This document shows positions 1 through 64,000 of a stretch of DNA of 64,000 bases, piece by piece. Position 1 is the first letter of the stretch. Every line of letters starts with the position of its first letter. The DNA is from Pseudoclavibacter sp. AY1H1. Its GTDB lineage: Bacteria > Actinomycetota > Actinomycetes > Actinomycetales > Microbacteriaceae. The stretch lies in contig NZ_PSXX01000005.1 in assembly GCF_002931055.1 (NCBI RefSeq), positions 76,701 to 140,700 of the forward strand, read 5' to 3'. The position numbers and the translations under genes are program-made. Under the pieces are notes generated by a model. It had not been told where the DNA came from and did not search any database. It saw nothing but the letters and a program-made list of their open reading frames with translations.

Positions 1-533
1 GATCCACCCCGGCCTCGCGATCCACGCCCGCTTCAGGATCCACCCCGACTTCGGGATGGCTTGCACGCCTCGCGATGGCTTGCAACCCATCCGCAAGCGC
101 CGAACCCATCCCGAGACAGACGAACGGCAGACGTTCCTGTCTCGGGATGACTCGCACGCCCGCTTCGCGATCACCCCGGCCTCGCGATCCACGCCCGCTT
201 CAGGATCCACCCCGGCCTCGCGATCCACGCCCGCTTCAGGATCCACCCCGACTTCGGGATGGCTTGCACGCCTCGCGATGGCTTGCAACCCATCCGCAAG
301 CGCCAAACCCACCCCAAAACAGACGAGCGGCAGACGTTCCTGTCTCGGGATGACTCGCACGCCCGCTTCGCGATCACCCCGGCCACGCGATCCACGCCCG
401 CTTCAGGATCCATGCCCGCCACGCGATCCACGCCCGCTTCAGGATCCACCCCCGGCTTCGGGATGGCTTGCACGCCTCGCGATGGCTTGCAAGCCATCCG
501 CAAGCGCCGAACCCATCGCGAGACGGCAGACGA
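1..533. repeat. About 204-bp direct-repeat block with nested 36-bp repeats
   Basis: Three successive copies of the same unit begin near 61, 264 and 468, a 203-204 bp period. Within each unit a 36-bp subunit recurs (for example at 174 and 210). The third copy is cut short at about 533, just before the ogt stop. ORFs across this block are low-complexity and open on both strands, so I treat it as non-coding. The block may continue to the left of the window. No spacer diversity or cas gene is present, so it is not a CRISPR array. Confidence 0.85.
107..149. repeat. Hairpin inside the 204-bp repeat
   Basis: A perfect 13-bp inverted repeat lies at 107-119 and 137-149 (CATCCCGAGACAG and its complement). 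A second small stem, GAACG/CGTTC, sits in the loop. In the second repeat copy the right arm is intact but the left arm has diverged, and the third copy lacks the right arm. Only the first copy can fold fully. It could be a REP-like element or a transcription-stopping structure at the 3' end of the ogt operon. Confidence 0.7.
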
Positions 534-547
534 GGTCGCCCGGCTCG

Positions 548-1075
548 TCAGCCGGCGTGGGCGAGCTCGCGCTGCAGGAGGGAGCGCTTGACGTCGATAC
601 CCCACGCGAATCCGCCGAGCGTGCCGTCCGAGCGCAGTACCCGGTGGCAGGGCACGAAGAGCGCAGGCGCGTTGCTGGCGCAGATGCTCGCTGCCGCGCG
701 CACGGCCGTCGGCCGTCCGAGAGCCGTCGCGAACTCCGTGTAGGTGAGCGGATGCCCTGCCTCGATGGCCCGCAGACCGAGCCACCCCTGCATCCGGAAC
801 GTCGCGCCGAACTGGGCGACCAGCACGTCGTCGATGGCGCGGAGATCACCGTCGTAGTACGCACGCACGGCATCGGAGGCGGCAGCGCGACCCCGCGCGA
901 CGGCGTTCGGCCTGGCCTGCGCCGTGATGCGCTCCAGGACACGCCGCTCGTCGTCGCTCCAGCCTGAGGCGAGCACCGCCCCGTCACGGTCGCGGGCGAT
1001 GATCGTGAACGGCCCGTCTGGGGTGTCGAGCGTCTCGATGACGGCCCGAGCTTCACTGCTGGTCTGCGTGCTCAT
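548..1075 (-). CDS. ogt: Methylated-DNA-[protein]-cysteine S-methyltransferase
   Basis: This 175-aa protein is a suicide repair enzyme that moves O6-alkyl groups from guanine to its own cysteine. The active-site motif VPCHRV is present, with Cys143. An N-terminal region precedes the winged-helix DNA-binding domain, as usual for Ogt. The start is the ATG at 1075, because it overlaps the stop of the upstream alkA-type gene as ATGA; the open frame extends further upstream only through low-complexity sequence. It is therefore translationally coupled to the Ada/AlkA protein, giving a two-gene alkylation-damage operon. Assignment is firm; in vivo substrate range is unknown. Confidence 0.93.
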
Positions 1076-2691
1076 GCTGGTGTCTCCGTGGTGGTGGGCG
1101 GTGTCTGCGCGGTGGCGCGGATCTTGGTGCCGGGTCGTGCCCTGGGCGGGACAGCTCCCCAGAGGTGGAGGGACAGGTAGCTTCGCCACGGCCTGAACTG
1201 CTCCGCGACGTCCGTGAGGGCTCTGGGCTCAGGTGGAAGGCCGAGCGCTCTGGCTCCGCTTCGCAGGGCGACGTCTCCCGTGAGCAGCACGTCTGGGTTG
1301 CCAAGCACCCGCATGCTCACGTAGCCGGCCGTCCAGTCGCCGATGCCCTTGAACGCCGTCAGCGCCTCGTGCTGCTCGGCGATGTCGTCACCCGGCGAGA
1401 GCCGCAGTCGGCCGTCCGCGATCGCCTCGGCGACGCGTGTGATGGTCGCCGACCGTGCCCTGGGGCCGGCGAAGGACTCCTCGCCGAGCTCCGCGATGGC
1501 GGCTGCGCTCGGGAAGAGGCGGTTCACGCCGAGCTCGGCCGCGTGTTCCTCGTTGTCGCCGTTCTGCTCGAGCGAGGCCCCCGCCCGCGCGGCGAGGCGA
1601 CCGAGAGCCGTCCGTGCCGCCGAGACGGTGATCTGCTGACCGATGATCGCGCGAAAGAGCATCTCGTCGGGGTCCACGGCGCCGGGCAGGCGGCGACCCG
1701 GGCGAAGGCGCACCCGCTCCGCGATCGCCGGATGCACGGAGAGGGCTCCGTCGACGGCCGCCGGGTCCGCATCCAGGTCGAAGAGCCGGCGCACACGCGT
1801 GACGAGGGCCTGCAGGTCGCTGAGGTCGGTGAGGCGCGCGCGGAGTCGCAGCGACGCGGGCTGCAGGCCGCCAGCGTCCACGCCGAACCATGCGGGGCCT
1901 CCCGGGAGGAGGAGACTGCGCTCGTACCGATCGTCGGTCGCGACCTCGACCCCGTCGATGGCGCGCTCCCGGAGCCAGGCGAAGACGCCCACGGCGTCGT
2001 ACGGCTCCCGGTACGCGAGCGACAGCGTCAGCGGGGCGGCTCCGGTGCTGAGCGCCAGGCCAGCGCCGGAGCTCCCGAGACCCCCGTCCGTGACTCGCGA
2101 CGCGGCCGCCACGGCTCGTCTTCGCGATCGCTCGCGCACGAGGGTCGGCGTCAGTTGGAAGACCTCCTGGATGGTCTCGTTGAACGCTCTGACACTCGCG
2201 AAGCCGGCCGCGAAGGCCACCTCGCCGAAGGGCAGGTCCGTGGCGCCGAGCAGCGTCGCCGCCGTGCGTGCCCGCTGCGCACGTGCAAGCGCAAGCGGGC
2301 CCGCGCCCAGTTCTGCGGTGAGTACCCTCGCGAGGTGCCTGGATGAGTAGCCGAGTCGGGCAGCGAGGCCAGGGACCCCTTCACGTTCCACAACCCCGTC
2401 GCTGATGAGCCGCATGGCCCTGCCGGCGACGTCGCCGCGGAGGTTCCAGGCTGGGTCACCGGGTGCCGCGTCCGGCAGGCAGCGCTTGCAGGCCCGGTAC
2501 CCGGCCTCGTGGGCGGCGGCGCTCGTCGGGTAGAACGTGACGTTCTCCCGCTTGGGTGTGCGGGCGGGGCAGCTCGGTCTGCAGTAGATGCCGGTAGACC
2601 CTACGGCGGTGATGAACTGCCCGTCGAAGCGTCGATCCTTGGCGAGGATCGCGCGGTACCGCTCGTCGCCGGTGAGGGTGATGCTTGCCAT
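1072..2691 (-). CDS. alkA: Ada-type regulator fused to 3-methyladenine DNA glycosylase II
   Basis: This 539-aa protein has three parts. The N-terminal Ada zinc domain carries cysteines 37, 41, 68 and 71 (CRPSC and CKRC). An AraC-type helix-turn-helix region follows at roughly residues 90-195. The C-terminal HhH-GPD glycosylase has the hairpin GIGDWTAGY and the TGDVALR segment holding the likely catalytic Asp. The Ada domain can sense methyl phosphotriesters and activate transcription, while AlkA removes alkylated bases. This fusion is common in Actinomycetota. It is the first gene of the operon with ogt and probably controls its own promoter. Confidence 0.93.
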
Positions 2692-2836
2692 GCGACGAGT
2701 CTGGCAGGTTGACCCCGCCAGAGCTCGCGGAAATCGGACACGACGGTGGGGTGATCCCCCGCCCTGCGGTACTTTCTGCGCACCGAGCGGCGGCGCGCTC
2801 CTGCGCAGTGTCGTGCCGATGAGACGAGAAGCCCGG

Positions 2837-3322
2837 TCAGGCGATGAGCAGCCCCGCTGCGACGAGCCTCGGCTTGAGGAGCTCGACGAACTTCTCCGGC
2901 GTGGCTGCGGCGACGAGCTCGCCGAGCACCGCGTCGTTGTCGAACGTCTTCGCCAGCGCGGCGATGAGCTTGAGGTGCTCCGACGCGCTGGTCGCCGTCA
3001 TGCCGACGACGATGCGCACGGGGTCGTAGCGAGCATGGCCGAAGCCGACGCCTTCCGGGTAGGTGATGACGGCCAGACCGTTCTCGATGGTCTCCTCACC
3101 GGGACGCGCGTGCACGAGCGCGACGCCCGGACCGACGACGACATACGGCCCGAAACGTTCGATGACGCGGACCATGTTGCTGGTGTAGCCGCGCTTCGCG
3201 TAGCCGCGCTCGGCGAGCAGCTCGCCCATCTGACCGACGGCCTGCCGCCAGTCGAGCGCCTGCTCGGCGAGGCGCACGCTGCTTGCGTCGAACTGAAGCT
3301 CAGGTGTGGCCTGCGCGTTCAT
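2837..3322 (-). CDS. PTS EIIA-type (mannitol/fructose/ascorbate class) protein
   Basis: This 161-aa single-domain protein resembles PTS IIA domains of the mannitol-fructose-ascorbate class. His71, in [11 protein letters not shown], sits where the phosphoryl-accepting histidine is expected. No IIB or IIC gene lies nearby. Its ATG overlaps the add stop codon as ATGA, so it is translationally coupled to adenosine deaminase. That placement suggests a regulatory or orphan IIA partner in nucleoside metabolism rather than a complete sugar permease. ptsI is encoded far away at 56.3-58.0 kb. The family call is good; the cognate substrate is not deducible. Confidence 0.85.
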
Positions 3323-4461
3323 GCTCCTGCCTCGTCGAACCCTTCGCTCACGATCTCAGCCAGCTCTTCCCGGTCTTCGATCGGCAGGAACGCGCCCTCG
3401 GCGGCGTTCAGCTGGAACGTCTCCAGGTCGGCGAGGTCGTAGTCGAAGGCGTCGGCGAGCAGCGTCAGCTCTCGGGAGATGCTGGTCGCGCTCATGAGGC
3501 GGTTGTCGGTGTTGACGGTCACCGTGAAGCCGAGCTGGTAGAGCAGATCGAAGGGATGGTCTTCGATGCTGTCTCCCCAGGCGGCGATGGCGCCGGTCTG
3601 CAGGTTCGAGGATGGGCTGAGCTCGAGCGGGATGCGGCGGTCGCGCACCCACTGGGCCAGCCGGCCGAGCGACACGTAGGTGCCGTCGTCGTCTTCGCCC
3701 TCGAGGTCGATGTCTTCTGCGATGCGCACGCCGTGGCCGAGGCGCAGCGCGTGGGCGTCGAAGAGGGCGCTCTCGATGGAGTCGAGGCCTGCGGCTTCCC
3801 CGGCGTGGACCGTGGCGGGGAACCGTTCCGACATGAGGTAGTCGAAGGCTTCCTGGAGGTTCGTGGGCGGGAACCCGTCTTCCGGGCCGGCGATGTCGAA
3901 GCCGACGACGCCAGCCTCGCGGTGGCGCACGGCGAGCTTCGCGATCTCGAGTCCGTTGCCAGCGTGGCGCATGGCGCTCACGAGCTGGCCGACGCGGATG
4001 CGCTTGCCGTGGGATCGGACGTCGTCGATGCCCTCATTGATGCCGGCCTGGACCGCGTTCACGGCGTCGTCGAGGCTCAGGCCACGCTTGAGGTGCTGCT
4101 CTGGCGCCCAGCGGACTTCGCCGTAGACGACCCCGTCGGCGCCGAGGTCGTTGACGAAGTCGCGAGCCACGCGCCGGAGACCGTGTGTGGTCTGCATGAC
4201 GGCCGTGGTGACGTCGAAGGTCTTGAGGTACTCGACGAGCGAGCCGGAGTCGGACTGGTCGGAGAACCAGTTCGACAGCTCGGGCGCGCTCGTCGCGGGG
4301 AGTTCCAGACCGATCTCGTCGGCGAGCTCGATGATGGTCTGGGCCCGCAGCCCACCGTCGAGGTGGTCATGCAGCGACACCTTCGGCAGCGCTCGGATGC
4401 TGGTGCCGTCTCGTAGCGTGAAATCGCCCTCGTCGTATGGCGCGGAGCTCTGCACAGACAC
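3319..4461 (-). CDS. add: Adenosine deaminase
   Basis: This 380-aa protein hydrolyses adenosine or deoxyadenosine to inosine plus ammonia in purine salvage. Metal and substrate motifs are visible: SLHDHLDGG near the N-terminus, TVHAGEA in the middle, SPSSNLQTG, and VNTDNRLMS near the C-terminus. I chose the GTG at 4461, preceded by AGGGGA at good spacing; the longer open frame has no family similarity. It sits downstream of deoA, separated by a hairpin terminator, and overlaps the PTS IIA gene. It belongs to the nucleoside uptake and salvage block. Confidence 0.93.
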   Translation of the reverse strand: MSVQSSAPYDEGDFTLRDGTSIRALPKVSLHDHLDGGLRAQTIIELADEIGLELPATSAPELSNWFSDQSDSGSLVEYLKTFDVTTAVMQTTHGLRRVARDFVNDLGADGVVYGEVRWAPEQHLKRGLSLDDAVNAVQAGINEGIDDVRSHGKRIRVGQLVSAMRHAGNGLEIAKLAVRHREAGVVGFDIAGPEDGFPPTNLQEAFDYLMSERFPATVHAGEAAGLDSIESALFDAHALRLGHGVRIAEDIDLEGEDDDGTYVSLGRLAQWVRDRRIPLELSPSSNLQTGAIAAWGDSIEDHPFDLLYQLGFTVTVNTDNRLMSATSISRELTLLADAFDYDLADLETFQLNAAEGAFLPIEDREELAEIVSEGFDEAGA

Positions 4462-4556
4462 GGTGTTCCCCTTCGAATGTGGCCGCGAACCAACAAGTGC
4501 GGCCGTCCAGAGCCCTGATTCTATCGGGCGGAGACAACCGGCGCGCGAGGCGGCGC

Positions 4557-4592
4557 GGCGGTGTGGAGAAGGTTTCCCTTCTCGACACCGCC
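4557..4592 (-). terminator. Hairpin terminator after deoA
   Basis: A 16-bp stem with one mismatch (4557-4572 with 4577-4592) and a 4-nt loop lies between the deoA stop and the add start. It probably separates the cdd-deoA message from add. Confidence 0.7.
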
Positions 4593-4600
4593 TGCCTGCA

Positions 4601-5923
4601 CTATTCGGCCCCGATGCGTCCTGCGATGAGCGGACCGCCGGTGAGAACCTCGGACCCGGCGTCCCCGACCTCGTACGCACTCTCGAGCGCCTCGAGCGCA
4701 CGCGGGAAACGAGCGTCGTCTTCGGCAGAGAGCGTGAAGAGCACGTCGCCCTTCCTGACGGTGTCGCCCGGCTTCGCAACCAGGTCGATCCCGGCTGCGT
4801 GGATGACCGGATCCTGCTTGCGCGCGCGCCCAGCTCCGAGGCGCCACGCGGCGATGCCGAAGGGCAGCGCCTCCTGGCGGGTGAGCACGCCGTCGCGGTC
4901 TGCCCGCACCTCGTGCGTCTCGTTCGCCACAGGCAGCGCGCCGTCCGGGTCTCCGTCCTGCGCCGCGACCCAGCGCCGCCACACGTCCATAGCCGCGCCG
5001 TTCTTCAGCGCACCCTCGACGTCGGCGTCCGGCTGGCCCGCCAGACGGAGCATCTCGCGGGCGAGCTCGACCGTGAGCTCGACGACGTCGGCAGGCCCCC
5101 CACCAGCGAGCACCTCGACCGACTCGCGAACCTCGTTGGCGTTGCCGATCGCGAGCCCGAGCGGGACGTTCATGTTCGTGAGCAGCGCCGACGTGCGCAC
5201 GCCGGCGTCTTCGCCGAGCGCCACCATGGTCTCGGCGAGCGCGCGGGAGCGCTCGATGTCGCCCATGAAGGAACCGGAGCCGAACTTCACGTCGAGCACA
5301 AGCGAGTCGGTGCCCTCCGCGATCTTCTTCGACATGATGCTCGACGCGATGAGCGGGATGCACTCGACCGTGCCGGTGATGTCGCGGAGCGCGTACAGCT
5401 TCTTGTCGGCTGGCGCCAGGCCGGCTCCAGCGGCGCAGATGACGCCGCCGATCTCCTTGAGGAGGCGGAACATCTCCTCGTTGCTGAGGTCGGCCCGCCA
5501 GCCGGGGATGGCCTCGAGCTTGTCGAGGGTTCCTCCCGTGTGGCCGAGCCCGCGGCCGGAGAGCTGCGGCACCGCGACACCGAAGGAGGCGACGAGCGGC
5601 ATGAGCGGAAGCGTGATCTTGTCGCCGACGCCCCCGGTGGAGTGCTTGTCGACCGTGACCTTGCCGAGCCCGTCGAAGTTCATCCGCTCACCGGATGCGA
5701 TCATCGCGAGGGTCATGTCGCGGATCTCGGTGCGCTCCATGCCGTTGAGGAAGATCGCCATCGCCATCGCGGCCATCTGCTCGTCGCCCACGAAGCCGTT
5801 CGCGTACCGCGATATGAGCCAGTCGATCTCCGGCGTCGACAGGGATCGCCCGTCGCGCTTCGCCTTGATGAGGTCGACGGCGTCGAACGCCTCGATTGCG
5901 GAGAGGGCGGGGGTGGAGCTCAT
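4601..5923 (-). CDS. deoA: Thymidine phosphorylase
   Basis: This 440-aa protein catalyses phosphorolysis of thymidine or deoxyuridine to base plus deoxyribose-1-phosphate. The phosphate and nucleoside signature KHSTGGVGDK is intact, and LSGRGLGHTGGTLDKLE follows. The ATG at 5923 overlaps the cdd stop (ATGA), which fixes the start; the upstream open frame is only the shadow of cdd. It follows the nucleoside ABC importer and cytidine deaminase, so imported pyrimidine nucleosides can be deaminated and cleaved in sequence. Confidence 0.96.
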   Translation of the reverse strand: MSSTPALSAIEAFDAVDLIKAKRDGRSLSTPEIDWLISRYANGFVGDEQMAAMAMAIFLNGMERTEIRDMTLAMIASGERMNFDGLGKVTVDKHSTGGVGDKITLPLMPLVASFGVAVPQLSGRGLGHTGGTLDKLEAIPGWRADLSNEEMFRLLKEIGGVICAAGAGLAPADKKLYALRDITGTVECIPLIASSIMSKKIAEGTDSLVLDVKFGSGSFMGDIERSRALAETMVALGEDAGVRTSALLTNMNVPLGLAIGNANEVRESVEVLAGGGPADVVELTVELAREMLRLAGQPDADVEGALKNGAAMDVWRRWVAAQDGDPDGALPVANETHEVRADRDGVLTRQEALPFGIAAWRLGAGRARKQDPVIHAAGIDLVAKPGDTVRKGDVLFTLSAEDDARFPRALEALESAYEVGDAGSEVLTGGPLIAGRIGAE

Positions 5924-6339
5924 GCGATCCCTTCGAGATCTCTGGGGCCGAACGCATCCGGCAGTACCTGGTCGATGGTGCGGATGCCCGAGACGGTGTC
6001 GAGGAGCATCCCTGGTGCTGAGAACTCGTACAGCAGCTGACGGCAGCGGCCGCACGGCATGATGATGTCGCCGGCGCCGTTGCAGCAGGAGAACGCGACG
6101 AGCTTGCCGCCGCCGCTCGCCTGGAGCGCCGACACGAGCCCGCACTCGGCGCACAGGCCGACTCCGTAGCTGGCGTTCTCGACGTTGCAGCCGACGACGA
6201 TGCGTCCGTCGTCGACGAGCGCGGCGGCGCCGACCGAGTAGTTCGAGTACGGCGCGTAGGCCTTCGCCATGATGTCGCGTGCGGCCTGACGCAGGGCTTC
6301 CCAGTCGGGTGCGAGCGCTTCGGTGTCCGGTGCTGTCAT
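5920..6339 (-). CDS. cdd: Cytidine deaminase
   Basis: This 139-aa protein is the small homotetrameric zinc enzyme that converts cytidine or deoxycytidine to uridine or deoxyuridine. The substrate motif CNVENASYG and the zinc motifs CAECG (with catalytic Glu) and PCGRCRQ are all intact. The start ATG at 6339 lies two bases after the permease stop. The gene overlaps deoA by four bases. Its position between transporter and deoA marks it as part of nucleoside salvage. Confidence 0.96.
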   Translation of the reverse strand: MTAPDTEALAPDWEALRQAARDIMAKAYAPYSNYSVGAAALVDDGRIVVGCNVENASYGVGLCAECGLVSALQASGGGKLVAFSCCNGAGDIIMPCGRCRQLLYEFSAPGMLLDTVSGIRTIDQVLPDAFGPRDLEGIA

Positions 6340-6341
6340 CG

Positions 6342-7652
6342 CTATGCCTTCACGTAGGGTTTGCCCGCCGCGGCGGGTCCGCGCGACTGGCCGACGAATC
6401 CGGCCACGGCGAGGATCGTGACGATGTAGGGGATCATCGCCATGAACTCGGGTGGGATGTTCGCGCCGACCTGGCTCACGAGGGTCTTCAGGTTCGAGGC
6501 GAAGCCGAAGAGCAGCGCCGCGAGGGTGGCGTAGACGGGGTGCCAGCGCCCGAAGATCAGTGCGGCGAGGGCGATGTAGCCCTGGCCGCTTGTCATCTCC
6601 TGGCTGAACGAGCCGACGCTGCCGAGCGTGAAGAAGCTCCCGCCCGCGCCGGCGATGGCACCCGAGAGGAGGACGTTCCAGAACCGGGTCTTGTTGACCT
6701 TGATCCCGACCGTGTCGGCAGCCTTCGGGTGCTCGCCGACGGCGCGGAGGCGCAGGCCCCAGCGGGTCTTGAAGAGCGCGAAGGTGAGCGCCGGCACCGT
6801 GAGGAACATGAGGTACACGATGAAGGTGTTGTCGAAGAGCAGCGGCCCGATGACGGGGATGTCGCTCAGCAGTGGGATCGCGAAGCGCGGGTACTTCTCG
6901 TTCTGCGCGATCGTGTTGAGGAACCCGCTGTCGCGGGTCATGACGCCCGAGTAGAGGAAGTTCGTCAGGCCGATGACCAGCATGTTGATGACCACGCCGA
7001 CGACCACCTGCTCGACGAGGTAGCGGATCGAGAAGACCGCGAGGATGAGCGAGACCAGCATGCCCGCGAGGATCGCGCCGAGGAGGCCGAGGAACGGGTT
7101 GCCCGTCATGGAGCCGATGAGCGCCGAGGTGAACGCGCCGGCGAGGAGCTGGCCCTCGATGGCGATGTTCACGACGCCGACGCGCTCCGAGACGAGTCCC
7201 GCCATGGATCCGAAGATCAGCGGGGTCGAGATGGCGAGCGTTCCGGTGAGGAGCCAGGTGAGCGGGACGTTGGCGTTGGCGCCGATGAAGACGATGAGCG
7301 CCCACACCCAGAGGATGCCGAAGACGACCATGACCCACATGGGCAGCTTCTCGCCCGCCGCTGTGCGGAGGAAGGCGACGACGGTGATTCCGGCGAGGAT
7401 CACGCCGATGATGAGGTTCGTCATCATGGTCGGCAGGACCAGGGGGGCGAACTTGATGGGGACGCCATCCGAGTTCAGGTCGATCGTGCTCGAGGCGCCC
7501 GCAGGTGCGAGCAGCCCGAAGACGATGAGGACGAGCGCGCTGAAGAACGCGTACGCGATCGGCGCCTTCCAGCTGCGGGTCGAGCGGACCTCGGCCTTGG
7601 TGCTTGCCCCTACCGGGATCTGCTCCTCGGTGCTCGGCGTCACTGCGGTCAT
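6342..7652 (-). CDS. Nucleoside ABC transporter permease (second subunit)
   Basis: This 436-aa integral membrane protein belongs to the BPD_transp_2 family, which pairs with BMP lipoproteins in nucleoside importers of the NupBC/YufPQ type. About ten hydrophobic segments are visible after a short N-terminal cytoplasmic stretch. The conserved GLVSERVGVVNIAIEGQL and RAVGEHPKAADTVGI coupling-loop sequences are present. The ATG at 7652 overlaps the stop of the first permease gene as ATGA. With that gene it would form the heterodimeric channel. Confidence 0.93.
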   Translation of the reverse strand: MTAVTPSTEEQIPVGASTKAEVRSTRSWKAPIAYAFFSALVLIVFGLLAPAGASSTIDLNSDGVPIKFAPLVLPTMMTNLIIGVILAGITVVAFLRTAAGEKLPMWVMVVFGILWVWALIVFIGANANVPLTWLLTGTLAISTPLIFGSMAGLVSERVGVVNIAIEGQLLAGAFTSALIGSMTGNPFLGLLGAILAGMLVSLILAVFSIRYLVEQVVVGVVINMLVIGLTNFLYSGVMTRDSGFLNTIAQNEKYPRFAIPLLSDIPVIGPLLFDNTFIVYLMFLTVPALTFALFKTRWGLRLRAVGEHPKAADTVGIKVNKTRFWNVLLSGAIAGAGGSFFTLGSVGSFSQEMTSGQGYIALAALIFGRWHPVYATLAALLFGFASNLKTLVSQVGANIPPEFMAMIPYIVTILAVAGFVGQSRGPAAAGKPYVKA

Positions 7653-8953
7653 GCGTTCACCTCGTTCTTCTTGCCGTTGCTGCCCTTGTCGCTGCTGTCT
7701 TCCCGGCCCTCGCGCGACGCGCGGATGCGGTCGAGGAGGCGGATGCCGGACGGCCGCGGGAGGCGGAAGATCGCCCGGATGAGCGGCGGCGCTGCGATGA
7801 AGAGCACGATGAGGCCCTGGATGACGGCGACGATGTCGATGGGGATGCCCTCGACGACCTGCATGGGGAAGGAGCCCGCCTTGAGCGCTCCGAAGAGGAG
7901 GCCGGCGAGGATGATGCCGACCGGGTGGCCGGCACCGAGCAGCGCGACGGTGATGGCATCGAAGCCGATACCCGCGTGCACTCCGGGGTCGTAGCCCGCT
8001 GTCGCGCGACCGAGCACCTGCGTGGCACCGGCGAGGCCGATGAAGGCGCCGGCGATGGCCATCGTGAGGAAGGTGATGAAGGCGACGTTGATGCCGGCCG
8101 TTCGAGCGGCGCTCGGGTTGAGGCCGACCGCGCGCACCTTGAAGCCGACCGTGGTGCGCTCCATGATCCACCAGTAGACGAATGCGGCGGCGATGGCGAG
8201 GATGAAGCCCCAGTCGGCGGCACCGACGAGGTCAGGCAGCTGCGCGGACTCGACGATGGGCTTGGCCTTGGCGTTGCCGCCAGCACCCTCGGCCTGGAAG
8301 ACCGGGGTCTTCAGCAGGTAGGTGATGCCCCAGAAGGCGATCCAGTTGAGCATGATCGTGACGATCACCTCGTGGGCGCCGGTCTGCGCCTTCAGCCAGC
8401 CGGCGATGCCGGCCCAGAGCGAGCCGCCGACGATGCCGGCGAACGCCGCCACGAGGACGTGCACGACGAACGGCAGCTGCAGGCTCGCGCCGATGAAGCC
8501 CGTGAAGAGCGCGGCGATGAGGATCTGGCCCTGACCACCGATGTTGAAGAGGCCGGCACGGAACGCGAACGCGACGCCGAGGCCCGCCGTGATGAGCGGG
8601 GTCGCCCACATGAGCGTGTTGGTCAGCGGCACGAAGCCGTTGCGGGGCGAGTAGATCGCGCCTTCCCACAGCGCGCGGAACGCACCGCCGATGACGCCGC
8701 CCGCCGCCGTGAAGAGGTCCATCGGCCGCGAGAAGAAGTAGCCGGTGGTCTCGAGCACGTCGTCGCTCGTGAAGACGACGAGGAGGGAGCCGATGAGCAG
8801 CGCCAGCACGATCGCGAGGATCGAGCGCAGCGGCCCTCCGCCGAGGATGTCGCGCCAGAGGCCGTGCCACGGCGACTGCTCGCTCGCGGCGGCCGGCACC
8901 TGGGTGCCGGGTGGCGGCGGGGTCTCCGCCGTCACGTTCTGCAGCTGGCTCAT
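7649..8953 (-). CDS. Nucleoside ABC transporter permease (first subunit)
   Basis: This 434-aa multi-pass protein is of the BPD_transp_2 family. It has a proline-rich N-terminal tail and then about ten membrane segments. The family sequences AGLFNIGGQGQI and RAVGLNPSAARTAGI match the region contacting the ATPase. Start and stop both overlap neighbours: ATGA with the upstream ATPase gene and ATGA with the downstream permease. The C-terminal tail is charged (Lys/Glu/Ser-rich) and cytoplasmic. The role is nucleoside import with the BMP binding proteins encoded upstream. Confidence 0.93.
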   Translation of the reverse strand: MSQLQNVTAETPPPPGTQVPAAASEQSPWHGLWRDILGGGPLRSILAIVLALLIGSLLVVFTSDDVLETTGYFFSRPMDLFTAAGGVIGGAFRALWEGAIYSPRNGFVPLTNTLMWATPLITAGLGVAFAFRAGLFNIGGQGQILIAALFTGFIGASLQLPFVVHVLVAAFAGIVGGSLWAGIAGWLKAQTGAHEVIVTIMLNWIAFWGITYLLKTPVFQAEGAGGNAKAKPIVESAQLPDLVGAADWGFILAIAAAFVYWWIMERTTVGFKVRAVGLNPSAARTAGINVAFITFLTMAIAGAFIGLAGATQVLGRATAGYDPGVHAGIGFDAITVALLGAGHPVGIILAGLLFGALKAGSFPMQVVEGIPIDIVAVIQGLIVLFIAAPPLIRAIFRLPRPSGIRLLDRIRASREGREDSSDKGSNGKKNEVNA

Positions 8954-10449
8954 ACCTCTACCCCCGCCATCATCTGGCCGAGCACGTCTCGCGACGTCTC
9001 CGGTCCAACGATTCCCATGCTCTTGCCCTGGTACATGACCATGATCCGATCTGCCAGCTGGACGACTTCGTCGAGCTCCGTCGACACGATGATGACCGGG
9101 ATGCCCGAGTCGCGGACGCGCACGATCTGCTCGTGCACGAACTCGATCGATCCGACGTCGAGACCTCGGGTCGGCTGCGAGGCGATGAACATCCGCAGGT
9201 CGCGGCCGAGCTCGCGCGCGAGGACGACCTTCTGCTGGTTTCCGCCGGAGAGACGACCCACGGCCGTCTCGATGGACGGTGCCCGGACGTCGAAGTCCTT
9301 GACGTTCTTCTCCGCGAAGGCGGTGATCTCCCGCAGGTTGAGCGCGATGCCGTTCGAGAACGGCGGGCGGTCCGCCCGGTCGAGCACGAGGTTCTCCGCG
9401 ATCGTGAAGTCGCCGACGATGCCGTCTTCGGTGCGGTCTTCCGGCACGAAGCCGAGTCCCGCATCCAGCGTCTTCTTGACCGACTGCCCGATGAGCTCGT
9501 TGCCGTCGAGGCTGATCGAGCCGAGCGCCTTCTTATGGAGGCCGAGGATGGCCTCCGTGAGCTCGGTCTGGCCGTTGCCCTGCACGCCGGCGATCACGAG
9601 GATCTCGCCCTCGCGCACCTCGAAGCTCAGCTCGTCGACCTGCTTGGCGCCGACTTCGTCGAAGACCGTCAGCTCGGAGACGACGAACGTCGTCTCGCCC
9701 AGCTTCGGGGCCTCCTTGTCGACGTCGAGGTCGACCGCTCGGCCCACCATCTTCGCCGCGAGCTCTTCGTTGGACTCGCTCGGGAGCGCCGTGCCGACGA
9801 CCTTGCCTCGCCGGATGACCGTGATGCGGTCCGCCACCTTGCGGACCTCTCGCAGCTTGTGCGTGATGAAGACGATGGAGGTGCCGGCCTTGCGCAGCTG
9901 ATCCATGATGACGATGAGCTCGTCGGTCTCCTGGGGCGTGAGCACGGCGGTGGGCTCGTCCAGGACCAGGATCTTCGCGTCGCGCGAGAGGGCCTTGATG
10001 ATCTCGACGCGCTGCTGCGCGCCGACGGGCAGGTGCTCGACCAGCGCATCGGGGTCGATGTTGAAGCCGAACTGCGCCGACAGGTCGCGCACCTTCTGGC
10101 GCGCGCTGTCGATGTCGAGCACGCCGAGCCCACTGGCCGGCTCGTGCCCGAGCATGAGGTTCTCCGCCACGGTGAAGACGGGGATGAGCATGAAGTGCTG
10201 GTGGACCATTCCGATGCCGGCGGCCATGGCATCGCCAGGACCGGAGAAGTGCCGGACGTCGTCGTCCAGCAGGATCTCGCCCTCATCGGCCTGGTAGAGG
10301 CCGTAGAGCACGTTCATCAGGGTCGACTTGCCAGCACCGTTCTCGCCGAGGAGCGCATGGATCTCGCCCTCCTCGATCGTGAGGTTGATGTTGTCGTTGG
10401 CCGTGAAGGCACCAAATCGCTTGGTGATGCCTCGAAGCTCGAGTTTCAT
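8950..10449 (-). CDS. Nucleoside ABC transporter, duplicated ATP-binding subunit
   Basis: This 499-aa protein has two tandem ABC domains, as in NupA/YufO and RbsA-like ATPases. The first has Walker A GENGAGKST, signature-like LPVGAQQRVEI and Walker B ILVLDEPTAVLTPQE. The second has the degenerate Walker A GVQGNGQTEL with signature RLSGGNQQKVV, normal for this subfamily. I placed the start at the ATG at 10449, where family similarity begins, not at an upstream in-frame start. It lies 185 bases after a BMP lipoprotein gene, with a hairpin between, and overlaps the first permease gene. Confidence 0.95.
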   Translation of the reverse strand: MKLELRGITKRFGAFTANDNINLTIEEGEIHALLGENGAGKSTLMNVLYGLYQADEGEILLDDDVRHFSGPGDAMAAGIGMVHQHFMLIPVFTVAENLMLGHEPASGLGVLDIDSARQKVRDLSAQFGFNIDPDALVEHLPVGAQQRVEIIKALSRDAKILVLDEPTAVLTPQETDELIVIMDQLRKAGTSIVFITHKLREVRKVADRITVIRRGKVVGTALPSESNEELAAKMVGRAVDLDVDKEAPKLGETTFVVSELTVFDEVGAKQVDELSFEVREGEILVIAGVQGNGQTELTEAILGLHKKALGSISLDGNELIGQSVKKTLDAGLGFVPEDRTEDGIVGDFTIAENLVLDRADRPPFSNGIALNLREITAFAEKNVKDFDVRAPSIETAVGRLSGGNQQKVVLARELGRDLRMFIASQPTRGLDVGSIEFVHEQIVRVRDSGIPVIIVSTELDEVVQLADRIMVMYQGKSMGIVGPETSRDVLGQMMAGVEV

Positions 10450-10563
10450 AGCGGTCCACTTCGCTGTGCAGTAGTGCGGAATACGGCCTGGTGGGCCGGT
10501 GATAAGCGAGCCGGTCGCGGTGGTGACCGCCGCCAGCTCGAGATGCATGCGTAGGCATGCTAC

Positions 10564-10593
10564 GGGGCCGCCGCGAGTTTGCGCGACGGCCCC
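10564..10593 (-). terminator. Hairpin between BMP lipoprotein and ABC ATPase genes
   Basis: A 12-bp G+C-rich stem with one mismatch (10564-10575 with 10582-10593) and a 6-nt loop sits in the 185-base gap downstream of the lipoprotein gene. There is no T-run, so it may attenuate rather than stop transcription. That would give more binding protein than membrane complex, a common arrangement for ABC importers. Confidence 0.6.
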
Positions 10594-10634
10594 GCATCAT
10601 GTTGTGCCCAGACGTCAATCTGGACAGCAGAGGA

Positions 10635-11720
10635 TCAGACCTTGGGTGAGGAAGGCGACAGTTCCGGGTACTTGCCGTCGATGACTTCCTGCTTCAGGGT
10701 GTCGATCTCGTCGAGCGTGCCGGAGGGCAGCTCGGACTCGAAGGCGCCGAAGCCGGAGAGGCCGACGCCCTCGTTCTCGAGGACGCCCGTGTAGGTCGTG
10801 CCACCCTCGAAGGTGCCGTCGACGCTCTGGGAGATCGCGTCGAGAACCGTGACGTCGAGGCCCTTCATGATCGACACGAGGATGATGTCCGCGTACTGCT
10901 CGTCTGCGACCGCGAGGTCGGAGTCGACGCCGAGGATGACGGCGTCCTGGCCGCCTTCGCGGATCGCCTCAGCTGCACCCTGGTAGAGGGGGCCGCCGAC
11001 GGGGAGGATGACGTCTGCACCCTGGCTGAGGAAGCCGGTGGAGATCTCCTTGGCGCGGGAGACGTTCGTGAAGTCGTCCACGAACGAGCCCTGCTGCGAG
11101 TCGACGTCCCAGCCGATGACCTTGACGTCCTTGCCCTTGACCTCGTTGAAGTGCTTGACGCCGTTGGCGAAGCCGTCCATGAAGATCGTGACGGTCGGGA
11201 TGGCGGCGCCGCCGTAGGTGGCGACGGTGCCCGTCTTGGAGTACGCAGCCGAGGCGTAGCCCGCGAGGAACGCGGCCTGCGCCGTGTCGTAGTTGAGCTC
11301 GAGCACGTTCGGGATGCCGAGGCCCTCGATGTCGACGATCGCGAAGTCGACGTCTGGGTTCGCCTCGGCCGCTGCGGCCGTCGCGTCTGCTAGCTTGAAG
11401 CCGACGGGAACGATGATCTTGCAGCCCTGGTCGACCATGGTCGTCAGGTTTGCCGCGTAGTCGTCCGGTGTTGCCGACTCCGCCTCGAGCACGTTGACTC
11501 CGAGCTCGGACTCCGCGTTCTCGAGCCCCGTGTGCGCAAGCTGGTTGAAGGAGCGGTCGTCGAACCCGCCCTCGTCAGACACCATGCACGCGGTGAAGTC
11601 GGATGCGCCTTCAGCGGCCCCATCGCCTGCTTCTGGCGCGGGGGCACAACCGGCGAGCACGAGGGCTGCAACGCCCACCGTGCCAAGTGCAGCGAAACGC
11701 TGCTTCGAAGAGATAGCCAC
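10635..11720 (-). CDS. BMP-family nucleoside-binding lipoprotein (copy 1)
   Basis: This 361-aa substrate-binding lipoprotein is of the BMP/PnrA family, which captures purine nucleosides outside the membrane. The signal peptide ends in lipobox LAGC, and the mature protein starts with a linker rich in Ala, Glu and Gly. Family segments include DDRSFNQ, GWDVDSQQGSFVDDF and the late EGVGLSGF. I chose the GTG at 11720 because AGGAGG lies just upstream; an upstream in-frame start would bury the signal peptide. It is followed by a hairpin and the ABC genes. A second BMP gene lies directly upstream. Confidence 0.93.
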   Translation of the reverse strand: MAISSKQRFAALGTVGVAALVLAGCAPAPEAGDGAAEGASDFTACMVSDEGGFDDRSFNQLAHTGLENAESELGVNVLEAESATPDDYAANLTTMVDQGCKIIVPVGFKLADATAAAAEANPDVDFAIVDIEGLGIPNVLELNYDTAQAAFLAGYASAAYSKTGTVATYGGAAIPTVTIFMDGFANGVKHFNEVKGKDVKVIGWDVDSQQGSFVDDFTNVSRAKEISTGFLSQGADVILPVGGPLYQGAAEAIREGGQDAVILGVDSDLAVADEQYADIILVSIMKGLDVTVLDAISQSVDGTFEGGTTYTGVLENEGVGLSGFGAFESELPSGTLDEIDTLKQEVIDGKYPELSPSSPKV

Positions 11721-11960
11721 TCTCGATCCTCCTGAGTTGGATGTCCGTCGGGCCGCAGAACGCGAACACGACGAAGCTGGTGATTGCCCGAGCATAGCCG
11801 TAGCGCTGCGTCACAATTCGGCCGAAATCGGAATCGAAACCCGACCGTTGCACAGTTACGAGTGTGTTTCTCGGCGCGTCGCCCGGCGACGCTCACGGCA
11901 CCGCATCGTCGCAGGCCGATCGGTCGGTGCGGACGTGTGGATGCCCGCTCCGGGGGTCCG

Positions 11961-13046
11961 TCAGTTCGCTCCCGTCGGCGATGACGGCGACTCGACGACG
12001 ATCTCGCCGGAGATGATCTTGGCCTTGAGCGCCTCGACCTCCGCCTTCAGCTCGGCGGGGATCTTCGCATCCCAGTCGTGGAAGGACGAGAGCCCGACGC
12101 CGTCGTTCTCGAGCGTGCCGACGTTGTTGCCCGCCTCGAAGGTTCCCGCGATGTCGGAGCCGATGACGCCGAGGATGGCCGGCTCCATCCGCTTCTCTAC
12201 CGTCGTGACCAGGAGCGGCCGGTACTCCTCGCCCAGAAGCTCGTACCCGTCGGAGTCGACCCAGATGATGCCGACATCGCCCGCGGCCAGTGCCGCCGCA
12301 GCAGCACCCTCGCCCGCCTGAGCCGCGACGGGCATGATGATGTCGGCCCCCTGCGAGATGAGCCCCTGCGCCGTGGTCTGCGCGGCGTTCGTGTTCGTGA
12401 AGTCGTCGGTGAAGGACCCCTGCTGCGACTCCGGGTCCCAGCCGACGACCCGCACCGAGGCGCCCTTCGTCGTGTTGTACTGCTCGACCCCCGCCGCGAA
12501 GCCGTCCATGAAGACCGTCACGGGCGGCTGGTTGCCGCCGCCGAACGTCCCGACGACCCCGGTCTTGCTGACCCCCGCCGCCAGGTAGCCGGCGAGGAAC
12601 GCCGCCTGGGCCGTGTCGTGCACGATGGACGCGACGTTGGGACCATCCACGACCTCGTCGACGATCGAGTACGTGATGTCCGGGTTCGCCTCCGCGGAAG
12701 CGCGGGTCGCGTCGGCCAGCTCCCAGCCGACCGTGACGATGTAGTCGCAGCCCTCGCCGACCATGGTCTCGAGGTTCGTCTCGTAGTCAGCCTGCGACTG
12801 CGAGACCGTCTCGCGCATGTCGACGCCGTACTCCGCCTTGGCCGCCTCGAGCGACTCGAAGACGGCCTGGTTGAAGGAGCGGTCCTGGATGTTGCCGCTG
12901 TTCGCGACCATGCACGCCAGGTAGTCGCTTCCCGCAGCCGCTGCGCCCGTCGACCCCGGCGCCTCTGGCGGCGCCTGGCAGGCCGTGAGAGCGAGGGCAG
13001 CGACAGCGAGCGCGCCGACGGCGCCTGGAATACGAGAGCGTGACAT
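11961..13046 (-). CDS. BMP-family nucleoside-binding lipoprotein (copy 2)
   Basis: This 361-aa lipoprotein is of the same family and length as its downstream neighbour but clearly diverged. The signal peptide ends in LTAC, and family segments include QDRSFNQ, GWDPESQQGSFTDDF and DGVGLSSF. The two probably arose by tandem duplication and may differ in ligand preference while sharing one ABC complex. The 240-base gap before copy 1 holds lower-G+C sequence that could carry a separate promoter for copy 1. No other gene is seen in that gap. Confidence 0.93.
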   Translation of the reverse strand: MSRSRIPGAVGALAVAALALTACQAPPEAPGSTGAAAAGSDYLACMVANSGNIQDRSFNQAVFESLEAAKAEYGVDMRETVSQSQADYETNLETMVGEGCDYIVTVGWELADATRASAEANPDITYSIVDEVVDGPNVASIVHDTAQAAFLAGYLAAGVSKTGVVGTFGGGNQPPVTVFMDGFAAGVEQYNTTKGASVRVVGWDPESQQGSFTDDFTNTNAAQTTAQGLISQGADIIMPVAAQAGEGAAAAALAAGDVGIIWVDSDGYELLGEEYRPLLVTTVEKRMEPAILGVIGSDIAGTFEAGNNVGTLENDGVGLSSFHDWDAKIPAELKAEVEALKAKIISGEIVVESPSSPTGAN

Positions 13047-13137
13047 GCCGGAAGAGTAGTGGGAGCCGGGTGCAGACCGCTACGCGCGTGCACGGATCGT
13101 TGTGACCGTGCACGCGCGCAGATGAGTGGAAGGCGGG

Positions 13138-14250
13138 CTAGAGGACTTCCGGCCGCTTCGACGCCTTGATCTCGGCGACGAGCTGCTTGACCTTCTGCGC
13201 GTTCGCCGCGGTCGTGACGAGCAGCGCATCCGGGGTGTCGACCACGACGATGTCCTTGATGCCGGCGATCGCGACGACGCGGTCGGTGTGGTTGACGATG
13301 AGGCCGGAGCCGTCGACGACCACGACGTTGCTCTCATCGCCGTGCACGGTCACGCCGTTCCCGTTGGTGCTCTTTCGGAGCCGGCTCACGGCCGCGAAGT
13401 CCCCCACGTCGTCCCACTGGAAGTAGCCGGGGATGACGGCCAGCTCGCCGCGGGCGGCCGCCGGCTCGGCGACGGTGTAGTCGATGGCGATCTTCTCGAG
13501 GTTCGGCCAGACGCGAGCGGTGACCTCCGCCTGCTGATCGGTACCCCAGGCATCCGCGATCTCGTTGATGCCAGCGGCCAGTGGCGGGTTCGACTCGGCC
13601 AGCGCCTCCATGAGGCGGTCGACGCGGGCGAAGAACATGCCGGCGTTCCAGAGGTACTCGCCGGAGGCGAGGTAGCGGCGAGCTGTCGCCTCCTTGGGCT
13701 TCTCGACGAACGCGTCGACCTTCCGCGCACTCGGGGCGGCGGGGATCTTCAGCGGCTTGCCCGCTCGGATGTAGCCGAAGGCGGTGGACGGCTCGATGGG
13801 CTGGATGCCGATCGTGACGATGGCTCCGGCGTCGGCCGCCTCGACGGCTTCGCGCACCGCCGCTGCGAAGCGGTCGGTCGCACCGATGAGGTGGTCAGCG
13901 GCGAACGAGCCGATGATGGCGTCGGGCACACGCCGCTGCAGGATGGCCGCGGCGAGGCCGATGGCCGCCGTCGACTCGCGACCCTCGCTCTCGAGGACGA
14001 TGTTCTCCTCGATGAGCTCTGGGAGCTGCGCGCGCACCTCCTTGGCGTGCGCCTCTCCCGTCACGACGAGGAGCCGGTCCTCCGCGCACAGCGGCGCGAG
14101 GCGGTCCCAGGTCGCCCGCAGGAGGGTCGAGCCGTTCCCGACGACGTCGTGGAGGAATTTCGGGGCTTCGGCCCGCGAGAGGGGCCACAGTCGGGAGCCG
14201 ACGCCTCCCGCTGGAATCACGCCATAGAACCGATCGATCGCATCTGCCAT
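13138..14250 (-). CDS. manC: Mannose-1-phosphate guanylyltransferase
   Basis: This 370-aa protein makes GDP-mannose from mannose-1-phosphate and GTP. The nucleotidyltransferase signature PAGGVGSRLWPLSR lies near the N-terminus, and FVEKP appears mid-protein. The bacterial C-terminal isomerase domain of bifunctional ManC is absent, so this is the short actinobacterial form. I prefer the ATG at 14250; another in-frame start lies nine bases upstream. It is divergent from a mannosyltransferase-like GT4 gene. With ppm1 at 61.4 kb it points to mannolipid or mannosylated glycoprotein synthesis. Confidence 0.92.
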   Translation of the reverse strand: MADAIDRFYGVIPAGGVGSRLWPLSRAEAPKFLHDVVGNGSTLLRATWDRLAPLCAEDRLLVVTGEAHAKEVRAQLPELIEENIVLESEGRESTAAIGLAAAILQRRVPDAIIGSFAADHLIGATDRFAAAVREAVEAADAGAIVTIGIQPIEPSTAFGYIRAGKPLKIPAAPSARKVDAFVEKPKEATARRYLASGEYLWNAGMFFARVDRLMEALAESNPPLAAGINEIADAWGTDQQAEVTARVWPNLEKIAIDYTVAEPAAARGELAVIPGYFQWDDVGDFAAVSRLRKSTNGNGVTVHGDESNVVVVDGSGLIVNHTDRVVAIAGIKDIVVVDTPDALLVTTAANAQKVKQLVAEIKASKRPEVL

Positions 14251-14374
14251 GCGCAACACCCTAGGGGAACACTGTCACGCGCTGGTTTCGGCGGGACGAA
14301 GCTGTGGAGAAGTCGTCGTGCGGGCGTCGCCGCGAGTTCACCTCCGTGCCACTCCCAGCACCTACGTTCGCCCT

Positions 14375-15520
14375 ATGCGCATCGCGGTCGTCACCGAGAG
14401 CTTCCTCCCCACCGTCAACGGCGTGACGAACAGCGTCTGCAAGGTGCTCGACCACCTCGCACTGCGCGGACACGAGGCCATCGTCGTCACTCCGGCAGCC
14501 GGCTCGCCGAAGGACTACAGGGGGTTCCGCGTCGTCGAGGTGCCTGCTCTCGACTACCGCCAGTTCCCCGTCGGACTCCCCTCCCCCAGGGTCGATCGGC
14601 TCCTCGCCGAGTTCGCGCCAGACGTCGTACACGCCGCGAGTCCACTCTTTCTGGGATCGCAGGCGATCGCAGCCGCGAAACGACGCGGCATACCGAGCGT
14701 GGCCGTCTTCCAGACCGACGTCGCCGGGTACACGAAGCGCAACAAGCTGAGCGCCATGGAGGGCTTCGCCTGGTGGTTCATCCGCTGGCTGCACAACAAC
14801 GCAGACCTGACGCTGGCGCCGTCGAGCGCGGCGCTCGGCGACCTGCGGCGCGCCAAGATCACGAACGCCACCCGCTGGGGCCGAGGCGTCGACCTCGAGA
14901 CCTACCATCCGCGCAACAAGCAGGAGCAGAGCGTGCGCAGCAGCCGCAAGCGCCTGGGCGCCGACTCGCGCACCATCATCGGCTACGTGGGCAGGCTCGC
15001 GCCCGAGAAGCAGGTCGAGCGCCTCGCCTCGCTCAGGGGGCTCGACGACGTGCAGCTGGTCGTCGTGGGCGATGGGCCGTCGGAGCCGAGCATCCGGAAG
15101 GCCCTCAAGGGGGTCCCGGTTCATTTCGCCGGGCGACTCGGCGGCCGAGACCTGGCCATGGCCTACGCGAGCTTCGACGTCTTCGTGCACACGGGGACGG
15201 AGGAGACCTTCGGGCAGACGATCCAGGAGGCCCACGCCAGTGGCCTGCCCGTCGTCGCCCCCTACGCGGGCGGGCCCATCGACCTCATCGAACACGGCGT
15301 CGACGGATTCCACTTCGACCCCGACCGAGCAGGCGACCTCGATCTGCGGGTCATGCTCGAGAAGCTCGTCGACGCTCCCGAGCTGCGTGCCAGGATGGGC
15401 GAGGCCGGCCGCCGCCGAGTGCTCTCGCGCTCGTGGGAGAGCGTCTGCGACGAGCTGCTCAGCCACTATGCCGACGTGTTGGCCGAGGCGCGGCGCCCCG
15501 TCACGCTGCCGCTCGCCTGA
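14375..15520 (+). CDS. GT4 family glycosyltransferase (PimB/MgtA-like)
   Basis: This 381-aa GT-B fold enzyme has an N-terminal acceptor domain starting with RIAVVTESFLPTVNGVTNSV. The C-terminal nucleotide-sugar domain has GYVGRLAPEKQ and the E-x7-E region EAHASGLPVVAPYAGG. These features match actinobacterial alpha-mannosyltransferases acting on phosphatidylinositol mannosides or glucuronosyl diacylglycerol. The start is the ATG at 14375, where similarity begins; the upstream open frame is part of the intergenic region shared with manC. A GDP-mannose donor is inferred from the divergent manC, not shown by sequence. Confidence 0.88.
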   Translation: MRIAVVTESFLPTVNGVTNSVCKVLDHLALRGHEAIVVTPAAGSPKDYRGFRVVEVPALDYRQFPVGLPSPRVDRLLAEFAPDVVHAASPLFLGSQAIAAAKRRGIPSVAVFQTDVAGYTKRNKLSAMEGFAWWFIRWLHNNADLTLAPSSAALGDLRRAKITNATRWGRGVDLETYHPRNKQEQSVRSSRKRLGADSRTIIGYVGRLAPEKQVERLASLRGLDDVQLVVVGDGPSEPSIRKALKGVPVHFAGRLGGRDLAMAYASFDVFVHTGTEETFGQTIQEAHASGLPVVAPYAGGPIDLIEHGVDGFHFDPDRAGDLDLRVMLEKLVDAPELRARMGEAGRRRVLSRSWESVCDELLSHYADVLAEARRPVTLPLA

Positions 15521-15566
15521 ACGGCCCGGTCCATGCCTCGGCCTCACGCAGACAAGGCCGCCAAGG

Positions 15567-15578
15567 AAGGTTAACCTT
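15567..15578. promoter_or_regulatory. Perfect 12-bp palindrome upstream of sdhC
   Basis: AAGGTTAACCTT lies about 145 bases before the sdhC start, in the 200-base gap after the glycosyltransferase gene. It resembles the AGGTTA/TAACCT halves of DtxR/IdeR iron boxes but lacks the full 19-bp spacing. It may be a repressor site for the iron-rich succinate dehydrogenase; the assignment is tentative. Confidence 0.35.
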
Positions 15579-15721
15579 GCCAGCCGGAAACGGCGGGAGG
15601 CGTAGTCTAGGCGGGTATCAACATGCCCAACGCAGTGTGGTTGGGAGCTGCCGCTCAGTCTTCACCTTCTCGGCGCAAGAGTCCTGAGCGGAAGAACGCA
15701 ACGCGACAGAAGGGCAATCCC

Positions 15722-16156
15722 GTGTCAGCCGTACAGACACCAGCTCCGGCGGGCTCGACAGCCCCAAAGAACACAGCGAAGAAGCCGCGACGCGGCGGCA
15801 CGCTGTACCGGGGGAACGAGGGCATGTGGTCCTGGGTCCTCCACCGCATCACCGGCGTCTCCATCTTCTTCTTCCTGATCGTGCACGTGCTCGACACGTC
15901 GCTCGTGCGCGTCAGTCCTGAGGCCTACAACGCGGCCATCCACACCTACCAGACGCCCATCATGGGCATCGGCGAGGTCGGACTCGTGGCAGCCATCTGC
16001 TACCACGCGTTCAACGGAATCCGCATCATCCTCATCGACTTCCTGCCCGGCGGCGCGAAGTACCAGAAGCTCATGTTCTGGATCGTCATCGGCCTCTGCG
16101 TCGTCACGATGATCGGCTTCACGCCCCGCCACCTCATCAACGTGTTCAGCCACTAG
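15722..16156 (+). CDS. sdhC: Succinate dehydrogenase cytochrome b556 subunit
   Basis: This 144-aa membrane anchor binds heme and quinone in complex II. A lysine-rich N-terminal tail is followed by MWSWVLHRITGVSIFFFLIV and three transmembrane helices. His residues in FLIVHVLDTS and CYHAFNGIR are candidate heme ligands. I chose the GTG at 15722 with AAGGGC upstream; a longer frame from an upstream ATG adds a non-conserved Ser/Arg-rich extension. It is the first gene of sdhCDAB. Confidence 0.93.
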   Translation: MSAVQTPAPAGSTAPKNTAKKPRRGGTLYRGNEGMWSWVLHRITGVSIFFFLIVHVLDTSLVRVSPEAYNAAIHTYQTPIMGIGEVGLVAAICYHAFNGIRIILIDFLPGGAKYQKLMFWIVIGLCVVTMIGFTPRHLINVFSH

Positions 16157-16168
16157 GAGGGAGCTGCC

Positions 16169-16612
16169 ATGACTATCGAAACCATCGAGTACCCCCGTTC
16201 AGCAGCTGCCGCCAAGAACAGCACCAACTGGGAGCGCATCGGCTGGGCGTTCATGCGCGTGTCCGGTGTGCTGCTGGTCATCCTCATCTTCGGCCACCTC
16301 TTCACGAACCTCATGGTCGGCCAGGGCGTCGCCGCCATCGACTTCGCGTTCGTCGCCGGCAAGATGGCAGACCCCTTCTGGGTGGTCTGGGACACGCTCA
16401 TGCTGGTCCTCGCGTTCATCCACGGCGCCAACGGCATGCGCACGATCATCAACGACTACGTGTCGAAGGCGAGCACGCGTCGCGCACTGCAGGTCACGCT
16501 GTTCCTCGTCACGACGGTGCTCATCGTCCTCGGCCTCCTCGTGATCTACACGTTCGACCCGTGCCCCGCGAACGGCGCAGCCGAGAACCTGCCGAGCTTC
16601 TGCCCGGCCTAG
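16169..16612 (+). CDS. sdhD: Succinate dehydrogenase hydrophobic anchor subunit
   Basis: This 147-aa protein is the second membrane anchor of complex II. It has three transmembrane segments, with a heme/quinone-region histidine in [12 protein letters not shown] and the conserved [16 protein letters not shown]. It follows sdhC after 12 bases with a GGAGGGAG-type ribosome site. The C-terminus ends in a short Pro/Cys-containing tail. It pairs with SdhC to hold SdhAB on the cytoplasmic membrane face. Confidence 0.93.
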
Positions 16613-16667
16613 CCGACCCGCTCGGCCACACGACTTCCACCACCTCAGAAAGAAGAGCCACAGACAT

Positions 16668-18470
<1,803 letters not shown>

Positions 18471-18485
18471 GAAGGGCTTCACAGA

Positions 18486-19247
18486 ATGACTGCTGCAACG
18501 ACTGAAGCACCCGAGGCGCCCATCGAGGCTCCCAAGCCGTTCACGGTGACGCTCAACGTGCGCCGCTACAGCCCCGAGACGGACACCGAGCCGTACTGGG
18601 AGGCGTTCGATGTCGAGATGTACCCGACCGACCGCATCCTCGACGCCCTGCACCGCATCAAGTGGGACCAGGACGGCTCGCTCGCGTTCCGTCGCTCCTG
18701 CGCACACGGCATCTGCGGCTCCGATGCGATGCGCATCAACGGCCGCAACCGCCTCGCATGCAAGACGCTGGTCAAGGACCTCGACATCTCGAAGCCCATC
18801 TACGTCGAGGCCATCAAGGGGCTCCCCCTCGAGAAGGACCTCATCGTCGACATGGAGCCGTTCTTCGAGGCGTACCGCGAGGTGCAGCCCTTCCTGAAGG
18901 CTCAGGCCGAGCCGGAGAAGGGCAAGGAGCGCTTCCAGTCGATCGCCGACCGCGAGCGCTTCGACGACACCACCAAGTGCATCCTGTGCGCCGCGTGCAC
19001 CACGTCGTGCCCCGTGTTCTGGACCGACGGCCAGTACTTCGGACCTGCTGCCATCGTGAACGCGCACCGCTTCATCTTCGACTCCCGTGACGAGGACGCG
19101 AAGGTCCGCCTCGACATCCTCAACGACCGCGAGGGCGTCTGGCGCTGCCGCACGACCTTCAACTGCACCGAGGCCTGCCCGCGTGGCATCCAGGTGACGA
19201 AGGCGATCGCCGAGGTCAAGCAGGCAATGCTGAAGGGCCGCGTCTAG
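18486..19247 (+). CDS. sdhB: Succinate dehydrogenase iron-sulfur subunit
   Basis: This 253-aa protein carries electrons from FAD to quinone. The N-terminal [2Fe-2S] ligands lie in SCAHGICGSDAM and the following RLAC. The C-terminal [4Fe-4S] and [3Fe-4S] ligands lie in CILCAACTTSCPVFW and CTEACPRG. It is the last gene of the operon, with a strong terminator 20 bases after its stop. Nothing is unusual in sequence or length. Confidence 0.98.
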   Translation: MTAATTEAPEAPIEAPKPFTVTLNVRRYSPETDTEPYWEAFDVEMYPTDRILDALHRIKWDQDGSLAFRRSCAHGICGSDAMRINGRNRLACKTLVKDLDISKPIYVEAIKGLPLEKDLIVDMEPFFEAYREVQPFLKAQAEPEKGKERFQSIADRERFDDTTKCILCAACTTSCPVFWTDGQYFGPAAIVNAHRFIFDSRDEDAKVRLDILNDREGVWRCRTTFNCTEACPRGIQVTKAIAEVKQAMLKGRV

Positions 19248-19266
19248 CCACGACGTGAGCACCAGC

Positions 19267-19303
19267 GAAAGGGAGCAGCCGTACTCGGCTGCTCCCTTTC
19301 TCG
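19267..19303 (+). terminator. Strong hairpin terminator of sdhCDAB
   Basis: A perfect 15-bp stem (19267-19281 with 19286-19300) and TACT loop end in CCCTTTC, directly after sdhB. It closes the sdh operon. Confidence 0.9.
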
Positions 19304-19369
19304 CGTGGAGGTGGTGGCCGAGCGCGCGCCCTCCCCGCCGAGGGCACCGCGCGCGCCTAGCCTGCCTCT

Positions 19370-20431
19370 ATGACCACCCCCGGGGCAGCCCATGAGACCA
19401 GCGTCGTCAAGGAACGGACGGCTCCGGATGCGCGAGACCCCCGTAAGCCAGACGGGCTGAGGAACGTGGTCGGCCCGGCCTGGCGGTACATCCTCATGCG
19501 CGCCATCCGGGAGTTCCTCCGCGACCGCTGCACGGTCCTGGCCGCGGCGCTCACCTTCTTCATGCTGCTCGGTCTGTTCCCCGCGCTCCTGGCGCTGATG
19601 TCGGTCATCGGCCTGTTCGGGCTGACCGACACGGCGGTGTCCTTCATCGACGAGATGTCGACGCACCTCGCCGACCCGACGTTCGCGGAGACGCTGCGGA
19701 GCACGGTGCTGCAGCTGGGCGAGTCGCAGGGCGCAGGCACGGCGTTCATCGTCGGTCTGCTCGGCGCACTGTGGTCTGCGTCGGGCTACGTGAACTGCTT
19801 CTCGCACGCGATGAACACGGTGTACGAGATCGACGAGGGGCGGCCGTTCTGGAAGCTGCGCCCCACCATGATGCTGTGGACGATCGTGCTCCTGCTGCTC
19901 ATGCTGGTGATCTTCGCCATCCTCGCCCTCTCGGGACCGGTGGCCTCGGCCATCGGCGGCATCATCGGTCTGGGCGACGCGTCGCTGACCGTATGGAGCT
20001 TCGCGAGGTGGCCGATCGTGCTGCTCGTGGTGATCGTGATGATCGCCGTCCTGTTCTACGGCACGCCGAACGTCAAGCTGCCGAAGTTCAAGTGGATGAC
20101 GCTCGGCGCGTTCATCGCACTCTTCGTGACGGGCATCGCGAGCGCTGGCTTCTTCTTCTACGTGGCGAACTTCAGCAGCTACGAGCGTCTCTACGGCAGC
20201 GTTGCCGGTGTCATCGTCGGGCTCCTGTGGCTGTGGATCGTGAACCTCGCTCTGCTCTTCGGTGCGCAGTGCGATGCGGAGATCGAGCGTGTCCGGCAGC
20301 TGCGGGGCGGCATCGCGGCGGAGCAGAGCATCCAGCTGCCTCCGCGCGACACCAAGGCCAGCGCCAAGCGCCTGGAGCAGATCGAGAAGGACGTCGTTCG
20401 GGGGCGTGAGCTGAGGCATCGCGCAGAGTAG
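19370..20431 (+). CDS. YihY/BrkB-family inner-membrane protein
   Basis: This 353-aa protein is of the YihY/virulence factor BrkB family. A cytoplasmic N-terminus is followed by AALTFFMLLGLFPALLALMS and about six membrane helices. GYVNCFSHAMNTVYEIDEGR and SVAGVIVGLLWLWIVNLALL are typical of the family. The charged C-terminal tail is cytoplasmic. A second member of the family lies at 58.1 kb. The biochemical function of the family is unsettled. It is the last gene before the accessory region. Confidence 0.88.
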   Translation: MTTPGAAHETSVVKERTAPDARDPRKPDGLRNVVGPAWRYILMRAIREFLRDRCTVLAAALTFFMLLGLFPALLALMSVIGLFGLTDTAVSFIDEMSTHLADPTFAETLRSTVLQLGESQGAGTAFIVGLLGALWSASGYVNCFSHAMNTVYEIDEGRPFWKLRPTMMLWTIVLLLLMLVIFAILALSGPVASAIGGIIGLGDASLTVWSFARWPIVLLVVIVMIAVLFYGTPNVKLPKFKWMTLGAFIALFVTGIASAGFFFYVANFSSYERLYGSVAGVIVGLLWLWIVNLALLFGAQCDAEIERVRQLRGGIAAEQSIQLPPRDTKASAKRLEQIEKDVVRGRELRHRAE

Positions 20432-20475
20432 CCGACACCCTCCGGCGCACCGCGTGCGCGTGCTTCCGGGCACGA

Positions 20476-20572
20476 GTTGGACATACTTGTATAGACATGT
20501 ATACTGATCTCGTGATCCGGTGAGATCAACAACATGTACATACTTGAATATGCTTGTATGTACTTGTAGTCA
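20476..20572. promoter_or_regulatory. Operator region of the dhaK operon: tandem 10-bp repeats
   Basis: Decamers of the CWTGTAYAKN type run at 20486-20505 (two units) and again in phase at 20533-20572 (four units). The first pair contains GTATAGAC (20489-20496), matching the HutC-subfamily GT-N-TA-N-AC core. The array lies 40-125 bases upstream of the dhaK GTG start. The nearby GntR regulator is the likely ligand. Confidence 0.75.
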
Positions 20573-20609
20573 CGATCGAGCTGTACGCCACGATGCAAAG
20601 GAGCATTCG

Positions 20610-21611
20610 GTGAAGAAACTGATCAACACACCCGCGACCGTCCTCGACGAGTTCATGCGCGGGTTCGCGCGTGCCAACTCGTCGCTCGTCACGCTGCACA
20701 CCGATCCCGTGCACTTCTCGAGGGCGGCGCCCGCCGCCTCCCCCAAGGTGGGCGTCATCTCGGGCGGCGGTTCCGGGCACGAGCCGCTCGGCGGAGGCTA
20801 CGTCGGCGCCGGGATGCTCGACGCAGCCGCACCCGGAGCGTTCTTCAGCTCCCCCACCCCCGACCAGATCCTCGCGGCGACGAGCTCCGCCGATCAGGGC
20901 CGCGGCGTCGTCCACCTCGTCCTCAACTACACGGGTGACATCCTCAACTTCGAGGCCGCGGCAGAGCTCGCCGACCTCGAGGGCATCGAGGTCGAGACGG
21001 TCGTGCTCGACGATGACGTCGCGGTCGAGGACTCGACCTACACGGCAGGGCGCCGCGGCGTCGCCGGCACGATCGTCACGATGAAGCTGGCCGGGGCCGC
21101 AGCCGAACGCGGTGACGACCTCGCCGATGTGGTCCGCATCGCCAAGAAGGCCAACACGAACATGGGCACGATGGGCCTCGCGCTCGAAGCATGCACCGTC
21201 CCCACCGTCGGCAGGCCTTCGTTCGATCTCGGGCCCAACGAGATCGAGATCGGCATCGGCGTGCACGGTGAGCCCGGGGTTCGACGCGGCGAGATGACGA
21301 CGGCCGACGAGATCACCGACATCCTCCTCGAGCGTGTGATCGGCGACCTCGAGATCACCTCGGGAGACCGGGTCCTGCTGTTCGTGAACGGCCTCGGCGG
21401 GACCCCCCTCTCAGAGCAGTTCATCCTCTTCAACCACGCCGCCGATGTCCTCGACGACCTTGGGGTGACCATCGAGCGCAGCCTGGTGGGCAACTACTTC
21501 ACCTCGCTCGAGATGAAGGGCGCCTCCATCACCCTCCTGCGCCTCGACGACGAACTCACCGAGCTGTTCGATGCCCCCGTCCACACGAGCGGATGGCGGG
21601 CGGGCGCATGA
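20610..21611 (+). CDS. dhaK: Dihydroxyacetone kinase DhaK-type subunit
   Basis: This 333-aa substrate-binding subunit of a Dha-type kinase contains GGGSGHEPLGGGYVG. The His in GIGVHGEPG is the residue that forms a hemiaminal with the ketose in DhaK. The start is the GTG at 20610, with AAAGGAG at ideal spacing; the longer frame runs through the operator. It overlaps dhaL by ATGA. No DhaM is present, so the phosphoryl donor (ATP or PEP via another DhaM) is unresolved. Dha-type kinases also act on erythrulose in tetritol pathways, so dihydroxyacetone is only one possible substrate. Confidence 0.9.
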   Translation: MKKLINTPATVLDEFMRGFARANSSLVTLHTDPVHFSRAAPAASPKVGVISGGGSGHEPLGGGYVGAGMLDAAAPGAFFSSPTPDQILAATSSADQGRGVVHLVLNYTGDILNFEAAAELADLEGIEVETVVLDDDVAVEDSTYTAGRRGVAGTIVTMKLAGAAAERGDDLADVVRIAKKANTNMGTMGLALEACTVPTVGRPSFDLGPNEIEIGIGVHGEPGVRRGEMTTADEITDILLERVIGDLEITSGDRVLLFVNGLGGTPLSEQFILFNHAADVLDDLGVTIERSLVGNYFTSLEMKGASITLLRLDDELTELFDAPVHTSGWRAGA

Positions 21612-22246
21612 CCGACGAACTCGACACCGGCTGGGCGATCGCCTGGGTGCAGGCAGCGGCCGCCGACGTCCTGACGGCACGCACGGAGCTCATCGAGCTC
21701 GACAGGGCCATCGGCGACGGCGACCACGGCGAGAATCTGAGTCGGGGTCTCGCAGCCGCGGCGACAGCCGTCGGGGAAGGCACCCCCATCAGCGTCAAGG
21801 AGGTGTTCGCCGTCACCGCCAAGACGCTCATGTCGACGGTCGGCGGCGCATCCGGCCCCCTGTACGGCTCGGTCTTCATCGGAGCGGCGAAGTGCTCGAC
21901 GCTCCCACTCGACGGCGCCGGGGTCGCGACGATGCTCGAGAGCGCGCTCGAGAGCCTCATGAAACGCGGCAAGGCGCACGCCGGCGAGAAGACGATGGTG
22001 GACGCCTGGACCCCGGCGGTCGAGGCGGCGAAGGCGGCCGCCGCCGCAGGTGCGGGCCCGGCGGAGACGCTGGCGGCCGCCGCGGAGGCAGCCGCAGCAG
22101 GCGCGGTCGCCACGGAGCCGCTCATCGCGACGAAGGGACGTGCCAGCTACCTGGGCGAGCGCTCGCGAGGGCACCGAGACCCCGGCGCCCAGTCCACGGC
22201 GATCATCCTCGCGACCGCCGCCAGCACGGCGGCATCCAGGAGCTGA
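21608..22246 (+). CDS. dhaL: Dihydroxyacetone kinase DhaL-type nucleotide-binding subunit
   Basis: This 212-aa helical-barrel subunit binds nucleotide and magnesium. The metal-binding Asp residues are in DRAIGDGDHGENLSRG. The barrel sequences GGASGPLYG and GRASYLGERSRGHRDPGAQS are conserved. The start ATG at 21608 overlaps the dhaK stop. With DhaK it should phosphorylate a short ketose. DhaK and DhaL are separate genes here, whereas the erythrulose kinases of mycobacteria are described as fused DAK proteins. Alanine-rich stretches in the second half look like ordinary high-G+C drift. Confidence 0.9.
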   Translation: MTDELDTGWAIAWVQAAAADVLTARTELIELDRAIGDGDHGENLSRGLAAAATAVGEGTPISVKEVFAVTAKTLMSTVGGASGPLYGSVFIGAAKCSTLPLDGAGVATMLESALESLMKRGKAHAGEKTMVDAWTPAVEAAKAAAAAGAGPAETLAAAAEAAAAGAVATEPLIATKGRASYLGERSRGHRDPGAQSTAIILATAASTAASRS

Positions 22247-22354
22247 CGAGTGACGGACCAACGCAGGCCCCTCACCCGTGACCTTCCGCATCCACCCGCT
22301 CCACGACCGAACCCAGCGGCCTCACGCGCCGACCCAACCACGTAGGAGAACACC

Positions 22355-23227
22355 ATGACCTTCGCAAGCACGCGGCGGCTCGCTGCCGCCGCCCGGGCTG
22401 GCGGGTATGCGATCCCCGCCGTCAACATCGTCGACCAGCTGTCACTGCAGGCCACCGTCGCCGCGGCGCAGGCCGCGAACTCGCCGATCATCCTGCAGAC
22501 GTCCGTCAAGACCCTCAAGGTCGTCGGCGCCGCGCAGCTCGCCGCCGCCGCGCGCATCGCCGCTGATGCCGTCGACGTGCCGGTCGCACTGCACCTCGAC
22601 CACTGCCCCGACCGTGCCGTCATCACCGAGGCGATCGCGCAGGGCTGGAGCTCCGTGCTCTTCGACGCCTCCGACCGGGGTCTCGACCAGGCGTGGGCAG
22701 AGACCCGCGAGGTCGTCCAGGAGGCGCACGCAGCAGGAGTCGACGTCGAGTCGGAGATCGAGAACATCGTCGGCGTGGAAGACGGCGTCGGCTCGGACGA
22801 GGCCACGCACGCCTACTCGGTCGACACCCTGCTCGAGGTGGCGAACGACACGGGCACGGACCTGTTGGCCCCGCAGCTGGGCACGGCGCACGGCCTCTAC
22901 ACCGCGAACCCGACGCTGCTCTTCGACCGGGCGGCCGAGTTCTCGAGCCGCACCGATATCCCGATCGTCCTGCACGGCGGCACCGGCCTCTCGGCAGAGG
23001 ACTTCGCGCGCTTCATCGCCTCCGGCACCTCGAAGATCAACATCTCCACGGCGCTCAAGCTCGCCTACCTGCACTCGGCGCACCGCCACCTCGTCGCCGC
23101 AGAGGCAAGCGGGAAATGGGAGCCGGTGAAGCTCTTCGCGGAACAGGTCGAGGCGGTCACGGCGACCGTCACCGAGCACATCGACCTCTTCGGAAGCCGC
23201 GACACTGCGAACGGGGCAGCGGCATGA
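22355..23227 (+). CDS. Class II fructose-bisphosphate aldolase family protein
   Basis: This 290-aa zinc aldolase is of the Fba/GatY/KbaY type. Metal and catalytic segments are ALHLDHCPD, VESEIENIVG, LGTAHGLY and IVLHGGTGL. Such enzymes cleave or form ketose-1-phosphates or ketose-bisphosphates using DHAP. It follows dhaL after 108 bases with TAGGAG upstream and overlaps the phosphatase gene by ATGA. Linkage to a Dha-type kinase suggests DHAP is a shared intermediate. The aldehyde partner (glyceraldehyde-3-phosphate, glycolaldehyde or a tetrose) cannot be read from the sequence. Confidence 0.88.
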   Translation: MTFASTRRLAAAARAGGYAIPAVNIVDQLSLQATVAAAQAANSPIILQTSVKTLKVVGAAQLAAAARIAADAVDVPVALHLDHCPDRAVITEAIAQGWSSVLFDASDRGLDQAWAETREVVQEAHAAGVDVESEIENIVGVEDGVGSDEATHAYSVDTLLEVANDTGTDLLAPQLGTAHGLYTANPTLLFDRAAEFSSRTDIPIVLHGGTGLSAEDFARFIASGTSKINISTALKLAYLHSAHRHLVAAEASGKWEPVKLFAEQVEAVTATVTEHIDLFGSRDTANGAAA

Positions 23228-23988
23228 CGCGCGCACTGATCCTCGACTGCGATGGAGTCCTGGCCGACACGGAGCTCGACGGTCACCTCGTCGCCTTCAA
23301 CCGGGTCTTCGACGAGCTCGGGCTGGGCTTCCAGTGGAGCGCCGACGAGTACGGCGAGCTGCTGCGGGTGGGTGGGGGCAAGGAGCGCTTCAAGGCCTAC
23401 CTGGGTGAGCATCCCGAGTTCGCCCCCGCCGATTCGGCCGAGCTGGACGCACTCGTCGCGGACGTGCACCAGCGGAAGTCGGCGGCGTACGTGGAGATCA
23501 TGGGCTCAGGCAGGGTGCCTGGCCGCCCCGGCGTTCGCCGCCTCATCGCGGAGGCGCTGGACGCCGGCTGGGTCGTCGCCGTCGCGTCCACGTCGGCACT
23601 CGGCAGCGTGGAGGCCGTGCTCGACACCGTGATCGGTGCGGACCTGCGGTCCCGTCTTGCCGGAGTCTTCGCCGGCGACGTCGTGCCCGCAAAGAAGCCG
23701 GCCCCGGACATCTACCTCCTCACGCTCGACACGCTCGGGCTCGCGAAGGACGAGGCGGTCGTCATCGAGGACTCGTGGGGCGGCGCGCAGGCTGCCGCCG
23801 CTGCGGGCCTGGCGCACATCGTCACGGTCAGCCACTTCACGGCGGACGACGACTTCCCCGCCGCGACGAGTGTCGTCTCCCATCTCGGCGAGGCCGGCGC
23901 CCCGTCGACCACGCTGCGCGGCGCTGACCTCACTCGCGCTGATGGAACCATCACCGTCGCCTCGCTGGAGGCAGCGCTGGCGGCGTGA
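23224..23988 (+). CDS. CbbY-like HAD phosphatase
   Basis: This 254-aa HAD subfamily IA protein has Asp8 and Asp10 in LILDCDGVLADTE. The segments EYGELLRVGGGKERFKAYL, FAGDVVPAKKPAPDIY and VVIEDSWGG resemble CbbY. CbbY removes phosphate from xylulose-1,5-bisphosphate, a misfire product of RuBisCO. It is translationally coupled to the aldolase gene. I infer a sugar-bisphosphate clean-up or pathway role, notable because a RuBisCO-like protein is encoded in the same apparent regulon at 40.5 kb. A beta-phosphoglucomutase-like role is less likely given the conserved CbbY segments. Confidence 0.82.
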   Translation: MTRALILDCDGVLADTELDGHLVAFNRVFDELGLGFQWSADEYGELLRVGGGKERFKAYLGEHPEFAPADSAELDALVADVHQRKSAAYVEIMGSGRVPGRPGVRRLIAEALDAGWVVAVASTSALGSVEAVLDTVIGADLRSRLAGVFAGDVVPAKKPAPDIYLLTLDTLGLAKDEAVVIEDSWGGAQAAAAAGLAHIVTVSHFTADDDFPAATSVVSHLGEAGAPSTTLRGADLTRADGTITVASLEAALAA

Positions 23989-24055
23989 TGCCGTGCGAGG
24001 TGCACGAGACCTGACTCTCCGACAGGCGGTGCCCGCAGAGACCCGCACGAAGAAG

Positions 24056-24103
24056 AACGGGCCCCGACCGAGGATGGATGCTCCTCCCCGGTCGGGGCCC
24101 GTT
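24056..24103. terminator. Bidirectional terminator between cbbY-like and gntR genes
   Basis: A perfect 15-bp stem (24056-24070 with 24089-24103) with an 18-nt loop sits between the convergent phosphatase and regulator genes. It can stop transcription from both sides. Confidence 0.85.
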
Positions 24104-24134
24104 CGTGTCGCTCGCGGCTGCCGCATCCGCTGCG

Positions 24135-24929
24135 TCAGAGCGAGTAGGAGAACTCCAGCCGGACCTTGTCGCCGCGGAACAGGATGCGCGTGAATTCGAA
24201 GGGCGTGCCGTCGTCGTTCGAGATGCGCTGCTCGAGCAGGAGCACCGGGGTGCCGGTTCGCGCCTTGAGGGTCGTGAGTGTGGACTTCGACGGCACCGAC
24301 GACTCGAGGGTCTCGATGACGTTCGCCATCCGCAGCTGGTGATTCTCCTCCAGCACCGTGCACAGCTGGCGAGTGACGAGGTCGGCTTCGAGCAGCTTGG
24401 GCGCGAGTCGCTCTGGCACGTACGACTCGTGGATGCTGATGGGCTCGTCTTCCGCGTATCGGAGCCTGCGCACCATGAAGAGGCTCTCGGTCTCGCCGAT
24501 GCCGAGGATCTGGCCGATGCGGCCTCCCCCAGCGATGCGCTCGAGCTCGAGCATCTCGGTGCGGGTCGCGAATCCCTGCTGCTCGAGCTGCTCGCGGATG
24601 CCCTGATACGACGGCGACTTCGTGCTGATCTTCTGGTGGGCGACGAACGTGCCCTTGCCGTGGACCCTGAACAGGAGCCCCTCGTCGACGAGCTTGGAGA
24701 GCACGTTGCGCGCCGTCATCCGGCTGATGCCGTAGATCTGGTTCAGCTCGTTCTCGGAGGGAATGCGCTGATCAGGCTTCCATTCTCCGCTCTGGATCTT
24801 CGAGCGCAGCACGTCAGCGAGCTGCACGTAGAGCGGGACTGCCGCATTTCTGTCGAGCGTCTCTCCGCTGAGTCCTTGATCGGCCACGGTTTCACCAACG
24901 TCCTTAGATGCATATACATGTCTAGCCAT
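24135..24929 (-). CDS. GntR-family (HutC/UTRA) transcriptional regulator
   Basis: This 264-aa regulator has an N-terminal winged helix (VPLYVQLADVLRSKIQSGEW, then PSENELNQIYGISRMTARN). A C-terminal UTRA effector domain of about 150 residues follows. Proteins of this type bind GT-N-TA-N-AC sites and release on binding a sugar phosphate or related effector. The ATG at 24929 lies inside the decamer operator; a GTG at 24887 with AAGGA upstream is a plausible alternative giving 250 aa. It is divergent from the E1 gene, and its motif recurs at several promoters in this window. It is the probable master regulator. Confidence 0.9.
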   Translation of the reverse strand: MARHVYASKDVGETVADQGLSGETLDRNAAVPLYVQLADVLRSKIQSGEWKPDQRIPSENELNQIYGISRMTARNVLSKLVDEGLLFRVHGKGTFVAHQKISTKSPSYQGIREQLEQQGFATRTEMLELERIAGGGRIGQILGIGETESLFMVRRLRYAEDEPISIHESYVPERLAPKLLEADLVTRQLCTVLEENHQLRMANVIETLESSVPSKSTLTTLKARTGTPVLLLEQRISNDDGTPFEFTRILFRGDKVRLEFSYSL

Positions 24930-24997
24930 GTACAGTAGGCTCTGTTCATGGCTCGCCCGGCCAATCCTATGTGAAGCCAGGACCGTGCATGTACAGA
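24917..24997. promoter_or_regulatory. Operator between gntR and the E1 gene
   Basis: Two in-phase decamers occupy 24917-24936, including GTCTAGCC, one mismatch from GTCTAGAC. A further single unit lies at 24988-24997. The first pair overlaps the annotated gntR start codon, consistent with autorepression, and lies about 150 bases upstream of the divergent E1 gene. Confidence 0.7.
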
Positions 24998-25081
24998 CAA
25001 CTGGGAAGCGCAGTGCAGCGCTGTCGCCCAGACAGATGAGCTCCTCACCAGGGAGCTCACGAGCGGAGGATCACACACTCG

Positions 25082-27250
25082 ATGTCTACCATCAAGAACC
25101 TCAAGCCGAACGTGAGTTGGGTCCAGCTGGAGACCACCCAGGAGGACTGGGACGACGCAGCCCCGGAGCTCCTGCAGAACTTCGCGGTGCAGCTGCACCT
25201 CGTGCGGGCCTTCGAGGAGGAAGTCCTCAACCTCGCCGGCCAGAAGCTCATCAACGGCCCCGCCCACTCCTCGATCGGCCAGGAAGGCGGCGCCGTCGGC
25301 TCCTGCGTCCCCCTCACCCCCGCCGACCAGGTCAACGGCTCGCACCGAGGCCACCACCAGTTCCTCGCCAAGGTCTTCGGGTACGTGCAGCCGACGGGCT
25401 TCTCCGTCGACGACGAGCTGAGCCCCGAAGTGGTCGACGTGCTCTACCGCAGCCTCGCGGAGATCGCCGGCCTCAAGGACGGCTACTGCAAGGGCCGCGG
25501 TGGCTCCATGCACCTGCAGTGGAAGGAAGCCGGCGCTATGGGCACGAACGCCATCGTCGGCGGCGCGGTGCCCTTCGCGACCGGCTTCGCGTGGGCCGAC
25601 AAGCACGCCGGAACCGACGCGGCCGCTGTCACGTACTTCGGCGACGGCGCGGCGAACATCGGCTCAGTGCTGGAGGCGTTCAACCTCGCCGCCGCCTGGA
25701 AGCTGCCGACGCTCTTCTTCATCGAGAACAACCAGTACGCGGTCTCGACGACCGTCGAGGAAGCGACAGGCGAATCCAGACTCTCCGGCCGCGGCCAGGG
25801 GTTCGGCATCCGCAGCTGGCGCGTCGACGGACAGGACACGCTCGCCGTCTACCTCGCCACGCAGCAGGCCCTCGAGCACATGCGAGCAGGCGAGGGCCCC
25901 GCGATCATCGAAGCGGACACCTACCGGTACTTCCACCAGAACGGCCCATTCCCGGGCAGCGCGTTCGGCTACCGCTCGAAAGACGAGGAGCAGGGCTGGC
26001 GCGACCGCGACCCCATCGCGCTCGTCGAGGCGCACCTCGAGCGGCGGGGCATCGCGACGCGTGAACAGCTCGACAGCCTGGCCGGCCGCATCAAGGAGGT
26101 CATGACCGAGGTGGGCTCGCGCATCGTCGAACCCGACGCCTCCGGGCGCCCGGGCAAGCTGCAGATCAAGCAGAGCCTGTGGCCGTCGACGGACTTCATC
26201 GACATCGGCATCCGCGGCGAGGCCCCGGAGTTCACGGGCGACGTCAAGGAGTGGGGCGACTTCGCCGATGACGAGCTCGAGAAGCGCAAGTTCGTCGACG
26301 TCGTCGCGGCCGTCATGGATCGCCGCATGGAGACGGACGACAGCGTCATCGTGCTCGGCGAGGACGTGCACAAGCTCAGCGGCGGTTCCCGCGGCGCCAC
26401 GAAGGGGCTCGCGGAGAAGTACCCGGGCCGCGTGCTCGGCACCCCGATCAGCGAGGCCGCGTTCACTGGCCTCGGCGGGGGCATCGCGCTCGACGGCCGC
26501 TACTACCCCGTCATCGAGCTCATGTACGCCGACTTCCTCTGGGTGGCCGCAGACCAGCTCTTCAACCAGATCGGCAAGGCCCGCCACATGTTCGGCGGCG
26601 AGCACGACATGCCGCTCATCCTGCGAATCAAGATCGGCACGTCGACCGGATACGGCTCGCAGCACTCCATGGACCCGGCGGGCATCCTCGCCACTTCCGT
26701 CGGCTGGCGCATCATCGCCCCATCCACGGCCGTCGACTACGTCGGCCTCCTGAACACGGCCATGCGCACGAAGGACCCGGTCGCCGTGCTCGAGCACGAC
26801 GCCGACCTGTACAAGACGGAGGGCCTCGCGCCGAAGGATCTCGACTACGAGCTCCCCCTCGGCAAGGCCGCTGTGCGGCGCGAGGGTTCCGGCGTGACGG
26901 TCATCTCGTACCTCTCGATGGTGAAGCGCGCACTGGACGCCGTCGAGGAGTCCGGCGTCGACGGCGAGGTCATCGACCTCCGCTGGCTCGACCGCGCCAG
27001 CATCGACTGGGACACGCTCGAGGCCTCCATCAAGAAGACGAACCGCGTCGTCATCGTCGAGCAGGGCGCGCAGGGCACCTCCTACGGCGCTTGGCTCGCA
27101 GACGCCATCCAGCAGCGCCTCTTCGACTGGCTCGACGCCCCCGTCGCGCGAGTCCACGGCGGCGAGGCATCCCCGAGCATTTCCAAGGCGCTCGAAGAGG
27201 CCGCGAACGCCACGACGGCCGACATCGTCGCGGCCCTCAAAGCCTTCTGA
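25082..27250 (+). CDS. Fused alpha-beta E1 of a 2-oxoacid/acetoin-type dehydrogenase
   Basis: This 722-aa protein has an E1-alpha half followed by an E1-beta half in one chain. The thiamine diphosphate motif is visible: GDGAANIGSVLEAFNLA with the ENN about 20 residues later. The beta half starts near residue 400 with FVDVVAAVMDRRM and contains VLGEDV and SEAAFTGLGGGIALDG. It decarboxylates or cleaves a 2-oxoacid or acetoin-like diketone and passes the acyl group to E2. The substrate is not predictable; pyruvate, branched-chain oxoacids and acetoin are all handled by relatives. It is probably controlled by the upstream GntR operator. Confidence 0.87.
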   Translation: MSTIKNLKPNVSWVQLETTQEDWDDAAPELLQNFAVQLHLVRAFEEEVLNLAGQKLINGPAHSSIGQEGGAVGSCVPLTPADQVNGSHRGHHQFLAKVFGYVQPTGFSVDDELSPEVVDVLYRSLAEIAGLKDGYCKGRGGSMHLQWKEAGAMGTNAIVGGAVPFATGFAWADKHAGTDAAAVTYFGDGAANIGSVLEAFNLAAAWKLPTLFFIENNQYAVSTTVEEATGESRLSGRGQGFGIRSWRVDGQDTLAVYLATQQALEHMRAGEGPAIIEADTYRYFHQNGPFPGSAFGYRSKDEEQGWRDRDPIALVEAHLERRGIATREQLDSLAGRIKEVMTEVGSRIVEPDASGRPGKLQIKQSLWPSTDFIDIGIRGEAPEFTGDVKEWGDFADDELEKRKFVDVVAAVMDRRMETDDSVIVLGEDVHKLSGGSRGATKGLAEKYPGRVLGTPISEAAFTGLGGGIALDGRYYPVIELMYADFLWVAADQLFNQIGKARHMFGGEHDMPLILRIKIGTSTGYGSQHSMDPAGILATSVGWRIIAPSTAVDYVGLLNTAMRTKDPVAVLEHDADLYKTEGLAPKDLDYELPLGKAAVRREGSGVTVISYLSMVKRALDAVEESGVDGEVIDLRWLDRASIDWDTLEASIKKTNRVVIVEQGAQGTSYGAWLADAIQQRLFDWLDAPVARVHGGEASPSISKALEEAANATTADIVAALKAF

Positions 27251-27269
27251 GCGAGAGAGAGAACCTGAC

Positions 27270-28658
27270 ATGGCAACATTCCTCAGGATGCCCGGAGTCT
27301 CCGCCGACTCCGATGAGGCCGCACTCGAGAACTGGCTCGTCGCAGCCGGCGCCTCGGTCAAGAAGGGCGAAGCCGTCGCCGCCGTGGAGACGGAGAAGGC
27401 GGTCGTCGACATCGTCGCAGAGCTCGACGGCGTCGTGCACACGCTCCTCGCCGAGGTCGGCGACATGGTTCCCGTCGGGGACCCCATCGCGATCGTGCTC
27501 GCCGTCGGCGAAGACCCCTCGGCAGCCGCCGAGCTCGCCGCCCAGCTCAGCGGAACCCCGGCCAGCGCCGAGGTCGTGCCGAGCGCGCCGGCTGCAACCG
27601 CAGCGTCTGCGTCCGTCGCCGAAGACGAGGCCGCCCCCGTGAACCCGGAGCCGGTGTCGGCCGAGGCGGCGCAGGACGATGCCTCCACGGGCTCAACCGC
27701 CGACGCGTCGTGCGCCACCGGCTCGACCGGCAGGTCGTGCGACCCGGGGCCGAAGGGCGGTCGCATCTTCGCGAGCCCCCTCGCTCGTCGCCTCGCGAAG
27801 GAGTACGGGCTGTCGATCGAGGACCTCGACGGCACGGGGCCGAACGGGCGGATCGTGCGCGACGACGTCGAGCGGGCACGCGCGTCCGCCGCCACCCCGG
27901 CCGCAGCCGCTCCCGCACTCCAGCCCGCTGCCGCACAGCCGGCACCCACCCCGGCTGCCGACGTCGACCTCCCGGAGGGAGGGGAGGCGACGCCGCACAG
28001 CAAGCTGCGCAGGCTCATCGCGAACCGCCTCCAGACCTCGAAGCGCGACGCCCCGCACTTCTACCTCGAGGCGACGCTGCGCGTCGACGAGCTGCTTGCC
28101 CTGCGCACACAGCTCAACGAGGCGAGCGAGGTCCGAATCTCCGTCAACGACCTCTTCGTGAAGGCCGCCGCCCTCGCACTCCGGGACGTGCCCGAGCTCA
28201 ACGTGATCTGGACGCCGGACGCCGTGGTGTCCTTCGCGACCCAGGATGTGGCGGTCGCGGTGGCCAGCGAGCGCGGCCTCGTGACGCCCGTCATCGCGAA
28301 CGCCGGGGCGCTCAGCATCGGGGCCCTCGCGGCGAAGGTGAAGGACGCGGTGGCGCGCGCCAACGAGGGCCGGCTCCAGCAGAGCGAGCTGCAAGGCGGC
28401 GCCATCTCGGTGACCAACCTCGGCATGTTCGGCGTCGACGCGTTCTCGGCCATCATCAATCCGCCGCACTCCGCGATCCTCGCCGTGGGCGCGGCGCGCA
28501 AGGTGCCGGTTGTGCTCGACGACGACACGCTCGGAGTCGGCACCGTCGTCACCGTGACGCTGTCCGTCGACCACAGGCCCGTCGACGGCATCATCGCCGC
28601 TAGATGGCTGGCCAGGCTCCGCGAGCTCATCGAGAAGCCGCTGGGTCTCCTCATCTAG
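27270..28658 (+). CDS. Dihydrolipoamide acyltransferase (E2)
   Basis: This 462-aa E2 has one lipoyl domain with lipoyl-Lys43 in VETEKAVVD. A long Ala/Pro/Glu linker leads to a peripheral subunit-binding domain at about residues 165-202 (IFASPLARRLAKEYG). The C-terminal acyltransferase has the catalytic SVDHRPVDG. It starts 19 bases after the E1 stop. No E3 gene is present in the window, so dihydrolipoamide dehydrogenase must come from elsewhere. The linker contains two unusual cysteines near residues 148 and 157. The acyl group carried depends on E1. Confidence 0.9.
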   Translation: MATFLRMPGVSADSDEAALENWLVAAGASVKKGEAVAAVETEKAVVDIVAELDGVVHTLLAEVGDMVPVGDPIAIVLAVGEDPSAAAELAAQLSGTPASAEVVPSAPAATAASASVAEDEAAPVNPEPVSAEAAQDDASTGSTADASCATGSTGRSCDPGPKGGRIFASPLARRLAKEYGLSIEDLDGTGPNGRIVRDDVERARASAATPAAAAPALQPAAAQPAPTPAADVDLPEGGEATPHSKLRRLIANRLQTSKRDAPHFYLEATLRVDELLALRTQLNEASEVRISVNDLFVKAAALALRDVPELNVIWTPDAVVSFATQDVAVAVASERGLVTPVIANAGALSIGALAAKVKDAVARANEGRLQQSELQGGAISVTNLGMFGVDAFSAIINPPHSAILAVGAARKVPVVLDDDTLGVGTVVTVTLSVDHRPVDGIIAARWLARLRELIEKPLGLLI

Positions 28659-28710
28659 CCCGGGGCTCCTTCCCCGGGCGAGGCCACACCCCGCCAGGGA
28701 ACCGGCCGAA

Positions 28711-28747
28711 CAGGAGGGGCGGACACCACGCGGTGTCCGCCCCTCCT
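28711..28747 (+). terminator. Terminator after the E2 gene
   Basis: A perfect 17-bp stem (28711-28727 with 28731/28732-28747, short ACGC loop) is one of the strongest hairpins in the window. It is 53 bases after the E2 stop. Confidence 0.9.
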
Positions 28748-28845
28748 GCTGTGCGCGCACCCTCGTGGGCGACGGGTCCTGTCGACCCGCCCCGCCGCCT
28801 TCGACGCTCAGCGCCCCTCCCCCTCGCCAGCACCCAGCGATCTTC

Positions 28846-28924
28846 TGACCAACATGAGTGCACGAATCGTGCCTGCCGAGCCTCCGCTGCGCCCGACGCC
28901 GTGTTCGTGCACCGATGTTGGTCA
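28846..28924. repeat. 21-bp imperfect inverted repeat with 37-bp spacer
   Basis: Arms 28846-28866 and 28904-28924 are complementary at 19 of 21 positions, with TGACCAACAT and ATGTTGGTCA at the outer ends. The spacer is G+C-rich and has no ORF. It sits between two convergent operon terminators in the 424-base gap after E2. The origin is unknown; it could be a small mobile-element relic or a protein-binding site. Nothing else is seen in the gap apart from the two terminators. Confidence 0.65.
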
Positions 28925-28998
28925 GCGTTGATCGAGCTCACCCTGGACCTCACCCGAGCGGCAGGCTGATGCCCGGGATGTGCCACCCGGGCGCGAAG

Positions 28999-29030
28999 AA
29001 GGGCCGGACACCGTGGAATGTCCGGCCCTT
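28999..29030 (-). terminator. Terminator of the kinase-phosphatase-dehydrogenase operon
   Basis: A 12-bp perfect stem (28999-29010 with 29019-29030) with an 8-nt loop is followed on the minus strand by CTTCTT. It ends the minus-strand operon whose last stop is at 29083. Confidence 0.85.
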
Positions 29031-29082
29031 CGTCCCTACGCGCCGCGTGGCCCTTTCCCTCGAGAAAGTCGGCGCGGAGTCT

Positions 29083-30417
29083 CTACAGCCCGCCGCCAGC
29101 CGCGTCTGCCCTGGCGATGACCTTGTCCAGGAACTCGTCGGTCCAGGCTCCGCCGACGACGAGGAGGTCTGCCAGCGTCAGCCGATCGCGCATGAACGGC
29201 AGCGCGGACAGCGCCCACCTCGCCGTCTCGGCGTCGACGGGCGGCGTCAGCTCGCGGAGGCGAGTCGGCGCACCCCATGCGCGCAGCGTGCCGACGACCG
29301 CCTCCGGCGTGACGAGCTGCGCCCGCACCTCGGCGAGCACGCCTGGTGCGAGCCCGTCGCCGCCCTGCCAGAGCGCGCGCTTGCGCTCGACGTTGGCGGC
29401 GCACGTGGCGCCCAGGCGGCCGCTCGCATCGACCCGCGACCAGACCTCGCTCACCCGCTCCTCGAGGTCGTCGGGATACGCGGAGCCGGGTGCGAGGCGC
29501 ACGAGCCCCTCGCTCAGCGCGACATCCCACAGCGCCGCGCTGAGCACCGTCGCGACCCCGACCTGCGCGCCGTGCAGGTCGTGCGGCTGGTCCTGTGCCA
29601 TGGCGGACATGTCGAGGATGTGGCTGAGGAGATGCTCGTTGCCCGAGAGCGGCGCGGTCGTGCCGAGTGCTCCGATGATGAGGCCGCCGACGGTGAGCGC
29701 GTCGACCAGCGCGGGCATGGCGCCGGGGGCGTGCGCCCCAGCGGCGAGGCGAGCGACGGCGTCACGGATCGGCACGAGCGCCGCCGCGTCTGCCTGCGTG
29801 CCCTGCAGGGCGGACGCGAGTAGCCAGTCGGCGCCGGAGCAGCCGATGGCAACCGCGTCGCCGACACCGGCGGCCACGAGGCGGGCCGGTGAACGGTCGA
29901 GGGCATCCGCGTCGATGAGGAGCGCGTCCGGCCACCTCGTGGGCGTCGTGGACTTCGCCCCGCCGCGCACGAGCACGCTGAGCGAGTCGGCGAAGCCGTT
30001 GACGGAGGGCGCGCTCTGCACCGCGACGAGCAGCACCCCAGCCGGGGCGACCGCCTTGCCGAGATCGGTGACGGTGCCGGAGCCGACGGTGACCACCGCC
30101 CGCGCTCCATCGACTGCGGACGCTGCGCTCGCGACGGTCGCCTCGTCGAGGACCAGCCCGTGCCCGCCGATCTCCAGGGCCGGGCGGCGCACGAGGTATC
30201 CCCCCGCGGCGAGCGCGGCCGTGACCTCCTCCCCGAGCTCGCCCGTCGAGGTGAGCTTCTGCGCGCTGTCCGCGAGCAGCGCGACGTCGGCACCGTCGGG
30301 CACGCCGAGGTCTCGCAGCACGCGACCGACCGCGAGGCGCACATCCGCTTCGTAGCGCAGCACCCGGAGCTTGCCGCCGGAGGCCTCGAATGCGTATGCC
30401 TGCAGCGCTGCCGTCAT
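29083..30417 (-). CDS. AraM/EgsA-like glycerol-1-phosphate dehydrogenase family protein
   Basis: This 444-aa protein is of the iron/zinc alcohol dehydrogenase superfamily. The NAD motif GSGTVTDLGK and the segment SAPSVNGFADS match sn-glycerol-1-phosphate dehydrogenases. Metal-binding histidines are in NEHLLSHILDM and HDLHGAQVG. Family members reduce DHAP to sn-glycerol-1-phosphate or oxidise related polyol phosphates. The C-terminal domain is normal. Its ATG overlaps the stop of the HAD phosphatase (ATGA). The neighbouring FGGY kinase suggests it oxidises that kinase's polyol-phosphate product. Confidence 0.82.
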   Translation of the reverse strand: MTAALQAYAFEASGGKLRVLRYEADVRLAVGRVLRDLGVPDGADVALLADSAQKLTSTGELGEEVTAALAAGGYLVRRPALEIGGHGLVLDEATVASAASAVDGARAVVTVGSGTVTDLGKAVAPAGVLLVAVQSAPSVNGFADSLSVLVRGGAKSTTPTRWPDALLIDADALDRSPARLVAAGVGDAVAIGCSGADWLLASALQGTQADAAALVPIRDAVARLAAGAHAPGAMPALVDALTVGGLIIGALGTTAPLSGNEHLLSHILDMSAMAQDQPHDLHGAQVGVATVLSAALWDVALSEGLVRLAPGSAYPDDLEERVSEVWSRVDASGRLGATCAANVERKRALWQGGDGLAPGVLAEVRAQLVTPEAVVGTLRAWGAPTRLRELTPPVDAETARWALSALPFMRDRLTLADLLVVGGAWTDEFLDKVIARADAAGGGL

Positions 30418-31277
30418 GCGGCGGCCTCCCGTTCGGTTGTGGTCAGGTCGCGTTCGAGCCTGCTCCAGGCACCTGAGCGGTGCAGGTCCACGAGTTGGTC
30501 GATGCCGGACAGCACCACGTGCGGCCGTTCGGCTCCCGGCGCGAGCTCGGCATCGCCGGGCTGCGCCTCGCCGGTGAGCACGAGCGCCGTGCCGGCACCC
30601 CAGGCCCTGCCGAACGCCATGTCGGTCGCGAGTCGGTCGCCGACCATCACGGTGCGCTGCGGGTCGAGCCCACGAGCGCCCGCGATGACGTCGAAGAAGT
30701 CGACGCTCGGCTTCCCGAAGACCGCGACGCAGCGGGTGCCCGTGCCGGCCTCGATGGCCGCCGTCACGCAGGCCGCGTCCGGCTCCCCTCTGCCGCCCGG
30801 GAACGGGCAGTACCGGTCGGGGTTGGTGGCCACGAGCTCCGCGCGCTTGTGCATCCAGATGGCGTCGAACGCGATCTGCAGCTTTCGGTAGTCGAAGTGG
30901 CGATCGTAGGAGGCGACCACGAGGTCGATCGCCTCCGGGTCCTCGCTCACGGTGATGCCCGCAGCGATGAGCGCGCCGAGGAGCGACTGCTCGCCGATGG
31001 GGAACACCGTCGCGCCCGGCCGGTGACGGGTGATCCATTCGACGGTGGCCACGAGGCTCGTGTACACGTCGCGCTCGTCGGTGGGGATGCCGAGGGCGGT
31101 GAGCTTCTCTGCGTAGTCGCCCGGCGTCTTGGTGGGGTTGTTGCTGCAGAACAGCACCGTGGCTCCCGCCTCCCGGAGCTCGATGACGGTGTCTCGGGCC
31201 CCGGGGAGCAGACCACCGCCGAGGTAGATCGTGCCATCGAGGTCGAAGAGGTACGCGTCTGGGACGTCGGCTCTCAC
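30414..31277 (-). CDS. NagD/AraL-like HAD-IIA sugar phosphatase
   Basis: This 287-aa HAD subfamily IIA phosphatase has Asp nucleophile motif FDLDGTIYLGG near the N-terminus, SNNPTK in motif II, the lysine motif FGKPS, and MVGDRLATD at the end. NagD and AraL relatives dephosphorylate a range of sugar phosphates. The GTG at 31277 overlaps the kinase stop as GTGA, which fixes the start. The order kinase / AraL-type / AraM-type recalls Bacillus subtilis araB-araL-araM. A housekeeping role against toxic phosphosugars is likely. Confidence 0.85.
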   Translation of the reverse strand: MRADVPDAYLFDLDGTIYLGGGLLPGARDTVIELREAGATVLFCSNNPTKTPGDYAEKLTALGIPTDERDVYTSLVATVEWITRHRPGATVFPIGEQSLLGALIAAGITVSEDPEAIDLVVASYDRHFDYRKLQIAFDAIWMHKRAELVATNPDRYCPFPGGRGEPDAACVTAAIEAGTGTRCVAVFGKPSVDFFDVIAGARGLDPQRTVMVGDRLATDMAFGRAWGAGTALVLTGEAQPGDAELAPGAERPHVVLSGIDQLVDLHRSGAWSRLERDLTTTEREAAA

Positions 31278-32818
31278 TGCTCGTCGGCCCTGGTCGCCGC
31301 CTGCAGCTCGTCCCAGATGGGCAGCATCGCGGTGCGGATGCTGCGGTAGACGGGGAAGAAGCGGTCGTAGATCTTCGTGTTGTCGCGGTTGGGCTCGTAC
31401 GTGCGGACGATGTTGACGGTCGCGTCGGCGCCCTGGGCGTAGGACGCGAAGACGCCGGCTCCGACGCCCGCGACGATGGCGGCGCCCTTGGCGCCGAACT
31501 CGGTGCCCGCCGGGACGATGATCGTCCGACCGAGCACGTCCGCGAAGATCTGGCACCAGACGGCGCTGTTCGCACCGCCCCCGGCCATGCGCACGGTCTT
31601 GACCTCGGTCGGGATGGAGTCGAGGCAGTCACGGATGCCGTAGGCGACACCCTCGTAGACGGCGCGCAGCATGTGGCGGCGCGTGTGGGAGCCAGTGATG
31701 CCATTGAAGGAGCCGCGGGCGCTGGGCTTCACGAAGGGCGCGCGTTCGCCGCCCGGCGCGAGGTAGCCGTGGTACAGCACGCCCTCGGCTCCGACGGGGG
31801 TCTCGGTGACGACCTCGTCGAGGTAGTCGAAGATGTCGATGTTCTTGCCGCGGGCTTCGAGCGAGAAGGCGGCGCCGAGCTCGGCGAGGAACCAGTCGAG
31901 GTTGGGCGTGCAGAAGTTCATGCCCATGGCGCGAATCCACGTGTCGGGGCTGTGCGGGATGACCCAGCCGGAGTCTGCGGGCTCGAAGCCGTGCTCGAGC
32001 GTGTCGGTCGCGACGGTGACGATGCCGGCGGTGCCGATCACGGCCATGCAGTCGCCTGGGCGGGCGACGCCGACGCCGAGCGAGGACGCGGTGATGTCCA
32101 TCTGGCCCTTGTAGACGGGGGTACCCGCGATGAGTCCGGTGACGCCAGCAGCCTCCTCGGTGATCTCGCCAGCGAGGTCGGTGGAGGACTTGATCTTGGG
32201 CAGGACGTGCTTGATGTCTTCGATGCCCCACGTGCGCAGGACCTCGTCTGACCATTGGCGGGTGCGTGCGTCGATGCCGGAGAGGCTGGCGTCGGAGGCA
32301 TCGGTGGAGATGTCGCCGGTGAGGCGGTACTCGATCCAGTCCTTGCACCACAGCTGCGTGGCGCCTTCGAGGAGCTCGCGCTGGTTGTCGCGGCGCCAGC
32401 GGAGGATGGCGGAGGCGGTGCCGGCGTATGGGCCGGTGCCGCTGATGTCGAACTGCTTCGTGACGGTGCCGTCGGTGTACCACTCGTCGATGATGCTGCC
32501 CGTGCGGCCGTCCGTCCAGAGGATGGCAGGACCGGCCGGCTTGCCGTTCTTGTCGATGAGCCAGCTGCCGTCGCCTTGGCCGGTGACGGAGATCGCGATG
32601 ATCTCGCGGGGCCGCACCGCGCTGCCGGTGATGGCGTCGCGGATGGCCGTGGTGGCGGCGATCCAGACGGTCTCCATGTCTTCCTCGGCCTCGTAGGACT
32701 TGGGGTTCGAGATGGGCACATTCGCGGCGCCTCTGCTGAGCTCCGTGCCGCGTTCGTCGAAGACGGCGGCCTTGATGACGGATGTTCCCGCGTCGATGCC
32801 GAGAAGGTACGAGGTCAT
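31274..32818 (-). CDS. FGGY carbohydrate kinase (EryA/polyol kinase-like)
   Basis: This 514-aa kinase has both FGGY domains. The N-terminus GIDAGTSVIKAAVF and the segment ISVTGQGDGSWLIDKNG are reminiscent of erythritol kinase EryA. ATP-site segments AVIGTAGIV and MAGGGANSAVW are present. It would phosphorylate a polyol or ketose. It heads a minus-strand operon with the phosphatase and AraM-like genes and is divergent from a zinc polyol dehydrogenase. An in-phase decamer operator lies in the shared promoter region. Erythritol, threitol or a pentitol are candidate substrates; none is proved. Confidence 0.87.
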   Translation of the reverse strand: MTSYLLGIDAGTSVIKAAVFDERGTELSRGAANVPISNPKSYEAEEDMETVWIAATTAIRDAITGSAVRPREIIAISVTGQGDGSWLIDKNGKPAGPAILWTDGRTGSIIDEWYTDGTVTKQFDISGTGPYAGTASAILRWRRDNQRELLEGATQLWCKDWIEYRLTGDISTDASDASLSGIDARTRQWSDEVLRTWGIEDIKHVLPKIKSSTDLAGEITEEAAGVTGLIAGTPVYKGQMDITASSLGVGVARPGDCMAVIGTAGIVTVATDTLEHGFEPADSGWVIPHSPDTWIRAMGMNFCTPNLDWFLAELGAAFSLEARGKNIDIFDYLDEVVTETPVGAEGVLYHGYLAPGGERAPFVKPSARGSFNGITGSHTRRHMLRAVYEGVAYGIRDCLDSIPTEVKTVRMAGGGANSAVWCQIFADVLGRTIIVPAGTEFGAKGAAIVAGVGAGVFASYAQGADATVNIVRTYEPNRDNTKIYDRFFPVYRSIRTAMLPIWDELQAATRADEQ

Positions 32819-32888
32819 TGGGGGTGTTCCTCTCCGTTGAGGTGCCAGTGCTGGCCTATCGCTCGTGACAGTAATACACCTGACCGAA

Positions 32889-32928
32889 CTTGTCTAGCCA
32901 TGCACAGTCTTGTACATGCTTGTACTTT
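32889..32928. promoter_or_regulatory. Operator between FGGY kinase and polyol dehydrogenase genes
   Basis: Four uninterrupted decamers run at 32889-32898, 32899-32908, 32909-32918 and 32919-32928. Each begins CWTG. The first carries GTCTAGCC, the same core as at the gntR promoter. The array covers the divergent promoter region, ending 26 bases before the dehydrogenase start. Confidence 0.8.
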
Positions 32929-32954
32929 CCGCCGGTCCTTGCCAGGATCGGAGC

Positions 32955-33986
32955 ATGAAAGCTCTCCTCAAGTTCTCGCCAGCAGCCGGGGCTGTCGAAC
33001 TGCGCGACGTGAAGGAGCCGAGCATCGCCGACGATGCCGTGCTCATCGACGTGGCCTTCGGCGCCGTCTGCGGCACCGACCGGCACGCGATCGACAGCGT
33101 CGGCGACCAGCACACCCCGCGCATCCTGGGCCATGAAGCATCCGGCACCATCGCCGCCCTCGGCGACGGGGTCGTGCGTGCCGACCTGCAGATCGGCACT
33201 CCGGTCACCTTCGAGACGGATGCCGTGCTCTGCATGCAGTGCACCTACTGCAGGTCCGAGCAGTACAACCGCTGCTCGAGGCGCACGGGCATCGGCACGA
33301 CGACCGACGGCGCACTGGCGGACCGCATCGCGATGCCCGAACGCGCCGTGCACGCACTGCCACCGGGGGTGGGCCTCCGAGCGGCCGCGCTGACAGAGCC
33401 CCTCGCCGTGTCCGTGCACGCCGTCGTCGAGCGCTCCGCACCACTCGCCGGCGAGGTCGTCGTCGTGACCGGGCCTGGGGCGGTCGGGCAGCTGACAGCA
33501 CTTGTCGCCCTCGCCGTGGGTGCGACGCCCATCCTCGTGGGGCGCAGCCGACATCGGGAGACGCTCGACCGCGCACTGGAGATGGGGATCCCGTACGTCG
33601 TGGACAGCGAGCGCGAATCGGTCGTCGAGCTCGTGAGGTCGCTCACGGGCGGACTCGGCGCGGCCGCCGTGTTCGAATGCTCCGGCAGCCCGGAGGTTGC
33701 AGAGAGCGCACTCGAGCTGCTCGCGAAGGGCGGTGAGCTCATCATGGTGGCGTTCTACACGCGCAATCCGGACTTCGACATCGGCGCCGTCGTGAACCGA
33801 GAGCTGACCCTCAAGGGATCACGAGGGAAGCGCCCGTCAAGCTACCGCACGGCACTTCGGCTCATGGGCCAGGGGCGCATCGACACGGAAGCCGTGATCG
33901 GGCGCGAGCTCGCCCTGGAGGACTGGCGGGCAGGGATGGATCTCGTCGCGAAAGGCGTCAAGGTCGTCTTCCGCATCCACGACTAA
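32955..33986 (+). CDS. Zinc-dependent polyol/alcohol dehydrogenase
   Basis: This 343-aa medium-chain dehydrogenase has catalytic zinc ligands Cys39 (VCGTDRHA) and His60-Glu61 (GHEASG). The structural zinc site uses Cys93, 96, 99 and 107 (CMQCTYC and C). The Rossmann motif VVTGPGAVGQL is intact. Relatives oxidise sorbitol, xylitol, threitol or similar. The ATG at 32955 has GGAG just upstream. It is divergent from the FGGY kinase operon and shares its operator, suggesting oxidation of a polyol before or beside kinase action. Confidence 0.87.
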   Translation: MKALLKFSPAAGAVELRDVKEPSIADDAVLIDVAFGAVCGTDRHAIDSVGDQHTPRILGHEASGTIAALGDGVVRADLQIGTPVTFETDAVLCMQCTYCRSEQYNRCSRRTGIGTTTDGALADRIAMPERAVHALPPGVGLRAAALTEPLAVSVHAVVERSAPLAGEVVVVTGPGAVGQLTALVALAVGATPILVGRSRHRETLDRALEMGIPYVVDSERESVVELVRSLTGGLGAAAVFECSGSPEVAESALELLAKGGELIMVAFYTRNPDFDIGAVVNRELTLKGSRGKRPSSYRTALRLMGQGRIDTEAVIGRELALEDWRAGMDLVAKGVKVVFRIHD

Positions 33987-34167
33987 GTGAACGCCATTCA
34001 CCAAGCTTGGGGAATTCTCCGACAATCGACCCGGGGAATTAGGTGAATTGAATTGCATCCTCTGAAAGCTGCAATCACCCACAAAAAAGTCTCATTATGA
34101 AGCCCGCGACACGCCACCGAAGGCGACCTATCTTGCAATAAACCTCTGGATTCAGAACACTTGTTGC

Positions 34168-35109
34168 ATGGCCGCTCCCCCCGGCGCTCACCGATCCTCG
34201 CTGGTCCTGAGCTCTCAACGTTCCGTCGTGGATGGGGTCTCGGCGAGCGCGGATGTGGAGACGGGGGTCGGTCGATTCTCGAGCGACGACCGCAACTGGC
34301 ACCTGTCCGCCGCCGGCGTGGTCTTCGAGAACGGCTGCGTGTTCCGGGCCGAGGTCCGCACGGGACCGGTGCGGATCGAGAACGAGTCAGCGCGACAGCG
34401 CATCGTCCTCGGGCTGGTCCGCCAAGGACGACTCACCATCGACCCCACGGGTGCGTCGCACACGATCACGGCCAGCGGGGGCTTCTTCCTGGGGCCGGGA
34501 GCGCAGTCCTCGATGAGATTCGAGGAAGCCTCCGCCGTGATCCTCGCGTCGGTTCCCGCCCAGGTCGCGGCCGACCTCGGCGTGCGGGTCTCGAACCACA
34601 GCGGCGTGTTGCGCTCCGATACGGCGCTCGCACGCCCTGTGACCTCGTTCCTCGAGGTGCTCGCGCGGCTGGACGAGGATCCGACGGTCCTGTCCTCCTA
34701 CTTCCTCCAGCAGCTGCTCCACGAGCAGTCGGGTGCGCTCCTGCTGAGCAGCGAGGGCTTCCACGCCGACGTGCAGGTCGGCACCCAGGGCCTCTACCCC
34801 CGCGCGCTGGAGCTCATGATCGTGCGACGCGCGGACCCCGACGTCTCGCCGTCGACCATCGCGCGGGATCTGAGTGTCTCTCTGCGGCAGCTCCAGAGGG
34901 AGTTCCACACGCACGGGGACGCTCCGGCCTCCGCGCTGCGACGCGCTCGAGCCGAGCTGGCGCACCAGCTGCTCAACGACGAGCGCTACGCGCAGGTGCC
35001 GGTCACCCAGCTCGCGGAGCTCTCCGGATTCTCCTCATCGCAGGTCATGCACCGCGTTCTGAAGCGGTATCAATTCAACGCAGTATCCGCTTCGCCCCAG
35101 AGCGCCTAG
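34168..35109 (+). CDS. AraC-family transcriptional regulator
   Basis: This 313-aa protein has an N-terminal cupin-like effector region resembling AraC_binding_2 proteins. A C-terminal AraC helix-turn-helix region follows: VSPSTIARDLSVSLRQLQRE and then VPVTQLAELSGFSSSQVMHR. The 180-base upstream region is noticeably richer in A+T than the surroundings, as is the 180-base gap downstream. The start is uncertain because no clear ribosome site precedes the ATG. It has no decamer operator. It may control the downstream Tat-exported protein or be a recent arrival. Confidence 0.8.
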   Translation: MAAPPGAHRSSLVLSSQRSVVDGVSASADVETGVGRFSSDDRNWHLSAAGVVFENGCVFRAEVRTGPVRIENESARQRIVLGLVRQGRLTIDPTGASHTITASGGFFLGPGAQSSMRFEEASAVILASVPAQVAADLGVRVSNHSGVLRSDTALARPVTSFLEVLARLDEDPTVLSSYFLQQLLHEQSGALLLSSEGFHADVQVGTQGLYPRALELMIVRRADPDVSPSTIARDLSVSLRQLQREFHTHGDAPASALRRARAELAHQLLNDERYAQVPVTQLAELSGFSSSQVMHRVLKRYQFNAVSASPQSA

Positions 35110-35289
35110 CACTTCTCACTGCATTCTGCATTCTCTCGCCCTCGACCCGGGCAGGCTGAACGATTCGCGCCGTCTATCCGGCAGAACGCGACGGGATAAG
35201 CGCTCATTCCGTGCGCAAAAGCGATTCTTCATTCAATAGCGGGGAGCACTTGCTCGAACAACGTCGTCACTCGCGAGAGGTCTCCCCCC

Positions 35290-35799
35290 ATGACCGAATC
35301 TTCCCCCAAAACACCGAAGACCATCGATCGCCGCAACCTCGTGAAGGGTGCCGCGTGGTCGGTTCCCGTCATCGCGCTGGCGACCGCCGCACCCTTCGCT
35401 TCCTCGTCCCAGCTCGTCAACGTCGGCAACTTCCGCGTGGTCGGCGACTGCGGAGTCCTCGCCCTCATCGGCCCCGGGTTCGTGGTCACGGCGGGTGCGC
35501 AGCCCCTGCCGATCGGCACCCAGATCGACATCGTCGGCTCGGGTATCGCCAACATCGGCGTCTTCTCCGTCACGGGCGCCACCGCCAACGTGAACGTCCT
35601 CAGCGGAAACACGCGCCGGATCACGCTCACGTCAGCGCTGCCCGCGAACGCGACGCTCGAGCTGCGCACCACGCTGTCGATCTCCGTCGCGTTCACGCTC
35701 AACGCCACCGCGACGCTCCCGACCGGCTTCACCGCCGGGTCCACCGCGAAGCCGAGCGGCGCGGTCAGCTCGACGCTCATCCTCTGCAGCGGGACCTGA
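35290..35799 (+). CDS. Tat-exported protein of unknown function
   Basis: This 169-aa protein has a twin-arginine signal, DRRNLVKGAAWSVPVIALA, followed by a likely Ala-x-Ala cleavage region. The mature part is Thr/Ala/Gly-rich with beta-strand-like repeats and two cysteines (one near VVGDCGVLA, one at the C-terminus in LILCSGT) that could form a disulphide. It is predicted to be secreted and folded before export. I do not recognise a functional family. It follows the AraC gene in a lower-G+C stretch and faces a doubtful ORF. Confidence 0.75.
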   Translation: MTESSPKTPKTIDRRNLVKGAAWSVPVIALATAAPFASSSQLVNVGNFRVVGDCGVLALIGPGFVVTAGAQPLPIGTQIDIVGSGIANIGVFSVTGATANVNVLSGNTRRITLTSALPANATLELRTTLSISVAFTLNATATLPTGFTAGSTAKPSGAVSSTLILCSGT

Positions 35800-35868
35800 T
35801 TCGAACCACCCCTGGAGATTCGGTCCCTCCGCGAACGAGTGACGGAGGGACCGAACTCGACGAGGAGT

Positions 35869-36555
35869 TCAGTCCTCGCTCTTTCCCCACGCCGTCGGCC
35901 TGGGCCCCGATTCCGCTTCCGGGTCTGGGTCCGAGCTCGAGGCCACGGCGTCGAGCAGCACGAGGTCGCTCAGCCGGAGGAGTACACGGGCATCATCGTC
36001 CTGCTGGCCGTGGATGAGCTGCACCACGAGCCTCGACACGGGCCCTCTCCAGGAGAGGCGGAGACTGCGCTGGCGCGACGCCAGGTTGCGGAACGGATCG
36101 GCTTCCGAGCCATCACCCCCGAGGCCGCGTTCGCGCTCGAAGGTCAGACCGGAGGAGGTGACGACGATCCGCGCATCCTCGTCATCGACGCCCGGGATCT
36201 TCAGCAGGGAGAACGAGACACCCTGCACCGCTCGGCTGAAGGCGATACTCAACCGCGTCGCCCTGCTCCCCCGAGCCGGCGGCACAGCAAGATGCCTCCC
36301 GACCCCCTTCAGCGCGGTGATCGTCGCCCGCTGCTGAACACCGACGCTGGAGTCGGTTGTGGCGTCGAACTGAAGATCGAGCGGACCGTTGGACGTGGAG
36401 GTGAGGACCGTGCCGACGGGCGCGCCGACACGGTAGCGACGCCAGGACACCAGGCTGACGGGCGACGTCGACGAAGAGGGGGTGCGCTGCAGGGCTCGCT
36501 GGAGCTTCGGGGGCAGTTCTTCCCCGGCGCGAGGGCCGGTATTCGATGCAGGCAA
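35869..36555 (-). CDS. Hypothetical protein, possibly a fragment
   Basis: This 228-aa open frame starts at TTG (36555) with no good ribosome site and has an upstream stop only a short distance before it. No signal peptide is seen. The middle contains TRLSIAFSRAVQGVSFSLLK and SGLTFERERGLGGDG, which look like a beta-sandwich domain of surface proteins. It converges on the Tat-exported protein gene with 69 bases between stops. It could be the 3' remainder of a larger exported protein. Existence as an active gene is uncertain. Confidence 0.45.
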   Translation of the reverse strand: MPASNTGPRAGEELPPKLQRALQRTPSSSTSPVSLVSWRRYRVGAPVGTVLTSTSNGPLDLQFDATTDSSVGVQQRATITALKGVGRHLAVPPARGSRATRLSIAFSRAVQGVSFSLLKIPGVDDEDARIVVTSSGLTFERERGLGGDGSEADPFRNLASRQRSLRLSWRGPVSRLVVQLIHGQQDDDARVLLRLSDLVLLDAVASSSDPDPEAESGPRPTAWGKSED

Positions 36556-36888
36556 CGGTGGAACGCTTTCAGTGACGGTTGTGATGGCGCGCGAACGCTC
36601 GAAGAGGGCGAGGGTTCAGCGCCGCCCAGGGTGGGGTGCGGGCTGGAACTCCCTGCATTCTTCTGCAGCACGGCGTCTCCTCGAGAACCGTGAAAACTTG
36701 CCCAAATGACCACCACTGCGCCTGATCGGCGCACGTGCCCAACACTGCCAACCAGCAGACTATGCGGGACCGCCTGGGACTTGGATGGTCCGAAGCCGTG
36801 TAATCGTCGCCAAAACCTCTCCGATCAAGCACAAAGGTACCCTCTGGATGTTCCAGAGGGCACCTCCGATCTCGCGGAAAGGGAGTCG
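36556..36888. other. Gap between glpK 3' end and the doubtful ORF
   Basis: I find no convincing gene in this 333-base stretch. The only clear structure is the glpK terminator hairpin near 36840-36860, listed separately. The small overlapping ORFs have no family features. Base composition is lower in G+C than the catabolic genes. Confidence 0.6.
36840..36860 (-). terminator. Terminator of glpK
   Basis: A 9-bp stem (36840-36848 with 36852-36860), extendable by three outer pairs after one mismatch, lies 29 bases beyond the glpK stop on the minus strand. A short T-containing stretch follows. Confidence 0.75.
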
Positions 36889-38382
36889 CTACGCCACCTT
36901 CTTGGCCCACCCCATGGTGAGCTCCCGAGCAGCGCGCCAGCCGGCGTACATCGAGTCGGCCTCATCCCGCGAGCGCTGCGGCTCGAAGACCCGGTCGACC
37001 TTCCACTTGCTCTCGACCTCCTCGAGGTCGGCGAAGATACCCGCCGACATTCCGCCGAGCAGCATGGCGCCGAAGATGGTGGCCTCCGCGATCTTGGGGC
37101 GCACGACGGGAATGCCGAGCACATCGGCCTGCAACTGGCAGAGCAGGTTGTTCTTGACGGCGCCGCCGTCGACGCGCAGCTCAGAGATGGAGATCTCGCC
37201 ACTCTGCGTTGCGGCCTCGACGACGTCGCGGGTCTGGAACACCATCGATTCCACGGCGGCGCGGATGATGTGCAGTCGGGTGGTCGCGTTGCTCATGCCG
37301 ATGATGGCCGCGCGAGCGTGGGGGTCCCATGTCGGTGCCGCAAGACCGGTGAAGGCGGGAATCAGGTAGACCCCTTCGGTGCTGGCCACCTGACCGGCGT
37401 ACCACTCGCTGTCGGGGGCGGCGTGGATGAGCTGCAGGTCGTCGCGCAGCCACTGCATGGTCTTGCCCATGGCGAAGAGCACGCCCTCGATCTCGTACGA
37501 GGTCTTGCCCTCGACAGTCCAGGCCACGCTCGGGGTGAGCCCTTCGATGCGCTGCGGCTTGTCACCGGAGTTGATGTTCAGCACGCCAGCGGTGCCGTAC
37601 GTCATCTTGCTCAGCCCCTTCCTGAAGGCGGCCTGCCCGAAGAGGCCAGCCTGCTGGTCGCCCAGGTTGCCGCCGATCGGCACTGGGGCCCCGAACGTCG
37701 CGCTGAGGTCGCCGACGATCTCGCCGCTCGGCACGATGTCGGCGAGCATCTTGCGAGGGATCCCGTAGTGACCGAGCAGCTCTTCATCCCACTGGAGCGT
37801 CTCGAGGTTCATCATCATGGTGCGGGAGGCGTTGGAGGTATCGGTCACGAAGGCCTTGCGGCCCGTCAGGTTCCAGATGAGCCACGTGTCGATCGTTCCG
37901 GCGAGCAGCTCGCCCGCCTCAGCTCTGGCCTGGGCGCCCGGCACCTGGTCGAGGATCCAGCGGATCTTGGAGGCCGTGTAGTACGCATCCGGGATCAGGC
38001 CCGTGCGCTCCTGGATGAGCGGGCCGATGCCCTGCTCGACCCAGCCTTCGACGACTTCCACCGAGTGCCTGGACGCCCACACGATGGCGTTGTAGATCGG
38101 CGCGCCCGTCTCTTTGTCCCACACCACTCCGGTCTCGCGCTGGTTGGTCATGCCGACCGCGCTGAGGTCGCTCGGCTCGAGGTTCGCGTCGCGCAGAGCG
38201 GCACGAATCACCTCGAGCTGGGTGTTGAGGATCTCGCGAGGGTTGTGCTCGATGAGGCCGGGTCGAGGGTAGAGCTGCGTGAGCTCCGCCTGGGCGAAGC
38301 CCACGACGTTGCAGTCCTCATCGATGATGAACGCGCGGGCACTCGTCGTGCCCTCGTCGATGCCGAGAATGTACTTTGCCAT
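36889..38382 (-). CDS. glpK: Glycerol kinase
   Basis: This 497-aa FGGY kinase has glycerol-kinase hallmarks: LGIDEGTTSARAFIID, GMTNQRETGVVWDKETG, and TYGTAGVLNINSGD near the middle. Length is typical. I use the ATG at 38382, where MAKYILGIDEGT begins; an in-frame start eight codons upstream is less likely. It converts glycerol to sn-glycerol-3-phosphate, the substrate of GlpD encoded at 49.3 kb. No aquaglyceroporin gene is seen. It is divergent from the membrane protein/HAD/RLP operon and shares its operator. Confidence 0.94.
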   Translation of the reverse strand: MAKYILGIDEGTTSARAFIIDEDCNVVGFAQAELTQLYPRPGLIEHNPREILNTQLEVIRAALRDANLEPSDLSAVGMTNQRETGVVWDKETGAPIYNAIVWASRHSVEVVEGWVEQGIGPLIQERTGLIPDAYYTASKIRWILDQVPGAQARAEAGELLAGTIDTWLIWNLTGRKAFVTDTSNASRTMMMNLETLQWDEELLGHYGIPRKMLADIVPSGEIVGDLSATFGAPVPIGGNLGDQQAGLFGQAAFRKGLSKMTYGTAGVLNINSGDKPQRIEGLTPSVAWTVEGKTSYEIEGVLFAMGKTMQWLRDDLQLIHAAPDSEWYAGQVASTEGVYLIPAFTGLAAPTWDPHARAAIIGMSNATTRLHIIRAAVESMVFQTRDVVEAATQSGEISISELRVDGGAVKNNLLCQLQADVLGIPVVRPKIAEATIFGAMLLGGMSAGIFADLEEVESKWKVDRVFEPQRSRDEADSMYAGWRAARELTMGWAKKVA

Positions 38383-38450
38383 TTCGTCCCACTTCTTTGT
38401 GATCACGGGGCGGTGTTCCGCCAGAGCCGAGCGTACGATCGGTGTACGAA

Positions 38451-38490
38451 CATGTCAATGCTTGCACATGCATGTATAGACTTGTATATG
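38451..38490. promoter_or_regulatory. Operator between glpK and the membrane protein/HAD/RLP operon
   Basis: Four uninterrupted decamers occupy 38451-38490. The last two contain GTATAGAC (38474-38481), identical to the core at the dhaK promoter. The array lies 69 bases from the glpK start and 51 bases from the membrane-protein start, suited to control of both directions. Confidence 0.82.
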
Positions 38491-38540
38491 CTCATGGGAG
38501 TTCGCGTCAACGGTGACGCGTGTCGAGAAAGGCCTCGCCC

Positions 38541-39485
38541 ATGGAAATCGACCTGTTCTCCATCCTCGCCGCACTGGCAGGTGGCTTCTTCGGAGCAGCG
38601 ATCGGAAGTCTGCACGCCTTCGTCTTCACCGGTGTGCTCGTCATCGTCGGGTTCGTCGCACAAGTCGCGGTCCCGGATGCACCCATCATCAGCAGCCTCG
38701 CGTTCGGTCCCGCTTTCGGCCCCCACATCGCGTTCGCCGGCGGTGTCGCCGCGACCGCGTACGCGGCACGCCGCGGCTACATGGAGAACGGCAAGGACAT
38801 CGTCCTGCCCCTCGCCGCACTCGCCAAGCCGGACGTGCTCGCCGTCGGAGCCGTCTTCGGGCTCTTCGGCTACTTCGTGCAGAAGCTCATCGCGATCATC
38901 CCCGGCTTCGGCGCCATCACCGACTCCGTCGCCCTGACCGTCGTCATCAGCGCCATCCTCGCCCGCGTCCTCTTCGGGCGCACCAAGGTCTTCGCCCGGA
39001 ACAACTCAGGCAAGAGCGGCTTCGACTCCTTCGAGCCCAACGACGCCGGCTCCTGGATCCGCGCCCAGGAGAGCTTCGGCATCAACACGGCGCTCGGCGT
39101 CGGAGCGGGGCTCTTCGCCTCCTTCATCTCCATCACGCTGCTGCAGGCCTTCCCGGAAGCCGCCAACGCGTCGACCTTCGTGTTCGGCATCTCTGCGCTC
39201 TCCCTGATCCTCCTCTCCGCAGGCCAGCCAGTGCCGGTCACGCACCACATCACGCTGCCGGCCTCCATCGCGGCCGCGACCTTCTACCCCCTGGTCGGCG
39301 AGAACGCCGCCCTCGCGATCATCATCGGCGCCGCGGCCGGCGTGCTGGGAGCCTGGTTCGGGGAACTCTTCGCCCGCCTGTGGCAGTCTCACGGCGACAC
39401 GCACATCGACCCGCCGGCAGCAGCCATCTGGCCGGCGACGACGATCGTGCTCGGCCTCGGCGCCGTCCTCGGAGCCGCCGGCTGA
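38541..39485 (+). CDS. Unrecognised polytopic membrane protein, candidate transporter
   Basis: This 314-aa protein has about nine or ten hydrophobic segments. Notable segments are FGPAFGPHIAFAGGVAATAY and QPVPVTHHITLPASIAAATF, which could be related halves of a repeat. A charged loop, about residues 150-180 (RTKVFARNNSGKSGFDSFEP), splits the protein. There is no aquaporin NPA motif. The ATG at 38541, with AGAAAGG upstream, is preferred over a GTG seven codons earlier. It is the first gene of the HAD-RLP operon. A polyol or sugar-acid permease is plausible; I do not recognise the family. Confidence 0.75.
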   Translation: MEIDLFSILAALAGGFFGAAIGSLHAFVFTGVLVIVGFVAQVAVPDAPIISSLAFGPAFGPHIAFAGGVAATAYAARRGYMENGKDIVLPLAALAKPDVLAVGAVFGLFGYFVQKLIAIIPGFGAITDSVALTVVISAILARVLFGRTKVFARNNSGKSGFDSFEPNDAGSWIRAQESFGINTALGVGAGLFASFISITLLQAFPEAANASTFVFGISALSLILLSAGQPVPVTHHITLPASIAAATFYPLVGENAALAIIIGAAAGVLGAWFGELFARLWQSHGDTHIDPPAAAIWPATTIVLGLGAVLGAAG

Positions 39486-39581
39486 CGACGAGCTCCAAGC
39501 ACCCGCCGCACCACGCAGCCGCTCGACGCCCGACCGCCTGACCTCGATCCGACCCGACCCGACCCGAAGGAGCACCCCCTC

Positions 39582-40451
39582 GTGCCAGCATCCGTGAACC
39601 TCGACACCGTGCGCGCAGTCGCGCTCGATGTCGACGGGACCATCGCCGGAGCCGACCACCAGCTCACCCCGCGCACGACAGCAGCCCTCCGCTCGCTCGT
39701 CGAGCACGGCATCCCGGTGATCCTCCTCACCGGACGGGCGAGACAGAACGTGCTCGAGCTGGCGCGAGAGGCGGGCATCCGCAACACGGTCGCAAGCAAC
39801 AACGGGGCGGTCATCTTCGACCCGGTGGAGGACACCAACACGACGATCACGCCGATGACGCACGCCGAGGCCAGGCGCATCCTGGACCTCGGCGCGCGCC
39901 TCGGGCTCGAACGCACCTGGTGGTCGGTCACCGACATCTACGTCGACCGGGACGGCGAGTGCTCGCGGATGCTGCGGGAGCTCAACGAGCGGGACATCAT
40001 CGTCGGCGATCCCGACGAGCTGCCTGACGACATCACCAAGGTGATGCTCTTCGGCAGCGAGGCGGAACTCGACGAGGTCGCCGACCGCATCTTCGACGCC
40101 GCGCCGTCCGGCACCCGCTCCATGTACTGCTTCTTCGAGTTCGTGGCGCCGGATGCGACGAAGTGGCATGCGCTCGAGACCATGCTCGAGGAGCACGGCG
40201 TCGACCCAGCGCACACCCTCGGCCTCGGCGACGGCGGCAACGACCTCGCCTGGCTCACCCAGATCGGCTTCCCCTTCGCGATGGAGAACGCCCGCCAGGA
40301 GGTCAAGGACATCGCGATCGGCGTCGTCGGCCACCACGCCCACGACGGTGCCGCCGAGATCCTCGAGGAGCTGGCCAGGAGCATCGGCGCCGATGCCCCG
40401 GCACCGACCGCCAAACAGCAGGAGCTCGCCGAGCAGCAGGAGGACCACTGA
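39582..40451 (+). CDS. Cof-type HAD-IIB phosphatase
   Basis: This 289-aa HAD hydrolase has Asp16 and Asp18 in ALDVDGTIAG, ILLTGRARQNV in motif II, and the motif IV sequence GLGDGGNDLAWL. A cap domain of the Cof type lies between. The GTG at 39582 follows AAGGAG. It overlaps the RLP start by one base, so the two are translationally coupled. In methionine salvage, an RLP (MtnW) precedes a HAD phosphatase (MtnX), an analogous pairing with a different HAD subtype. The substrate is unknown. Confidence 0.85.
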   Translation: MPASVNLDTVRAVALDVDGTIAGADHQLTPRTTAALRSLVEHGIPVILLTGRARQNVLELAREAGIRNTVASNNGAVIFDPVEDTNTTITPMTHAEARRILDLGARLGLERTWWSVTDIYVDRDGECSRMLRELNERDIIVGDPDELPDDITKVMLFGSEAELDEVADRIFDAAPSGTRSMYCFFEFVAPDATKWHALETMLEEHGVDPAHTLGLGDGGNDLAWLTQIGFPFAMENARQEVKDIAIGVVGHHAHDGAAEILEELARSIGADAPAPTAKQQELAEQQEDH

Positions 40452-41722
40452 TGGACATCGAATTCGTCCCCGCCGATCTCGCCCTCGAGCGCGACCTGAT
40501 CCTCGCGAGCTACGTCTTCACGCTGCCGGCGAGCCAGGACGCGCACGCCGTCGTCCAGCGCTTCGCAGTCGGCCAGACCACCGGCACCTGGCTTCCCGTC
40601 CCCGGCCTCACGCGCGAGCTGCGCGACAGGCACGAGGCGCGCATCGTGCGCATCCAGCCCATCCCGGCCGCCGACACGACGACCTCGGCGCCAGACGACG
40701 CGAGCTGGTACTTCGCCACGATCGGCGTGCCGGCAGTGAACATCGGGGATTCGATCCCGCAGCTGCTCACGACGCTCATCGGCAACGACGCCTCCACGTC
40801 GCTCGAGGCGAAGCTCGTCGACCTCGAGTTCCCGCGAGCGCGCCTCGACGCGTTCGCTGGCCCCCGCTTCGGCATCGAGGGGCTCCGGCGGGTGCTCGAC
40901 GTCGAGTCGCGCCCCCTGCTGCTCAACATGCTGAAGCCATGCACGGGCCTGACCCCCGACGAGGGCGCCGCGATCGCATACGAGACGGCACTCGGCGGCA
41001 TCGACATGATCAAAGACGACGAGCTGCTCGGCAACACCGCCTTCTCGCCCGTCGTCGACCGTGTCATCGCCTACAACGAGGCGCTCGACCGCGCCGCGCA
41101 GGTCACCGGCCGGCGCACCATGTACATCCCGAACGTCTCCGACCGGCCGGACCGCATGCTCGACACTGCCAGACGAGCCGTGGATGCGGGAGCTCGCGCC
41201 GTCATGGTCTGCTACGCCAACGTGGGCTACGGCTCGGTCGAGGCGCTCGCCGACGCGGTCGACGTGCCTATCCTCGGGCACTTCGCCGGCTCAGCCCCCT
41301 ACTTCGAGAACGCCACGACGGGCATGACCTCGCCCATCGCGAGCGGCCTGCTCCCCCGCCTCGCGGGAGCCGACCTCGCGCTCGTGAACACTCCGTACGG
41401 CGGGTACCCGATCACGCGGCTGCAGTACCTGCAGACCGCGCAGCAGCTCAAGGTGCCCCGCCCTGGCCTCCGCAGCACGGCGCCCATCATCGGCGGCGGC
41501 GTGCACCCGGGCACCGTGGCGACGTACGTCGGCGATCTCGGCAACGACATCGTGCTGGGCGTCGGCGGCGCCATCCAGGGGCACCCGGGCGGACCCGCGT
41601 CGGGAGGCCTCGCCATGCACCAGGCCATCGACGCGGCGCTCGCAGGCCGCGACGTCCGCGACTCCGACGGGCAGACACCGGAGCTCGACGCGGCCATCGC
41701 AGCCTGGGGCACCCTCGACTAG
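40451..41722 (+). CDS. RuBisCO-like protein (form IV type)
   Basis: This 423-aa protein has the RuBisCO large-chain fold order. Lys162 lies in NMLKPCTGLTPDE, where RuBisCO has its KPK motif. Lys188-Asp-Asp-Glu191, in GGIDMIKDDELLG, matches the carbamylated lysine and magnesium ligands. The second KPK lysine is Cys164, and the loop-6 lysine region reads LVNTPYGG, so CO2 fixation is unlikely. GGGVHPGT late in the chain resembles the MtnW-type enolases. It likely enolises, isomerises or decarboxylates a phosphorylated keto-sugar. Coupled to the HAD gene; under the glpK operator. Confidence 0.9.
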   Translation: MDIEFVPADLALERDLILASYVFTLPASQDAHAVVQRFAVGQTTGTWLPVPGLTRELRDRHEARIVRIQPIPAADTTTSAPDDASWYFATIGVPAVNIGDSIPQLLTTLIGNDASTSLEAKLVDLEFPRARLDAFAGPRFGIEGLRRVLDVESRPLLLNMLKPCTGLTPDEGAAIAYETALGGIDMIKDDELLGNTAFSPVVDRVIAYNEALDRAAQVTGRRTMYIPNVSDRPDRMLDTARRAVDAGARAVMVCYANVGYGSVEALADAVDVPILGHFAGSAPYFENATTGMTSPIASGLLPRLAGADLALVNTPYGGYPITRLQYLQTAQQLKVPRPGLRSTAPIIGGGVHPGTVATYVGDLGNDIVLGVGGAIQGHPGGPASGGLAMHQAIDAALAGRDVRDSDGQTPELDAAIAAWGTLD

Positions 41723-41784
41723 GCGTGCCTCAGAGCTGATCGCCCGGCACCATCGGCTCCGGACAAGGTCTCTCGCACGAAGTC

Positions 41785-42960
41785 CTAGCTCCAGGCCACG
41801 ATGAGTCGTGCGGCATCGCCGGGCAGCATCGGGTCCAGGCCCGTGACCTCGGCGAACCGCCGCAGGCGATTGCCGAGCGTGTTCCGGTGGCAGAAGAGCT
41901 CTGCCGCCGACGCGCTGATGTTCCCGGTCCGCAGATAGCTCACGACCGCTTCCCGTAGACGAGTCTGCTCAGAGGGGCCGCAGCGAGCGAGCGCCGCATC
42001 GACATCCGCCAGGAGCGGCACCCCCGCATCGACGACTGCGCGCTTCGCGAAACGCGCCCACCCCCGCTCCCACGTCAGAGCGTCGACCTCGTCTGGGCCG
42101 AGCAGACGAGCGAGAGACAGAGCGACTTGAGCAGTCTGACCGAGCTCGGGGAGCCCGCGACGAGCCTCCACCAGGCCAACCCGGTGCTCCCGCAGGCGTT
42201 GGAGCTGGGCGGCGGATGCAGCAGTCCGGTCACCCCACGGACTCCGTGGCGCGAAGGCGATGATCCCGTCGGCGACCGTATGCGTGAAGAATCGCGTGCC
42301 GACCCGATCGAAGTCCGCGAGCAGCAGACGCAGCGCCTCCGTGTCCGACCCCACGGCGGCGCACACGAGCAGAGGCGCCGAGACCTGCACACCGAGATGC
42401 GCGGCGACAGCCTGGAGCCGATCGTTCGCCGGAGCCCCTTCGAAGAGACTTGCGATGTGGCCTTGCAGCACCGCCGACGCCTCGCCCTGCATGCGTTCAC
42501 GCTCGGCGACGTACGCGCGCTGCGCCCGGTGGGCGTACTCGTCGACGGTTCGGATGACGACGGCCGTGTGCCGCACGATGAGGCCCGCGTCCGAGGGGGA
42601 CGCGGTCCGAGTCACGGCCTCCCAGAGCACCTGGAAATCGGCGTGGATGGCCGACATCAGGGAACTGAGCGGAACGTCCGCACGGGCGCGTGAGACACCG
42701 ACACGATTGGCCACCTCGACCACGTCCGGCAGGCCACCCTCCCTGAGCCCGTCGATCATCGCATCGAACGCCTGGGTCGCCGTCCTGCGAATCTCGGATC
42801 GCGGCACCAATGACGAGGCGTAGCCGGGAATGGTGAAGATCAGGTCCATGAACGCTTCGACAAGCTGCGGCACCTCGATCAGGTCGATGATCGCGAGCCA
42901 GCGCTCGCGGTCCTCCGTTCGGGGATGTCGGGAGATCCCCGAACGGGAGGGTGAGGTCAT
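41785..42960 (-). CDS. PucR/CdaR-type transcriptional regulator
   Basis: This 391-aa protein has an N-terminal sensor region. A C-terminal PucR-like helix-turn-helix follows: LRTGNISASAAELFCHRNTL and then RLRRFAEVTGL. The central part resembles a GGDEF-like regulatory domain without enzymatic motifs. The start is ambiguous between the ATG at 42960 and a GTG at 42969, since the GGAGG lies too close to the ATG. It is divergent from an MHS transporter and probably controls that gene and the amidohydrolase operon. No decamer operator is seen. Confidence 0.8.
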   Translation of the reverse strand: MTSPSRSGISRHPRTEDRERWLAIIDLIEVPQLVEAFMDLIFTIPGYASSLVPRSEIRRTATQAFDAMIDGLREGGLPDVVEVANRVGVSRARADVPLSSLMSAIHADFQVLWEAVTRTASPSDAGLIVRHTAVVIRTVDEYAHRAQRAYVAERERMQGEASAVLQGHIASLFEGAPANDRLQAVAAHLGVQVSAPLLVCAAVGSDTEALRLLLADFDRVGTRFFTHTVADGIIAFAPRSPWGDRTAASAAQLQRLREHRVGLVEARRGLPELGQTAQVALSLARLLGPDEVDALTWERGWARFAKRAVVDAGVPLLADVDAALARCGPSEQTRLREAVVSYLRTGNISASAAELFCHRNTLGNRLRRFAEVTGLDPMLPGDAARLIVAWS

Positions 42961-43103
42961 GACCTCCACATTATGTGCAGATGCACTGATTTAGGGAGCA
43001 AGATGGGAGCCGATGCCCCCGAAATGATGACGAACCTCCTGGGAGGCTTCCTGTGGGCCCCCGCATACGGCGGTTGCCGGCCAGATCCTCACTGGAGATC
43101 ATC

Positions 43104-44435
43104 ATGAGCCATCACGCACCGACAGCAACGATCGAGTACAGCGCAGTACAAGAGCTGAGCTCAAGAGACGCCAACAAGGTCGCCATCGGCGCACTTGTCG
43201 GCACCGCACTCGAGTACTACGACTTCTTCCTCTTCAGCGCAGCCGCAGCGCTCGTCTTCAACGTGCAGTACTTCACCAACGAGAACGCGAGCGCAGCAGC
43301 GCTCGCCTCGTTCGCCACGTTCGGTGTGGGCGTCGCCGCCCGCCCGCTCGGCGGCATCATCTTCGGGGCGATGGGCGACCGGATCGGGAGACGCAAGACG
43401 CTGATGATCACCATCATCGGCATCGGCCTCATCACCGGGCTCATCGGCATCCTGCCCACCTACGCGGCGATCGGCATCGCAGCCCCGATCCTGCTCGTGC
43501 TCCTCCGCGTCGTCCAGGGGCTCTTCGTGGGAGGTGAATGGTCGGGAGCGCTCACGCTCGTCGTCGAGAACGCTCCCCTGCACCTGCGGGCGCGCTACGC
43601 GGTCATCCCCCTCATCGGCTCTCCGATCGGAACGATCCTGTCGTCAGGCGGGTTCTTCCTCATCACGTTCTTCTTCACGCAGGAGAACTTCGACTCGTGG
43701 GCCTGGCGGATCCCGTTCCTGCTCTCCCTTCCGCTGCTGCTCATCGCCATCTACATCCGCAGCCGACTCGAAGAATCACCGGTCTTCCGCCAGCTCGAGG
43801 CGGCCGGCGAGACAGCGCCGACGCCGGTCCGGACGACGTTCAAGCACAGCTGGCGCCAGATCCTCGTCGGACTGGGTGCCTCGCTCCTCGGCATGGGCGG
43901 CTTCTACCTGGTCACCACCTTCTGCGTCTGGTACGGCGTCAACGTGCTCGGCTATGAACCGTGGCTGATGCTTCTCGGGACGATCGCCGCCGCCACGGCG
44001 GAGATCTTCGTGATCGTCTGGGCCGGGAGACTCGGGGCGCGGTTCGGCTCCAGCCGCGTCATCTTCTGGGGCGGAATCGCGTCCGCGATCGTGGCGATTC
44101 CCGCCTTCATGCTGCTCACCTCAGGTATCCCGACCCTGGTCATCCTCGCGATGGTGCTGGCCGTGTCGACTCTGTCGTTCCCCTACGCCGGCACGGGAGC
44201 CGTCTTGACCGGACTCTTCCCCGCGAGAACCCGGTACACGGGCGTGGCGGTGGCGAACAACACGGCCGCCATGGTGGCCGGCTTCGTCCCGCTCATCGTC
44301 ACGGGACTGGTCGCGACGGCCAGTGACTCCTGGTGGCCCGCCGCCCTCATGCTGGCACTCATCTCGATCATCACTGCCGTCTGCGGTGCCATCGCGCCGC
44401 GCTTCAGCGTCAGCCTTCCGGGGTTCAAGCACTAG
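43104..44435 (+). CDS. MHS-family MFS metabolite:H+ symporter
   Basis: This 443-aa transporter has twelve predicted helices. It shows the MHS features GTALEYYDFFLFSAAAAL at the start and GDRIGRRKTLM in the loop after helix 2. The ATG at 43104 has GGAGA at suitable distance. Relatives carry organic acids, proline betaine or similar small metabolites. It is the first gene of a set followed by an amidohydrolase and a maleylpyruvate-isomerase family protein. It probably imports the substrate of that set. Confidence 0.87.
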   Translation: MSHHAPTATIEYSAVQELSSRDANKVAIGALVGTALEYYDFFLFSAAAALVFNVQYFTNENASAAALASFATFGVGVAARPLGGIIFGAMGDRIGRRKTLMITIIGIGLITGLIGILPTYAAIGIAAPILLVLLRVVQGLFVGGEWSGALTLVVENAPLHLRARYAVIPLIGSPIGTILSSGGFFLITFFFTQENFDSWAWRIPFLLSLPLLLIAIYIRSRLEESPVFRQLEAAGETAPTPVRTTFKHSWRQILVGLGASLLGMGGFYLVTTFCVWYGVNVLGYEPWLMLLGTIAAATAEIFVIVWAGRLGARFGSSRVIFWGGIASAIVAIPAFMLLTSGIPTLVILAMVLAVSTLSFPYAGTGAVLTGLFPARTRYTGVAVANNTAAMVAGFVPLIVTGLVATASDSWWPAALMLALISIITAVCGAIAPRFSVSLPGFKH

Positions 44436-44489
44436 CACCTCGTCGCGCGGATCAGGGCGAGCAACGAGCAACAGGGAAGAGAGAGCACC

Positions 44490-46196
44490 ATGCACATCGA
44501 CGTGAAGATCCGGGCCCACGAGATCCTCACCATGGACCGGGCGCGACCGAAGGCGAGCTGCGTCGGAATCCTCAACGGACGCATCGTCGGGTTCGACCAG
44601 GACCTCACCGGCATCAGTGCTCGCGAGGAGATCGACTTCGGCGACGCCTGCATCACCCCGGGATTCATCGACGCGCACTGCCACACAGCATGGTGGGGGC
44701 TCAGCCTCGGGGCGGTCGACGCCGGCGACAGCCCCACCTACGCATCCCTGTACGGCGCGATAGAGGCAGCTGTCGCTGCGGTCGACGACGAGCCTGGCGC
44801 CTGGATCCACGTGACGGGCTTCAATCAGGCTCGCTATGACGGCAGATACCCCAGCCTCGAGCGGCTCGACGAGATCACCGGTGATCACCCGCTCTCCATG
44901 CGCCACACGTCTGGACACGCCTCCATCGTCAACACCGAGACGCTTCGAAGGATCGGCGTCTTCCGGGACGGCTTCGAACCGCCAGCAGGCGGAGCTGTCC
45001 TCCTGGACGAGAGCGGTGCACCGACCGGTGTGCTCGAAGAGGCAGCGCAAGGCCTTGTCCAGGCACTGCTCATGCCCTACTCGCAGGATGTGCTCGTGGA
45101 CGCGATCGAAGCTGCAACCGCCAGGTACGCCGCCGAGGGCATCACCAGCTTCTCCGAGGCCGGCGTCGGCGGCGGCTGGATCGGGCACAGCCCTGTCGAG
45201 GTGGCCGCCTACCAGGCCGCGGCCGAGCGAGGCTCATTGCACGCTCGCGCTCAGCTCATGCCGGCCGCAGACGCCCTCCGTCCGCTCCACGCGCACCCAG
45301 CCGACTTCCACGGCCATGGCGAGGGGAGGGGCCTCGATCTGGGCGTGCGCTTCGGCTTCGGGACCGACGAGGTGCGGTTCGGGCACGTCAAGGTGTTCCT
45401 GGACGGGTCACTGCTCGGCGCGACGGCAGCCGTGACCGAGGACTTCTGCGGGCACGACCACAATCGCGGGTACCTGCTCGATGAGCCTGCGCACTACCGA
45501 GAGCAGGCGCTCGCCATCTACCGCTCGGGCTGGCCGCTTGCGCTGCACGCCATCGGCGACGCCGCCATCGACCTCGCTCTGGACCTGATCGAGGAAGCGC
45601 ACTCGCTCTACGGCCCCCTCCCGGCGCCGTGCAGGATCGAGCATTTCGGGATCGCCCGACCAGACCAGGTCACACGCGCCGGGCGCCTGCGAATCGCCGT
45701 GACCCCTCAAGCAGGGTTCATCGGGCCCCTCGGCGACCAGATCCTCAAGCGGGTCGGGGCAGGACGCCGCGACTGGCTCTACCGTGGGCGGTCGATCATC
45801 GATGCCGGGGGGATCCTCACCGGCTCGTCGGATCTGCCAGTGGCAGACAACAATCTCAGGAGAGGCATGCAGTCAGCCGTGGACCGCCTCACCGCGGGCG
45901 GCGAGATCCTCGGGACGCGCGAGGGAATCACGCCGGAAGAAGCACTGCGGACGCACACGGAGTGGGCCGCGAAGGCAACGGGGCAGCTGCGAGACAAGGG
46001 CACCCTCGAGGTCGGCAAGCTCGCCGACATGACCGTGCTCGCGTCCTCGCCGATCTCGGCGACGGATATCTCGGCGATCGAGGTCGTCGCGACAGTACTG
46101 GGCGGAGAGCTCAGCTACGACTCGCGGAGCTCCGCCGTTGGCGGCCCGGCCCCGATTCCCACGACGATCAGAGACAAGAGAGCAGGAGCAAGATGA
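44490..46196 (+). CDS. YtcJ-like metal-dependent amidohydrolase
   Basis: This 568-aa enzyme is of the amidohydrolase 3 superfamily. The HxH metal motif is in TPGFIDAHCHTAW, further candidate ligands lie in RHTSGHAS and ALHAIGDAAIDLA, and a late Asp is in GSSDLPVAD. The composite N- and C-terminal beta domain is present (ADMTVLASSPIS at the end). Such proteins hydrolyse cyclic or N-substituted amides; the substrate is unknown. The stop overlaps the downstream gene by ATGA. Position after the MHS transporter suggests cytoplasmic cleavage of an imported amide. Confidence 0.87.
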   Translation: MHIDVKIRAHEILTMDRARPKASCVGILNGRIVGFDQDLTGISAREEIDFGDACITPGFIDAHCHTAWWGLSLGAVDAGDSPTYASLYGAIEAAVAAVDDEPGAWIHVTGFNQARYDGRYPSLERLDEITGDHPLSMRHTSGHASIVNTETLRRIGVFRDGFEPPAGGAVLLDESGAPTGVLEEAAQGLVQALLMPYSQDVLVDAIEAATARYAAEGITSFSEAGVGGGWIGHSPVEVAAYQAAAERGSLHARAQLMPAADALRPLHAHPADFHGHGEGRGLDLGVRFGFGTDEVRFGHVKVFLDGSLLGATAAVTEDFCGHDHNRGYLLDEPAHYREQALAIYRSGWPLALHAIGDAAIDLALDLIEEAHSLYGPLPAPCRIEHFGIARPDQVTRAGRLRIAVTPQAGFIGPLGDQILKRVGAGRRDWLYRGRSIIDAGGILTGSSDLPVADNNLRRGMQSAVDRLTAGGEILGTREGITPEEALRTHTEWAAKATGQLRDKGTLEVGKLADMTVLASSPISATDISAIEVVATVLGGELSYDSRSSAVGGPAPIPTTIRDKRAGAR

Positions 46197-47005
46197 ACGT
46201 GTCCGATGCGACCGCCCAGAGCACACCCCCGACCGGGGGCAGGCAAGCTCCCGGCACCCCTGGCGAGACAGCGGAGGGTCTGCGAGAAGTCCTCCATGCG
46301 CAAGCACGCTTCGACGAAGCCCTCTCTCACCTGGACGCCGGGGATCTGCGGGACGCCTCGCTCCTCCCCGGTTGGACGCGCGCCCATGTCATCGCGCACG
46401 TGGCCTACAACGCACGCGCGCTGGCTCGCCTCGTGGACTGGGCGGCGACTGGGTCTCGGAACCCCATGTACGAATCCCGAGCGGCACGCGATGCAGAGAT
46501 CGAGGCCGGGTCTCAGCTGACCGCCGCGCAGCTGGCACGACTCTCGGCGGCGGAGGCGCGGAGCTTCGAGGCCGCCTGGTCCGCGCTCCCCGAGGACCGC
46601 TGGGACTACCAGGTCCGGGACGGACGGGGGTCGCCACTCGCGGTGAGGGACACGCTGGAGCTGAGAACCCGCGAGCTGTGGATGCACCTCATCGACCTCG
46701 ACGCCGGAGTCACCCCGAGCGACGTCCCCGCCGTCCTCCAGCGACGCATCCTGCAGGAGGTCCTGGACACCTGGGCTCGTCACGACCACTTCGTCAGTGC
46801 CGTGGCGACGGATGACCGGAGCGCGTTCCACCCGTGGGCCTCGGCCGAATGCGGGCCAGGGGTCCGAGACACGGACCTGCGGGTCTCCGGCACGCTCTCC
46901 GACCTGCTCGCATGGGCAACTGGTCGGTCGCTGTCGGGAGTTGCGGCCGCAGACTTCCAGGGCCGGCCACTCGACACCGCGCCGCCCGCCAAACCCTGGA
47001 TCTAG
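46193..47005 (+). CDS. Mycothiol-dependent maleylpyruvate isomerase (MDMPI) family protein
   Basis: This 270-aa DinB-like helical protein has LLPGWTRAHVIAHVAYNARA, the usual N-terminal metal-site helix of the MDMPI family. A C-terminal domain follows from about residue 150. Family members isomerise or transfer using mycothiol, an actinobacterial thiol. It is translationally coupled to the amidohydrolase, which suggests a role in processing the hydrolysis product. Maleylpyruvate itself is not implied; there are no aromatic ring-cleavage genes in the window. Confidence 0.82.
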   Translation: MNVSDATAQSTPPTGGRQAPGTPGETAEGLREVLHAQARFDEALSHLDAGDLRDASLLPGWTRAHVIAHVAYNARALARLVDWAATGSRNPMYESRAARDAEIEAGSQLTAAQLARLSAAEARSFEAAWSALPEDRWDYQVRDGRGSPLAVRDTLELRTRELWMHLIDLDAGVTPSDVPAVLQRRILQEVLDTWARHDHFVSAVATDDRSAFHPWASAECGPGVRDTDLRVSGTLSDLLAWATGRSLSGVAAADFQGRPLDTAPPAKPWI

Positions 47006-47054
47006 GCGCCTTCTCGGAGCACCAGGCGACCGAGGCGGACGCCGTCACGGCGGC

Positions 47055-48224
47055 TTACGCCGTACTCGCCCGCGGCGTCCAGTCTCGCGAGAGCATCATG
47101 ACGAGGAGCGCGACGACGGTGAGCGCCGCGGCGACCCAGATTGGCGCGAGCGCCCCCACCCCCAGTGCGAGCCCGAGCGCACCGAGTACCGGTCCGGCGG
47201 CCGCCCCGATGTTCAGGGCAGCGGTCGCGTAGGAGCCGGCCATCGTGGGCGCTGCGGAGGCTTCGTACAGGACTCGGGCGATGAACGTGCTGCCGACTCC
47301 GAACGAGAGCACCCCGAGCACGAGGACCAGAGCGAGGAGCAACGCAGGGTGGGTGGCGCCGCAGGCCATCGCGATCCATCCGGCCAGCAGCAGTGGGCCG
47401 CCGACGGCGAGGGCAAGGCCGGGGCGCTGATCGGACATCCGACCCGCGATCGTGACGCCGAGGAACGAGCCGACGCCGAACAGCACCAGCGCGACAGGAA
47501 CCCACCCTTCGTCGAGCCCCGCAGTGTCGGTCACCACCGGTGCCAGGAACGTGAACGCCGCGAAGGTGCCGCCGTTGATGAGCGCGCCGAGCCCCATCGC
47601 TCGCAGGAGCCTCGGTGACGCCAGCTGAGCGAGCTCGGCGCGCAGACTCGGCGCGACGCCGCTCGCCTCGTCCCGAGCGTTCCTCTGCGGGATGCCCCGG
47701 ACGATCCCGATGAGGGCGGGGACACAGAGGATCGCGATCCCCCAGAACGTCGCGCGCCACCCCAGCGCGGTGCCGAGCAGAGCGCCCGCGGGCACGCCAG
47801 CGACGGTGGCGATCGTCGTGCCGGACAGCAGGATCGACAGCGCACGCCCCTTCCGGTCCGGCGGAACGAGTGTCGTGGCGACGCCGAGGGCTACCGCGAG
47901 GAACCCCGCGTTCGCGAGCGCACCGAGCACCCGCGTGACGATCAGAGGCGGGAACGACGTCGCCACCGCGCCGACGACGTGGCATCCCGCGAACATGCAG
48001 AGACAGACGATGAGCGTCAGCCGCGGTGGCCAGCGTCGAGCGAACGCCGCCATAGCGGGCGCACCGACGACCATGCCGATCGCGAAGGCCGAGGTCAGGA
48101 GACCCGCGGTGCCGACCGAGACGTGGAGGTCTGCGGCTATCGCGGGAAGCAGACCCGCGAGCATGAATTCGGATGTGCCCATGACGAAGACGGCCAGGGC
48201 AAGCAGGTACAGGGCAAAGGGCAT
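47055..48224 (-). CDS. Cmx-like drug efflux MFS transporter
   Basis: This 389-aa DHA1-type MFS transporter begins PFALYLLALAVFVMGTSEFM, as in actinobacterial chloramphenicol exporters of the Cmx/CmlR type. Twelve helices are predicted, and loop 2-3 reads AFARRWPPRLTL. Resistance cannot be claimed from family membership alone. It converges on the MDMPI gene with 50 bases between stops. It lies upstream of the tpi-like gene on the same strand but separated by 180 bases. Confidence 0.85.
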   Translation of the reverse strand: MPFALYLLALAVFVMGTSEFMLAGLLPAIAADLHVSVGTAGLLTSAFAIGMVVGAPAMAAFARRWPPRLTLIVCLCMFAGCHVVGAVATSFPPLIVTRVLGALANAGFLAVALGVATTLVPPDRKGRALSILLSGTTIATVAGVPAGALLGTALGWRATFWGIAILCVPALIGIVRGIPQRNARDEASGVAPSLRAELAQLASPRLLRAMGLGALINGGTFAAFTFLAPVVTDTAGLDEGWVPVALVLFGVGSFLGVTIAGRMSDQRPGLALAVGGPLLLAGWIAMACGATHPALLLALVLVLGVLSFGVGSTFIARVLYEASAAPTMAGSYATAALNIGAAAGPVLGALGLALGVGALAPIWVAAALTVVALLVMMLSRDWTPRASTA

Positions 48225-48404
48225 CGAGGACTCCGAGGTGAGCGATCAAGAGAGGGAACTCCTGTCACCACGGCCAGCTGCCCGAGAGAGCGGACTCACA
48301 CCCGCAGCGTGCGGGGCGGTACGACTGATTAGCGGTTCGCGGGGCTGGCGGTGTGACCGGCAGCCCCTGACCTGTCTGACTCGGGACTCGACATGACCAG
48401 CACC

Positions 48405-49208
48405 CTACCCGCGATCGATGCGTGGCGCATTGCTCGCCAGCTGGTCCTGCACCGCTCGCACTTCGCGGACGGTCTCCAGGAAGCCTGCCGCCCGGAGGCC
48501 GAAGCGTCCGAGGAAGACGCCATCGGGGTGCCCCGCGCCGAGCTCTTCCGCGGCATCCCAGATGGCGGCGAAGGTCCCCGGCCCGGCGCTGCCGCCGTAG
48601 AGGATGCGCACGTCCCCCGAGCGACCGGCGAGCTGCCCGCGGATATGCGCGATGGTGGCCGCCACGTAGTCGCCGGGGGCCGGCTCGGGCTGCCCGATCG
48701 CCCAGCTCGGCTCGTAGGCGACGACGATCGGCCGGTCGCCGGGAACATCCGCGAACGCCTCCGTCAGCTGCCGGTCGATGATCGACCTGGCCGCCTCACC
48801 CCGTTCCGGCTCCCCGGCGATCAGGATGGGGACCACTCCCGCGTCGGACGCGGCACGGCACTTCTGTCGCACGTCGGCGAGGGTCTCGCCGAGGAGCTTC
48901 GCGCGCTCGGGGTGCCCGACCATGACCAGCGTCGCACCGACCTCCGACAGCACCTCGGCCGCCGTCTCGCCGGTGAAGGCCCCGAGACCGAAGGGCGAGA
49001 CATCCTGCGCCCCGACCTGCGCTCCGATCTCGTCGAGCGCGTTGCCTGCGATCGAGATGACCGGGTCGGGCGTGCAGAGGAAGATGCCGTCGCCGCTGCG
49101 GGGACTCCCCCTCAGCTCGCCCACGACCTCGGCGACCCAGGCTCGCGTGTCGGCGAGGGTCGCGTAGGACTTCGAGCTGTGACCGATCATCATGGCTGGC
49201 AGCGTCAT
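48405..49208 (-). CDS. Non-canonical triosephosphate isomerase family protein
   Basis: This 267-aa TIM-superfamily isomerase has His99 in VGHPERA, Glu166 in AYEPSWAIG and Lys13 in GHSSKSY, which replace or match canonical catalytic residues. The usual GNWKM motif is changed to GHSSKSY, and loop 6 reads WAIGQPEP instead of WAIGTG. Such paralogues (EryH, DerI or LerI in tetritol pathways) isomerise tetrulose phosphates. It is divergent from glpD with a candidate operator between. GAFTGE and YGGSAGP are retained. A tetrulose-phosphate role is inferred; triose activity cannot be excluded. Confidence 0.85.
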   Translation of the reverse strand: MTLPAMMIGHSSKSYATLADTRAWVAEVVGELRGSPRSGDGIFLCTPDPVISIAGNALDEIGAQVGAQDVSPFGLGAFTGETAAEVLSEVGATLVMVGHPERAKLLGETLADVRQKCRAASDAGVVPILIAGEPERGEAARSIIDRQLTEAFADVPGDRPIVVAYEPSWAIGQPEPAPGDYVAATIAHIRGQLAGRSGDVRILYGGSAGPGTFAAIWDAAEELGAGHPDGVFLGRFGLRAAGFLETVREVRAVQDQLASNAPRIDRG

Positions 49209-49282
49209 CGCTGTTCCTCCGTAGTCGTGGCGTTCAGGGTCGTCGAGGACACTCTCAGCAGCGCACTCGCCGCAAGTCTAAT

Positions 49283-49312
49283 CCTGTGCGAACATGTACG
49301 TACAACTTCGTT
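49283..49312. promoter_or_regulatory. Weak operator between tpi-like gene and glpD
   Basis: A decamer CATGTACGTA (49293-49302), flanked by partly matching units, contains the 10-bp palindrome TGTACGTACA. It is the least convincing of the five sites. It lies 36 bases from the glpD start and 75 bases from the tpi-like start. Confidence 0.5.
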
Positions 49313-49347
49313 TCGCGGCCTGGCCGCACGACCGGGTCAGGAGCACC

Positions 49348-51012
49348 ATGGCAACGACGCCGAGCACTTCCCTCCACCGCGGACTCCCGCGTGCGAGCCC
49401 ACGCGAACTCGCGAGCCGCACCTTCGACGTCATCGTCGTCGGCGCCGGCATCAACGGCGCCGCCGTCGCCCGCGAAGCCGCCATGCGCGGCCTGAGCGTC
49501 GCCCTCCTCGAACGCAGCGACTTCGGCGAGGGCACGTCCGCCTGGAACTCCCGCCTCATCCACGGCGGCCTCCGCTACCTGGAGCACGGGGAGATCCCCC
49601 TCGTCTACGAGTCGCTCCACGACCGCGAGGCGCTCCTCCACATCGCGCCGCACCTCATCGAGCCCATGCCCTTCATCGTGCCGCTCTACAAGCACAATCA
49701 CCTCCCCGGCTGGATGTTCCGGATCGGGATGATCCTCTACGACGTGCTCTCCCTCCAGAAATCGCTGCCGTCGCATCGGCACCTCGGCGTGAAGGAGCTC
49801 GCCACCGAGTTCCCCGGCCTCCGCCGCAGAGGCCTCGGCGGCGGACTCCACTATTACGATGCGCAGATCGCGTACCCGGAGCGACTCGTGCTCGAGACGA
49901 TCCTGAGCGCAAGCGACGCTGGCGCGCGCGTCGCGAACTACACGAGCGTGGACAGCCTCGTCCGCGACGGCACCGCCGTGACCGGAGTGGAGGCCACCGA
50001 CCTGACGAGCGGCGAGCGCTTCACGGTGCGCGGCCAGACCGTCGTCAACGCGGCAGGCCCCTGGCTCGACGAGCTCTCCCTGCCCGCGGGAGTGAAGCGG
50101 CAGATCGGCGGCACCACCGGCACGCACCTCGTCGTCGACGAGTTCCCGGGCGCCCCGACCGCCACCATCTACTACGAGGCGTTCACCGACAACCGCGCGA
50201 TCCTCGTCATCCCCTGGAACGGCAAGTACCTCATCGGCACGACCGACGACCGCTTCGACGGCGACCCGGGCAAGGCGCGCGGCACCGCGGCGGAGGTCGA
50301 GTACATCCTCAAGGAGACGAACCTCGTCATCCCACAGGCGAAGCTCACCAAGGCCGACGTGCTCTACAGCTACACCGGAGTCCGCCCCCTGCCCTTCGTC
50401 GACGCCGCCAAGACCGGTGCCATCTCGCGCAGCCACATCATCACCGCCCACGACGACCGCCTGGGCCTCGTGAGCATCGTCGGCGGCAAGCTCACGCCGC
50501 ACCTCAGCCTCGCGAAGGAGACCGTCGACCTCATCGCCGACAAGCTCCTCGGGCGGAAGCTGCCCGCCTCCGGCGCGGCCAAGGCCACCCTGCCCGGCGC
50601 ATCCTGGAGCAAGTGGCCGAGCACGTCCCTGCGGCGCACGAACCTCAGACGCGACCTCCCGTGGGACGAGGCGATCTCCGACCGCCTCGTCCGCGTCTAC
50701 GGCGCCCGCGCCCTCGAGATCGCCGCCCTCGCCGCGGAGAGGACGCAGCTCGCGGCGGTCATCGGCGAAGGCCCCTCCGCCATCGTCGCCGCTGAGATCG
50801 TGTTCGCCATCGAGCAGGAGAGCGCCGTGCACCTCAGCGACATCCTGCATCGGCGCACGATGGTCGGCCTCGAGGGCGACCTCGCCGTCTCCGTCGCCGA
50901 GGAGTCGGCGGCCGTCGCGGCGGATGCGGCCGGTTGGTCGGCAGAGCGCGTCACCCAGGAGCTCGCCGACCACGCCGCGTACATCACTCGCTTCCGCGGC
51001 GGGCTCGACTAG
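49348..51012 (+). CDS. glpD: Glycerol-3-phosphate dehydrogenase
   Basis: This 554-aa FAD enzyme oxidises sn-glycerol-3-phosphate to DHAP and feeds electrons to the quinone pool. The FAD motif VIVVGAGINGAAVAREAAMRG and the segment TSAWNSRLIHGGLRYLE are conserved. A C-terminal domain follows after about residue 400. The ATG at 49348 has AGGAG upstream. It is divergent from the tpi-like gene. With GlpK it completes glycerol dissimilation. EryB enzymes of erythritol catabolism belong to the same family, so tetritol phosphate is an alternative. Confidence 0.93.
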   Translation: MATTPSTSLHRGLPRASPRELASRTFDVIVVGAGINGAAVAREAAMRGLSVALLERSDFGEGTSAWNSRLIHGGLRYLEHGEIPLVYESLHDREALLHIAPHLIEPMPFIVPLYKHNHLPGWMFRIGMILYDVLSLQKSLPSHRHLGVKELATEFPGLRRRGLGGGLHYYDAQIAYPERLVLETILSASDAGARVANYTSVDSLVRDGTAVTGVEATDLTSGERFTVRGQTVVNAAGPWLDELSLPAGVKRQIGGTTGTHLVVDEFPGAPTATIYYEAFTDNRAILVIPWNGKYLIGTTDDRFDGDPGKARGTAAEVEYILKETNLVIPQAKLTKADVLYSYTGVRPLPFVDAAKTGAISRSHIITAHDDRLGLVSIVGGKLTPHLSLAKETVDLIADKLLGRKLPASGAAKATLPGASWSKWPSTSLRRTNLRRDLPWDEAISDRLVRVYGARALEIAALAAERTQLAAVIGEGPSAIVAAEIVFAIEQESAVHLSDILHRRTMVGLEGDLAVSVAEESAAVAADAAGWSAERVTQELADHAAYITRFRGGLD

Positions 51013-51022
51013 CCACCCGATC

Positions 51023-51068
51023 GACGTGCCCCTGGCTGGCTCCCCACGCAGCCGGCCAGGGGCACGTC
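51023..51068 (+). terminator. Terminator of glpD
   Basis: A 14-bp perfect stem (51023-51036 with 51055-51068), extended by four further pairs including one wobble, with a 10-nt loop lies 11 bases after the glpD stop. Confidence 0.88.
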
Positions 51069-51081
51069 CTAGACTCGACTG

Positions 51082-52620
51082 GTGCCACTCACCCGCACGC
51101 TCATCGACACCGCCGCCCGCAGGCCCGATCGCATCGCGCTCGCCGGCGACGGCGAGCGGCTCACCTACCGTCAGCTCTCCCGCTCGTGCGCAGCGGTGCG
51201 CGCGGGGGTGGAGACCCTCCTCGGCTCGTCCGAACCCGTCGCGCTCGGCGCCTCGTCGGCTGAGACACGAGGCGTGCCGATCGTGGCCGTCTCGCTGTCG
51301 CGCGCGATCGACGCTGCGCGGCTCCTCACCGGCACCATCACCTTCCGGGCCGTCGCCGCTGTCCTCGACCCACTGTGGCCGCTCGAGCACCGGCTCGAGA
51401 TCCTGCAGCGCGTCGAACCCGCACTGGTGATCACCGACGACCCCAGCTTCGAGGAGCGCCTCCGGGCCTCCCCCTTCGCCGGGACCGTCGTCTCCCTCGC
51501 CACGTTCGACTCGGTGGCGGCGGACGCCCTCGCTCGGCGAGGCGACTCGGCGCCTGGCCCCGAGGTCCGACCCCGCGACGAGCCGTTCCTTCTGCTGTTC
51601 ACCTCGGGCACGACCGACCTCCCCAAAGGCTTCCTGCGAACCCGGGGCAGCTGGGACCACAATGTGGACATCAGCCGCAGGTACCTCGGCATCGAGGACG
51701 GCCGCTCGACGATCGCACCGGGCCCGCTCTCCTACAGCCTCACGCTCTACGCGCTCGTCGAGGTCCTCGCGACTGGCGGCTCCCTCTTCCTGCAGAGCCG
51801 CTTCGACGCGCAGGCCACCGCGCGGACCATCTCGACCGACCGCGTCGAGCGCCTCGTCGGCGTGCCCGCGATGCTGCTCGCGATCCTGCAGGCCGCACGT
51901 CGCACCGAGCAGCCGCTCGGCTCCCTGCTCGAGGTCATCACTGGCGGCGCGAACCAGCCGGAGCACATCCGCCGCAGCTTCGAGGAGACGCTCCCGACGG
52001 CGCACCTGCGCAGCTACTACGGCGCCTCCGAGATCGGCTTCATCGGGTACAGCGACGCGGGCGACGGCACGAGCCTCACTCCCTTTGGCGGCGTCGAGGT
52101 GAGCGTGCGCGACGAATCTGGTGCGGAGGTGCCCACCGGCGAGACGGGCACGCTCCACATCAGGGTCGGCTCAGCCGTCGAGCGCTACCTCGCCGCGACG
52201 AGCGCAGAGCGCATCACGGATGCCGACGGCTGGGCCAGCGTCGGCGACCTCGCCTCGTTCGCGGGCGGGCGCATCCAGCTGCTCGGCCGTGCAGGTGACG
52301 TCGCGGTCTCCGGCGGCCACAAGGTGTCCCTGCCCCAGGTCGAACGCGCGCTCGCATCCCTGCCCGGCTGCGAGCAGTGCTGTGCCGTCGCCCTCCCAGA
52401 CGCCACGCTCGGCTCGATCGTGGCGGTCGTCGTCGAGGGCGAGGCGGAGTCGCTGCCCGCCAAGACGCGGATGCTCGCGCACCTGCGTGCGCACCTGGCG
52501 CCGCAGTTCGTCCCCCACCGCCTCTACCGTGCCCGCGTCCTGCCGAGGACCGCCGGCGGGAAGATCCGCCGCGCCGCCGTGCTCGAGCTCGTCGACTCGG
52601 GCGACGCGGACCGGCTGTGA
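51082..52620 (+). CDS. ANL-superfamily acyl/aryl-AMP ligase
   Basis: This 512-aa adenylating enzyme has the phosphate-binding loop LLLFTSGTTDLPKGF, the motif SYYGASEIGFIGY and the terminal lysine in PRTAGGKIRR. These mark an acyl-CoA synthetase or acyl-AMP ligase with both domains. The GTG at 51082 follows the glpD terminator by 13 bases. It overlaps the ketoacyl synthase gene as GTGA, so the two are coupled. The acyl substrate and whether the acceptor is CoA or a carrier protein are unknown. Confidence 0.87.
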   Translation: MPLTRTLIDTAARRPDRIALAGDGERLTYRQLSRSCAAVRAGVETLLGSSEPVALGASSAETRGVPIVAVSLSRAIDAARLLTGTITFRAVAAVLDPLWPLEHRLEILQRVEPALVITDDPSFEERLRASPFAGTVVSLATFDSVAADALARRGDSAPGPEVRPRDEPFLLLFTSGTTDLPKGFLRTRGSWDHNVDISRRYLGIEDGRSTIAPGPLSYSLTLYALVEVLATGGSLFLQSRFDAQATARTISTDRVERLVGVPAMLLAILQAARRTEQPLGSLLEVITGGANQPEHIRRSFEETLPTAHLRSYYGASEIGFIGYSDAGDGTSLTPFGGVEVSVRDESGAEVPTGETGTLHIRVGSAVERYLAATSAERITDADGWASVGDLASFAGGRIQLLGRAGDVAVSGGHKVSLPQVERALASLPGCEQCCAVALPDATLGSIVAVVVEGEAESLPAKTRMLAHLRAHLAPQFVPHRLYRARVLPRTAGGKIRRAAVLELVDSGDADRL

Positions 52621-53882
52621 ACCGCGCCGTCGTCACCGCCGTGGGAGCCGTCACGCCGAACGGGCTCGACGTGGCGAGCACCTGGTCGTCGCTGGTCTCC
52701 GGCAAGAGCGGCATCGGCCTCATCGCCGGCGTCGACGCCTCCGACCTCGCCGTGCGCGTCGCCGGAGAGGTGCGCGGCTTCGACGCCGCCTCCCACCTCC
52801 CCAAGCGGGACATCGCGAGACTCGACCGGCACGCGCACTACGCCGTCGCGGCGGCGGACGAGGCGATGCGCGCTACGGGCATCGCCATTGGCGCCCTGCC
52901 GTTCGATGCCAGCCGATTCGCCGTCACCATCGCAACCGGCTCGGGACCCGTCTCGCTCACCCAGGATGCCGCGCGCATCCTGGATGCCTCAGGCCCTCGC
53001 CGGGTGCCGCCTGGCGTCGTCGTGTACGGCGGCCCCGACGCGGCAGCCGCGTACCTGAGCGAACGCTACGGCGCGCGCGGGGCGAGTGCCGGGCTCTCGG
53101 CGACGTGTGCCAGCGGCACCGTCGCGCTCGGCGAGGCGATGCGCACCATCAGACACGGCTACGCCGACGCGGTGCTCGTGGTCGCGGCCGACGACTGCCT
53201 CAACCGCGTCAACCTGGCCGTGAACGCCACGCTCGGTGCCCTCGCGCTCGGCCACGAGGATGCGCCCGAGACTGCCAGCAGGCCCTTCGACCGCGGACGC
53301 CACGGCTTCGTCATGTCGGCCGGAGCGGCCGCCCTCCTCGTCGAGTCAGAGACCAGCGCACTTGCACGGGGCGCGGAGATCCTGGGCGAGATCGCGGGAT
53401 ACGGTGCGACGTCGGACGCCTACCATCCGACGGCGCCGAGGCCGGACGGGAGCGGCGCGATCGCCGCCATGCGCTCCGCCCTCGACGATGCGAAGCTCAG
53501 CACCGACCAGCTCGACCACGTCAACGCGCACGGCACGAGCACGCCGCTGAACGACGCCATGGAGACCGCCGCCCTGCGCGAGCTGCTCGGCGCCCGCCTC
53601 GGAGAGGTGCCCGTCACCGCCAACAAGTCCGCGACCGGGCACCTGCTGGGCGCCGCGGGCGCGCTCGAGGCCGTCATCTCGCTGCTGACCATGCGCGATT
53701 CCCTGATTCCACCGACCCTCAACCTCGACGACCCCGAGTTCCCAGAGCTGGACGTCGTGGCGCGCGAGGCCCGCCCCGCGCGCATCCGAACCGTGCTCTC
53801 GAACTCCTTCGGCTTCGGCGGGCACAACGCCTCGATCCTGCTGCGCAAGTTCGTGGCGCCCGCCCGCTCGCGGGATATCTAG
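52617..53882 (+). CDS. FabF-type beta-ketoacyl synthase
   Basis: This 421-aa condensing enzyme carries the full triad: Cys164 in SATCASGTVA, His305 in NAHGTSTPLND and His342 in ATGHLLGAAG, with Lys337. It catalyses decarboxylative Claisen condensation. No acyl carrier protein, ketoreductase or acyltransferase is encoded nearby. It is translationally coupled to the ANL ligase. The stop codon overlaps the metQ-like stop on the other strand by CTAG. It may extend or condense a ligase-activated acyl group in a specialised product. Confidence 0.88.
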   Translation: MNRAVVTAVGAVTPNGLDVASTWSSLVSGKSGIGLIAGVDASDLAVRVAGEVRGFDAASHLPKRDIARLDRHAHYAVAAADEAMRATGIAIGALPFDASRFAVTIATGSGPVSLTQDAARILDASGPRRVPPGVVVYGGPDAAAAYLSERYGARGASAGLSATCASGTVALGEAMRTIRHGYADAVLVVAADDCLNRVNLAVNATLGALALGHEDAPETASRPFDRGRHGFVMSAGAAALLVESETSALARGAEILGEIAGYGATSDAYHPTAPRPDGSGAIAAMRSALDDAKLSTDQLDHVNAHGTSTPLNDAMETAALRELLGARLGEVPVTANKSATGHLLGAAGALEAVISLLTMRDSLIPPTLNLDDPEFPELDVVAREARPARIRTVLSNSFGFGGHNASILLRKFVAPARSRDI

Positions 53883-54688
53883 AACGCCGGCGGCACGTCA
53901 AGCGACTCGAGCGTCTCCCGCACGTGGTCGCTCGTGAACGCCTTCTCGAGCGCCGCGATCTCGGGCGTTCCGAGCTTGTCCTCGCGCGTGACGAGCGTCA
54001 CGGCGAACTGAGGGTCCTGTTCGACGGCGAGACCGTTGTCGACCGGCGTCAGCCCCAGCTGGCGCGCGAACGAGGGCAGGTTGAAGACGGCATCCGCTTC
54101 TTCGTACGCCGTGTTGAGCTGCAGCAGGTCGACCTGCGTGATCGTCAGCTCGCGCGGGTTCTCCGTGATGTCGGCGACCTTCGCGGTGAACCGCTCGACG
54201 CTCGGGTCGAGCGTGATGATGCTCTGGTCGGCGAGCAGCTGCAGGGCACGTGCCGCGTTCGCGCTGTCGTTCGGGATGACCACGCTGCCGCCTTGCGGCA
54301 GCTCGTCAAGCGAGCTGAGGGTCTTCGAGTAGAACGCCACGACCGTCGAGTAGATCGGCTTCACCCCGGCGAGCGAGGCGTCGTTCTTCGTGTTGAACTC
54401 CTCCATGAAGGGCACGAACTGCACGAAGTTCGCATCGATCTCGCCGTTCTCGACGAGCACGTTCGGCTGCACGTAGTCCGAGACGGGCACCAGCTCGATC
54501 TCGTAGCCCTTCTCGATGACCTCGGCCGCCGCCTCGACGACATCCGTCATGGGCGTGACCGTCGCGGCGACCTTGATCGTGACGACGTCGCCACCCGCTT
54601 CCCCGGCGGACGGAGAGCACCCTGCGGTCAGGAGGGCGAGGGAGCCGACAGCCAGTGCGGCGCCGATCGAGCGGAGGCGGAGTCTCAT
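53879..54688 (-). CDS. metQ: MetQ/NlpA-family substrate-binding lipoprotein
   Basis: This 269-aa lipoprotein has a signal peptide ending in LTAGC and a mature NlpA/MetQ-type binding domain (VTIKVAATVTPMTDVVEAA, VSDYVQPNVLVENGEIDANF). It should bind D/L-methionine or a related compound. The order metN, metI, metQ is the standard importer operon. I use the ATG at 54688; the longer frame is Ser/Arg-rich and has no signal. The stop overlaps the convergent ketoacyl synthase stop. Confidence 0.88.
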   Translation of the reverse strand: MRLRLRSIGAALAVGSLALLTAGCSPSAGEAGGDVVTIKVAATVTPMTDVVEAAAEVIEKGYEIELVPVSDYVQPNVLVENGEIDANFVQFVPFMEEFNTKNDASLAGVKPIYSTVVAFYSKTLSSLDELPQGGSVVIPNDSANAARALQLLADQSIITLDPSVERFTAKVADITENPRELTITQVDLLQLNTAYEEADAVFNLPSFARQLGLTPVDNGLAVEQDPQFAVTLVTREDKLGTPEIAALEKAFTSDHVRETLESLDVPPAF

Positions 54689-54746
54689 GGCGGTTGGTTC
54701 CTTTTCGGGTCGTACAGGAGGCGGATGGGCGTCGTCCGACGGGGAG

Positions 54747-55430
54747 TCAGCGGCGGTCGAGGGCGACCGAGAGCCGGTGGCCCCCGGTCTGGAGGAGCTG
54801 CACGCAGACGATGACGATGACGATGGTCGTGTACATGAGCGGGTAGTCGTACTCCTGGTACCCGTAGCGCAGGGCGAAGTCGCCGAGCCCTCCGCCCCCG
54901 ACGACACCGAGCACCGTCGAGTACGAGAGCAGGCTGATGGCGGCCGAGGTGAGCGCGTAGACGAGCCCGCTGCGCGCCTCCACGAACAAGAAGCGGGTGA
55001 TGATCTGCCCGGTATCGGCGCCCATGGACCTGGCGGCGTGGATCACACCGGAGGGCACCTCCAGCAGGATCTGCTCGACGAGGCGCGCGTAGATCGCGAC
55101 CCCCACGAAGCACAGCGGGAACGTCGCCGCCTGCGTGCCGAACGTCGTGCCGAACACGAGGCGCGTGAGCGGGATGAGGAACACCACGAACAGCAGGAAG
55201 GGGAACGACCGGACGACGGTGACGTAGAGGTTGGCGATCCGCCACAGACCACGATGCTCGCGCACCCCACCCGGCCGCGTCAGGTAGATGAGGACGCCGA
55301 GCGGTAGCCCGAGCACAACCGCCGCCGCGAGCGAGAACACGAGCATGTACCCGGTCTCGGCGAGGGCCTGGCCGATCGCGTCGGCGTTGCCGGTCAGGGA
55401 GGAGGCGATGCTGTCGATGAGCTCCATCAC
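54747..55430 (-). CDS. metI: Methionine-type ABC permease
   Basis: This 227-aa permease has five or six helices and the MetI coupling sequence GADTGQIITRFLFVEARSG. The start is GTG 55430 or the adjacent ATG 55427; both overlap the metN stop. It lies 58 bases from the metQ gene. With MetN and MetQ it forms a methionine importer. Confidence 0.88.
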   Translation of the reverse strand: MMELIDSIASSLTGNADAIGQALAETGYMLVFSLAAAVVLGLPLGVLIYLTRPGGVREHRGLWRIANLYVTVVRSFPFLLFVVFLIPLTRLVFGTTFGTQAATFPLCFVGVAIYARLVEQILLEVPSGVIHAARSMGADTGQIITRFLFVEARSGLVYALTSAAISLLSYSTVLGVVGGGGLGDFALRYGYQEYDYPLMYTTIVIVIVCVQLLQTGGHRLSVALDRR

Positions 55431-56167
55431 GACTCGAGCATCCGCTTCGCGTGCTCGGCGTAGGAGCCGCGGTCGTCGCGCGCGCTGTGCTCGACCGAGA
55501 CGATGCCCTGCAGGCGGCCCCGGTCGAGGATAGCGGCCCGGTCGCAGATGGCCTTGACTGCGGCGAGCTCGTGGGTGACGAGCGCGATGGTCGTGCCGAA
55601 ATCCTCGCGCGTCGAGGCGAGCAGCCGCAGGATGTCGCTGGTCGTCCGCTCGTCGAGCGCCGAGGTCGGCTCGTCGCAGAGCAGCAGCGGCGGCCGCGTC
55701 ACGAGCGCGCGTGCGATGGCGACGCGCTGCTTCTGCCCGCCCGAGAGCTGAGCCGGGTAGTCACCGCCGCGATCGCCGAGACCCACGTAGTCGAGCAGCT
55801 CGTCGACGAACGCCGGATCCTTGCGCCGCTGGAGCCGCAGCGGGAGCTCGACGTTCTGCCGCGCCGTCCGGTTCGCGAGCAGGTTGAAGCTCTGGAAGAC
55901 CATCCCGATTCGGCGGCGCAGGCCACGACGCTCGCGCTCGCGCATCGCAGACGGGTCTGCGCCCTCGATGAGCACCGTCCCCTCGCTCGGCGTCTCGTCG
56001 GCATCGAGGAGCCGCAGCAGCGTCGACTTCCCGGCGCCGGACTCCCCCACGATGCCGAGGATCTCGCCCCGTCGGATCTGCAGGTCGATGCCGTCGAGCG
56101 CTGGCGCACCCGCCCCGTATCGCACCGTGACGCGTTCGAGAGCGGCCACGGGGCCGGGATCAGGCAT
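55427..56167 (-). CDS. metN: Methionine-type ABC ATPase without the NIL domain
   Basis: This 246-aa ATPase has Walker A VGESGAGKST, signature YPAQLSGGQKQRVAIARAL and Walker B LLLCDEPTSALDE. The C-terminal NIL domain that binds methionine and shuts off transport in Escherichia coli MetN (343 aa) is missing. Substrate inhibition of this type is therefore not expected. The ATG at 56167 is chosen where similarity starts; a lower-G+C stretch with TATAGT-like sequence upstream may be the promoter. It is the first gene of the importer operon. Confidence 0.87.
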   Translation of the reverse strand: MPDPGPVAALERVTVRYGAGAPALDGIDLQIRRGEILGIVGESGAGKSTLLRLLDADETPSEGTVLIEGADPSAMRERERRGLRRRIGMVFQSFNLLANRTARQNVELPLRLQRRKDPAFVDELLDYVGLGDRGGDYPAQLSGGQKQRVAIARALVTRPPLLLCDEPTSALDERTTSDILRLLASTREDFGTTIALVTHELAAVKAICDRAAILDRGRLQGIVSVEHSARDDRGSYAEHAKRMLES

Positions 56168-56242
56168 GCACGCTCCGTCGTTATTAGATTGTGTACAACT
56201 ATAGCGCCGAGCCGTCGGATGCGGAACCCCGCGCACGCAGAA

Positions 56243-56278
56243 GCGGGGCACATCCGGAAGAATCCGGATGCGCCCCGC
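56243..56278 (-). terminator. Terminator of ptsI
   Basis: A 15-bp stem with one mismatch (56243-56257 with 56264-56278) and 6-nt loop lies 52 bases after the ptsI stop on the minus strand. It separates ptsI from the metNIQ promoter region. Confidence 0.8.
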
Positions 56279-56329
56279 TCGACACCTGCGACGCCCGCCG
56301 GTGAACCGGCAGCGCTTGCAGAGTGAGGC

Positions 56330-58021
56330 CTACGCCTCGACGACCGGCACGGCCGTCGTGATGACACCACGCGTCGCGAGTGCGTCGACGACGCGCCCCT
56401 TCGCACCCTCGGCCGACTTCGCGAAGATCGCGAGGTGCGCGATCTCCTTCGCCTGCTCGAGCGTGACGCGCTTGAGCGCGGCGCGGACCTCGACGAACGC
56501 GGGAGGAGCCATGGAGAGCGAGCGAACGCCGAGACCCACGAGCACGATCGCCAGGTTCGGGTCGGCCGCGGCCTCGCCGCACACACCCACGTTCTTCTGG
56601 TGGTGCTCACCCGCCTCGCCGATGCGCTCGATGAGGCGCAGCACGGCAGGGTGCCACGGGTCCTGGAACGCCGCGACGCTTCCGAGGAGACGGTCGGCCG
56701 CAAGCGTGTACTGCGTGAGGTCGTTGGTGCCCACGGAGACGAAGTCGCTCGTCTCCAGGATCTGCTCGGCCAGGAGCGCAGCCGAGGGAACCTCGATCAT
56801 GCTGCCAGCCGTCATGAGGCCGTACTCGCGAGCCAGCGCCGTGAAGTGCTCGCTCTCGTGCGCGTCGGAGACCATGGGAGCCATGACCCAGACCTTCGCC
56901 TCGGTCGCAGCCTGCGCGTTGGCAAGCGCCTGGAGCTGGTCGCGGAGGATCTGCTCCTTCTTCATGAGGACGCGGATGCCGCGAAGGCCAAGTGCCGGGT
57001 TGGGCTCGTCGGCCTCGGTGAGGAACGCGAGGGGCTTGTCGGCACCGGCGTCGAGCACGCGCACGACGACCTTCTTGCCGGGGAAGTGGGCGAGCGCCGC
57101 CGTGTAGTCGGCGGTCTGCTTCTCCACCGACGGGGCCGTGTCGCTGTCGAGGAAGAGGAACTCGGTGCGGAACAGGCCGACACCCTCGGCGCCGAGCGCT
57201 GCCGCGCGCTCCGCATCCACGGGCTTGCCGATGTTCGCGAGGATCTGCACGGGCGTGCCGTCGGCGAGCTCGCCCGGCTCGACCGGAGCGGCCTTCATCG
57301 CCGCGACGCGGTCGATCTCGGCCTGGGCCTCCGCGATGCGCTCGGCGGACGGCTCGGTGATGACCTGGCCCTTGGCCGCGTCGACGACGATGGTCTCGCC
57401 GTCGCGGAGGCTGTCGGCCTCCTTGACCGCGACGACCGCGGGGAGGCCCTTCTCGGCCGCCAGGATGCCGGTGTGCGCCTTCGGGCTGCCGTCACGGGTG
57501 ACCAGCGCGAGCACCTTCGACAGGTCGAGCTTGGCCGTGTCGGCGGGCGCGAGGTCGTGCGCGACCAGGATGAACGGGGTGTCGCTCGACGGCACCTCGG
57601 GTGCAGGAACGCCGCGGAGCAGGGCGATGACGCGCTGCGAGACGTCACCCAGGTCGGTGGCGCGCTCTGCGAGGTAGCCGCCGAGGCTCTTGAGCATCTC
57701 GGCGAACGAGGAGAATGACTCGAAGACGGCACGCTCGGCGGTCTTGCCACCCTCGGTGGCCGCCTTGATGCTGTCGGCGAGCGACGGGTCGGCAGCCATC
57801 ATGGCCTGCGACTCCAGCACGTTCTTCGCCGCGCCGTCGACGGTCGCTGCTCGAGCGGTCAGCGCCTCGCCGGTCTCACGGAGTGCGGCGATCGCACGCT
57901 CGTACTCCGTCGCGGCGTCGCCGGTGGCGCGCTCGTCGGCCGGTTCGGGGAGCGGATCAGGCATGCGCAGGACTTCACCGAAAGCGACGCCGGTCCCGAC
58001 GCCAAACCCCGTGTATTTCAT
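56330..58021 (-). CDS. ptsI: Phosphoenolpyruvate-protein phosphotransferase (Enzyme I)
   Basis: This 563-aa Enzyme I takes phosphate from PEP to HPr. Phospho-His183 is in DGSPKAHTGILAAEKG. The PEP-binding domain has LFRTEFLFL and the C-terminal Cys in VGVCGEAAADP. The start is the ATG at 58021, where similarity starts; a longer frame runs into the divergent gene's promoter. It is divergent from the BrkB/YihY gene. No HPr gene is close by. It could serve the orphan IIA at 2.8 kb and other PTS permeases. Confidence 0.95.
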   Translation of the reverse strand: MKYTGFGVGTGVAFGEVLRMPDPLPEPADERATGDAATEYERAIAALRETGEALTARAATVDGAAKNVLESQAMMAADPSLADSIKAATEGGKTAERAVFESFSSFAEMLKSLGGYLAERATDLGDVSQRVIALLRGVPAPEVPSSDTPFILVAHDLAPADTAKLDLSKVLALVTRDGSPKAHTGILAAEKGLPAVVAVKEADSLRDGETIVVDAAKGQVITEPSAERIAEAQAEIDRVAAMKAAPVEPGELADGTPVQILANIGKPVDAERAAALGAEGVGLFRTEFLFLDSDTAPSVEKQTADYTAALAHFPGKKVVVRVLDAGADKPLAFLTEADEPNPALGLRGIRVLMKKEQILRDQLQALANAQAATEAKVWVMAPMVSDAHESEHFTALAREYGLMTAGSMIEVPSAALLAEQILETSDFVSVGTNDLTQYTLAADRLLGSVAAFQDPWHPAVLRLIERIGEAGEHHQKNVGVCGEAAADPNLAIVLVGLGVRSLSMAPPAFVEVRAALKRVTLEQAKEIAHLAIFAKSAEGAKGRVVDALATRGVITTAVPVVEA

Positions 58022-58082
58022 AGCAACTCCTTCGTGCTGGTAACTCAGACAGCGTATCGGCACAGCAACGTAGGCTTCGACC

Positions 58083-59264
58083 GTGACCGAGCAAGACTCA
58101 ACCAAGAGTTCGCGCAGTTCCACTTTCGCGCCGCCGTTTCCGAAGTTCCCCCCGGAGGCGCCGTTCGGCGAGCGCATGCAAGCACTGATCGCCTGGGCCC
58201 AAGCTACCCGCCCCGCCCGAGTCTTCGCCCATTTCGGGGCGAGAAGTGCTTCGGTGCTGGCCGGCGGCATGGCCTACTCCGCTATCTTCTCCATCTTCGC
58301 TGGCATCTGGCTACTCTTTTCTGTCGCCGGCATCTTCCTCGCGACGAACACCGAGCTCCGCGACGGGCTCATCGGAGTGCTCAACTCATCCCTGCCCGGA
58401 CTCATCGGCGAGCAGGGCGCGATCGACCCGAGCCTCCTCGAGAGCACGGGCGCCTTCGGCTGGGCGAGCGCCATCGCCCTCATCGGTACCCTCGGCACCG
58501 CGCTCGGCTGGCTCGGGCAGGCGCGCACGGGCATCCGCACGATCTTCGACGTCCCCGTCGCGACCAAGCGGAGCTTCGTCGTCCAGAAGCTCATCGACCT
58601 CGGCTTCCTCCTCGCGTTCGCCGTGGCCCTTGCCATCTCGACCGCGCTCACGGTGCTCTCCTCGACCTTCCTCTCGTCGCTGCTCGAGACGGTCGGCATC
58701 GACGAGTCGAGCGGATTCGCGCTCGTCGTCATCCGCATCGTGACGGTCCTCATCCTCCTCGCGTTCGACACCGTCGTCCTGGCCGGCATCCTGCGCATCC
58801 TCGCCGGCCTGCGCATCCCCACGCGCTCGCTGTTCTTCGCCGCCTTCCTCGGGGCGATCATCATCGGCATCCTGAAGCAGATCTCGACGGCGCTCATCGG
58901 CGGCGCCACGAGCAATCCGCTCGTCGCCTCCTTCGCCGTGCTCCTCGGCCTCATGATCTTCCTCAACCTGCTCTGCACCGTGCTCCTGCTCACCGCGGCG
59001 TGGGTCAAGGTGACGATGGATGACATCGGCGCCTCCCCGAGGCTCCTCACGGCCAAGGAGGCCCGCGAGGAATCGTCCGACACGATCCTCCGTGCCGAGC
59101 GAGAGAAGATCGCGACCCAGGTGATCGAGTCCCGCGAGCGGCTCAACGCGGCACCTCGGTTCTTCCGGTGGAAGGCCATGGCCGAGTACCGGGCTCTCCT
59201 GCGTGAGCAGCGCAGGATCGAAGCCGAGGCGCAGCGACGCCGCTTCCAAGGCGGACGCGTCTAG
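58083..59264 (+). CDS. YhjD/YihY/BrkB-family inner-membrane protein
   Basis: This 393-aa membrane protein is of the same family as the gene at 19.4 kb but closer to YhjD. Six helices follow a Pro/Phe-rich N-terminus (ASVLAGGMAYSAIFSIFAGI). The long C-terminal region is charged (REERDSSDT... type) and cytoplasmic. It is divergent from ptsI and upstream of xthA and trpS, a typical core order in Microbacteriaceae. The start GTG at 58083 is uncertain. Function of the family is unsettled. Confidence 0.85.
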   Translation: MTEQDSTKSSRSSTFAPPFPKFPPEAPFGERMQALIAWAQATRPARVFAHFGARSASVLAGGMAYSAIFSIFAGIWLLFSVAGIFLATNTELRDGLIGVLNSSLPGLIGEQGAIDPSLLESTGAFGWASAIALIGTLGTALGWLGQARTGIRTIFDVPVATKRSFVVQKLIDLGFLLAFAVALAISTALTVLSSTFLSSLLETVGIDESSGFALVVIRIVTVLILLAFDTVVLAGILRILAGLRIPTRSLFFAAFLGAIIIGILKQISTALIGGATSNPLVASFAVLLGLMIFLNLLCTVLLLTAAWVKVTMDDIGASPRLLTAKEAREESSDTILRAEREKIATQVIESRERLNAAPRFFRWKAMAEYRALLREQRRIEAEAQRRRFQGGRV

Positions 59265-59270
59265 ACGACG

Positions 59271-59290
59271 CGCCCCAGTTGAGGGGCGCC
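59271..59290 (+). terminator. Short hairpin after the YhjD-like gene
   Basis: A 7-bp G+C stem (59271-59277 with 59284-59290), loop AGTTGA, lies directly after the stop. It is a weak terminator candidate. Confidence 0.45.
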
Positions 59291-59352
59291 AGGGGACAGG
59301 CGACCGGCGACGCCGAGTGCCCGTGTCGGTGGTCCCGTCTAGACTCGAGCGC

Positions 59353-61291
<1,939 letters not shown>

Positions 61292-61382
61292 CCTCGCCAG
61301 TTCCCTGAGAGGCGAGCTGGGCACTTCCCACACCCCAGCTGATCGCACCATTTCTGCCGAATCTCCGCGCTAGGATGACGCA

Positions 61383-62120
61383 ATGCCCGAAACGCTCGTC
61401 ATCATCCCCACCTACAACGAACGCGAAAACGTCCGCTCCATCGTGGACCGTGTTCTCGGGGCGGACTCGCGTATCCACGTGCTGGTCGTCGACGACAACA
61501 GCCCAGACGGCACCGGCGACATGGCCGACGAGATGGCCGCGGCCGACGAGCGCGTCACCGTGCTGCACCGCGCCGGCAAGCTCGGTCTCGGCACCGCCTA
61601 CCTCGAGGGCTTCGCGCTCGCAGCCGAGCGCGGCTACACCTACGTCTTCGAGTTCGACGCCGACGGCTCGCACCCGCCCGAGCGACTGCCGGAGATGATC
61701 GACGCGCTCGATGCTGGCGCAGGCCTTGTCATCGGAACCCGCTGGATGCCCGGCGGGCGCACCGAGAACTGGCCCCTCCAGCGCCAGATCCTCTCCCGCG
61801 GCGCGTCCATCTACGCCCGCGTGCTGCTGCAGAGCAAGATCCGCGACATCACCGCCGGCTACCGCGGCTACCGCGTCGACCTCCTCCAGGGCTTCGACCT
61901 CAGCCGCATCAAGAGCGCCGGCTACTGCTTCCAGATCGAGATGGCCTGGCTCTTCGAACGCTCCGGCATTCGCGTGAGCGAAGTGCCCATCACGTTCGTC
62001 GAACGCCAGGAAGGCGCATCCAAGATGTCGAGCGACATCATCGTCGAGGCCGTCTGGCGCGTGTTCGCCTGGGGCCTCGGCTACCGACTCGGCGCGCTCT
62101 CGCGCCTGACCGGTCGTTGA
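61383..62120 (+). CDS. ppm1: Polyprenol monophosphomannose synthase
   Basis: This 245-aa GT2 enzyme transfers mannose from GDP-mannose to polyprenyl phosphate. The start is PETLVIIPTYNERENV, the DxD motif is in FEFDADGSHPPE, and the catalytic-region segments RDITAGYRGYRVD and VPITFVERQEGASKM are intact. It is the catalytic domain alone, without the Ppm1 N-terminal acyltransferase domain. GDP-mannose would come from manC at 13.1 kb. It fits protein O-mannosylation or lipoglycan assembly. Confidence 0.9.
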   Translation: MPETLVIIPTYNERENVRSIVDRVLGADSRIHVLVVDDNSPDGTGDMADEMAAADERVTVLHRAGKLGLGTAYLEGFALAAERGYTYVFEFDADGSHPPERLPEMIDALDAGAGLVIGTRWMPGGRTENWPLQRQILSRGASIYARVLLQSKIRDITAGYRGYRVDLLQGFDLSRIKSAGYCFQIEMAWLFERSGIRVSEVPITFVERQEGASKMSSDIIVEAVWRVFAWGLGYRLGALSRLTGR

Positions 62121-62134
62121 GCGAAGGCGATTCC

Positions 62135-62770
62135 ATGAGCGACGCACCCACCTCCTCCGTCACCTTCGAGGCCGAGACCTCGATCCCCACGCGCCACGGG
62201 GTCCTGCGCTTCCGCGCGTACACCGACGACGCCGACGGGCAGCTGCACCTCGCGATCATCTCCGGTGAGCCCGAGAACGGCGCCATCGTGCGCGTTCACT
62301 CCGAGTGCCTCACGGGTGAGGCCTTCGGCTCGCTGAAGTGCGAGTGCGGGCCGCAGCTCGACGCCTCCCTCGAGGCGATCGGTCGCGACGGCGGCATCGT
62401 GCTGTACCTCCGCGGCCACGAGGGCCGCGGCATCGGACTCCTCAACAAGCTCCGCGCCTACGCCCTGCAGGAGCAGGGGCTCGACACGGTGGATGCGAAC
62501 CTCGCGCTCGGCCTCCCCGCCGACAGCCGTGCCTACACGGCAGCCGCCCGGATGCTCGATGACCTCCAGATCTCCCGCATCCGCCTGCTCACGAACAACC
62601 CCGCCAAGGCCGAGGCCCTCGAAGCGCACGGCATCACGGTCGAGGAGCGCGTGCCCCTCGAGGTGGGGCGTGAAGACGCGAACCTCGCCTACCTGACCAC
62701 CAAGGTCCAGCGCATGGGTCACATCATGAGCGAGCTTCCCCAGCTGCCGAACGACGACGCCGCCAGCTGA
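62135..62770 (+). CDS. ribA: GTP cyclohydrolase II
   Basis: This 211-aa enzyme opens GTP for riboflavin synthesis. The zinc cysteines are in SECLTGEAFGSLKCECGPQ and the catalytic region is RGHEGRGIGL. It is the single-domain form without the RibB domain. The ATG at 62135, with GAAGG upstream, is preferred over an upstream TTG at 62117. It starts 14 bases after ppm1. Confidence 0.93.
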   Translation: MSDAPTSSVTFEAETSIPTRHGVLRFRAYTDDADGQLHLAIISGEPENGAIVRVHSECLTGEAFGSLKCECGPQLDASLEAIGRDGGIVLYLRGHEGRGIGLLNKLRAYALQEQGLDTVDANLALGLPADSRAYTAAARMLDDLQISRIRLLTNNPAKAEALEAHGITVEERVPLEVGREDANLAYLTTKVQRMGHIMSELPQLPNDDAAS

Positions 62771-62797
62771 GCACAGCCGGAACCGCATACCTCATGC

Positions 62798-62820
62798 GGC
62801 CCACGATTGGGTAGTGGGCC
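62798..62820 (+). terminator. Hairpin after ribA
   Basis: A 7-bp perfect stem (62798-62804 with 62814-62820) with a 9-nt loop lies in the gap before the MHS gene. The 240-base gap otherwise shows no gene. Confidence 0.5.
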
Positions 62821-63009
62821 AGCGAAAGCGACGAATGACGTGTAACCTCGTCTCGGCCGGAAGCCACAAGCATCCGACCGAGCACGCGTCAATCCACCTC
62901 GCATCCGCACGGTCCGACGCGTTCCACCCACCGCTGCTCTGAGCTCAAGCACCGCGCAACCCGCACCGAAACCGCGACTCACCAGCGAGCCAGCTGTCTC
63001 AGGAGCAAC

Positions 63010-64000
63010 GTGTCATCCCCCAGCAAGACCAAGACCGGAGCGTCCGTCGAGGAGTTCGAGGTCAAGAACTCCCGCGGCAAGGTCCTCACCGCGAGCCTCG
63101 TCGGAACCTCGATCGAGTTCTACGACTTCTACATCTACGCGACCGCCGCGAGCCTCGTCTTCCCGGCCCTCTTCTTCCCGAACGACAACGAGACGACGGC
63201 ACTCCTCGCCTCGTTCGCCGTCTTCGGCGTCGCCTTCATCGCTCGCCCCATCGGGTCGATCCTCTTCGGCCACTTCGGCGACCGCATCGGCCGCAAGGGC
63301 ACCCTCGTCGCGACGCTCCTCACGATGGGTATCGCCACCTTCGCGATCGGGCTCCTCCCGACGGCGCTCACGCCCGGCTGGGAGATCCTCGCGCCGACGC
63401 TGCTCGTCATCATGCGCTTCTGCCAGGGCCTCGGCCTCGGCGGCGAGTGGAGCGGCGCGGCCCTCCTCGCCACGGAGAACGCCCCGGCGAACAAGCGCGC
63501 CATCTACGGCACCTTCCCGCAGCTCGGCGCCCCCATCGGCTTCATCCTCGGCAACCTGCTCTTCGTGCTGCTCTCCCACTTCATGAGCGACGAGACGTTC
63601 TTCGCCTGGGGCTGGCGAGTGCCGTTCCTCCTCAGCGCCATCCTCGTCATCGTCGGCCTCTGGGTGCGCATCAGCCTCCTCGAGACGCCCGCGTTCGAGA
63701 AGGTCGTCGCCGCAGGCGAGGTCTCCAAGGTTCCGCTGTTCGCAGCGTTCAAGACCAGCTGGCGCCAGATCATCCTGGGCACGTTCATCATGCTCGCCAC
63801 CTACGTGCTCTTCTACATGATGACCGCGTTCACTCTGTCCTTCGGGACGAAGGCCACGACCGAGCAGGCTGCCGCGAAGGCCGAAGCAGCCGGCGAGGCG
63901 TTCGACCCGGCAGCCTGGGTGCCAGGTCTCGGCTACATGCGCGAGCAGTTCCTCATCATGCTCATCGTCTCCGTCGTCTTCTTCGGCATCTTCACGCTCG
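63010..64000 (+). CDS. MHS-family MFS transporter, truncated by window end
   Basis: The frame is open from GTG 63010 (AGGAGCAAC upstream) to the end of the window, giving about 330 residues. It has the MHS hallmarks GTSIEFYDFYIYATAASLVF and GDRIGRKGTLV. The gene continues beyond position 64000. It is similar in type to the symporter at 43.1 kb but with a longer central loop (about residues 285-305, Lys/Ala/Glu-rich). The substrate is unknown; organic acids are typical. Confidence 0.87.
   Translation, partial: MSSPSKTKTGASVEEFEVKNSRGKVLTASLVGTSIEFYDFYIYATAASLVFPALFFPNDNETTALLASFAVFGVAFIARPIGSILFGHFGDRIGRKGTLVATLLTMGIATFAIGLLPTALTPGWEILAPTLLVIMRFCQGLGLGGEWSGAALLATENAPANKRAIYGTFPQLGAPIGFILGNLLFVLLSHFMSDETFFAWGWRVPFLLSAILVIVGLWVRISLLETPAFEKVVAAGEVSKVPLFAAFKTSWRQIILGTFIMLATYVLFYMMTAFTLSFGTKATTEQAAAKAEAAGEAFDPAAWVPGLGYMREQFLIMLIVSVVFFGIFTL

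Follow-up and report, generated by a model that had tools for sequence, protein, structure and literature searches.

RuBisCO-like proteins (RLPs) are examples of RuBisCO chemistry reused, and few RLP clades have an assigned reaction. MtnW, of form IV, is a 2,3-diketo-5-methylthiopentyl-1-phosphate enolase, and OiaX and OiaT act in apionate breakdown. RLPs of the Rhodospirillum type have MtnA and cupin neighbours, which we named by eye. Two polyol systems are also close to the locus described here. The excerpts consulted on Brucella list a kinase, a COG0578 dehydrogenase, a second triosephosphate isomerase (TIM), an FBP aldolase, and RpiB as products of erythritol-induced genes. The glycerol operon glpK-dhaKLM-glpD combines a kinase with a GlpD dehydrogenase. 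Finally, a 2011 paper, consulted in excerpt, predicted that an uncharacterised family of membrane proteins encoded next to glycerol kinase in haloarchaea (the rrnAC0550 family) are glycerol transporters (PMC3102087).

The present cluster lies in a window of 64,000 nucleotides, the whole stretch of DNA that was analysed, from Pseudoclavibacter sp. AY1H1. It has four of the five kinds of Brucella gene in those excerpts (kinase, COG0578-type dehydrogenase, second TIM, and aldolase); RpiB was looked for and not found here. It differs from that set in having an RLP, HAD phosphatases, and E1/E2 genes, and its kinase is GlpK-like. The cluster shares GlpK and GlpD homologues with the glycerol operon. 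However, the kinase pocket is altered, and the ordinary glycerol genes are elsewhere in the genome.

The RLP operon and its operator

The genes for a membrane protein, a HAD phosphatase, and the RLP form one operon, divergent from the gene for a GlpK-like kinase (Table 1). Their open reading frames, starts, and stops, as claimed in an earlier note on this DNA, held when the coding frames were re-read; third-position G+C was 0.90, 0.93, and 0.93, respectively. That note had the operon divergent from glpK. The arrangement stands, but the kinase is not the best-scoring GlpK of the genome (628 versus 801 bits). The note also drew a parallel with MtnW/MtnX from the one base (40451) common to the HAD and RLP genes. 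The HAD gene immediately precedes the RLP gene in all five operons measured, with gaps of 66, 93, 10, and 104 bases and no overlap in the four relatives. The parallel fails because the overlap is private to the window genome among the five, and we rejected it as a sign of an MtnW/MtnX-like pair.

Table 1. Genes and operator sites of the cluster (window positions)
Feature	Position	Strand	Remark
Operator cluster upstream of dhaKL	20478..20568	.	
DhaK, dihydroxyacetone kinase subunit	20610..21611	+	not in relatives' stretches searched
DhaL	21593..22246	+	not in relatives' stretches searched
Class II ketose-bisphosphate aldolase type	22355..23227	+	
HAD-IA phosphatase	23224..23988	+	
GntR/UTRA regulator, presumed reader of operator	24135..24887	-	start at 24887 or 24929
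Overlapping operators, GntR/E1 promoter region	24905..24932	.	
E1 alpha-beta fusion, PDH-type 2-oxoacid dehydrogenase complex	25082..27250	+	below curated cut-offs
E2, PDH-type 2-oxoacid dehydrogenase complex	27288..28658	+	below curated cut-offs
Glycerol-1-phosphate-dehydrogenase-like (G1PDH-like; Fe-ADH_2)	29083..30417	-	
HAD-IIA phosphatase	30414..31277	-	
FGGY kinase, xylulokinase-like	31274..32818	-	
Operator, FGGY/MDR promoter region	32911..32924	+	
Zinc alcohol/polyol dehydrogenase (MDR)	32955..33986	+	
GlpK-like FGGY kinase	36889..38382	-	paralogue with altered pocket (F270 to V)
Operator of RLP operon and GlpK-like gene, TGTATAGACTTGTA	38473..38486	+	
Membrane protein	38541..39485	+	predicted polyol/glycerol permease family; no Pfam or NCBIfam match
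HAD-IIB (Cof-type) phosphatase	39594..40451	+	GTG start at 39594 or 39582
RLP	40451..41722	+	423 aa, own clade
TIM-like paralogue	48405..49208	-	catalytic Lys/His/Glu kept
Weaker operator-like site, TIM-like/GlpD-like promoter region	49291..49304	-	11.6 bits, leave-window-out
GlpD-like FAD dehydrogenase	49348..51012	+	

We scanned the whole 4.2-Mb genome for the operator pattern with up to two mismatches and used the reversed pattern as a control. All 12 matches lay within the cluster, spread over four of its promoter regions, and the control gave 5. The weaker TIM-like/GlpD-like site was not among the 12. The motif was found across six genomes; the sites of one relative (G384) fall short of the two-mismatch limit. 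In Mycolicibacterium komossense, a perfect copy lies at the GntR/E1 promoter, a site that was not used in building the motif, and stretch L195 has three pattern matches, one of them beyond the cluster genes. The RLP operon very probably belongs to the regulon of this cluster: a palindromic site, which we take to be of the GntR type, is common to the cluster promoters, weak at that of the TIM-like and GlpD-like genes, and a GntR/UTRA gene lies within the cluster. The earlier name, glpK operator, is not supported, because the site is common to the whole regulon and the kinase beside it is a paralogue whose pocket is altered. We likewise rejected a plain glycerol-operon site as the identity of the operator, since every genome match lies within this cluster and a GntR gene is among the cluster's own genes.

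Conservation of the cluster and its second copies of glycerol enzymes

We compared six genomes: the window genome (G000), four others of the same family (G173, G026, G321, and G384), and M. komossense. The genes for GntR, the aldolase, HAD-IA, E1, E2, the G1PDH-like protein, HAD-IIA, the GlpK-like kinase, the membrane protein, HAD-IIB, the RLP, the TIM-like protein, and the GlpD-like protein are kept in G173, G026, G321, and M. komossense. In G384, part of the cluster is visible, near a contig end. The RLP, GlpK-like, TIM-like, and GlpD-like genes occur together in all six. DhaKL is absent from the relatives' stretches searched, and the xylulokinase-like kinase and MDR genes are absent from G321. 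This type of RLP was found in 5 of 398 genomes of the family, its own included, and in none of nine other genomes of the genus. The link that the earlier note drew between an RLP outside MtnW and OiaX and polyol/glycerol-type genes is conserved in the five other genomes, and the neighbourhood comparison that it proposed yielded a conserved polyol-type cluster. PDB searches with E1 and the aldolase gave no pointer to the substrate. A pure isomerase leaves the three phosphatases and the E1/E2 genes unaccounted for.

A separate GlpK, a separate TIM, and another GlpD were present in all five genomes searched. The best GlpK of each genome scored 768 to 801 bits, versus 616 to 641 for the cluster copies, and the separate TIMs scored 284 to 292 bits, versus 130 to 146. 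The GlpD-like copies are not diverged in the manner of the cluster kinase and TIM, as they outscore the next best copy in each genome (348 to 356 versus 331 to 346 bits; cut-off, 360). The GlpK-like kinase passes PRK00047 and lies just under TIGR01311 (583.5 versus 590.35). Position 270 of its pocket is V in all 11 cluster kinases and F in all 8 others compared; F270 presumably helps to form the glycerol pocket. The TIM-like protein scored 78.8 bits with the solved L-erythrulose-1-phosphate isomerase, versus 111.9 and 108.5 with other TIM entries, and that isomerase was not in the best 60 matches of the M. komossense copy. We make no C4 claim from the TIM-like protein, because it is not especially near this enzyme. 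The protein may itself already carry out 2,3-enediol-type chemistry.

The membrane protein, which the earlier note left unrecognised, fits the predicted glycerol transporter family, as excerpted from PMC3102087, by gene adjacency and description. Among the 16 loci read, it shares a stretch of up to 20 kb with a GlpK-like gene in 10 and with DhaK in 12; it adjoins a glycerol kinase gene at many loci but not all. Its AlphaFold model (3 sequences; mean pLDDT, 44.6) was too poor for a fold search.

Family and residues of the RLP

The RLP matches Pfam RuBisCO_large (E = 1.2e-40), and its AlphaFold model (mean pLDDT, 65.8) confirmed the fold. K162, K188, D190, and E191 align with RuBisCO K175, K201, D203, and E204, in agreement with the earlier reading of Lys162 and a Lys188-Asp-Asp-Glu191 metal centre. 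In RuBisCO numbering, T65, W66, N123, K175, K201, D203, E204, H294, and G380/G381/G403 are retained. E60, K177, R295, H327, K334, and S379 are replaced by G, C, F, L, G, and G, which bears out the loss of carboxylation residues noted before, and for this reason we rejected a true RuBisCO. The metal/carbamate site and the first-phosphate side are kept, and the second-phosphate and carboxylation residues are lost. The RLP is a form IV member of the RuBisCO superfamily, with a large-chain domain.

On the basis of the tree, the curated cut-offs, the active-site residues, and the gene neighbours, this protein belongs to none of the MtnW, OiaX, and R. rubrum types. It resembles MtnW in fold, in K175, K201, D203, E204, and H294, and in having a HAD gene nearby; its best curated-model and PDB sequence matches are MtnW, which also ranked high when the fold was searched. 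However, it scored 238 bits against the curated MtnW model, about half the cut-off of 513.6, and has Asn112 in the N123 column, where MtnW has Lys. In the form IV tree, a check proposed by the earlier note, the RLP fell in its own clade (support, 100/100), apart from the solved MtnW proteins (100/100) and from OiaX and the Rhodospirillum type. MtnW was the nearest neighbour of a larger RLP set at only 86/58 in one tree and was not resolved in another. The earlier note saw no methionine-salvage genes near the operon, and the MtnA and acireductone dioxygenase (ARD) models had no match in the G000, G173, G384, and M. komossense genomes. We therefore rejected MtnW membership, and an RLP within MtnW with salvage genes elsewhere, the outcome named earlier as refuting the reading, was not what we found. 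G026 and G321 do have ARD and MtnA-like genes elsewhere, with MtnA below its cut-off. Still, a diverged MtnW serving methionine salvage among incidental neighbours is hardly credible, given the score, the clade, the conserved polyol-type cluster, and the four of six RLP-bearing genomes with no MtnA or ARD match. An acid-sugar role, with the RLP working, like OiaX/OiaT, as a decarboxylase or C-C hydrolase, is improbable. Those proteins also act in a sugar pathway, and the R. etli OiaX operon also has a TIM-like gene close to its RLP gene. However, the RLP scored 182 bits against the curated OiaX model (cut-off, 700), lies in another clade, and has lost R295 and K334, which all five tabulated OiaX-type rows retain. 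No DUF1537 kinase matched in the window, as noted earlier, or in the stretches of the six genomes, and positive controls matched. OiaX membership was rejected on the score, clade, and kinase, and Rhodospirillum-type membership because those rows form another clade.

Proposed pathway and its alternatives

The RLP is best read as an enolase/isomerase that does not carboxylate and that acts on a mono-phosphorylated ketose within a polyol pathway resembling that of glycerol; both substrate and reaction are our proposal. From the common operator, the conserved cluster, the second enzyme copies, and the residues, we infer the following steps. The membrane protein would take up the polyol, the GlpK-like kinase would phosphorylate it, and the GlpD-like enzyme would oxidise it, yielding a ketose 1-phosphate that is analogous to DHAP but larger. 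In the RLP, carbamylated Lys188 would hold Mg beside Asp190/Glu191. The enzyme would take the C3 proton of the mono-phosphorylated ketone to give a 2,3-enediolate and put the proton back on the other carbon, so that the carbonyl is moved and CO2 is not fixed. The TIM-like isomerase may act on the same intermediate or the next one, and HAD-IIB may dephosphorylate the product or a by-product. The aldolase, DhaKL, and the PDH-type complex would channel the fragments into central metabolism. That the operon is an arm of a GntR-controlled regulon degrading a glycerol-like polyol, most likely of four or five carbons, by these steps has a little under an even chance in our judgment. The exact RLP reaction, a carbonyl shift on a ketose 1-phosphate through a 2,3-enediolate, is possible but doubtful.

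A methionine-salvage-like logic is unlikely, if far from negligible. Here the RLP would be an enolase/beta-eliminase on a keto-1-phosphate, the HAD would remove the phosphate or act after its loss, and the cluster E1/E2 would turn a dicarbonyl/2-oxoacid into an acyl-CoA. The HAD gene directly before the RLP in five of five operons favours this logic, as do the E1 and E2 genes, which are retained by all four relatives whose clusters were fully visible, and loci outside the cluster. L176 and L177 belong to one other RLP clade: PDH-type genes for E1alpha, E1beta, and E2 (Pfam) adjoin the RLP in L176, and a short E2-like fragment (44 bits) follows the RLP at the contig end of L177. In L169, an FGGY kinase gene and one of the class II aldolase type lie ahead of the RLP. 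However, within the L176 clade the third member (L178) lacks E1/E2 over 11.9 kb, no diketone-forming dehydratase was recognised within the cluster, and the Lys of MtnW is Asn112 here. In addition, E1/E2 may be no more than a PDH that consumes pyruvate formed from the pathway products. Rather unlikely, too, is the broader claim that RLP and HAD take a polyol keto-1-phosphate through a dicarbonyl/2-oxoacid to acyl-CoA with a dedicated PDH-type complex, an undescribed route in which chemistry of the methionine-salvage type would serve polyol carbon and which more than one RLP lineage would have reached. The three HAD phosphatases in one cluster could instead suggest that RLP and HADs clear dead-end sugar phosphates made by promiscuous kinases. 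This is quite improbable, as the RLP, GlpK-like, TIM-like, and GlpD-like genes stay together in six of six genomes, which the polyol route fits better.

The RLP branch and the full second set of glycerol enzymes under one switch point to a sugar-alcohol route without description in the literature searched. In the portions of the open-licence literature covered, we found no account of this cluster. This unassigned RLP clade is accompanied by a regulon with a kinase, a dehydrogenase, and an isomerase, which opens a direct way to look for its substrate; the pathway would also test the proposed glycerol/polyol transporter family. It could further reveal the role of sugar-kinase-linked RLPs in other Actinomycetota and archaea. 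The 28-row clade (100/97) that contains the RLP also includes FGGY-linked RLPs from two archaeal MAGs and from fragmentary genomes of Actinomycetota. They differ in keeping K334 and mostly E60 and S379, and in their other neighbours. A sugar kinase gene adjoins the RLP gene in 10 of their 11 actinobacterial loci.

Placement and active site of the RuBisCO-like protein

The membrane protein, HAD-IIB phosphatase and RuBisCO-like protein (RLP) genes are all real, and they lie where the earlier note had put them. Apart from the RLP, nothing in the genome (4.2 Mb, 98% complete) matches PF00016. RLPs of more than 60% identity are present in 5 of 398 genomes of the family, this one included, and none of the nine other members of the genus in that search has an RLP match. 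A pattern scan of genome contigs yielded four loci with an RLP, which are listed in the table.

A tree of 61 RLPs groups the window RLP with five relatives in one clade (100/100). Its sister is a set of seven rows from one other actinobacterial family (100/99), and the two sit in a 28-row set that includes archaeal MAGs (100/97). The clade lies outside the methionine-salvage enolase MtnW, the apionate-breakdown OiaX type and the MtnA-linked type, each of which is a separate group. The OiaX type comprises 17 rows, and a DUF1537 gene adjoins 14 of them; it was not seen in the short loci L007 to L009. The joining point of MtnW is unsettled (86/58 in an earlier tree, unresolved in the tree of 61 RLPs), and some rows drew warnings from the tree program about long branches and unusual composition. 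Before the first tree, 13 rows that repeat the same gene were removed; before the final tree, eight were dropped (form I and close rows) and seven were added. The phylum search found an RLP match in 81 of 396 genomes, and 20 of the places found yielded loci, so that only some of them are represented in the tree.

The RLP keeps T65, W66, N123, K175, K201, D203, E204, H294, G380, G381 and G403 (RuBisCO numbering). In all six members, E60 is replaced by G, K177 by C, R295 by F, H327 by L, K334 by G, S379 by G, G404 by A, and H298 by S or A. The view that the metal-centre residues are kept and other carboxylation residues lost is borne out. Judged by the roles of these residues in RuBisCO, the RLP has an intact metal site, a largely kept first-phosphate side and a lost second-phosphate site, and does not carboxylate. 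Loss of one phosphate site but not the other suggests a substrate with one phosphate. The N123 column holds Asn in the RLP and Lys in MtnW, where the Lys is the catalytic base.

Features and loci described in this part (L numbers are individual loci; G026 is a relative's genome)
Feature	Location	Identity	Observation
GlpK-like kinase	window 36889-38382 (-)		divergent from RLP operon
Membrane protein	window 38541-39485
HAD-IIB phosphatase	window 39594-40451
RLP	window 40451-41722
PucR-type regulator, MFS transporter, amidohydrolase	window 41785-46196		between RLP and TIM/GlpD
Matrix site outside the five promoter regions	window 47992
Weaker operator site	window 49291		TIM-like/GlpD-like promoter region
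Herbiconiux MAG RLP, pattern scan	L029	62%
Mycolicibacterium komossense RLP, pattern scan		61%
RLPs of two archaeal MAGs, pattern scan		40% and 39%
Second RLP of G026	L059:9558-14929		OiaX-like operon; DUF1537 kinase; sugar ABC transporter genes (latter by eye)
M. komossense form I-like RuBisCO	L196:8141-9529		amid Calvin-cycle-like and hydrogenase-like genes (by eye)
RLP of another clade	L176:201-4881		PDH-type E1alpha, E1beta and E2 adjoin RLP; FGGY kinase, rhamnose-mutarotase-like and B12-binding genes nearby
RLP of the L176 clade	L177:1868-3535		E2-like fragment follows RLP
Vibrio nigripulchritudo conjugative plasmid	L153:791-5410		consecutive genes for split transketolase, RLP and FGGY kinase
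Microbacterium sp. J1-1 plasmid	L073:5369-10299		halo-alcohol cluster: epoxide hydrolase and haloalcohol dehalogenase, then glpK, with membrane-protein gene 3' of it; transposases flank
Rubrobacter plasmid			membrane-protein gene within polyol cluster
Rhodococcus plasmid			membrane-protein gene adjoins alcohol and aldehyde dehydrogenases
Natribaculum (haloarchaeon) plasmid			membrane-protein gene directly after glpK, opposite GlpA-like gene
Haladaptatus plasmid			membrane-protein gene without any recognised glycerol gene

Other RLPs have other gene links. In an FGGY-linked subclade of 11 loci, an FGGY kinase lies by the RLP in 10, at 12 to 107 bases in nine (L173 from coordinates) and with a single gene between them in the tenth; the remaining locus ends in a fragment that looks like FGGY by eye. 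RLPs of other Actinomycetota (L062 to L071, L173) are paired with an FGGY kinase, and several have a saccharopine-dehydrogenase-like gene. No kinase was seen on the short archaeal contigs. In the sister actinobacterial family, the FGGY kinase is absent from all nine loci, and a TIM gene is present in two, adjoining the RLP in one and 4 kb off in the other. The third member of the L176 clade, L178, has neither E1 nor E2 in 11.9 kb. A transketolase half adjoins the RLPs of L020 and L023 as well. PMC7325909 describes a functionally unassigned form IV protein of a UBA1414 actinobacterium and raises the possibility that it epimerises sugars.

A conserved cluster and its operator

Three family genomes (G173, G026 and G321) and M. 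komossense share with the window a GntR/UTRA regulator, class II aldolase, HAD-IA, PDH-type E1 and E2, G1PDH-like, HAD-IIA, GlpK-like kinases (two in each relative, one in the window), the membrane protein, HAD-IIB, RLP, TIM-like and GlpD-like proteins. Since neither E1 nor E2 reaches the curated PDH cut-offs, "PDH-type" names a family and not a substrate. A fourth family genome, G384, shows the GlpK-like to GlpD-like part before its contig ends. G321 lacks the xylulokinase-like kinase and the MDR dehydrogenase that G173, G026 and M. komossense have, and dhaKL is confined to the window among the stretches compared. The relatives' stretches show nothing corresponding to the PucR-type regulator, MFS and amidohydrolase genes, save one 22% partial MFS match in G321.

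Of 20 regulatory stretches from six genomes, 14 contain the most widely shared 14-mer (3 mismatches), whereas the best 14-mer of three shuffled sets reached only 5 or 6 stretches. The window was scanned from end to end with a weight matrix from whose training it had been left out. Twenty-four of the 25 best sites, many of which overlap one another, fall in five promoter regions of the cluster, including the dhaKL region, which lies outside the stretches used for motif building. Genome-wide, TGTATAKACWTGTA has 12 matches at up to 2 mismatches, all in four of these regions, and the reversed pattern used as a control has 5; the fifth region, that of the TIM-like and GlpD-like genes, has just a weaker site. 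M. komossense carries a perfect operator before E1/GntR, a site left out of the training, and its stretch has two other matches, one between and one beyond the cluster genes. G384 has no match at up to 2 mismatches. A conserved regulon containing the RLP is well supported, and we infer that the GntR protein reads the operator.

Second copies of glycerol enzymes and a proposed chemistry

All five genomes searched have second copies of the glycerol enzymes. A separate TIM scores 284 to 292 bits versus 130 to 146 for the cluster copies, with one more match in G384 and two weak ones in this genome. The best separate GlpK scores 768 to 801 bits versus 616 to 641. For GlpD, the cluster copy outscores the next best (348 to 356 versus 331 to 346 bits), which leaves the kinase and TIM as the only two that seem to have diverged from the ordinary type. 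The Phe270 column holds Val in 11 of 11 cluster kinases and Phe in the eight others compared, and Trp103 is followed by ASR in all 11 and by QDT or QDR in the seven readable others; these positions are read by their roles in GlpK of E. coli. Active-site Lys, His and Glu are retained in the TIM-like proteins, which differ in loop 6 and the active-site surroundings. From this, the substrate of the set is probably similar to glycerol without being glycerol itself.

On such a substrate, the GlpK-like and GlpD-like pair would yield a ketose 1-phosphate, which would fit the one-phosphate site of the RLP. Proton abstraction of the RuBisCO type would then give a 2,3-enediolate. Our first choice is that the RLP is an isomerase, which would put the proton back on the other carbon; as a second choice, a group would be lost from the enediolate, giving an enol or dicarbonyl for HAD and E1/E2. 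PMC3522698 and PMC5992420 list a kinase, a COG0578 enzyme, a second TIM, an aldolase and RpiB among the erythritol-induced genes of Brucella. RpiB, however, was not found in the present clusters, although the controls matched. By this analogy, the preferred isomerase may carry out the step that RpiB performs in Brucella; we do not claim erythritol as the substrate. A search of openly licensed papers gave no account of this pathway. The RLP of this well-supported regulon lies outside the assigned RLP types.

The membrane protein

Neither Pfam nor NCBIfam has a match for the membrane protein, and the PDB has no relative of it. The protein is found in 16 of 396 sampled genomes of the phylum, this one counted. 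In 16 other loci that were read, a GlpK-like gene is present in 10 stretches (two cut short) and DhaK in 12. DhaK is missing from four loci; polyol or alcohol genes are present in three of these, and nothing of the kind was recognised in the fourth. Nine plasmid records have a match, and the five that were read are listed in the table. PMC3102087 describes an uncharacterised membrane protein adjoining haloarchaeal glycerol kinases as a predicted new family of glycerol transporters, whose bacterial members lie close to glycerol or propanediol genes. By description, and by adjacency to glycerol kinase in many but not all loci, our protein may belong to this rrnAC0550 family.
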